28,303 bases of DNA from a virus, in IMG/VR virus record IMGVR_UViG_3300027797_000103, positions 1 through 28,303 of that record; one strand, given 5' to 3'. This document shows positions 1 through 28,303 of the stretch, in pieces. How positions within the stretch are numbered: position 1 is the first letter of the stretch; each line of letters begins with the position of its first letter. A program made the translations under genes and the position numbers. The notes under the pieces are model-generated. The model did not search any database and was not told the origin of the DNA. It saw only the letters and a list, made by a program, of their open reading frames with translations.

Positions 1-189
1 TTTATTTTACAACACTTTACTATAAAATTTATGTTTACTAAATTAGTAGCAATTCTTTTAATTTTTATTGAGCTTGTAAGCATTAAAGAAAATATAGAAT
101 CAGCTTTAAAAGTTGATATTTGGAAAATGTTAAAGAATTTATTAAACCGAGCAAAAGAAGTAAAAGCAGATATAAACGAAATTAATTAA
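1..189 (+). CDS. Phage holin, C-terminal part (5' end outside window)
   Basis: The frame is open from base 1 and ends in TAA at 187-189, so the start lies upstream. The visible 62 residues hold a hydrophobic segment (KLVAILLIFIELVSIKEN, about residues 14-31) followed by a charged, amphipathic C-terminal tail rich in K and E. A hydrophobic run ending in IEL.SI.EN is characteristic of the toxin-secretion/phage-lysis holin family (phage_holin_4 type), which forms membrane lesions that release or activate the endolysin. The stop is one base before the amidase start, the classic holin-endolysin order, which supports the call. The N-terminal membrane helices cannot be seen. Confidence 0.72.
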   Translation, partial: FILQHFTIKFMFTKLVAILLIFIELVSIKENIESALKVDIWKMLKNLLNRAKEVKADINEIN

Positions 190-190
190 A

Positions 191-601
191 ATGCGTAATA
201 TCAAATATATTGTAATTCATTGCACAGCTACACAACCAAACACAAAAAAAGAAGCTATTTTAAGTTATTGGAAAAATACTTTAAAATGGAAAACAGTAGG
301 CTACCATAGATTGATTGATGCAAATGGAGTTATAAACGAACTTGCAAAATACGAACAAATTACAAACGGAGTTAAGGGTTACAATTCAGAATCTATACAC
401 TTCAGTTATATTGGTGGAATTGATGAATCAGGCAGACCAAAAGATACAAGAACTTTAAAACAAAAAGAAAGTTTATTATATTTAATTAAACAAGCTAAAA
501 AACAATTTCCTAACGCTATTGTTCAAGGTCATAAAGATTTCAAAGGAGTTGCAAAGGCTTGTCCAAGTTTTGAAGCTAAAAACGAATATAAAGTGATTTA
601 A
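191..601 (+). CDS. N-acetylmuramoyl-L-alanine amidase (endolysin, T7 lysozyme type)
   Basis: This is a 136-residue Amidase_2 domain protein with no extra cell-wall-binding domain, close to the size of T7 lysozyme. It should cleave the bond between N-acetylmuramic acid and L-alanine in peptidoglycan. Visible motifs are YIVIHCTAT (6-14) with zinc ligand H10, GYHRLI (37-42) with Y38 matching the catalytic Tyr of T7 lysozyme, SYIGGID (72-78), GHKDF (113-117) with zinc ligand H114, and KACPSFE (122-128), where K122 and C124 match the catalytic Lys and zinc Cys of T7 (K-x-C). All catalytic residues are present, so it is likely active. There is no signal peptide, so export needs the holin encoded just upstream. 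Confidence 0.93.
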   Translation: MRNIKYIVIHCTATQPNTKKEAILSYWKNTLKWKTVGYHRLIDANGVINELAKYEQITNGVKGYNSESIHFSYIGGIDESGRPKDTRTLKQKESLLYLIKQAKKQFPNAIVQGHKDFKGVAKACPSFEAKNEYKVI

Positions 602-612
602 AGAACTATTTT

Positions 613-1062
613 ATGAAATATATATATTTACTTACTTTTATCATTTTAGCGTCTTGTGGCTCACGCAAGGTAGCTATAAATAAACAAGAGAAAGAAGTTG
701 AAACTAAAATTGTAGAAAACAAAGTTACAATAGATAGTTCAAACGTAGAAGTTAAATTTAATTACGAATTGGATATTTTTACAGTAGAAGCTAAAGACAA
801 TTTAAAGCCTTTTACATATAATAACAAAACGTATTTTAACGTCGTTTTAAGACACGAAAATAAAAAAGATAATACTTTATATAAAAAAGATATTAGAGTT
901 GTTAAAAACGAAGCTAAAGTATCAAATATTAAATCTAAAGAAGTAATTAAACAAAAGAATACTGAAAAAGATAATTATAATGTAAAATATTATATATTAT
1001 TTTTAATTATTATTTTATTAATTATATATTATATTCTTAAAAGATATTTAAGAGTTATATAA
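613..1062 (+). CDS. Lipoprotein with C-terminal membrane helix; candidate unimolecular spanin
   Basis: The 149-residue product has a lipoprotein signal with lipobox LASC at residues 12-15 (C15 would be lipidated). A charged middle of about 105 residues follows (VKFNYELDIFTVEAK and a K/E-rich stretch), then a very hydrophobic C-terminal helix (about 126-142) and a basic end, KRYLRVI. A lipid anchor at one end and an inner-membrane helix at the other is the architecture of u-spanins such as T1 gp11, which link and fuse the inner and outer membranes in the last step of lysis. Its place directly after holin and amidase, with no separate Rz/Rz1-like pair visible, supports this role. The spanin call is inferred from topology and position, not from homology. 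Confidence 0.7.
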   Translation: MKYIYLLTFIILASCGSRKVAINKQEKEVETKIVENKVTIDSSNVEVKFNYELDIFTVEAKDNLKPFTYNNKTYFNVVLRHENKKDNTLYKKDIRVVKNEAKVSNIKSKEVIKQKNTEKDNYNVKYYILFLIIILLIIYYILKRYLRVI

Positions 1063-1148
1063 ATATTATATATATATTATTATTATATATTATTATATTA
1101 AAATAAGCGTGTACGCACGAGGATTAAAAACTTCACTTATTAATCATT

Positions 1149-1174
1149 TTGTTAATAACTATTATTTACATTTG
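1149..1174 (+). promoter_or_regulatory. Bacteroidota-type promoter upstream of the NinG gene
   Basis: TTTG at 1148-1151 and TACATTTG at 1167-1174 (consensus TAnnTTTG) are separated by 15 bases, somewhat shorter than usual. The -33 element is fused to a palindrome, GTTAATAAC (1151-1159). The same arrangement, TTGTTAATAAC then 7 bases then TAnATTTG, occurs at 5021-5046. The start codon of the next gene is only 5 bases downstream of the -7 box, so the transcript would be leaderless or nearly so if initiation is at the usual distance. Confidence 0.5.
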
Positions 1175-1179
1175 TATTA

Positions 1180-1554
1180 ATGAAAATCAAACGCTCCACA
1201 ATAGTAAAGAATTTAGATACTGTATTTAGTCAATACATACGCAGAAAAGATGCTATTGATGAAATTGCTATTTGTGTAACCTGCGGTAAAAAAGACCACG
1301 TTAAGAAAATGCAGTGCGGTCACTTTCAATCCCGTAGGCATTACTCAACACGTTGGGACGAAAACAACGTAGGAGTTCAATGTTACGGATGCAATATTAC
1401 AAATCAAGGACAGCAGTTTTTATTTGCTAAATATTTAGGATTAGATAAAGCTGAAGAAATGGTTTTAAAATCAAAGCAAATTGTTAAGTTTTCAGACGCA
1501 GATTTGCAAGATATGATACAATACTACAAAGATAAGTTAAAAGAATTTTCTTGA
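1180..1554 (+). CDS. ninG: NinG/Rap-like recombination endonuclease
   Basis: The 124-residue protein matches the lambda NinG (Rap) family signature: CVTCG with a CxxC pair (C32, C35), CGHFQSRRHYSTRWDENNV (46-64), and QCYGCN (67-72) with the second CxxC pair (C68, C71). This is a zinc-stabilised HNH-like fold. Lambda Rap cuts branched DNA intermediates during phage recombination. The protein is shorter than lambda NinG (about 200 residues) and lacks most of its N-terminal extension, as is common in Bacteroidota phages. It is the first gene after the AT-rich gap behind the lysis genes and has its own promoter and a terminator just downstream, so it is probably a separate unit. Confidence 0.85.
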   Translation: MKIKRSTIVKNLDTVFSQYIRRKDAIDEIAICVTCGKKDHVKKMQCGHFQSRRHYSTRWDENNVGVQCYGCNITNQGQQFLFAKYLGLDKAEEMVLKSKQIVKFSDADLQDMIQYYKDKLKEFS

Positions 1555-1584
1555 TATTTCTAATTGTTTCTAATTGTTTGAATT

Positions 1585-1611
1585 GGGTAGTTTAACGGCT
1601 ACCCTTTTTTT
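1585..1611 (+). terminator. Intrinsic terminator after the NinG gene
   Basis: The stem GGGTAG (1585-1590) pairs with CTACCC (1599-1604) around an 8-base loop and is followed by seven T. The same stem is reused at 3036-3061 and, in shortened or altered form, at 8191-8217 and 25183-25210. Confidence 0.85.
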
Positions 1612-1619
1612 GGCTAAAA

Positions 1620-1680
1620 GTTAAAGTTTTGTTAAAAAATAAAAATACACTTGCTAATTAAAAAATTCACTATATATTTG
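1620..1680 (+). promoter_or_regulatory. Promoter with upstream GTTAA box (copy 1)
   Basis: TTG (1651-1653), a 19-base spacer and TATATTTG (1673-1680) form a good TTG-N19-TAnnTTTG promoter 26 bases before the ATG at 1706. Fifteen bases upstream of the TTG lies the box GTTAAAGTTTTGTTAA (1620-1635). It belongs to a 20-base exact repeat, AAAAGTTAAAGTTTTGTTAA, found at 1616-1635 and 13082-13101. The box holds two GTTAA half-sites 11 bases apart, so it may bind a regulator on one DNA face. A variant is at 8218-8233. Confidence 0.7.
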
Positions 1681-1705
1681 CTACATAATTAAAAACAAAA
1701 ACATT

Positions 1706-1921
1706 ATGAAAACAGCAATGCAAGAATTATTTAGTCAGTTAGAAATTGACCATCCGTATTTATTTAATAAAAATACTTTAACAGGTAGACAATTTATAAA
1801 CGATTATTATAAATTTTTTGAATTAGAAAAGCAACAGATAATTAATGCTTGGGAATTAGAAGGTGATGAATATGTTAGAAATGGAAAAGATTATTATAAA
1901 GTAACATTTAAAAACAATTAA
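1706..1921 (+). CDS. Small protein of unknown function, first gene of the early operon
   Basis: The 71-residue product is not assigned to a family. It is soluble, with a helical N-terminal half and an aromatic, acidic C-terminal part (NAWELEGDEYVRNGKDYYKVTF) that looks like a small beta-hairpin. It is the first gene behind a strong TAnnTTTG promoter and has an A-rich leader (AAAAACATTATG). Similar small proteins with an ELEKQQI..A segment are frequent in Flavobacteriia phages, which I recall only as a general pattern. It is transcribed with the ERF annealing gene. Confidence 0.7.
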   Translation: MKTAMQELFSQLEIDHPYLFNKNTLTGRQFINDYYKFFELEKQQIINAWELEGDEYVRNGKDYYKVTFKNN

Positions 1922-1924
1922 ACT

Positions 1925-2095
1925 ATGAAAGATTTAATCGACTATCAAAGATTCCAAGTTGAAGCATTACAAAAAAAGATTTGCGAACTTGAAACAAAAT
2001 TAAACGAGGTTAAAACACACATATTTGAGTTATGTGATGAGGAATGCCCAAACGAGTACAAAACAATTATTAAACAAAAAACTTACGAATTATGA
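1925..2095 (+). CDS. Small coiled-coil protein of unknown function
   Basis: The 56-residue frame runs from ATG 1925 to TGA 2093-2095. Its TGA overlaps the ATG of the ERF gene (ATGA), typical of translational coupling. Residues 8-33 (heptad-like, LQKKICELETKLNEVKTHI) form a probable coiled coil. A Cys pair follows (ELCDEECP). Spacing to the gene before is only three bases. Function unknown; the operon context suggests a recombination accessory protein. Confidence 0.65.
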   Translation: MKDLIDYQRFQVEALQKKICELETKLNEVKTHIFELCDEECPNEYKTIIKQKTYEL

Positions 2096-2673
2096 AAGAA
2101 TTAACATTACACGAAAAATTGAGCAAAATTCAAGTAGAATTTAAAGCTAACAAATCAAAGTTTAACTCTTTTGGAAAATATAACTTCCGTTCTGCAGAAG
2201 ATATATTAGAAGCGTTAAAACCTTATAACGAAAAATATGGTGTATCTTTTGCAATTAACGAATCAATAGTTGAAAATTACGATAGTAGTTTACCTCCAAT
2301 GTTAAAATCAACTGCAACTATTTATGATAATAATGGTTTAAACGAAATAAGTGCTACTGCAATAGTAGGAGTTGACTTACAACAAAAAGGTATGCAAGTT
2401 CCTCAACAATTTGGGTCAGCATCTTCTTATGGTAAAAAATACGCATTAGGAAATTTACTATTAATTGATGACACACAAGACCCTGATGCAACTAATACTC
2501 ACGGTAAACCTGTTGCGACTACAACTGAAGTTGAGCAAAAGTGGTTAAACATAGGTCAGCCTGAATTTACAAAAGCTATTGAGTATTTAAAAGGCGGTGG
2601 AAGTATTGATGTTATAGAAAAAAAGTATAAATTAGCCAAAAAGGTAAAAGATGAACTTTTAAAAGTTAAGTAA
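2092..2673 (+). CDS. erf: ERF-family single-strand annealing protein
   Basis: The 193-residue protein carries the ERF superfamily signatures: YNFRSAEDI (30-38) near the N-terminus and QFGSASSYGKKYALGNL (106-122) followed by LLIDD. ERF proteins such as P22 Erf bind single-stranded DNA, anneal complementary strands and circularise or recombine phage genomes. The C-terminal region after about residue 140 (EVEQKWLNIGQPEFTKA...) is variable in the family and may contact other proteins. An SSB-like gene follows at once and an exonuclease VIII-like gene sits at 8696, which together make a complete annealing-recombination set. Confidence 0.92.
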   Translation: MKELTLHEKLSKIQVEFKANKSKFNSFGKYNFRSAEDILEALKPYNEKYGVSFAINESIVENYDSSLPPMLKSTATIYDNNGLNEISATAIVGVDLQQKGMQVPQQFGSASSYGKKYALGNLLLIDDTQDPDATNTHGKPVATTTEVEQKWLNIGQPEFTKAIEYLKGGGSIDVIEKKYKLAKKVKDELLKVK

Positions 2674-2730
2674 TAAAAACTGAATAGCCGACAACAGTAA
2701 AAAAAGGTAGGCAAAGTAAAATTAAATATT

Positions 2731-3027
2731 ATGAGTGCAATTATCAATTTAAGTATTAGAGTTGACAAACTACCAAAAGAAAAGTTTGTAATGGGTAAAG
2801 ACGGAGCAGTTTATTATAACTGTACTTTAAACATTAACGATGATGCTAACCAATGGGGTCAAAATGTATCTTTAACAGATTCACAAACAAAAGAAGAACG
2901 TGAAGCTAAAAAGTCTAAAAACTATTTAGGAAACGGAAACGTTGTTTGGACTGATGGAAACATTAAAGCAGTTAAAAAAGAGGGACAAACTCAACAAGCT
3001 GCTTTGGTAGATGATTTAGGATTTTAG
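2731..3027 (+). CDS. Probable single-stranded DNA-binding protein
   Basis: The 98-residue protein has a beta-rich body (INLSIRVDKL, AVYYNCTLNIND, QNVSLTDSQTKEER, NGNVVWTDG) that fits a small OB-fold. It ends in the acidic, aromatic-tipped tail DDLGF (94-98), similar to the DDIPF tip with which bacterial SSB proteins recruit partners. Similar short proteins with QTKEERxAK and YLGNGxVVWTDG segments are common next to recombination genes in Bacteroidota phages. The call rests on the tail, the fold guess and the position behind ERF; direct SSB sequence similarity is weak. A terminator follows immediately. Confidence 0.62.
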   Translation: MSAIINLSIRVDKLPKEKFVMGKDGAVYYNCTLNINDDANQWGQNVSLTDSQTKEEREAKKSKNYLGNGNVVWTDGNIKAVKKEGQTQQAALVDDLGF

Positions 3028-3035
3028 TATTAATT

Positions 3036-3061
3036 GGGTAGTGTAAAAGCTACCCTTTTTT
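3036..3061 (+). terminator. Intrinsic terminator after the SSB-like gene
   Basis: GGGTAG (3036-3041) pairs with CTACCC (3050-3055), loop of 8 bases, then six T. The next gene starts only 14 bases later and has no recognisable promoter in that gap, so some read-through or a promoter inside the SSB gene is needed. Confidence 0.83.
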
Positions 3062-3074
3062 AAAACAAACAATT

Positions 3075-3893
3075 ATGGAAATAAATAAAATTTATTGCGA
3101 AAGCAATTTAGATACAATGGCAAAAATGCCTGACAATTTTGTAGATTTAACAGTTACATCACCACCTTACGATAATTTAAGAACTTATAAAAATGACATT
3201 GATAAATTTTGGGGTGAACAAGTTTGGAAACCTATTATAAAAGAATTATATAGAATAACAAAAAAAGGTGGCGTTGTTGTATGGGTTGTTAATGATGCTA
3301 CAATTAATGGAAGCGAATCCGGTACAAGTTTTAAACAAGCATTATATGCTATTGAATGCGGTTTTAATTTGCACGATACAATGATTTATGAAAGAGTAAG
3401 CCCTTTTCCTCAAGATAACAGATATCATCCAAGTTTTGAATATATGTTTATTTGGTCTAAAGATAAACCAAATACTTTTAATAGAATAATGGAAAAAAGA
3501 AATAGTAAAAAAGGTGGAAATACATTTAGACAAAAAGATGGTACATTAGCAAAACCTGATGAAAAAGCAAAAGAAAGACTAAACAACGCAAATAAACAAG
3601 AAGATACTTCAAGAAAAAACATATGGAGATATAATGTTGGAGGTGGCAGTACAAAAGATGAAATAGCTTTTGGACATCCTGCCACATTTCCCGAGTTATT
3701 AGCAGCTGAACATATATACTCTTGGAGTAATGAAGGAGATTTGGTTTATGACCCTTTTATGGGTAGTGGAACAACTATAAAAATGGCACATATTTATAAA
3801 AGAAATTGGATTGGAAGTGAAATATCACAAGAATATGTAGATTTAGCTAACAAAAGATTGAAACCATATTTAGACCAACAAACATTATTTTAA
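3075..3893 (+). CDS. Beta-class DNA methyltransferase (TSPPY type; N4-cytosine or N6-adenine)
   Basis: The 272-residue enzyme should transfer a methyl group from S-adenosylmethionine to an exocyclic amine of DNA. The catalytic motif TSPPY (28-32) is near the N-terminus and the SAM-binding motif DPFMGSGTT (226-234) is near the C-terminus, the beta-class order. TSPPY is most typical of N4-cytosine enzymes but also occurs in N6-adenine ones. The C-terminal block NWIGSEISQEYVDLANKRL is the usual motif X-like end. The lysine-rich region around 140-185 is probably the target recognition part. All motifs are intact. A restriction-nuclease candidate lies 2.7 kb downstream at 6552. Confidence 0.92.
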   Translation: MEINKIYCESNLDTMAKMPDNFVDLTVTSPPYDNLRTYKNDIDKFWGEQVWKPIIKELYRITKKGGVVVWVVNDATINGSESGTSFKQALYAIECGFNLHDTMIYERVSPFPQDNRYHPSFEYMFIWSKDKPNTFNRIMEKRNSKKGGNTFRQKDGTLAKPDEKAKERLNNANKQEDTSRKNIWRYNVGGGSTKDEIAFGHPATFPELLAAEHIYSWSNEGDLVYDPFMGSGTTIKMAHIYKRNWIGSEISQEYVDLANKRLKPYLDQQTLF

Positions 3894-4145
3894 ATGGAAC
3901 GTAAAGAAATATTTTATTGTAACTTAACTTTACAAAATGGTAAAGATATTTTATGTTTAAAAAATGTTGTTTATAAATATACAGATGGATATTTTAAAAA
4001 TAAAAGATTAGGTGTATCAGAACCTTTAAAAGTTTTAAAAGTTGATGTTATTCATAGTTTAGGTTTTGAAAATAAAACAAATGAATATTTAGAATTTAAA
4101 AAATCAAATGAAAAAAGAAATAACATAACCGGTGCATATGAATAA
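3894..4145 (+). CDS. Small protein of unknown function
   Basis: The 83-residue product begins directly after the methyltransferase stop, with no gap, so it is translated from the same message. It looks like a compact beta-strand protein (FYCNLTLQNGKDILCLKNVVYKY) with a basic, disordered C-terminus. I do not recognise it. The coupling to the methyltransferase is suggestive, but no functional link can be shown from sequence. Confidence 0.65.
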   Translation: MERKEIFYCNLTLQNGKDILCLKNVVYKYTDGYFKNKRLGVSEPLKVLKVDVIHSLGFENKTNEYLEFKKSNEKRNNITGAYE

Positions 4146-4155
4146 TTTAATTTAA

Positions 4156-4163
4156 TACATTTG
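4156..4163 (+). promoter_or_regulatory. -7 promoter box TACATTTG upstream of the ATPase gene
   Basis: An exact TAnnTTTG element lies 12 bases before ATG 4176. No clear TTTG -33 element is found at the expected distance, so activity may need an activator. Because the TTG at 4161-4163 is part of this box, it is not a plausible start codon for the ATPase. Confidence 0.45.
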
Positions 4164-4175
4164 CAAAAAACAATT

Positions 4176-5027
4176 ATGACAGAACAAGAAACAATAAACA
4201 GAATGTTAATGGAAGTTCTTGAAGAAGATTGCTACATTAACCCTGAACAAGAAATAGAATATCCAATACCTGCTTTGTCTTTTGGTGAAAAAGAATACGA
4301 AACAAAAGATGGTTATAAAACATATCCAATTCCTATTGGTACTTATGGTAACTTTAGTTTTATTCAAGCACCTCCTAAATCAAAAAAAACGTTCTTTATA
4401 TCGCTTTTAAGCGCAGTTTATATGAAAAACGAGTTACAGGGCTTTGGCGGTAAATTAAGAGGTAACAGACAAGATAAACACGTTATACATTTTGACACCG
4501 AGCAAGGAAATTTTCACGCTTCAATGGTTTTTAAAAGACCATTACAAATGACAGGTTTAAAAGATGATAAATACCATACTTACGCATTGCGGCAATTAGG
4601 TTTTAAAGAAAGGGTTTCTTTTATTGAATACATACTTTATGATAAATTAGAGGGCAAAGATATTGGATTAGTTATAATTGATGGGATTGCAGATTTATGT
4701 TCCGATGTAAATAGCATAGAACAGGCTTCAGAAGTTGCTCAACATTTAATGCGTTGGTCAAAAGAATTAAATTGTCATATTGTAACAGTTATCCACTCAA
4801 ATTTTGGAACTGATAAACCAACAGGGCATTTAGGTTCGTTTTTAGAAAAAAAAGCAGAAACACAAATCCAATTAGAACTAAACACAGTAAATAAAGAGCT
4901 TGTTAAAGTAAGTTGCAAAAGAAGTAGAAACGCAAGTTTTGAAGATTTTAATTTTAAAGTAAACAATTTTGGATTACCACAAGTTGAAGGTGATTTATAT
5001 GATATACTAAAAAATGTTAATTGTTAA
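4176..5027 (+). CDS. RecA/RepA-fold ATPase, probable replication or recombination helicase
   Basis: I use ATG 4176 (283 residues) rather than the in-frame TTG at 4161, which lies inside a promoter box; the leader AAAACAATTATG recurs before other genes. The protein belongs to the RecA-like P-loop ATPases related to plasmid RepA and DnaB-type helicases. Walker A is degenerate, APPKSKKT (65-72), lacking the usual glycines. HFDTEQG (105-111) is the typical strand after the P-loop, LVIIDG (165-170) is Walker B, and VIHSNFG...GHLGS (205-221) is the sensor and DNA-contact region. It sits among replication and recombination genes, and no other replicative helicase is seen in the window. Confidence 0.8.
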   Translation: MTEQETINRMLMEVLEEDCYINPEQEIEYPIPALSFGEKEYETKDGYKTYPIPIGTYGNFSFIQAPPKSKKTFFISLLSAVYMKNELQGFGGKLRGNRQDKHVIHFDTEQGNFHASMVFKRPLQMTGLKDDKYHTYALRQLGFKERVSFIEYILYDKLEGKDIGLVIIDGIADLCSDVNSIEQASEVAQHLMRWSKELNCHIVTVIHSNFGTDKPTGHLGSFLEKKAETQIQLELNTVNKELVKVSCKRSRNASFEDFNFKVNNFGLPQVEGDLYDILKNVNC

Positions 5028-5046
5028 TAACTTATTAATAAATTTG
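5021..5046 (+). promoter_or_regulatory. Promoter upstream of 5051, same design as the NinG promoter
   Basis: TTGTTAATAAC (5021-5031), 7 bases, then TAAATTTG (5039-5046). The arrangement and the 15-base spacer equal those at 1149-1174, and here too the ATG follows the -7 box by 4 bases, implying a leaderless or very short-leader transcript. It overlaps the end of the ATPase gene. Confidence 0.5.
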
Positions 5047-5050
5047 AACT

Positions 5051-5347
5051 ATGGAAAATTTAACTATTAAAAATCATTTACAAGCGTTACAAGTTTCAAC
5101 TGCAAGAATGTTAGTTTACAATTCTGATAACCCTGAATTATTAGCTTACTTTAAAGACGTTACTTTTAAGCTACAAATGATTGAAAAATTATTAGAAGTT
5201 GATTCGGTTTTAGATTGGCAAAGTATAGAACAAGCATATAAAGAAATTTTAAAACAAGATTCAGAACTTACAGACGTAGAAATAAAAATTAGTATAAAAC
5301 CTGCAATAGAACAAAAGGTAGCTAAAATAACAGCAAAACTTTATTAA
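5051..5347 (+). CDS. Helical protein of unknown function
   Basis: The 98-residue product is predicted mostly helical (LQALQVSTARMLVY, LLAYFKDVTFKLQMIEKLLEV) with a lysine-rich C-terminal strand region. No catalytic motif is visible and I do not recognise the family. It is the first gene of a short run that includes a small membrane protein and the sigma-like factor. Confidence 0.65.
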   Translation: MENLTIKNHLQALQVSTARMLVYNSDNPELLAYFKDVTFKLQMIEKLLEVDSVLDWQSIEQAYKEILKQDSELTDVEIKISIKPAIEQKVAKITAKLY

Positions 5348-5349
5348 TT

Positions 5350-5553
5350 ATGATTATATATATTTTATTATTTTTATTATCTATTCTTTTAATTTGGGCA
5401 CACCAAACAGGCAAAGATATACAGATAGCATCTATTCAGGGTTTTATGTTAGGAGTTCTTTACGATTGTGATGTACAAGAAGAAGAAAAATACTATACTA
5501 TTCAGGTTTTGATTGGTGTATTAGCAATAAACATTTTATGGGAAACGAACTAA
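5350..5553 (+). CDS. Small two-helix membrane protein
   Basis: The 67-residue product has a strongly hydrophobic N-terminus (residues 1-16, IIYILLFLLSILLIW) and a second hydrophobic stretch at about 50-64 (VLIGVLAINILW), with an acidic loop containing EEEK between them. It overlaps the sigma-like gene by 16 bases. Function unknown; small inner-membrane proteins in early operons often act in host takeover or superinfection exclusion, but nothing here shows that. Confidence 0.62.
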   Translation: MIIYILLFLLSILLIWAHQTGKDIQIASIQGFMLGVLYDCDVQEEEKYYTIQVLIGVLAINILWETN

Positions 5554-6059
5554 TATTAGAAAGAGTTGCAAAGTACCACAAAGATTGGGTAGAACTTGCT
5601 TCGGTATTTGACAAAGATTGGGCTGAAGATATTGTTCAAGAAATGTACCTTTTGCTGCATAAGTATAAAGTATCAGAACAGCAAATGTTTACCAATGGCA
5701 AAATTAATCGTGGTTATGTGTTTATAATAATTAGAAACATACACTTTCAACTTCATAATATTAGAAAACGTATTGACAAATGTGAACTTAATGATGAAAT
5801 TTACAACTTAATTGATGACTATTCAGAAGATAAAGAAAACGAATGGAACGATTTTAGGCTAAAAGCAGAACAAGAGGTTAACAGTTGGGAATGGTACGAC
5901 AAAAAGCTATTTACTTTATATAGGGATAATAAAACCTCAATAAGAAAATTAGCAAAAGAAACGGGAATAAGTTTTGTTTCTATATTCCACACGTTAAAAG
6001 CTAATAAGCAAAAGCTAAAAAGATTACTTCAAGAAGATTACGATAACTTAAAACTTTAA
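5538..6059 (+). CDS. Sigma-70-like RNA polymerase sigma factor (divergent)
   Basis: The 173-residue protein has a region-2-like segment (WAEDIVQEMYLLLHKY, 28-43; GYVFIIIRNIHFQLHN, 59-74, then basic IRKR) and a C-terminal helix-turn-helix (SIRKLAKETGISFVSIFHTL, 134-153) like region 4. The order and spacing match small ECF-like sigma factors, and AEDIVQE is the most typical region 2 signature. A phage-encoded sigma factor would direct host RNA polymerase to phage promoters, probably those of the structural genes. The start overlaps the end of the membrane protein gene. It could instead be a sigma-like terminase small subunit or another HTH protein; region 2 similarity favours sigma. Confidence 0.7.
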   Translation: MGNELILERVAKYHKDWVELASVFDKDWAEDIVQEMYLLLHKYKVSEQQMFTNGKINRGYVFIIIRNIHFQLHNIRKRIDKCELNDEIYNLIDDYSEDKENEWNDFRLKAEQEVNSWEWYDKKLFTLYRDNKTSIRKLAKETGISFVSIFHTLKANKQKLKRLLQEDYDNLKL

Positions 6060-6063
6060 AAAA

Positions 6064-6435
6064 ATGGGAAGACCAAAAAAATCAAAAGGACTTGGCGACA
6101 CAGTTGAAAAAATAACTAAAGCCACAGGGATTAAAAAAGTAGTTGATGCAATATCAGAAGCCACAGGAATTGATTGTGGTTGCGGTGAACGTAAAGACTT
6201 ACTTAATAAAATGTTTCCTTACAAGCAAACAGAATGTTTGAACGATGTAGATAACGAGTGGTTAACTAATTTTTTCTCAACTACTAATAATCAGTTAACA
6301 CCAAAGCAGCAAAACAGAATTACTGAAATTTATAAGAATGTATTTAATGAAAACATACAGCCTTCAAATTGTGGTTCTTGTTGGAGAGATAAAATAAACG
6401 AACTTAAACAAGTTTATGACACTCAAAGAGCATAA
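6064..6435 (+). CDS. Cysteine-containing protein of unknown function
   Basis: The 123-residue product starts with a basic patch (GRPKKSK) and holds two similar stretches, TKATGIKKVVDAI (18-30) and SEATGIDCGCGE (31-42). Four cysteines in two pairs (C38/C40 and C103/C106, the latter in NCGSCW) could bind a metal. A CGCGERK..LN segment recurs in Bacteroidota phage proteins of unknown function. The context (sigma factor before, nuclease after) suggests an early regulatory or host-takeover protein. Confidence 0.7.
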   Translation: MGRPKKSKGLGDTVEKITKATGIKKVVDAISEATGIDCGCGERKDLLNKMFPYKQTECLNDVDNEWLTNFFSTTNNQLTPKQQNRITEIYKNVFNENIQPSNCGSCWRDKINELKQVYDTQRA

Positions 6436-6580
6436 GTTTGTTGAAGACGTTAGGCTTTTATTTGAGAAACACAAAATAGAATATTTAAAAGTAACCACAG
6501 TAAAAACTGTTCTTGATAATAAAATTAACGGATACCACATACATTTTAAAAATGAAAGTAAACAACCAAAACAGGTTTGA
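6416..6580 (+). CDS. Small protein of unknown function, overlapping both neighbours
   Basis: The 54-residue frame runs from ATG 6416 to TGA 6578-6580. It overlaps the previous gene by 20 bases and the next one by 29, which is unusual but fits the packing of this operon. The product is charged, with a helix (EHKFVEDVRLLFEKHKIEYLK) then beta-strand-like segments. It fills what would otherwise be a gap of about 115 bases, and its codon use (AAA, TTA, GAA) is like that of the neighbours. Confidence 0.55.
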   Translation: MTLKEHKFVEDVRLLFEKHKIEYLKVTTVKTVLDNKINGYHIHFKNESKQPKQV

Positions 6581-7211
6581 AGTATCGTTTGATAAAACAA
6601 AGTTCAGTTTATTAAACAAAGACAAAAAGATTGCTTGGTTATTTAGAAGTTCAGAAGTTGGAAAGTGTGCTAAAATATTCGATGACTACTATAACTCAAC
6701 TGAAACTTTAACACCAAAAGATTGGTTCTTGTTTTATAAGTCAGTAATGGGTGTTGATATACTAAAAGAAGTTTCCAATAAGATTATGGAGATAACTAAA
6801 TTAGATGAAGATACCTGTTTTGAATATACAAAGTTCAGAGTTCTTGGTCAAACTTGGAATGGTATGTTAAACGAAATAGATTTAATTAACGAACTTAAAC
6901 AAGAATTTCCAAACATTGAATTTAGAAAGGCAAATTATAATTTAGATGAAAACTATTTTACTGATTGGGAAGCATACAGTTACGGAAAGTTATTTTTAGG
7001 TTTACAAATTAAACCAATAACGTATCAGTATATGAATACACCATATCAGAATCAAGCTAAATTAAACCACGAACTGCAAAGGCAAAAGTACAAAGATGAG
7101 TTTAAAGTTCCGCATTTTTTAATATATTACGAGAACAATAAACTACAAGACAAACAAAAAGTAATAGACAGAATAAATACATTATTAATAAACTTAATAG
7201 AAGTAAGATGA
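6552..7211 (+). CDS. MjaI-family-like restriction endonuclease (candidate)
   Basis: ATG 6552 is preferred to the in-frame TTG at 6513. The 219-residue protein has a probable PD-(D/E)xK nuclease core: E108 in GMLNEIDLINEL (104-115), an acidic segment ending in FTDWEAY (136-142), then QIKPITYQ (152-159), where Q-x-K follows the acidic strand. The final strands (VPHFLIYYENN) end the fold. The WNGMLNEIDLI, QIKP.TY and IYYE blocks resemble the MjaI family of type II enzymes; MjaI cuts CTAG, and its partner methylase is of the TSPPY type. A methyltransferase of that type is encoded at 3075. Family assignment is from memory of motifs. Another PD-(D/E)xK nuclease is the main alternative. Confidence 0.55.
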   Translation: MKVNNQNRFEVSFDKTKFSLLNKDKKIAWLFRSSEVGKCAKIFDDYYNSTETLTPKDWFLFYKSVMGVDILKEVSNKIMEITKLDEDTCFEYTKFRVLGQTWNGMLNEIDLINELKQEFPNIEFRKANYNLDENYFTDWEAYSYGKLFLGLQIKPITYQYMNTPYQNQAKLNHELQRQKYKDEFKVPHFLIYYENNKLQDKQKVIDRINTLLINLIEVR

Positions 7212-7558
7212 GTGCAATACAATTAGAATATTTAAAACAAGTTATCCTTTCGCAACTGTTATTGGAATGTAACGAGAATTTACGCTTTACAGTACAATAC
7301 AAGCAACAAATTAAGAATAGGGTAAACTTACTTAACAAAGATTTAGAAAGCGTCGTACATAAAGAATATACGAGTGTATATAAAACCGACCCTGAAATGA
7401 CTACAAACATTTTAAGCAAAATTGAAAGTTTAGTTACTAAATTAACAACCTCAACACTTGATGAGTTAATTATGATTGATGCAGTTATTGAAAAATACAA
7501 CGAGAATAAAGAATGGTTTAAAGAATATGCAGAAACAGAATTTTTAAAAATAGATTAA
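7208..7558 (+). CDS. Helical protein of unknown function
   Basis: The 116-residue product overlaps the nuclease stop by 4 bases (ATGA) and should be translationally coupled to it. It is predicted all-helical with amphipathic stretches and an acidic C-terminus (WFKEYAETEFLKID). I do not recognise the family. Its tight coupling to the nuclease gene makes it worth testing as a partner or inhibitor of that enzyme, but this is only inference. Confidence 0.65.
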   Translation: MSAIQLEYLKQVILSQLLLECNENLRFTVQYKQQIKNRVNLLNKDLESVVHKEYTSVYKTDPEMTTNILSKIESLVTKLTTSTLDELIMIDAVIEKYNENKEWFKEYAETEFLKID

Positions 7559-7559
7559 T

Positions 7560-7784
7560 ATGGCAACACCAATGCACTACATTACAGAATCAAAGATTGA
7601 TGTAATAGACTTTTGTAAAATGTACGATATGAATTTTAATCGTGGAAATATAGTTAAATATTTAGCAAGAGCAGGTAAAAAAGATAACGAACTTGATGAC
7701 TTGCGTAAAGCCTTAAATTATTTACTTCGTGAAATAGAACACCACGAAAAACTTCAGGAAGAATGGATAGAGAACAACAAATAG
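7560..7784 (+). CDS. DUF3310 protein (T7 gp1.7-like nucleotide kinase family)
   Basis: The 74-residue protein matches the short DUF3310 signature: HYITESKIDVIDFCKMYDM (6-24), then NRGNIVKYLARAGKK (27-41) and DDLRKALNYLLREI (45-58). DUF3310 proteins are widespread in phages; the T7 member gp1.7 is a nucleotide kinase acting on dGMP and dTMP. This copy is little more than the core domain. It likely acts on nucleotide pools during phage replication, but activity of such short members is unproven. Confidence 0.83.
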   Translation: MATPMHYITESKIDVIDFCKMYDMNFNRGNIVKYLARAGKKDNELDDLRKALNYLLREIEHHEKLQEEWIENNK

Positions 7785-7990
7785 TAAGTAGGCTTACAAA
7801 TTTAACTAAAAATATAAATAATATAAATGGTTATGATATACATTTGTCAAGCGATTTGTTTTATCAATATTTATTAGATGTTTTTAATGTAAAAGAATTT
7901 CAAGAAAATGTAAGGTTTGATGGAATTAAAATTGTTTTAGATAATAATTTAAAAGAAAATAGTATTCAAATATTTATAAATAATGAATAA
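7763..7990 (+). CDS. Small protein of unknown function
   Basis: The 75-residue frame overlaps the DUF3310 gene by 22 bases and the next gene by 8. The product alternates a polar helix (QQIVSRLTNLTKNINNI) with beta-strand-like segments (FDGIKIVLDNN, SIQIFINNE). No motif recognised. The overlap pattern and codon use fit a real gene. Confidence 0.6.
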   Translation: MDREQQIVSRLTNLTKNINNINGYDIHLSSDLFYQYLLDVFNVKEFQENVRFDGIKIVLDNNLKENSIQIFINNE

Positions 7991-8195
7991 AAACGCAAAG
8001 ATAGAAGTAACAAGTTTTGAGCACTATATTATAGAAATAGAAGGTGTGAAACATATAAGGTATGTTATGAAGTCTATTGTAGATGGCGAAGATGTTCAAT
8101 GTAATTTACAAGAAGTTTACAAAGGCTACCCAATAACAAAGGAGGGTTTTCTTGAAAGGGCAAGGGAAGGAATGATAAGACAAAGATACAGGTAG
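7983..8195 (+). CDS. Small protein of unknown function whose stop codon lies in the terminator stem
   Basis: The 70-residue product is a charged alpha/beta protein (FEHYIIEIEGVKHIRYVMKSIVDG) with a basic C-terminus (REGMIRQRYR). The TAG stop (8193-8195) is part of the GGTAG arm of the terminator at 8191-8217, so ribosomes finishing this gene would cover the hairpin. I do not recognise its family. Confidence 0.65.
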   Translation: MNKNAKIEVTSFEHYIIEIEGVKHIRYVMKSIVDGEDVQCNLQEVYKGYPITKEGFLERAREGMIRQRYR

Positions 8196-8217
8196 TTTAA
8201 CAGCTACCTTTTTTTTT
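8191..8217 (+). terminator. Intrinsic terminator overlapping a stop codon
   Basis: GGTAG (8191-8195) pairs with CTACC (8204-8208), loop TTTAACAG, followed by nine T. The loop is nearly that of the terminator at 1585 (TTTAACGG), so these are copies of one cassette. The 5' arm contains the TAG stop of the preceding gene. Confidence 0.82.
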
Positions 8218-8267
8218 GTTAAATTTTTGTTAAAATGTTAATAAGTAAAAAATATTTATTATATTTG
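8218..8267 (+). promoter_or_regulatory. Promoter with upstream GTTAA box (copy 2)
   Basis: The box GTTAAATTTTTGTTAA (8218-8233) is followed by the -7 element TATATTTG (8260-8267), 29 bases before ATG 8297. Box-to-box distance is 42, compared with 53 in the other two copies, a difference of 11 bases, about one DNA turn. The -33 region (ATGTTAATAA) matches TTTG poorly. The leader contains ATCAAACAAT (8272-8281), also found in the leader at 13151-13160. Confidence 0.6.
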
Positions 8268-8296
8268 CTGTATCAAACAATTAAAACAAAACAATT

Positions 8297-8488
8297 ATGA
8301 GAACATTTAAGTACAGACAAGAAGAAGTAGAAGTTGAATACAATACTTATGACGATGGTGATAAAGAATATCATCCTGAAATTATTATTGAAGCAGTTTA
8401 TTTTAACGGAGTAAATATACTTCCTATAATGAGCCAAGCTGATGAGATAGAATTAAAAGAAGAAATGACCGATAAACTATTTGCATAA
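8297..8488 (+). CDS. Small acidic protein of unknown function
   Basis: The 63-residue product is beta-rich (FKYRQEEVEVEYNTYDDGD, EIIIEAVYFNGVNIL) and acidic, with a C-terminal helix. It is the first gene behind the 8218-8267 promoter and overlaps the next gene by one base (TAATG). Function unknown; the acidic character would fit a DNA mimic, but there is no specific evidence. Confidence 0.68.
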   Translation: MRTFKYRQEEVEVEYNTYDDGDKEYHPEIIIEAVYFNGVNILPIMSQADEIELKEEMTDKLFA

Positions 8489-8694
8489 TGAAAACAGAAA
8501 TCATAAACGAGTTAGACAACCTTATTCAATTAAGCAAAGATTTAGACAACGCTTATATGAAAAACAAATTACGTGACATTAAAAAGCTACTGCTAAAAGA
8601 ATGGAACGAATCAGATTTATATTACGAACAAATCAGAGAAGTATTAAGAGAAGAAGAAACATTTAACAATTTAAACGCAATAAAAATAAGATAA
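8488..8694 (+). CDS. Small helical protein of unknown function
   Basis: The 68-residue product is helical and highly charged throughout (IINELDNLIQLSKDLDNAY, IKKLLLKEWNESDLYYEQIREVL). It begins on the last base of the preceding stop codon. No motif is recognised. It lies directly before the exonuclease gene. Confidence 0.63.
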   Translation: MKTEIINELDNLIQLSKDLDNAYMKNKLRDIKKLLLKEWNESDLYYEQIREVLREEETFNNLNAIKIR

Positions 8695-8695
8695 T

Positions 8696-9460
8696 ATGAT
8701 AACAACATTTGATAACAAACAATGGACTAAAGAAGAAATACTTTATCTTATGCTTGACGATAGTTTTTACTATGGCTATTTAGGGCAAAACGCTTTAAGT
8801 AGTTCAACTATTAAAACATTAGTAAACTCACCAAAGACTTACTACTTTACAACTAAATACGGAAGTGGTGAAACTCAAGCCTTGCGTGATGGTAAACTAT
8901 TTCATACAATGATATTAGAACCCGAGAAATTAGATGATATTATATTTGTAGATGCAGCTACAAAAGCATCAAAAGAATATAAGTTAGCAAAAGAAACAGG
9001 CAAAGAAGTTTACACTAAAAATGAAAAGAAAGCTGCAGAACGTTTATGCGATGCATTATTAAGAAACGAAGCAGTAAAAGAATACTTAACAAAAGCAGAA
9101 TACGAAGTACCACAAATAGCAATGATTGATGGAATACCTATAAGAGCAAAAGCAGATATAATAAAAGGCAATACTATTATAGATTTAAAAACCACAACAG
9201 GTATAAAAGACTTTAGATATTCAGCAGACAAATATTCATACGATTTACAAGCGTGGTTGTATCGTGAAATGTTTGGAGTAGATAACTTTATATTTATAGC
9301 TATTGACAAAGGTAGTTTAGATATTGCTATCTTTGAATGTAGTGATGAGTTTTACGAGAAAGGGAAACAAAAGTTTGAGCAAGGTGTAAGCAACTATAAA
9401 TACTTTTTTCAAACAGAAGGAGTAGACCTTGACCAATACGTATTAAGAGGAGTATTATAA
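8696..9460 (+). CDS. Exonuclease VIII-like PD-(D/E)xK nuclease
   Basis: The 254-residue protein is of the RecE/exonuclease VIII C-terminal type (DUF3799-like). Visible core residues are GKLFHTMILEPE (66-77, H70), E137 in EYEVPQ, IRAKADII (149-156, D154), IIDLKTT (161-167, D163 and K165) and YDLQAWLY (182-189, Q185), the full set expected for the nuclease. It should resect double-stranded DNA ends in the 5'-3' direction and so supply single strands to the ERF protein. ALSSSTIKTLVNSPKTYYF (33-51) is the usual N-terminal helix. No sign of truncation. Confidence 0.9.
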   Translation: MITTFDNKQWTKEEILYLMLDDSFYYGYLGQNALSSSTIKTLVNSPKTYYFTTKYGSGETQALRDGKLFHTMILEPEKLDDIIFVDAATKASKEYKLAKETGKEVYTKNEKKAAERLCDALLRNEAVKEYLTKAEYEVPQIAMIDGIPIRAKADIIKGNTIIDLKTTTGIKDFRYSADKYSYDLQAWLYREMFGVDNFIFIAIDKGSLDIAIFECSDEFYEKGKQKFEQGVSNYKYFFQTEGVDLDQYVLRGVL

Positions 9461-9726
9461 TGAAAGCAAGAACACCATACCAATTCGCAAAAGAATTAAT
9501 AGACAAGTTTTTACCATACGTTAATTGGAATGACTTGCAAGAAGATTGTGCAAATAAACAATGCGCAATAAGAAACGCAAAACAATGTGCTTTAATTAAC
9601 CTTGATTATATGGAATCAATTATGCTTACTATTTGGGAAGCAGCAGGTATAAACGAAAGTTGCAGAAGTACATATTTATTATCAGTAAGAGAAGAAATAG
9701 AAAAATATAATGGAAATAGTAACTAA
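9460..9726 (+). CDS. Small cysteine-containing protein, paralogue of 10039-10224
   Basis: The 88-residue product starts on the last base of the exonuclease stop (TAATG). It shares with the 61-residue protein at 10039-10224 the pattern A[KR]EL..K near the N-terminus, AK[QE]CALI in the middle, and V[RK][EQ]EIEK at the end. It has five cysteines, three in DCANKQCAIRNAKQC. This is a frequent small family in Bacteroidota phages with no known function to me. The longer copy has an insert between the first and second blocks. Confidence 0.68.
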   Translation: MKARTPYQFAKELIDKFLPYVNWNDLQEDCANKQCAIRNAKQCALINLDYMESIMLTIWEAAGINESCRSTYLLSVREEIEKYNGNSN

Positions 9727-9940
9727 AGACGAAGCGTTTGCTATGACACTTTACGATATTGCACAAGGTGAATCGTTAGAAGGTATGCGACTTATTTTAA
9801 AAGACTATGAAGAACGTGAGCAGTTTGAAATTTGTGCAGGAATACATTTAGCAATAGAGGTATCATACTTTTTAACACTTACCGCAGTTATAGATAAATT
9901 TAACCCAAAAGAATTAGAATTAACATTTGATGAATTATGA
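9710..9940 (+). CDS. Small acidic protein of unknown function
   Basis: The 76-residue product overlaps its predecessor by 17 bases and its successor by 4. It is acidic and mainly helical (EAFAMTLYDIAQGESLEGMRLILKDYEE) with a hydrophobic middle (IHLAIEVSYFLTLTAVI) that is probably a buried helix. Function not recognised. Confidence 0.62.
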   Translation: MEIVTKDEAFAMTLYDIAQGESLEGMRLILKDYEEREQFEICAGIHLAIEVSYFLTLTAVIDKFNPKELELTFDEL

Positions 9941-10035
9941 CCGTATCAGAAATAGTAATAAGCCTTTTTGTTATATTTATTATACCAATAATTATTGTTT
10001 TATTAGAAGTTTTTAGTAATTATAAAAATAAATAA
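9937..10035 (+). CDS. Very small single-helix membrane protein
   Basis: The 32-residue frame from ATG 9937 to TAA 10033-10035 is almost entirely one hydrophobic helix (VISLFVIFIIPIIIVLL, residues 7-23) with a basic C-terminal end (NYKNK), consistent with an inner-membrane protein. It overlaps the previous gene by ATGA and is 3 bases before the next, so it occupies the only gap in the run. Function unknown. Confidence 0.6.
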   Translation: MTVSEIVISLFVIFIIPIIIVLLEVFSNYKNK

Positions 10036-10038
10036 ACT

Positions 10039-10224
10039 ATGAGTAGTCCAAAAGAAGAAGCGAGAGAGTTAGTTTATAAATATATGAATTCTAATAATAT
10101 GATTTTTTTAATTGAAGGAGCTAAAGAATGTGCATTAATAGCAGTTGAAATGGTTATTTTAAATTGCTATGAAGAAGAGGAGTACTATTGGCAAGAAGTT
10201 AAACAAGAAATAGAAAAATTATGA
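10039..10224 (+). CDS. Small protein, paralogue of 9460-9726
   Basis: The 61-residue product has the blocks PKEEARELVYKYM (4-16), AKECALIAVEMV (28-39) and YYWQEVKQEIEKL (49-61). These line up with the 88-residue protein at 9460, so the two appear to be an internal duplication with divergence. It overlaps the DnaA-like gene by 4 bases (ATGA). Confidence 0.68.
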   Translation: MSSPKEEARELVYKYMNSNNMIFLIEGAKECALIAVEMVILNCYEEEEYYWQEVKQEIEKL

Positions 10225-10685
10225 TAATAGAAAAAATAAAACAAGAAACAGGAATTGATGTAACCTTAAAAAGTAGGAAGCGTGAACAAGTAGAAATGAA
10301 AACATTAGCGTCATTTTTATTTAGACAAAAAGGATATTCTTTAACACAAATAGGAAAAGAGTTAAACTTAAACCACGCAACTATAATACACCACTTAAAA
10401 ATATATGAAACTGTTAAACACTATAACCCAAAGATACAAGAATTAGAAAATACTATAATAGGAAACAAACCTGATTTAGTAGTTGAATCATTACAGCTTA
10501 CAAATAAATTAAAAGATATTGAAATATCAGAACTTAAAAAACAAATAGAACAATTAAAAAAACAGCATACTAATAAAACTATAAACAGATTAATACCTTT
10601 ATTAGAACACGAAGATATAAAAGAAAAATTTGAAGCATTTTTAAACATTAACGAAAAAGCAAAATACTATAAGAAATATGAGTAA
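10221..10685 (+). CDS. DnaA domain IV-like DNA-binding protein with coiled coil
   Basis: The 154-residue protein has an N-terminal segment like the DNA-binding domain IV of DnaA: RKREQVEMKTLASFLFRQKG (19-38), YSLTQIGKELNLNHATIIHH (39-58), where NHATIIHH corresponds to the DHSTVIHA signature helix that reads the DnaA box. It lacks the AAA+ ATPase domain. Residues about 90-125 form a probable coiled coil (ISELKKQIEQLKKQ), suggesting dimerisation. It may bind the phage origin or compete with host DnaA; a transcriptional role is equally possible. Confidence 0.78.
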   Translation: MIIEKIKQETGIDVTLKSRKREQVEMKTLASFLFRQKGYSLTQIGKELNLNHATIIHHLKIYETVKHYNPKIQELENTIIGNKPDLVVESLQLTNKLKDIEISELKKQIEQLKKQHTNKTINRLIPLLEHEDIKEKFEAFLNINEKAKYYKKYE

Positions 10686-10860
10686 CTTACAAACAGCAAA
10701 AGAAAGAGCAGAAAACTATATGAAGCTAAAAGCAGGATATAAACAAACACCCTTACAAAGAATACAAAGAGTAATGAACTTCTATTATAAAAGAGGTTGC
10801 AATAAAGAATCAGTGAACACAATTTATAAAAAAATACTAAAAGATAAATTTAAGATATGA
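10678..10860 (+). CDS. Small basic protein of unknown function
   Basis: The 60-residue product is very basic and helical (TAKERAENYMKLKAGYKQTPLQRIQRVMNFYYKRG). It overlaps the DnaA-like gene by 8 bases and the next by 4. The charge suggests nucleic-acid contact, but no motif is recognisable. Confidence 0.62.
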   Translation: MSNLQTAKERAENYMKLKAGYKQTPLQRIQRVMNFYYKRGCNKESVNTIYKKILKDKFKI

Positions 10861-11108
10861 GCACAACATTTGGAATATTAACAGAACAAATAGACCATAA
10901 TAAATTAGTTGATGAAGATGGAGACTTACATTTTTATATATCAAAGACTATATTTGAACCAATATTTTTTAGAGGTAATTCTTCAAGATGGTTGGTTTCT
11001 TATGGAGAACAATTTAAAGATGATACAATAGTTTATGCTTTAGATAATACTCAACAAGGAATACACACAATAAAAGACATTAAACAATTTTTAAAAAATA
11101 AGATATGA
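10857..11108 (+). CDS. Small protein of unknown function
   Basis: The 83-residue product is a mixed alpha/beta protein (DLHFYISKTIFEPIFFRG, SRWLVSYGEQFKDDTIVYALDN) ending in a short helix with lysines. Overlaps by ATGA on both sides show it is part of the operon. Function not recognised. Confidence 0.64.
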   Translation: MSTTFGILTEQIDHNKLVDEDGDLHFYISKTIFEPIFFRGNSSRWLVSYGEQFKDDTIVYALDNTQQGIHTIKDIKQFLKNKI

Positions 11109-11290
11109 AACTACAATTAACAGCATACAAAAAAACATACACTATTGAAACTGAAAATGATGATTTATATATTAAGGAATACTTTGATATAATCATTGGC
11201 TTACTTATACAAGCAGGTTTCCATAAAGAAACAATAGATAGAACAATAATAGAATTATCTGACGAATTAAAAGAAGAACAAGATGCCTGA
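11105..11290 (+). CDS. Small acidic protein of unknown function
   Basis: The 61-residue product begins with two beta strands (MKLQLTAYKKTYTIETEND) and continues as an amphipathic helix (IKEYFDIIIGLLIQAGFHKETIDRTIIELS) with an acidic end. It resembles small unassigned phage proteins lying before terminase genes in Bacteroidota phages. It overlaps the next gene by 8 bases. Confidence 0.63.
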   Translation: MKLQLTAYKKTYTIETENDDLYIKEYFDIIIGLLIQAGFHKETIDRTIIELSDELKEEQDA

Positions 11291-11435
11291 TATAACAATG
11301 TGTAACGGAAAGAATTGTGATTTAGCTTCAACCTGTTATAGATACAAAGCTGAACCAAGTAGATACGGACAAACCTATTTTACTGAAGCACCTATTGAAG
11401 ATGAACAATGTGATTATTATTGGGAAGTAGTTTAA
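11283..11435 (+). CDS. Small cysteine-rich protein, possible zinc knuckle
   Basis: The 50-residue frame runs from ATG 11283 to TAA 11433-11435. Cysteines C7, C12, C18 and C43, in the pattern CNGKNCDLASTC then QCDYYW, could bind a metal. YRY.AEPS.YGQTYF between them is a recurrent pattern in small Bacteroidota phage proteins. Its end overlaps a degraded terminator cassette. Function unknown. Confidence 0.65.
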   Translation: MPDITMCNGKNCDLASTCYRYKAEPSRYGQTYFTEAPIEDEQCDYYWEVV

Positions 11436-11448
11436 CAATAACCTTTTT
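11427..11448 (+). terminator. Degraded copy of the reused terminator
   Basis: GTAGTTTAACA-ATA-ACC-TTTTT aligns with the intact copy at 8191 (GGTAGTTTAACA-GCT-ACC-TTTTT), but the GCT triplet of the 3' arm has become ATA, which breaks the stem. It probably no longer stops transcription, so the early operon could read into the terminase genes. Confidence 0.35.
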
Positions 11449-11450
11449 AG

Positions 11451-11463
11451 TTTATTTTTAAAT
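11451..11463 (+). repeat. TTTATTTTTAAAT motif before the terminase small-subunit gene
   Basis: This 13-base sequence recurs exactly at 25233-25245, and its core TTWATTTTTAAA also occurs at 13817-13828 and 21179-21190, each just before a structural-module gene. It is a candidate late-promoter or leader element; the AT-rich background makes the call weak. Confidence 0.35.
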
Positions 11464-11484
11464 TGATAATAAAGTTTTTCAATT

Positions 11485-11745
11485 ATGGAAGATAAAAGAA
11501 AATTAAACGGAGGGCATCCAAATAGCGGTCGCAAATCTAAAGCTGAAGAAGTTGCTTTAATAGAGAAGTTAACTCCATTAGAGCCTTTGGCTTTTGCTGC
11601 ATTAGAGAAAGGATTAGAGCGCGGTGATTTTAAATTCACTCAACTGTTCTACAATTACTATGCAGGTAAACCACGTGAAACAAAAGACGTTACTTTAATT
11701 AGTGAACAGCCTATATTTGATATAAGCGATTTAGAAGACATTTAA
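11485..11745 (+). CDS. Probable terminase small subunit
   Basis: The 86-residue protein lies 9 bases before the large terminase. It starts with a basic, glycine-rich segment (KRKLNGGHPNSGRKSKAEE) typical of small DNA-packaging proteins, followed by a helical region (EKLTPLEPLAFAALEKGLERG, FKFTQLFYNYYAGKPRETK). Small subunits recognise phage DNA for packaging. It is shorter than most TerS proteins (usually 120-200 residues) and has no clear helix-turn-helix, so the call relies on position and the N-terminal segment. Confidence 0.62.
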   Translation: MEDKRKLNGGHPNSGRKSKAEEVALIEKLTPLEPLAFAALEKGLERGDFKFTQLFYNYYAGKPRETKDVTLISEQPIFDISDLEDI

Positions 11746-11754
11746 GCAACGATA

Positions 11755-12921
11755 ATGGAATTTATAATAACTACTGCTTTAAAGAAGTTATTGCGTCTTA
11801 AAAAGCGTATTAAAATTGTTAGAGGTGGTACATCTGCTTCTAAGACCTTTTCTATTTTGCCTATACTAATAGATAGGGCAATTAAGACACCCGATTTGGA
11901 AATTAGCGTAGTATCAGAATCAATACCACATTTACGCAGGGGTGCATTAAAAGACTTCTTAAAAATAATGATGGCACTTGGTAGATACAACGATAATCAA
12001 TTTAACAAATCAACTTTAAAATATACTTTTGTTAATGGTAGTTATATTGAATTCTTTAGTGTTGACCAACCTGACAAACTTCGTGGAGCAAGACGTAATG
12101 TTTTATATGTTAACGAATGTAACAATGTAGACTTTGATTCTTACTACCAATTAGCTATTCGTACTTCAGGCGAGATATGGTTAGATTATAACCCGAGTAG
12201 TTTATTTTGGGTAGATAGGGAATTGTTAACTCAAGATGATGTTGATTTTATAACCTTAACCTATTTAGATAATGAAGCACTATCGGAAACAATAGTAAAG
12301 GAAATTGAATCAGCAAAAGAAAAAGCAAAGACTTCATCTTATTGGGAAAATTGGTGGCAGGTTTACGGACTTGGGCAAACAGGTTCATTAGAAGGGGTTT
12401 GTATTCCTGAATGGCAAGAGATTAACCTACCAACTGAAGCAAGACTATTATGTTATGGTATGGATTGGGGTTACAGCAATGACCCTACTTCTTTAATAGC
12501 TATGTACAAATATAATGATGCTTACATATTTGATGAGTTGATATATCAAAAAGGCTTATTAAATTCAGACATAAGCGATTTGCTTAAAACAAACGAAGTC
12601 AAGGATATTGTTTATGCCGATAGTGCTGAACCAAAATCAATAGCCGAGTTAAATAGTTACGGACATAATGTTTTACCTGTTACAAAAGGAAGGGATAGTA
12701 TTGTATATGGTTTAAATTTAATTAATCAGAATAAGGTTTATGTAACTTCAAGAAGTAAGAACTTAATCAACGAACTTCAAAACTATATTTGGATGGTAGA
12801 TAAGCAAGGCAATAAACTTAATAAACCTATTGACGCTTATAATCACGCAATAGATGCTATGCGTTACGCTATGACTTCACAATTAGAGAATCCACACAAA
12901 GGAAACTATTATATTTACTAA
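11755..12921 (+). CDS. terL: Terminase large subunit
   Basis: The 388-residue protein has both parts of the packaging motor. The ATPase shows Walker A GGTSASKT (24-31) and Walker B LYVNEC (117-122, catalytic E121). The RNase H-like nuclease shows MDWGYSNDP (236-244, D237), VYADSAEPK (286-294, D289) and HAIDAMRYA (364-372, D367). The arrangement is that of the PBSX/Terminase_3 family. It pumps DNA into the prohead and cuts the concatemer. The length is slightly short for the family but no motif is missing. Its stop shares a base with the next start. Confidence 0.95.
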   Translation: MEFIITTALKKLLRLKKRIKIVRGGTSASKTFSILPILIDRAIKTPDLEISVVSESIPHLRRGALKDFLKIMMALGRYNDNQFNKSTLKYTFVNGSYIEFFSVDQPDKLRGARRNVLYVNECNNVDFDSYYQLAIRTSGEIWLDYNPSSLFWVDRELLTQDDVDFITLTYLDNEALSETIVKEIESAKEKAKTSSYWENWWQVYGLGQTGSLEGVCIPEWQEINLPTEARLLCYGMDWGYSNDPTSLIAMYKYNDAYIFDELIYQKGLLNSDISDLLKTNEVKDIVYADSAEPKSIAELNSYGHNVLPVTKGRDSIVYGLNLINQNKVYVTSRSKNLINELQNYIWMVDKQGNKLNKPIDAYNHAIDAMRYAMTSQLENPHKGNYYIY

Positions 12922-13082
12922 TGACATACGCTGAAATAATTGCTACAATAGAATGTTATATCTATTTAACAACAAATCAAAATGTATTAATAGCTATGCC
13001 GAGAAACGTAGGCGAAATAAAGAAAATGAAAGCTATGTATGAGGTTGCTAAATTAAACGTAGCTTATATGTATCAGATTTAA
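12921..13082 (+). CDS. Small protein of unknown function after the terminase
   Basis: The 53-residue frame begins at ATG 12921 (TAATG overlap with terL) and ends at TAA 13080-13082. The product is helical, with a central MPRNVGEIKKMKAMYEVAKLNVAYM segment. It looks like a small soluble protein and is unassigned. Overlap with terL and matching codon use support it as real. Confidence 0.58.
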   Translation: MTYAEIIATIECYIYLTTNQNVLIAMPRNVGEIKKMKAMYEVAKLNVAYMYQI

Positions 13083-13085
13083 AAA

Positions 13086-13146
13086 GTTAAAGTTTTGTTA
13101 ATTTTTTTATAATTAGTTTGCAGGTTAAAATATTTTATTAATTTTA
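13086..13146 (+). promoter_or_regulatory. Promoter with upstream GTTAA box (copy 3)
   Basis: The box GTTAAAGTTTTGTTAA (13086-13101) is identical to that at 1620-1635, and so are the four bases before it. TTTG (13117-13120), an 18-base spacer and TAATTTTA (13139-13146, one mismatch to TAnnTTTG) follow, 28 bases before ATG 13175. The box lies 53 bases before the -7 element, exactly as in copy 1. TTAGTTTG (13113-13120) is an alternative -7 box. The leader shares ATCAAACAAT with copy 2. Confidence 0.6.
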
Positions 13147-13174
13147 CACCATCAAACAATAACAAATAGAAATT

Positions 13175-13366
13175 ATGAAAGAATTATTATTTTTAATAGC
13201 AGAAAAAATTGTAACAGACAAAAGCGAAAATAACATATTGGCTTGTTTATCAATATTAAAACAAGAATTTGTAAATATGGGTTATTCAAATTACAATAGT
13301 AATACAATGGCAATAGATTCTTTAAAAATAGTTATGAAAACTTTATTAAATTTAAAAACAAATTAA
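13175..13366 (+). CDS. Small protein of unknown function
   Basis: The 63-residue product is helical (MKELLFLIAEKIVTDKSENN, LACLSILKQEFVNMG, MAIDSLKIVMKTLLNL). It is the first gene behind promoter copy 3, so although it lies after the terminase it may be expressed with the early genes. Not recognised. Confidence 0.62.
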   Translation: MKELLFLIAEKIVTDKSENNILACLSILKQEFVNMGYSNYNSNTMAIDSLKIVMKTLLNLKTN

Positions 13367-13368
13367 TT

Positions 13369-13506
13369 ATGAGAACAATAACAGGAGTAGTATCAGCATC
13401 AGTTGCAATGTTAACTGAAAATTATTTAGTACAAATAGCATTTTGCTTATTAACCTTTTATCTTATTTACCGTGAACTTAAAAGCGATAAAGAACTGTCT
13501 GAATAA
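13369..13506 (+). CDS. Small membrane protein of unknown function
   Basis: The 45-residue frame runs from ATG 13369 to TAA 13504-13506 and starts two bases after the preceding stop. It has a hydrophobic helix (LVQIAFCLLTFYLIY, about 20-34) followed by a charged tail (RELKSDKELSE). It overlaps the next gene by 35 bases. A one-helix protein beside the packaging genes could be a second holin-like or exclusion protein, but nothing proves it. Confidence 0.58.
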   Translation: MRTITGVVSASVAMLTENYLVQIAFCLLTFYLIYRELKSDKELSE

Positions 13507-13696
13507 CGGGATAACTATTTATCCAATAGTTGTAAACGATATTTACTTTGAAGGCAAAAGAAAAAAGAATTACGTTAAAATAGAAATCAACGTAAATGGT
13601 GCAAAGAAAATAGGAAGTGATAAATACAAACAAGATGAAACACTTACACAAAAGATACACGAGTTGTATGAAGTATTAAATTTAAAGTTAGTTTGA
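13472..13696 (+). CDS. Small basic protein of unknown function (GTG start)
   Basis: The 74-residue frame starts with GTG at 13472 inside the preceding membrane protein gene. No ATG lies near the start of the conserved-looking part (LKAIKNCLNNGITIYPIVVNDIYFEG), so GTG is the best choice. It is a small alpha/beta protein with a basic hairpin (GKRKKNYVKIEI). Its stop is directly followed by the structured element at 13697. Confidence 0.58.
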   Translation: MNLKAIKNCLNNGITIYPIVVNDIYFEGKRKKNYVKIEINVNGAKKIGSDKYKQDETLTQKIHELYEVLNLKLV

Positions 13697-13759
13697 TAGT
13701 TAATAGGGCGTGAGTTCAGCAGTCCACCCAATTACACGCTTCGTGGTGGTAATTAACTA
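13697..13759 (+). ncRNA. Structured non-coding element of unknown class
   Basis: A perfect 8-base stem TAGTTAAT (13697-13704) / ATTAACTA (13752-13759) encloses a GC-rich core unlike its surroundings. Inside, GCGTG (13708-13712) can pair with CACGC (13735-13739), or alternatively CCACC (13724-13728) with GGTGG (13745-13749), including a small ACG-CTT-CGT tip. The two inner pairings overlap in space and could be exclusive. An intrinsic terminator follows 7 bases later. No tRNA features (CCA end, T-loop GTTCRA) are found. It could be a small RNA, a riboswitch-like leader for the tail genes, or a protein-binding mRNA site. Confidence 0.5.
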
Positions 13760-13766
13760 AATTAAG

Positions 13767-13793
13767 GCAATCAGAAATGGTTGCTTTTTTTTT
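13767..13793 (+). terminator. Intrinsic terminator before the tail genes
   Basis: GCAATC (13767-13772) pairs with GGTTGC (13779-13784; one G-T pair), loop AGAAAT, followed by nine T. It closes the structured element and isolates the tail operon from upstream transcription. Confidence 0.8.
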
Positions 13794-13813
13794 GTTTTAT
13801 ACAATTCTTAAGT

Positions 13814-13834
13814 TAATTAATTTTTAAAATAAAA
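13814..13834 (+). repeat. 21-base leader repeat, copy 1
   Basis: The sequence TAATTAATTTTTAAAATAAA plus one more A is identical at 13814-13834 and 21176-21196, both just before a structural-gene start (1 and 4 bases before the ATG). Its core TTAATTTTTAAA belongs to the shared late-module motif. It may be a promoter element or a translation enhancer. Confidence 0.5.
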
Positions 13835-13835
13835 T

Positions 13836-14498
13836 ATGAAAGTAGATATTAATATTCCTGATTCTTTAAATGAAATTACTTTACTTCAATATCAAAAGTT
13901 TGACAAACTTATAAAAGATAATGATGCAAGTGATTTTGTTAATCAGAAAACTATCGAAATATTTTGTGGAATAGATTTAAAAGATGTTGCTAAAATTAAA
14001 GTTACAGACGTTAACGAAATATTAGAACACCTTAATACAATACTACAACAAAGAACACCATTAAAAAATACTTTTAAATTATCAGGAGTTGAGTTTGGTT
14101 TTATTCCAAAACTTGAAGATATAACTGCAGGTGAGTTTATAGATTTAGAAAACTATTTAGGTGATGTTGAAACTTTGCATCAAGCAATGGCAGTTTTATT
14201 CAGACCAATTAAATCAAAAGTAAAAGGTTTATATACTATTCAGGAATACGAATCAAGCTACCAATATGCAGAGGTGATGAAATATATGCCTTTGGATGTT
14301 GCTTTAGGTGCTATGGTTTTTTTTTGGACTTTGCAGAAAGATTGCGTGAACGCTTTGACGGATTATATACAGAACGAAGTGGAACAATCGGAACAAGCGA
14401 AGCAGGTTTTGGCAAAAAGTGGGGTTGGTATCAGTCAATTTACGCAGCAGCTCAAGGGGATATACTCCGATTCGATGCAGTTACCAAACTTCCAATAA
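13836..14498 (+). CDS. Tail assembly chaperone, frame 0 product (gpG analogue)
   Basis: The 220-residue frame lies before the tail completion and tape measure genes. Residues 1-163 look like a normal phage protein (INIPDSLNEITLLQYQKFDKL, GVEFGFIPKLEDITAGEFIDLENYLGD). At residues 161-163 the message runs through nine T (14317-14325). After that the frame uses codons rare in this genome (CAG, GTG, ACG, CTC, GGG, TTG), whereas the -1 frame uses typical ones. The unshifted product therefore probably carries a short incidental tail. It acts on the tape measure protein during tail assembly, by analogy with lambda gpG. Confidence 0.72.
   Translation: MKVDINIPDSLNEITLLQYQKFDKLIKDNDASDFVNQKTIEIFCGIDLKDVAKIKVTDVNEILEHLNTILQQRTPLKNTFKLSGVEFGFIPKLEDITAGEFIDLENYLGDVETLHQAMAVLFRPIKSKVKGLYTIQEYESSYQYAEVMKYMPLDVALGAMVFFWTLQKDCVNALTDYIQNEVEQSEQAKQVLAKSGVGISQFTQQLKGIYSDSMQLPNFQ
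14316..14327 (+). other. Probable -1 ribosomal frameshift site (T9 slippery run)
   Basis: GTT TTT TTT TGG in frame 0 contains T TTT TTT, a perfect X XXY YYZ heptamer. A -1 slip continues as TTG GAC TTT GCA into the frame ending at 14578. The position, inside the tail chaperone gene before the tape measure gene, is where lambda-type G/GT frameshifting occurs. A homopolymer sequencing error giving the wrong number of T is the main alternative. Confidence 0.65.
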
Positions 14499-14578
14499 CA
14501 CAATTAATGATGTGGTTAATGTTTGAGAAAGAAAAAACCGAAATAGAAATTAAAAATTTAAAAAGAAATGGTATATAG
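14324..14578 (+). CDS. Tail assembly chaperone, -1 frame extension (gpT analogue)
   Basis: The open -1 frame of 84 codons has no ATG; it is expected only as a C-terminal extension of the 13836 gene, giving a fusion of about 247 residues. DFAERLRERFDGLYTERSG (2-20), FGKKWGWYQSIYAAAQGDIL (29-48) and FDAVTKLPITQLMMWLMFEK (50-69) look like the part of chaperone extensions that ends in an acidic/basic helix. Third codon positions are A/T-rich, as in true genes here. Overlap with frame 0 covers 175 bases. Confidence 0.68.
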   Translation: MDFAERLRERFDGLYTERSGTIGTSEAGFGKKWGWYQSIYAAAQGDILRFDAVTKLPITQLMMWLMFEKEKTEIEIKNLKRNGI

Positions 14579-14990
14579 AATTATAAAAGAAATTAAAGAC
14601 GTGTTACTTGCTGAACCTTTTGTTAACACAGTAACGGAAGGAGATATATTTGAAATTGATTTAAACAAACAAACAATGTTTCCTTTGAGTCATATTATTA
14701 TAAACCAAGCAACGCATCAGGGTAATGTATTATCTTTTAATATTACTGTTTTATTAATGGATGTTATAAACCAAAAAGACGATAGCAACAAAGTAGATAT
14801 TTGGAACACACAATTACTTTTAGGCACAAGGGTTTTAAATAGATTGAACAGAGCAGATATTGCTTCTGACTTTTGGGAGTTAACAGGTCAACCTACTTAC
14901 GAGCCATTTACAGAACGATTTGAGAACGATTTAGCAGGATGGGCAATTACTTTTGATGTATTAGTAAGAAACGATATTACTATCTGTTAA
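14568..14990 (+). CDS. Probable tail completion or tail terminator protein
   Basis: The 140-residue protein has an alternating alpha/beta pattern (MVYRIIKEIKDVLLAEPFVN, DLNKQTMFPLSHIIINQA, LSFNITVLLMDVINQK, WAITFDVLVRND) similar in layout to small tail terminator proteins that pair with a gp10-like neighbour. It overlaps the chaperone extension by 11 bases and the next gene by one. The role is inferred from position and fold impression, not from a motif. Confidence 0.62.
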   Translation: MVYRIIKEIKDVLLAEPFVNTVTEGDIFEIDLNKQTMFPLSHIIINQATHQGNVLSFNITVLLMDVINQKDDSNKVDIWNTQLLLGTRVLNRLNRADIASDFWELTGQPTYEPFTERFENDLAGWAITFDVLVRNDITIC

Positions 14991-15523
14991 TGGATAACAA
15001 AGAAACATACAAATATTTAAACGACTTTGCTAAATATGTAATTCAGCAGAGTAGAAGCAATTTAACAAAAGGAAATAGAAATAGCAGTAAAAGTTTATAT
15101 AATAGTTTAGATAGTGAAATTGAAGTAAGTGCTAATAGTTTTCGTTTAGCTTTTTTAATGGAAGATTACGGAAAGTTTATTGACAAAGGTGTGCAAGGTT
15201 CAAATCCAAGCGGAATTAAAAAAGGAGTACAAAAAGCACCAAACAGCGAATATAGATTTAAAAGTAAATCAATACCAACAAAGGTTTTAGATAAGTGGGT
15301 AATTAAAAAGGGAATAGCACCAAGAAACAAATCAGGAAAGTTTTTAAGTCGTGAGGGGTTAAAATTTGCTATTGCTAAAAGCATTGCCTTACAAGGTATT
15401 AGACCAAGTTTATTTTTTACAAGACCATTTGAAGCAGCCTTTAAAAATTTACCTGATGAATTGGTTCAGGCATACGGATTAGACGTTGAACAATTTTTAC
15501 AATATACAATTAATAAGAAATGA
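14990..15523 (+). CDS. Tail completion / head-tail joining protein (HK97 gp10-like)
   Basis: The 177-residue protein has the FxMEDYGKFIDKGVQG segment (54-69), which matches the F.YG.FiD.G pattern typical of gp10-like tail completion proteins. A basic loop region (GIKKGVQKAPN, YRFKSKSIPTKVL) and the C-terminal FFTRPFEAAFKNL helix follow. It likely completes the head-proximal end of the tail. Overlap with the next gene is ATGA. Confidence 0.67.
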   Translation: MDNKETYKYLNDFAKYVIQQSRSNLTKGNRNSSKSLYNSLDSEIEVSANSFRLAFLMEDYGKFIDKGVQGSNPSGIKKGVQKAPNSEYRFKSKSIPTKVLDKWVIKKGIAPRNKSGKFLSREGLKFAIAKSIALQGIRPSLFFTRPFEAAFKNLPDELVQAYGLDVEQFLQYTINKK

Positions 15524-16530
15524 AAAAAATATTTATAAGAAGTCCGTATTTTATTGAAATAGATGAAGCAGGACAAACAGGTGCTAAAATAGAAATATTT
15601 TTATGGAATAAAGGAACTACCGAACCTATAATACCAAATTATACTTTAACTAAAAACATAGCAAGTGCTTCTCAAACTTTAATAGCTTGGAATGTAGCAA
15701 ACTATGCAAAGGAATATATTGAGCCTATTGCACCTGTTAGCGTTTCAGTACCTACTGAAGAGAATGTAAATACTTGGTGTTATATGAAAATTAAAACATA
15801 TAAATTAGTAAGTGTTACTGAAACTTTTATAGATACCGAAACCTTTGTTTGTTTTAATGGTTACACACAATATTTAGATGGATATAATCAAAGCAATACT
15901 GATACTGTAATTCCATTAGTAAATAATAATATTAAGTTAACTACATTTTCAGGTTATAATTATGTTAATGTTTGGATTGAAGATAATGAGGATTTTATAT
16001 GGTCATCTACAACATCGGTTAGTTTTTTTACACCAACAAGCGAAGGCTTATGGAAATTGCCTTACAATTATGATACTTTTACTTTAGGAATCGGTATTGA
16101 AGTAATTTTTTCAATACAAACCGAACAATTATGCGAGGTTAAATATACTCCAATAACTTGTAAATTTATAAATAGATTTGGTGGTTGGCAGTTCTTAACC
16201 TTTTTTAAAGCTAATAGCAGCTCGATAGACGTAACTTCTAAAGATTTTGATACGTTACCTTCATCTATAAATTATAACGTCTTACAAGGCTCTAAAAAGA
16301 TATTCAATTCACAAGGTAAACAAAAGATAAAATGTAACACAGGTTGGGTTGATGAAAATTACTTTGATTTAATACAAGATTTACTTTTAAGCGAAACTGT
16401 TTTATTAGATAATAAACCTGTAATAGTAAAAAGTCAAAGTTCAGAATACAAAACAATTTTAAAAGATAAGAATATAAACTACGAAATAGAATTTGAATAT
16501 AACTTTGGGTTAATTAACGATGTAATATAA
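15520..16530 (+). CDS. Tail/virion structural protein
   Basis: The 336-residue protein is beta-rich throughout, with many Thr, Ser and aromatic residues and few charged runs. The block EVKYTPITCKFINRFGGWQF (203-222) followed by LTFFKA is a pattern I associate with Bacteroidota phage tail proteins (often placed between the tail completion and the large tail protein genes). There is no transmembrane segment. It could be a distal tail or baseplate-hub part, given its place directly before the 826-residue protein. Confidence 0.63.
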   Translation: MKKIFIRSPYFIEIDEAGQTGAKIEIFLWNKGTTEPIIPNYTLTKNIASASQTLIAWNVANYAKEYIEPIAPVSVSVPTEENVNTWCYMKIKTYKLVSVTETFIDTETFVCFNGYTQYLDGYNQSNTDTVIPLVNNNIKLTTFSGYNYVNVWIEDNEDFIWSSTTSVSFFTPTSEGLWKLPYNYDTFTLGIGIEVIFSIQTEQLCEVKYTPITCKFINRFGGWQFLTFFKANSSSIDVTSKDFDTLPSSINYNVLQGSKKIFNSQGKQKIKCNTGWVDENYFDLIQDLLLSETVLLDNKPVIVKSQSSEYKTILKDKNINYEIEFEYNFGLINDVI

Positions 16531-19011
16531 ATGAAAGTAGCTTTATATATTAATACAAAAAAAGAGTACGACCCTTCTTTAGATTTAGTTATAGAAAGAT
16601 TTGAAGATAGAATTTTAGCAGATGGCGGTACTTTTGAGGCATTTAATTGTTTAAAAAATCAAGTAGATTCTTTAGGCGGTGTAAATGGAGTTGCCTTAAA
16701 TACTATAACTGATTTTGCTGCAAGAGTATTAGCTGATGGCGGTGTATTTGAATCAGAAAATTGTTTACTAAATACAATAAACGATTTAGGTGGTGTGGTT
16801 CCTGCAGTAGCCGAAAAGGATTTTGTTCGCAGAATAGAATTATTTCAAGATGAAAAGATTTCTTTAACTTCATCTATACAAAACGTGAACGATATATCAA
16901 AAGTATTTACGGATTACTCGCAAAGTTTTACAATTCCTGCAAGTGATAACAACAACGAAATATTTAGACATTGGTACGAAAATAGTTTAGACAACGGATT
17001 TGACCAACGCAGAAGATACGATGGGTACATAGAACTTGATACACAATTATTTCGTACAGGTAAATGGCAGTTAGAAAGTGCTACAATAAAAAACAATAGA
17101 ATAGAAGATTATAAGATAACTTTCTATGGTGAATTAAAATCTTTAACCGATAAATTTAGTGAAGATAAATTAAACGATGTACAGGAAATAAATGATTATA
17201 CTATTGCTTACAACGGAACAAACGTAAGAAGTTTAGTTACTACTGCTGCTCCACAAAATGTTATGTTTCCATTAATTACTTCTGATAGAGTTTGGCAGTA
17301 CGGTGTAGGAGGTGCAACTGATATTTCAACAAGTGGCGGTGCAATTAATTTTAATGAATTATACCCTGCTATAAAAGTTTCAAAAGTTTTAGATGCTATT
17401 GCTGACAAATATAATATAACTTTTAGTGGTAGCTTTTTAAGTCAACAAAAATTTAATAAGGCTTATTTATGGTTAAAAGGAAACGATTCAAGACGATTTG
17501 TTTCTACAACACAAAGAAAACAACTTTTATTTAATAATAATAATACATATTTACCACAAGTTTTTAATATTGAAAACAACACATATAATTTAGTTAATAG
17601 TTCAAATGTTGCAGTAGGCGGTGGATTTTATGCACAACAATCTAATTTTAGAATAGTAATAAATTTTCCTACAGTTGTAGAACATAGAATATTTATATAT
17701 AGAGATGGTGATTTATATACTACTTTACAATATAATTCTAATAGTACAACACAAAATTTTAATTTTACAAATCGTGAGGGTGCTTTTACATTTTTTATTG
17801 AATGTTTTACACCAACTACATATACTTATACTTATTCATTTTCATATACAAGGTGGAGATTGACTACTCCTCCATCTACAACTTTCCCAACAGTTACTTT
17901 AGGTTCAAGTAGCGGAAATTTAAACGATAATCTTAATTTATTAAATTATATGCCTGATATTAAGGTGTCTGATTTTTTGAGCGGAATATTAAAGATGTTT
18001 AATCTTACTGCTTTTAGTACCGATGGAATTAACTTTACATTAGAGCAGTTGGAGAATTGGTATTATTTAGGTGGTATAAAAGATTTCAGTGGATATTGCA
18101 CAACTGATTTAGATTTCAATAGAATTAAACCATATAAGAAAATCAACTTTGAATATGAAAAAAGCGAGAATCTTTTAAGTAGAAACTTTTTTACTACAAA
18201 CTCAAGAGAGTACGGAAATTTGAGCTCTACTTTTAATACTGATGGCTCTGATTATTCTATTAAGTTACCATTTGAAAATTTATTATTCAATAAGTTTACA
18301 GGTACTAATTTACAAGTTGGATATGCTTTAAAGTCAGACTTAAATCCTTATGCACCAAAACCGATTATTTTATATTTCACTGAAAGAAAATCAGGAACAT
18401 TATTTATTAATAACGGAAGTGGAGCAACAAACATATCAAATTTTAATGTATTTGGACAAGATTGTATTGATACTGCTGATTTAACAAAAAACAGTTTGAA
18501 TTGGGGTTATGAAATTAGTTCTTATTTTTTAGAGCCGATTAATAGTTCATTATTTCAAAATTATTATTTAGCTTACTTAAATAACCTATATGCTTTAAAA
18601 TCAAGAATGGTAAAAGTTAAAATGCGTTTGCCTTATTTAGAATTATTAAATTTAAGGTTAAACGATAGAATTGTTATTCGTGATAAAAGATATATTATAA
18701 ACCAATACACAACTGATTTAACAACCTTTGAAAGCGACTTTGAATTAATACAAGATTTTAGAACTATTAATTTTGACAATAGCACTTTAAGACGTATAGA
18801 TAATCAAGCAGTTATATTTGATGTGTTTACAACTTCAAAAGATCCTTTAACTTGGACTATTGCTGAAGACGTCGATAGTATGATAACAGGAATTTCTTTT
18901 AATGAATTAGGTGTTAAAATAGAAGTTAAACCAAACGTGAGCGGTTTAGAAAGAAACGCTTCAATAACAAGTAATAACAATGATTTAATAGCAATTATAC
19001 AAGATGCTTAA
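16531..19011 (+). CDS. Large tail protein with N-terminal DGG repeats
   Basis: The 826-residue protein starts with two similar units: FEDRILADGGTFEAFNCL (24-41) and FAARVLADGGVFESENCL (62-79). The next region (FVRRIELFQDEKISLTSSIQ, then DYSQSFTIPASDNN at about 127-140, and RRRYDGYIELDTQLFRTGKW) is the usual start of Bacteroidota phage tail proteins that I would place at the tail tip or baseplate. The rest is beta-rich, ending in an Ig-like stretch (ITGISFNELGVKIEVKPNVSG). It is directly adjacent to the preceding gene with no gap. A third copy of the repeat is in the small protein at 27950. Confidence 0.72.
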   Translation: MKVALYINTKKEYDPSLDLVIERFEDRILADGGTFEAFNCLKNQVDSLGGVNGVALNTITDFAARVLADGGVFESENCLLNTINDLGGVVPAVAEKDFVRRIELFQDEKISLTSSIQNVNDISKVFTDYSQSFTIPASDNNNEIFRHWYENSLDNGFDQRRRYDGYIELDTQLFRTGKWQLESATIKNNRIEDYKITFYGELKSLTDKFSEDKLNDVQEINDYTIAYNGTNVRSLVTTAAPQNVMFPLITSDRVWQYGVGGATDISTSGGAINFNELYPAIKVSKVLDAIADKYNITFSGSFLSQQKFNKAYLWLKGNDSRRFVSTTQRKQLLFNNNNTYLPQVFNIENNTYNLVNSSNVAVGGGFYAQQSNFRIVINFPTVVEHRIFIYRDGDLYTTLQYNSNSTTQNFNFTNREGAFTFFIECFTPTTYTYTYSFSYTRWRLTTPPSTTFPTVTLGSSSGNLNDNLNLLNYMPDIKVSDFLSGILKMFNLTAFSTDGINFTLEQLENWYYLGGIKDFSGYCTTDLDFNRIKPYKKINFEYEKSENLLSRNFFTTNSREYGNLSSTFNTDGSDYSIKLPFENLLFNKFTGTNLQVGYALKSDLNPYAPKPIILYFTERKSGTLFINNGSGATNISNFNVFGQDCIDTADLTKNSLNWGYEISSYFLEPINSSLFQNYYLAYLNNLYALKSRMVKVKMRLPYLELLNLRLNDRIVIRDKRYIINQYTTDLTTFESDFELIQDFRTINFDNSTLRRIDNQAVIFDVFTTSKDPLTWTIAEDVDSMITGISFNELGVKIEVKPNVSGLERNASITSNNNDLIAIIQDA

Positions 19012-19144
19012 ATTAATATTAGAAATGCTTCCGTTGTTAAAAAATGACAGCGAAGCGATTGCAATAGCAAAAGGAAAATATAAAATGCCCGAAAACTTTA
19101 AAGAATTAAAACAAACGATAAAATGGCAATTACAAAGACAATAG
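19004..19144 (+). CDS. Small protein between the tail protein and the tape measure gene
   Basis: The 46-residue frame from ATG 19004 to TAG 19142-19144 overlaps the upstream gene by 8 bases and the tape measure gene by 22. The product is helical (MLKLILEMLPLLKNDSEAIA) with a basic end (KQTIKWQLQRQ). It fills what would be a 110-base gap. Function unknown; a small chaperone or coupling peptide is possible. Confidence 0.55.
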   Translation: MLKLILEMLPLLKNDSEAIAIAKGKYKMPENFKELKQTIKWQLQRQ

Positions 19145-21138
19145 AAATAGACGTAAATAGTCAAGGTGCTACAAGCGGAATAAATAACATTACCAATTCT
19201 ATTGAGCAAACTGACAAAGCAACTCAATCTTTAAGAAGTCAATTAAGACAAGCACAAGCAGACGTAGCAGAGTTATCTGATAAATTTGGTGCTACTTCTA
19301 AAGAAGCTATTGAAGCAGCTAAACGTGCAGGACAATTAAAAGACGCTATTGGAGATGCAAAAGCATTAACTGATGCGTTTAACCCTGATGCTAAATTTAG
19401 TGCTTTATCGGGTTCTTTAGGTGGTGTAGCAAGTGGATTTAGTGCGGTTGAAGGTAGTTTAGCTTTAGCAGGAGTACAAAGTGAAAACTTACAGGAAACA
19501 ATGGTAAGGCTTCAGGCTGCTATGGCACTTTCACAAGGTTTACAAGGTTTGGGTGAAAGTATAGATAGCTTTAAACAAATGGGTGCTGTTGCTAAAAACG
19601 CATTAGCAGGAATAAGAACAGGAATAGCTGCAACGGGAATAGGTATTTTATTAGTTGCATTGGGTGCTATTGTAGCTTATTGGGATGACATTAAAGAAGC
19701 GGTTGGCGGTGTAAGTAGTGAGCAAGAAAACTTGAATGTTTTGGCTCAAACAAATTTAGAAGCCGAGCAAGGAAAATTAGATGCAATAGGCGGTCAAGAT
19801 AATATTTTAAAACTACAAGGAAAATCAGAGAAAGAAATATTAAAATTAAAACTTGCACAAACAGACCAAGTTATAAAAGCATCTGAAATTCAAATTGAGC
19901 AGTCAATAGCAACTACAAAAGCACAAACTGAAGCAGCTAAAAGAAATCAAGATATATTAGCAGGAGTATTAAAATTCCTTTCTATACCATTAACAATGAT
20001 TTTAAAAACAGTTGACGCTGTTGGTTCTGCTTTAGGTAAAGATTTTGGATTAGAAGATAAAGTATTTAAAGGAATATCTTCGTTAGTTTTTGACCCTAAA
20101 GAAACTCAAGCCGAAGGTGATAAAGTTGTAGCCGAACAAAGAAAGGCTTTAGATAAATTAAAAAACGACAGAGCAGGTTTACAACTATCAGTAAACAATA
20201 TTGACAACCAAGCAAATAAAGAAGCTGCTGATAAAAGAAAGGTAGCTAACGACAAGGCTATACAAAGCGAAAAAGACAAAGCAGATGCTTTAGAACGTAT
20301 TAGACAAGGCGAAATTGATACCGAAGCAGAACGTAGAGCAGAAGAATTAAGACAAGTACAAGAGCAATATAAATTATTAATTGCTGAAGCTGAAAAATAT
20401 TATGGTAAAAATTCTGAAAAAGTTTTATCTTTAAAAGAAGCACAACGTACAAAAGAAAAAGAGTTAGCTGATAAATTTAAAGAAGAAGATAAAGTTAAAG
20501 AAGAAGAATATTGGATTGCTGAATCAGAAAAAGCTATTGCAAGAGATGAAGAAGCGAAGAAAAAAAGAGAAGCTGATGCTGCTGAAGAAATAGCATTTCA
20601 AAAAGCAAAAGATGATGCTATTGCAAGTTCAAAACAAAACTTAACAAATATCATATCAGGATTAGAAGAAACAGGATTAGCAAAAACAAAAGCAGGTCAA
20701 GGATTGTCAAAAGCTATTGCTTTAACTCAAATTGGAATTGATAGTGCGGTTGCAATTTCAAAAGCATCTACTTTGGCAAATGCAGAAGGTGTTGCTGCTC
20801 AATTAGCGTTTCCTATGGCTCCGGGAATTGGTACTGCAGCAAGGATAATATCATACGCATCAACAGCTTTATCAGTTGTTTCTAACATAGCAAGAGCAAA
20901 AAAATTATTATCAAGTGGTGGTTCATCTTCGGGCGGAAGTTCGGGTGGTGGTGGTTCTGCTCCAACAGGTGGCGGTGCTCCTGCTCCTCAATTTAACGTT
21001 GTAGGAAATAGCGGTGTTAATCAAATTGCTCAAACATTAGGTGCTCAACAACCTGTTCAGGCTTATGTGGTAGCTTCAAACGTAACTACTCAACAAAGTT
21101 TGGATAGAAACATTGTAGCAAACGCTTCACTTGGATAG
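19123..21138 (+). CDS. Tape measure protein
   Basis: The 671-residue protein has the features of a tail tape measure: long helical and coiled-coil stretches (about 30-85 and 330-510, rich in A, E, K, Q), one hydrophobic membrane-like segment (GIRTGIAATGIGILLVALGA, 163-182), and a small-residue C-terminal part with Gly/Ser linkers (SSGGSSSGGSSGGGGS). It sets the tail length and is thought to enter the cell envelope at DNA ejection. The chaperone with the frameshift lies upstream. The C-terminus (QPVQAYVVASNVTTQQSL) resembles ends of other tape measures. Confidence 0.9.
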   Translation: MAITKTIEIDVNSQGATSGINNITNSIEQTDKATQSLRSQLRQAQADVAELSDKFGATSKEAIEAAKRAGQLKDAIGDAKALTDAFNPDAKFSALSGSLGGVASGFSAVEGSLALAGVQSENLQETMVRLQAAMALSQGLQGLGESIDSFKQMGAVAKNALAGIRTGIAATGIGILLVALGAIVAYWDDIKEAVGGVSSEQENLNVLAQTNLEAEQGKLDAIGGQDNILKLQGKSEKEILKLKLAQTDQVIKASEIQIEQSIATTKAQTEAAKRNQDILAGVLKFLSIPLTMILKTVDAVGSALGKDFGLEDKVFKGISSLVFDPKETQAEGDKVVAEQRKALDKLKNDRAGLQLSVNNIDNQANKEAADKRKVANDKAIQSEKDKADALERIRQGEIDTEAERRAEELRQVQEQYKLLIAEAEKYYGKNSEKVLSLKEAQRTKEKELADKFKEEDKVKEEEYWIAESEKAIARDEEAKKKREADAAEEIAFQKAKDDAIASSKQNLTNIISGLEETGLAKTKAGQGLSKAIALTQIGIDSAVAISKASTLANAEGVAAQLAFPMAPGIGTAARIISYASTALSVVSNIARAKKLLSSGGSSSGGSSGGGGSAPTGGGAPAPQFNVVGNSGVNQIAQTLGAQQPVQAYVVASNVTTQQSLDRNIVANASLG

Positions 21139-21140
21139 TA

Positions 21141-21156
21141 TAAACAAATTTGTTTA
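21141..21156. repeat. 16-base perfect palindrome
   Basis: TAAACAAATTTGTTTA lies three bases after the tape measure stop. It could be a weak hairpin or an operator for the gene at 21201. The TTTG inside matches a -33 box, though no TAnnTTTG lies at a proper distance. Confidence 0.5.
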
Positions 21157-21175
21157 CAAAAAACAATTTAATAAA

Positions 21176-21196
21176 TAATTAATTTTTAAAATAAAA
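21176..21196 (+). repeat. 21-base leader repeat, copy 2
   Basis: Identical to 13814-13834 over 21 bases and placed four bases before the ATG of the protease gene. With 11451-11463 and 25233-25245 it defines the TTWATTTTTAAA motif of the structural modules. Confidence 0.5.
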
Positions 21197-21200
21197 CAAA

Positions 21201-21794
21201 ATGAATTTAATAGAACTTATTATAGATGACAAAGAAGATATGCAAGGTGTAGAAGCTATTTCGATAGTTGAATCACCTGCTATTGAATCTGACTTTGTAG
21301 CCTTAAAATCTGAAGAGGTTAAACTTGCTGAAGTAGATAAAGAGAAACGTATTTTAATGGGTGCGGTATTAATACCTGAAAAGCCGATTTACAGACGTAA
21401 TGGCGAAGATGAGTATTATATATATTTTTCAAAAGATACAGTCGTAAAAGCGTCGCAGTTGTTTTTAAAGAAAGGAAATCAAGGCAACTCAACATTAGAA
21501 CACTCAAAATCTATCGAGGGTTTAACAGTTGTTGAAAGTTGGATAGTTGAAGATTTAACAAAAGACAAAAGTGCTTTATATAATTTAAGCGTTCCTATTG
21601 GTACTTGGATGGCAAGTGTAAAAGTAGATAACGATGAAATTTGGAACGATTACGTTAAAACAGGCAAGGTAAAAGGTTTCAGTCTTGAAGGTCATTTTGC
21701 AGACCAATTAGAAAAGAAAAAAGAATTGTCAAAGGTACTTACTGAAGATGAAGTATTAGTTGAAAAAATAAAAGAAATACTTAAAAACGTATAA
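21201..21794 (+). CDS. Prohead protease, XkdF-like (Peptidase S78_2 type)
   Basis: The 197-residue protein matches XkdF-like proteases: GAVLIPEKPIYR (54-65), STLEHSKS (97-104, H101), VVESWIVEDLTKDKS (110-124), VPIGTWMASVKVDNDEIW (131-148) and KVKGFSLEGHF (156-166, S161). H101 and S161 are the expected catalytic residues. It should cleave the scaffold and mature the capsid. The capsid gene is five genes downstream. It shares a base with the next start. Confidence 0.88.
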   Translation: MNLIELIIDDKEDMQGVEAISIVESPAIESDFVALKSEEVKLAEVDKEKRILMGAVLIPEKPIYRRNGEDEYYIYFSKDTVVKASQLFLKKGNQGNSTLEHSKSIEGLTVVESWIVEDLTKDKSALYNLSVPIGTWMASVKVDNDEIWNDYVKTGKVKGFSLEGHFADQLEKKKELSKVLTEDEVLVEKIKEILKNV

Positions 21795-22414
21795 TGAAAA
21801 ATACATCTTTTAAAGTTCACGTTCAAGAAGCATCTCAAACAGAAGTTGATGATGTAAACATTGAGCAAGGTGCTATGCTTGTAACTGATGAAGCCTTATT
21901 TATGGGTTTCAATGGCGCACAAGTTAGAGTGTACCCTCCGCAATCAGCTAATATGGGTTTGGGTTGGGCAAGATACGATGATACACAATATACAAGCGTT
22001 TCACCTTTTAATTTTACTACAACCGCTTTTACAATTCCAAATAATAAAGGTTTTGTAATTGATACAAATATAAATTCTGCAATAGATTATTATGCAGGTA
22101 ACAAATTAAGAGCAGAGTTTGAAAACGATGTATATATAATTACAATAGCATTTAAAGCACAAATAAGCAACGCAAACGGACACGTTGATATTTACTTTGA
22201 AGGCGGTAATGGAACTCCTTACGAAAGATTACGTGACGTTGTAACATTCCCAAAAGGAAACAATCAAGAGCATACATACGCAAAAACCTTTCAATATTAT
22301 GCTGATGAAGATGTAGTTGCAAATGGATTAACTATTAAAATGAAAGCAAGTCACTCGGGTCATATACACGATGTAATTTATTTTATTCAAAGAACACAAA
22401 ATAATAAATACTAA
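21794..22414 (+). CDS. Beta-rich virion protein, possible decoration or head fibre protein
   Basis: The 206-residue protein looks like an all-beta jelly-roll (FKVHVQEA, MLVTDEALFMGFNGAQVRVY, YIITIAFKAQISNANGHVDIYF, GLTIKMKASHSGHIHDVIYF). The C-terminal ...HIHDVIYFIQRTQ is typical of trimeric beta-sandwich attachments. It lies between the protease and the capsid genes, so a role on the head surface is plausible. I do not recognise a named family. Confidence 0.6.
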   Translation: MKNTSFKVHVQEASQTEVDDVNIEQGAMLVTDEALFMGFNGAQVRVYPPQSANMGLGWARYDDTQYTSVSPFNFTTTAFTIPNNKGFVIDTNINSAIDYYAGNKLRAEFENDVYIITIAFKAQISNANGHVDIYFEGGNGTPYERLRDVVTFPKGNNQEHTYAKTFQYYADEDVVANGLTIKMKASHSGHIHDVIYFIQRTQNNKY

Positions 22415-22415
22415 T

Positions 22416-22613
22416 ATGAGCAAACAAACAAAAAGCAGAACAAGTCCAAAGGGTGGAAACAGAGCGTGTCTTTGTCAAGACAGCACGTATAGTAAAGAAT
22501 GTTGTAACGGAGATTTACAAAATCAAGGAATTGGTTCAACAGTAGGTCAAAATTCAAATACAACAATAACAAACATTGATGGAACAAGAACAATAGTTTC
22601 TAACAATAGTTAA
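22416..22613 (+). CDS. Small CLC...CC protein, conserved type in Bacteroidota phages
   Basis: The 65-residue product has the block PKGGNRACLCQDSTYSKECC (11-30) followed by NGDLQNQGIGS. Cysteines C18, C20, C29 and C30 are closely spaced and could hold a metal or form disulphides. Such a GGNR.CLC...TYS..CC...L..QGIG block occurs repeatedly next to head genes of Bacteroidota phages, but its function is unknown to me. The C-terminus is Asn/Thr-rich and disordered. Confidence 0.72.
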   Translation: MSKQTKSRTSPKGGNRACLCQDSTYSKECCNGDLQNQGIGSTVGQNSNTTITNIDGTRTIVSNNS

Positions 22614-22664
22614 TGTTAAAAATATAACAAAAATTTATAATAGTAATTTTAAAACAAAAATAGA

Positions 22665-23039
22665 ATGGGTACTTTAAAATCAATCGGGAACAAATTATTT
22701 AAAACAGAATTAGCTACTCAAAAAGTTGAATTGGGTTTAGTTGATGATATTAACAAAGCAAGATTAGAAAATGACAATGTTGAAAATTCATTAATTGACG
22801 AAATTACAAAAGGAGTTAATGTTTTAGAAAATGGAACTAAAATAATTGATAAAGCTATATTAAGTTCTAAAAATGTTATTGAACAAATTGATAAAGCAAG
22901 AGTTATGGCAAAAGATTTAGGTATTGATTTACCAACAAATCTTGATTCTTCTTATAAATATTATCAAGAAAGTATTAAAAAATATACTTTAATGAAAAAT
23001 ACTATTTCTGCTTTTAGTTCTAAAGTTAAATCTATATAA
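22665..23039 (+). CDS. Helical virion-module protein of unknown function
   Basis: The 124-residue product is predicted entirely helical, with heptad-like stretches (NKARLENDNVENSLIDEITK, NGTKIIDKAILSSKNVIEQI). It lies directly before the scaffold-like gene and has its own A-rich leader after a 51-base gap. It could be an assembly factor or minor internal head protein. Not recognised. Confidence 0.66.
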   Translation: MGTLKSIGNKLFKTELATQKVELGLVDDINKARLENDNVENSLIDEITKGVNVLENGTKIIDKAILSSKNVIEQIDKARVMAKDLGIDLPTNLDSSYKYYQESIKKYTLMKNTISAFSSKVKSI

Positions 23040-23057
23040 TAATTAAATTAAATATAA

Positions 23058-23609
23058 ATGTCAAACGTAATTAACCAAATTAAAACCTTATTGGGAATGG
23101 AAGTAAAACTTGCTCAAATGGCTTTAGAAAATGGTACTATTATCGAAGCTGAAGTATTTGAAGCAGGTGCAAGTGTTTTCATCGTAAACGAAGAAGATAG
23201 AATTGCTTTACCTGTTGGAGAATATAAGTTAGAAGATGGTATGATTTTAATTGTAGCCGAAGAAGGTATTATTGCTGAAATCAAAGAAGCTGTTGTTGAA
23301 GAGGAAACTCCTGAAGCAGAAGTAGAAGTTGAAGTAGAGCAAGAAATGACTGAAGTAAAAGAACCTAAAAGAGTAATTGAATCAGTTACTAAAGAAATGT
23401 TCTTTGCTGAAATTGATTCTTTGAAAAAAGAAATCGAAGCACTTAAATTAGCTAAAGAAGAAGTAGTTGTTGAAGCAGTAGAATTATCTGCTGAACCATT
23501 AACTCACAACCCTGAAGCTACAACTAAAAGAGAATTAAATACTTATTCTCAAAACAGAACAAAAACAACTTTTGATACAGTATTAAACAAAATTTCAAAC
23601 TTTAAATAA
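23058..23609 (+). CDS. Probable capsid scaffolding protein
   Basis: The 183-residue protein has a small N-terminal beta domain (EAEVFEAGASVFIVNEEDRI...LPVGEYKLEDG), a very acidic middle (about 75-115, repeated EVE/EAE), a helix (MFFAEIDSLKKEIEALKLAK) and a basic C-terminus. An acidic coiled-coil protein that directly precedes the major capsid gene is typical of scaffolds, and the protease at 21201 would remove it. The VGEYKLEDG segment recurs in similarly placed proteins of Bacteroidota phages. Confidence 0.68.
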   Translation: MSNVINQIKTLLGMEVKLAQMALENGTIIEAEVFEAGASVFIVNEEDRIALPVGEYKLEDGMILIVAEEGIIAEIKEAVVEEETPEAEVEVEVEQEMTEVKEPKRVIESVTKEMFFAEIDSLKKEIEALKLAKEEVVVEAVELSAEPLTHNPEATTKRELNTYSQNRTKTTFDTVLNKISNFK

Positions 23610-23615
23610 TTAAAA

Positions 23616-24548
23616 ATGGCTACTACAACATCTATTACAACTACTTATGCAGGTCAGTTTGCAGGAAAATATATTTCTGCTGCTTTATTATCTGCAACTA
23701 CTATCGAAAACGGTGGTATTGAAGTAAAACCAAACGTAAAGTATAAAGAAGTTATCAAAAAATTAGCAACTAACGATTTAGTTAAAAACGCTACTTGTGA
23801 TTTTGATGCAACTTCTACTGTTACTTTAACTGAAAGAATCCTTCAACCTGAAGAATTCCAAATCAATTTATCTTTATGTAAGAAAGACTTCCGTTCAGAT
23901 TGGGAAGCTATCCAAATGGGATATTCTGCATTTGATACATTACCTCCATCTTTCCAAGATTTCTTATTAGCACACGTTGCTGCAAAAGCTGCTCAAAACA
24001 ATGAAGTATCTATTTGGAGAGGTGTTAACGCAACTGCAGGTCAATTCGACGGATTAGTTACTTTAGCTACTGCTGATGCAACTGTTATCGACGTAGCAGG
24101 TGAAGCGGTTACTGCTGCTAACGTAATTGCTGAAATGGGTTCTGTTATCGATGCTATCCCTTCTGCTTTATACGGACAAGAAGATTTATATCTTTATGTT
24201 TCTCAAAATGTTGCTCGTGCTTACGTTCGTGCTTTAGGTGGATTTGCTGCTTCAGGATTAGGGGCGAATGGTACTAACACAATGGGTACACAATGGTTTA
24301 ACAACGGAAGTTTAACTTTTGACGGAGTTAAAATCTTTGTTGCTAACGGATTAGCTGACAACTATATGATGGCTGCTCAAAAATCTAACTTATACTTCGG
24401 AACAGGCTTATTAGCTGACCACAATGAAGTGAAAGTGATTGATATGGCAGACCTTGATGGTTCTCAAAATGTAAGAATCGTTATGAGATTTACAGCAGGT
24501 GTACAATACGGAATCGGTTCTGATATCGTTCTTTACACTCCTGCATAA
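23616..24548 (+). CDS. Major capsid protein
   Basis: The 310-residue protein is the likely HK97-fold capsid subunit. Visible blocks are CDFDATSTVTLTERILQPEEF (79-99) followed by LCKKDFRSDWEA (108-119), the helix FQDFLLAHVAAKAAQNNEVS, and the C-terminal domain WFNNGSLTFDGVKIFVANGL...MRFTAGVQYGIGSDIVLY. Its codon use differs from neighbours, with more TTC, ATC and AAC, as expected for a very highly expressed gene. It is followed by a strong terminator. There is no large N-terminal delta domain; scaffolding appears to be by the separate gene upstream. Confidence 0.88.
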   Translation: MATTTSITTTYAGQFAGKYISAALLSATTIENGGIEVKPNVKYKEVIKKLATNDLVKNATCDFDATSTVTLTERILQPEEFQINLSLCKKDFRSDWEAIQMGYSAFDTLPPSFQDFLLAHVAAKAAQNNEVSIWRGVNATAGQFDGLVTLATADATVIDVAGEAVTAANVIAEMGSVIDAIPSALYGQEDLYLYVSQNVARAYVRALGGFAASGLGANGTNTMGTQWFNNGSLTFDGVKIFVANGLADNYMMAAQKSNLYFGTGLLADHNEVKVIDMADLDGSQNVRIVMRFTAGVQYGIGSDIVLYTPA

Positions 24549-24572
24549 TTCATTGAATAACAAACTATAAAG

Positions 24573-24603
24573 GGGTGGTGCAATAAACACCGCCCTTTTT
24601 TTT
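24573..24603 (+). terminator. Strong intrinsic terminator after the capsid gene
   Basis: GGGTGGTG (24573-24580) pairs with CACCGCCC (24588-24595; one G-T pair), loop of 7, then eight T. It is the most GC-rich hairpin in the window and differs from the GGGTAG cassette. Confidence 0.9.
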
Positions 24604-24626
24604 AATAACACATAAAATATAAACAA

Positions 24627-25154
24627 ATGGCTTGTGATTTAGGATTTGGTAGAATCGAACCTTGCAAAGATTCAGTAGGTGGATTGAAAGCGGTTTATTT
24701 CGTAAACTATGGCGATGCGACAGGATATACTTATGATGTAACAAACACAGATGTGATTGATGCAGTAACAGGTACTCCAACCGCTTACAAATACGATTTA
24801 AAAGGCGCTTCAACATTTACACAAAATGTAAATAGCTCACGTGAAAATGGAACAACATTTTTCGAGCAAGTATTGGAATTAACATTTAAGAAATTAAGTA
24901 TTAAAGACCACAAAGAATTGAAATTAATGGCTTATGGACGTCCACAAGTTATTGTAGAAGATAACAACGGAAACTTCTTTTATTCAGGTTTAGAACACGG
25001 AATGGATGTTACAGGTGGTACTATCGTAACAGGTGGTGCTTTTGGTGACTTATCAGGATATACTTTAACTTTAACAGGAATGGAACAAGTACCTGCTAAC
25101 TTTATTGGAGATACATTAACTGCTGCAGGATTTACAGTAGTTGCGGGTTCTTAA
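24627..25154 (+). CDS. Major tail (tube) protein
   Basis: The 175-residue protein has the pattern of Bacteroidota phage tail tube subunits: GGLKAVYFVNYGD (18-30), the central RENGTTFFEQVLELTFKKLS (73-92), DHKELKLMAYGRPQVIVEDN (95-114), and NGNFFYSGLEHGMDVTGGTI (115-134) ending in GYTLTLTGMEQVPANFI. It is framed by two terminators, so it has its own unit and probably a strong promoter. The tube would stack around the tape measure protein. Confidence 0.8.
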   Translation: MACDLGFGRIEPCKDSVGGLKAVYFVNYGDATGYTYDVTNTDVIDAVTGTPTAYKYDLKGASTFTQNVNSSRENGTTFFEQVLELTFKKLSIKDHKELKLMAYGRPQVIVEDNNGNFFYSGLEHGMDVTGGTIVTGGAFGDLSGYTLTLTGMEQVPANFIGDTLTAAGFTVVAGS

Positions 25155-25182
25155 TTAAAATTTATTTTTTTTTACTGAAATT

Positions 25183-25210
25183 GGGTAGCTTTTTAAGTTA
25201 CCCTTTTTTT
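25183..25210 (+). terminator. Intrinsic terminator after the tail tube gene
   Basis: GGGTAGCT (25183-25190) pairs with AGTTACCC (25196-25203; one G-T pair), loop of 5, then seven T. It is a relative of the cassette at 1585 and 3036. Confidence 0.85.
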
Positions 25211-25232
25211 ATTTATACAAAAACAAAGATTG

Positions 25233-25245
25233 TTTATTTTTAAAT
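25233..25245 (+). repeat. TTTATTTTTAAAT motif before the portal operon
   Basis: Identical over 13 bases to 11451-11463 and placed 7 bases before the ATG at 25253. See the motif entries at 13814 and 21176. Confidence 0.35.
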
Positions 25246-25252
25246 AAAAACA

Positions 25253-25582
25253 ATGATAATTCTAAAAGAGTTAAATACTGCTCAAAACTTATATGCTACT
25301 ATTGATGGTGTAGAAGCTGACGCTATTGTTTTAAGAGATGAAGAAACTAATACAGAAGAAACTATTGTTTGCGTATTTTCGATTGATAAATATTACGCAG
25401 TTACTAACTTGGTATTTCCGATAATAGAAAATAAATTCTACACTTTAACAATTTTAAACGGAACTGATGTAGTTTATAAAGATAAGATATTTTGCACAAA
25501 TCAAATAATTGAAGAATTTAGTATAAACAATAATGTTTACACGCAAAGAACTTCTGATAACGAATACATAATTTATGAATAA
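25253..25582 (+). CDS. Small virion-module protein before the portal
   Basis: The 109-residue product is beta-rich (NLYATIDGVEADAIVLRDEE, YTLTILNGTDVVYKDKIFC) with the look of a compact Ig-like or adaptor domain. It overlaps the portal gene by 8 bases. Proteins of this shape (YTL.IL.G..VVYKDKIFCT.Q) recur upstream of Bacteroidota phage portals. Function unassigned; a head or neck component is likely. Confidence 0.65.
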   Translation: MIILKELNTAQNLYATIDGVEADAIVLRDEETNTEETIVCVFSIDKYYAVTNLVFPIIENKFYTLTILNGTDVVYKDKIFCTNQIIEEFSINNNVYTQRTSDNEYIIYE

Positions 25583-27353
25583 CGTACACATTTTAAGTTT
25601 AAATGCTTATAATTCGCCTGTAATTACTGAATCTAAAAATAAAGATTTTGTTGAATACGGAGAAGATAACAACTATTTTCAATACTTAATAGATAGGTTT
25701 TTATATTCAAATACAAACCACGCTATTATAACAGGTGTTTCTAATATGATTTATGGGAAGGGTCTTGACGCTACCGATTCAAATAGAAAGCCTAACGAGT
25801 ATGCACAAATGGTTTCTATTGTTAAAAAAGATTGTTTGCGTAAAGTTGCATTAGAGCGTAAACTTCTTGGAATGGCTTCAATGCAAGTTATTTATTTAAA
25901 CGGAAAGGTAAAATCAGTTGAGCATTTTCCGATGCACACTTTAAGAGCAGAAAAATGTAATGACAAAGGCGAAATTGAAGCGTGGTTTTACCACCACGAT
26001 TGGGCAAATTACAGAAAGGGAGATGTTTTAAAACGTATTCCTGCCTTTGGTTTTGGAAACGGAAGAGAAGTTGAATTATATATTATTAAGCCTTATATTT
26101 CAGGTTACCATTATTACACTCCGATAGATTATTCGGGTGCGTTACCTTATGCAATGTTAGAGCAAGAGATTTCTGATTACTTGATTAACGATGTAATGAA
26201 CGGATTTAGCGGTACTAAAGTAATTAACTTTAATAACAATATTCCGCCTGAAGAAAAAAGACAAGAAGTTGCAAACGATGTTAAACGTAAATTAACAGGT
26301 AGTAAAGGCGACAAAGTAATTGTATCTTTTAACGCAAGTGCTGAAAACAAAACCACAGTTGATGATATTCCTTTAAACGATGCTCCTGCTCACTATGAGT
26401 ATTTAGCAAAAGAATGTTTTGAAAAACTAATTGTAGGGCATAGAGTTACAAGTCCGATGCTTTTAGGGATTAGAGATACAGGCGGTGGATTAGGAAATAA
26501 TGCTGATGAAATTGAAACTGCTACACGTTTATTTGACAATATTGTAATCAGACCATACCAATTAGAAATCATTGAAGCTATTGATGAAATACTATCTATA
26601 AACGGAATCGCTTTAAACCTATATTTTAAGACGATACAGCCACTTGATTTTATAGACGTAAATACTCTTAACGCAGAAACAAACGAAGAGGAAACAGGTG
26701 TTAAAATGAGCAAGGTTTGTTGTTCTACTGAAGATTCTTTAGATGATGAAACAGCACAAAGTTTGATTGACTTGGGTGAACTTGAAAATGAAAATTGGTT
26801 ATTGATTGATGAAAGCGAAGTTGACTATGACAATGATGATACTGAAAATGAATTATTAAGCAATGAACCAAAACAAAGTTTACTATCTAAAATTTATAAT
26901 TTTGTAAGTACGGGAACAGCAAGACCAAACGCAAAATCTGACCAAGATGAAAACATTGATGGTATTCGTTTTATAACACGTTACGTTTATGCAGGGGAAA
27001 CCTCTTCTAATAGTAGATTGTTTTGCAAAAAAATGACACAAGTTGACAAGGTATATCGTAAAGAAGATATTTTAAGAATGTCTGAACAAGCAGTAAACAA
27101 AGGTTGGGGTCCACGTGGTGCTGATACATATTCAATATGGCTTTACAAAGGCGGTGGAGCGTGTCACCATAGATGGAATAAAAGAGTTTATGCAAGTTTT
27201 GAAGGGGTTAATATTGACGTTAATTCACCAAGAGCAAGAATAATAGCAGGTCGTACAGCTGAAAAATACGGATATACAATTAAGAATCCTGAATTGGTTT
27301 CACAGCGTCCGATAGATATGCCGAACAAAGGATTTTTACCTAAAAACAATTAA
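25575..27353 (+). CDS. Portal protein with extra C-terminal Cys/His domain
   Basis: Residues 1 to about 375 look like a portal protein: EYGEDNNYFQYLIDRFLYSN (27-46), helix QEISDYLINDVMNGFSG (208-224), and the region RVTSPMLLGIRDTGGGLGNN (294-313) with ETATRLFDNIVIRPYQ. The portal ring is the DNA channel of the head. After an acidic linker (about 375-450) comes a second domain: RFITRYVYAGETSSNSRLFC, YRKEDILRMSEQAVNKGWGP and LYKGGGACHHRW, with a conserved-looking CHHRW. This resembles the C-terminal part of Mu gpF-like head morphogenesis proteins and would be a portal-minor head fusion. Confidence 0.8.
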   Translation: MNNVHILSLNAYNSPVITESKNKDFVEYGEDNNYFQYLIDRFLYSNTNHAIITGVSNMIYGKGLDATDSNRKPNEYAQMVSIVKKDCLRKVALERKLLGMASMQVIYLNGKVKSVEHFPMHTLRAEKCNDKGEIEAWFYHHDWANYRKGDVLKRIPAFGFGNGREVELYIIKPYISGYHYYTPIDYSGALPYAMLEQEISDYLINDVMNGFSGTKVINFNNNIPPEEKRQEVANDVKRKLTGSKGDKVIVSFNASAENKTTVDDIPLNDAPAHYEYLAKECFEKLIVGHRVTSPMLLGIRDTGGGLGNNADEIETATRLFDNIVIRPYQLEIIEAIDEILSINGIALNLYFKTIQPLDFIDVNTLNAETNEEETGVKMSKVCCSTEDSLDDETAQSLIDLGELENENWLLIDESEVDYDNDDTENELLSNEPKQSLLSKIYNFVSTGTARPNAKSDQDENIDGIRFITRYVYAGETSSNSRLFCKKMTQVDKVYRKEDILRMSEQAVNKGWGPRGADTYSIWLYKGGGACHHRWNKRVYASFEGVNIDVNSPRARIIAGRTAEKYGYTIKNPELVSQRPIDMPNKGFLPKNN

Positions 27354-27356
27354 AAA

Positions 27357-27869
27357 ATGGCTTACGCATTATTAATAAGTACAGACGATGTAAAAAGGTT
27401 TACAATACTAAATGGAAATTTAGATGTAGATGATTTTATTCAATATATAAAAATAGCACAAGATATAACTATCCAAAACTATTTAGGAACTGATTTATAT
27501 AATAAGTTTCAAACATTGATTATAAGTGGGGATATTAATTTAAACGCAAATCTTATATATAAAAATCTTTTAACGGACTATATCAAGCCTATGTTGATTC
27601 ATTTTGCAATGGTTCAGTATTTACCTTTTGCAGCTTATACAATAGCTAATAAAGGAGTATTTAAACATACTGCTGAAAACTCTACAAGTGTAGAAAAAAA
27701 CGAAATAGATTACTTGGTTGAGAAGGAACGTGATATTGCTCAACACTATACTCAAAGATTCATAGATTTTATGTGTTTTAATAATCAAAATTTTCCTGAA
27801 TATAATAGTAACTCAAATGGCGATATGTACCCTGACACAGATAACTTCTTTGGAAGTTGGGTGTTATAA
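27357..27869 (+). CDS. Head-tail connector protein (adaptor-like)
   Basis: The 170-residue protein starts with LISTDDVKRFTILNGNLDVDDF and continues as helices (IKIAQDITIQNYLGTDLYNK, LTDYIKPMLIHFAMVQYLPF) in the layout of phage connector/adaptor proteins. YIK.AQD..IQ.YLGTDLY.K is the typical block of the DUF6712-like family in Bacteroidota phages. It follows the portal after 3 bases, where the connector is expected. The C-terminus is Asn-rich and probably disordered. Confidence 0.72.
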   Translation: MAYALLISTDDVKRFTILNGNLDVDDFIQYIKIAQDITIQNYLGTDLYNKFQTLIISGDINLNANLIYKNLLTDYIKPMLIHFAMVQYLPFAAYTIANKGVFKHTAENSTSVEKNEIDYLVEKERDIAQHYTQRFIDFMCFNNQNFPEYNSNSNGDMYPDTDNFFGSWVL

Positions 27870-27949
27870 GAAAACAAGAAAAAAAGTAGGCAGTTATAAT
27901 AAACCAAAACAAGAAAACAAAAAGAAATTAGAACTATTTTTAAGTAAAT

Positions 27950-28186
27950 ATGACAAATAATATAAATTGGGGGCAAGGTACAAACAACAATGATATTTAT
28001 TGGGGTCAAGGTGCTGTTAGTAACGATATAAGTTGGGGTTCTGCTTATTCGGTAAGTTGGAGTGGTGAAACTGAAATTGTAGGAAACGAAATTGAAGCAG
28101 TTATAAATTTTATTGCAAGAGTTACTACTGATAGTGGAACCTTTGAAGCAAAACAATGTTTAATTAATAATATAGAAAATATATAA
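27950..28186 (+). CDS. Small WG-repeat protein with C-terminal DGG-type repeat
   Basis: The 78-residue product has three WG units at its N-terminus (NINWGQG, DIYWGQG, DISWGS, residues 4-31) followed by SVSWSGETEI. Its C-terminus FIARVTTDSGTFEAKQCL (54-71) matches the two repeats in the large tail protein at 16531. WGQG...WG..YS.SWSGET proteins are common before fibre genes in Bacteroidota phages. It may be a virion protein or an adapter that holds a fibre. The 80-base gap before it contains a weak TATTTTTAAG copy of the late motif at 27935-27944. Confidence 0.66.
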   Translation: MTNNINWGQGTNNNDIYWGQGAVSNDISWGSAYSVSWSGETEIVGNEIEAVINFIARVTTDSGTFEAKQCLINNIENI

Positions 28187-28187
28187 T

Positions 28188-28303
28188 ATGAGTTTATTTG
28201 AAAGTGCAAGTTTGGTAGTAACTCCAAACGGAACAAAAGCATCGAAGTTATACGCTATAAAACCAACCGATGGAAGTGGCGATTTAACTGTAACAAGAGC
28301 AAC
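28188..28303 (+). CDS. Start of a structural or fibre-module protein (runs off the window)
   Basis: Thirty-eight residues are visible from ATG 28188: MSLFESASLVVTPNGTKASK, then LYAIKPTDGSGDLTVTRA. This beginning (SLFESASLV.TPNG.KA.KLYAIKPTDGSGDLTVTRA) is typical of large Bacteroidota phage proteins that I would place in the tail fibre or receptor-binding group. The position after the connector fits. The rest is outside the window. Confidence 0.65.
   Translation, partial: MSLFESASLVVTPNGTKASKLYAIKPTDGSGDLTVTRA

Follow-up and report, generated by a model that had tools for sequence, protein, structure and literature searches.

Genes and Features of the Locus

Two genes of the window, i.e., the whole 28,303-nucleotide stretch of viral DNA analyzed here, are central to this study: a solo endonuclease gene of the RE_MjaI family, predicted to be specific for CTAG, and the gene of a beta-class amino-methyltransferase (Table 1). 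They are 2658 bp apart, in agreement with the 2.7 kb given by the first-pass annotation. The endonuclease gene lies between two conserved neighbors, within a region of recombination genes (ERF, exonuclease and NinG), of which the exonuclease could degrade the ends left by the nuclease.

Table 1. Coordinates of the features of the window discussed in the text.
Feature	Position	Strand	Evidence or remark
Genome-wide absence of CTAG	1..28303	.	Read as part of self-tolerance; 0 vs. 63.7 and 0 vs. 40.7 (synonymous)
ERF-type single-strand annealing protein	2092..2673	+	PF04404 (4.5e-30); same early recombination region
Beta-class amino-methyltransferase, accessory, phrog_67 type	3075..3893	+	PF01555 (E = 1.9e-42); best seen as not the partner of the nuclease
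Left neighbor of the slot, conserved	6064..6435	+	Kept by nearly all relatives, irrespective of the slot tenant
RE_MjaI-family endonuclease, solo, predicted CTAG-specific	6552..7211	+	219 aa; PF09568, PADLOC, AF2, CTAG = 0 in solo carriers
Exchangeable slot	6572..7189	+	Stretch swapped for an unrelated nuclease-like gene in the near-identical relative L144
Putative catalytic residues of the nuclease	6873..7013	+	E108 (6873-6875), D138 (6963-6965), Q152-x-K154 (7005-7013)
Right neighbor of the slot, conserved	7208..7558	+	First bases shared with the 3' end of the nuclease gene
PD-(D/E)XK / exonuclease VIII-type recombination exonuclease	8696..9460	+	phrog_412 (4.7e-38); PDDEXK_1 (1.9e-8)

The product of the ORF at 6552-7211, which contains the motif LQIKPITY, had been described as MjaI-like, and the Pfam profile search agrees: it matches RE_MjaI (PF09568) with E = 3.6e-7 and 30.6 bits, above the gathering cut-off of 22.7, as do its relatives in L026, L202, L277 and L287, and it is recognized by PADLOC as REase_II (1.7e-9). 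Structure prediction with AF2 yielded a confident model (mean pLDDT of 90), for which the fold match in the PDB is weak (best nuclease: Hjc, prob 0.95, E 0.18), and a PDB sequence search returned no relatives. E108, D138 and the QxK motif are invariant in an alignment of 15 sequences, chromosomal relatives included; these putative catalytic residues would correspond to a D...(Q)xK variant of PD-(D/E)XK.

CTAG in Nuclease Carriers and Their Relatives

Counting confirmed the initial impression that CTAG is missing from this DNA: the window has no site at all, vs. about 64 expected (63.7 ± 6.8 in dinucleotide shuffles), and synonymous-codon shuffles of the ORFs still give 40.7 ± 5.2 sites, with a minimum of 28. 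CTAG is not the sole missing motif, the window being also poor in CATG (0), CCAG/CTGG (0), GATC (1) and CTNAG (1), so that linking CTAG to the nuclease required a comparison across phages. To this end, IMG/VR was scanned with the nuclease (44 loci, later extended), while nuclease-negative relatives were collected through their terminase and an AAA protein.

CTAG is absent from 61/61 nuclease-positive loci, sampled partly by the very genes tested, and many nuclease-negative relatives carry it. It is also lacking in 10 more distant solo loci, and among solo loci this holds for nucleases with as little as about 43% identity, also where a distant locus retains CATG, CCAG, CTNAG or GATC. Altogether, 47 deduplicated solo-nuclease contigs (516 kb) contain none of the 1116 CTAG sites expected, with 74/985 for CATG and 99/860 for GATC, and nine whole or near-whole solo genomes (three with terminal repeats) contain 0/599. 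Among the nuclease-negative relatives, CTAG is often present, sometimes near the expected number, and those that also lack it are mostly short contigs or possible recent losers of the gene. The first-pass annotation had tied CTAG to the nuclease, and the strict absence of the motif from every solo carrier makes it the probable target of the protein.

The other depleted motifs are less easily assigned. CCAG is at zero in 9/9 whole solo-MjaI genomes; a nuclease gene behind CCAG/CTGG avoidance was sought, and the best candidates are leaky, with 13/851 and 15/862 sites left in their carriers. Some relatives (L106-L112, L117 and L113) have 0 to 2 CTNAG sites and a normal number of CTAG sites. The host of this phage group may be Flavobacteriia-like, judging from a terminase similarity of 56%.

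RE_MjaI genes without an adjacent methyltransferase also occur on two large plasmids, pSC2 (Paenibacillus polymyxa) and CP139434 (Brevibacillus), where none of the stretches read (about 172 kb) contains CTAG, and CATG and GATC are near normal. The loci L197-L201, on the very large plasmids CP139434 and NC_014628, show this combination of an MjaI-type nuclease, no adjacent methyltransferase and no CTAG. A solo nuclease on a plasmid would need to be silenced or tolerated in its bacterial host, which implies regulation or host protection.

The Methyltransferase and the Restriction-Modification Reading

The methyltransferase (272 aa) has TSPPY and FxGxG motifs, and its match to PF01555 is above the cut-off, so that the original call of a beta-class TSPPY enzyme stands. 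It further matches phrog_67 (1.9e-55), and its best PADLOC model is that of an orphan methyltransferase (oMTase, 3.7e-82). The two genes had been read as a split restriction-modification pair, in which this enzyme would methylate CTAG and thereby shield the phage from the nuclease. At face value, their presence in one genome is compatible with such a pair, all the more as MjaI-type systems include a TSPPY methyltransferase; however, the enzyme of the window is only 23% identical to the methyltransferases found beside MjaI-type nucleases, two of which share 47% identity with each other. Moreover, it is not conserved along with the nuclease across the relatives, and the majority of carriers do without it: PF01555 is matched in 5/19 solo-carrier records (four over the cut-off) and in none of the other 14/19, while a clear MjaI-type methyltransferase was found in none of the 19, which yielded two weak partial matches only. 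Finally, in a genome with zero CTAG sites, a CTAG methylase would have nothing to shield. Type II systems encode a matching cognate methyltransferase along with the nuclease and keep their sites under the protection of methylation, and neither such an enzyme nor any CTAG is found in the window phage. The split-pair claim is thus not supported, its truth being extremely improbable, and the methyltransferase is more readily understood as an accessory gene, which belongs to a subfamily other than that of the MjaI-type partners.

Other methyltransferase families are found in some carriers, i.e., C5 in 4/12 and one Dam-like match below the cut-off, and none of the four families tested was found in G005, a genome with terminal repeats. 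The repertoires of individual carriers (G005, G007, G009, G010, G012, G013, G015 and G016) are very unlike, ranging over none of the four families, C5, PF01555 and Dam-like, and some vary between sister phages.

True nuclease–methyltransferase pairs were observed only in L202, L203 and L287. The first two are chromosomal loci of Saprospirales with an MjaI-type methyltransferase near the nuclease, in which CTAG amounts to 17/63 and 1/77 of expectation; the scan of genome contigs with the nuclease returned two chromosomal relatives only. L287 is the only viral carrier that retains CTAG (16/56 expected over 34 kb), and an MjaI-type TSPPYPMIEMWD methyltransferase lies two genes from its nuclease. 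It is an exception that fits, CTAG being kept where an MjaI-type methyltransferase is nearby.

An Exchangeable Slot with Alternative Tenants

Within this phage group, the nuclease forms a conserved module, located in a slot whose content changes. In L144, the flanks of the slot are 94.5% and 90.9% identical to those of the window, while a gene of another family, ELK, replaces the MjaI gene, the exchange having occurred at the gene borders. Where the nuclease is missing, a different small gene, either ELK or EFES, is usually found between the neighbors at 6064 and 7208, and the slot is empty in some relatives. ELK proteins (about 130 aa, RWDCYSP...RIELKCR, e.g., L050:114-515) have about 565 matches in IMG/VR, no match in Pfam and no relatives in a PDB sequence search; profile comparison of MjaI and ELK alignments revealed no relation between them. 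EFES proteins (about 120-125 aa, EVKRD...GNIAIEFESRGKPSGI, phrog_13596, e.g., L130:4106-4483) come from freshwater and marine phages, and their PDB sequence search gave one chance-level match only.

Each of these families goes along with the loss of its own motif. ELK carriers, which often contain CTAG, have 4/2142 CATG sites across 86 contigs, the four remaining ones all falling within the initial 400 bases of a single contig; EFES carriers have 2/1866 GATC sites in 62 contigs, with GC contents from 25 to 52%, and CTAG and CATG are often near normal. Double carriers of ELK and EFES are devoid of CATG and, save one site in L311, of GATC, and are not lacking in CTAG. Conversely, CATG is present again in 4/5 contigs with an empty slot. 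When 437 gene families were screened blindly against 152 motifs, the same three associations came out on top, MjaI–CTAG (p = 1e-14), ELK–CATG (1e-11) and EFES–GATC (4e-11), p-values that overstate independence, the contigs being fragments of related phages; in an earlier and smaller screen, the top families for CTAG and CATG had also been MjaI and ELK, respectively. Neither ELK nor EFES was found in the window, despite the near-absence of CATG and GATC.

Other phages lack further palindromes. Caudovirales sp. ct2KA10 (L390) has 0/106 CATG, 0/100 GATC and 0/127 AGCT; its ELK relative explains CATG alone, and no EFES match was found in it. Roseobacter phage CRP-804 (L399, positions 5000-30000) has none of the 75 GTAC sites expected, the other tested palindromes being present, which perhaps reflects another nuclease; an HNH gene is located at 12854-13084.

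Cultured Phages and Host Restriction

No relative of the MjaI nuclease was found in the phage record collection, so that the support from cultured phages comes from EFES, of which relatives, 33-50% identical to the query, are found in phages of Pelagibacter, Puniceispirillum and others. GATC is at zero in the 9/9 cultured EFES phages read (22-33 kb each), other palindromes being mostly near expectation, while HTVC010P, which infects the same host HTCC1062 and in which no EFES was found, has 131/139 GATC sites.

These phages bear on the possibility that CTAG is missing solely through restriction by the host, the nuclease gene being coincidental. Site avoidance in response to host restriction-modification is well documented (PMC6286503), and several motifs are avoided by the phage group under study, as such an explanation would have it. 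Yet, phages of HTCC1062 differ in GATC according to their EFES content, which argues against an origin in host restriction, as does the blind screen, where CTAG, CATG and GATC each follow their own slot gene. Sister phages without the nuclease, presumably in similar hosts, also retain CTAG, and the same CTAG pattern recurs on two Bacillota plasmids. Host restriction alone is thus a very improbable explanation.

Probable Function of the Nuclease

The simplest reading, and one that we consider very probable, is that of a solo MjaI-family CTAG nuclease, to which the phage is tolerant through the erasure of its sites and which probably cuts host DNA. The nuclease would recognize CTAG in a phage devoid of the cognate methyltransferase, and would be tolerated through the purging of every CTAG from the phage genome, self and non-self being told apart by the absence of the motif and not by methylation. 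The alternative tenants of the slot would obey the same logic, ELK with CATG and EFES with GATC. Early in infection, a four-base cutter would shred the host chromosome, which is its most probable job, and the neighboring exonucleases would then digest the fragments. The gene context, i.e., the early recombination genes and, in HTVC019P, the position of EFES (12845-13249) between DNA polymerase and exonuclease, with ribonucleotide reductase just beyond, suggests a part in the degradation of host DNA. Membership of the family, the strict loss of the own motif in carriers, its reappearance in non-carriers, the exchange at the slot and the want of a conserved partner methyltransferase are established, while cleavage of DNA, its precise specificity, the host as target and the timing are inferred. 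Depletion of CATG, GATC, CCAG and CTNAG in the same group weighs against this reading, their causes being not all explained by it.

Alternatively, the slot gene might encode a Holliday-junction resolvase or a packaging nuclease with a mild sequence preference, instead of a restriction-type cutter. The AlphaFold model of ELK is indeed closest to archaeal Hjc resolvases (E 1e-3, TM about 0.53-0.57), and the slot belongs to a recombination-gene region, but a resolvase depends on the sites that it prefers, and their purging runs contrary to expectation. Furthermore, MjaI relatives with an adjacent methyltransferase resemble true restriction-modification systems, and pelagiphages have an endonuclease I besides EFES. 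We regard a resolvase or packaging role as most improbable.

That the solo nuclease is aimed mainly at rival phages and not at the host chromosome is unlikely, albeit worth serious consideration. Sister phages have different slot alleles, and the motifs of other alleles are often retained by the carriers of one, so that co-infecting relatives would cut one another, and the partial loss of these motifs would fit past exposure. Nevertheless, the host chromosome would be cut as well, unless protected, and the exonuclease and ribonucleotide reductase genes beside the EFES of HTVC019P suggest nucleotide recycling. With a nuclease directed primarily at host DNA, any co-infecting phage with the motif left in its genome would be cut too, and the exclusion of sister phages would likely follow, either as a by-product or as a second function. 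The first-pass proposal of a use against host DNA or rival phages is thus plausible.

Significance and Comparison with Known Systems

It is fairly likely that phages make general use of restriction without modification, a strategy in which several unrelated small nuclease families, exchanged in dedicated slots or stacked in one genome, each drive the loss of one short motif from the DNA of their phage. If true, the specificity of a phage nuclease would be readable from the motif that its genome lacks, which would offer a computational route from genomes to nuclease specificity; GTAC in CRP-804, AGCT in ct2KA10 and CCAG/CTGG in the window may be further cases. Discrimination of self by motif erasure would differ from textbook restriction, which relies on methylation, and would provide a reason other than host restriction for the palindromes missing in phages. 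Likely functions and four-base specificities could also be proposed for two unannotated phage families, ELK and EFES, which may be a source of small new four-base cutters. No report of the same system was found in the open-access literature.

Phage endonucleases that degrade host DNA include T4 EndoII and T7 endonuclease I, the DNA of T4 itself being spared by base modification. The nucleases described here resemble these enzymes in their probable role in host DNA breakdown, but, unlike in the base modification of T4, the MjaI, ELK and EFES families each track a strictly absent four-base palindrome. Among the closest known systems is the MjaI restriction-modification system (RE_MjaI PF09568 and a TSPPY methyltransferase, acting on CTAG), with the same nuclease family and the same probable target, from which the phage gene differs by the lack of a cognate methyltransferase, by site erasure as the probable means of self-tolerance and by its location in an exchangeable slot. 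In jumbo phages, Mom-type modification is fused to REase-fold nucleases, which have been proposed to attack the DNA of the host or of superinfecting phages while sparing that of the phage (PMC7824862); there, protection comes from base modification, whereas here the sites are simply absent. Finally, phage genomes are depleted of short palindromes in correspondence with the sites of host-encoded enzymes (PMC6286503), whereas in the present case the strict absence of a motif follows a nuclease gene encoded by the phage itself and changes with the allele.
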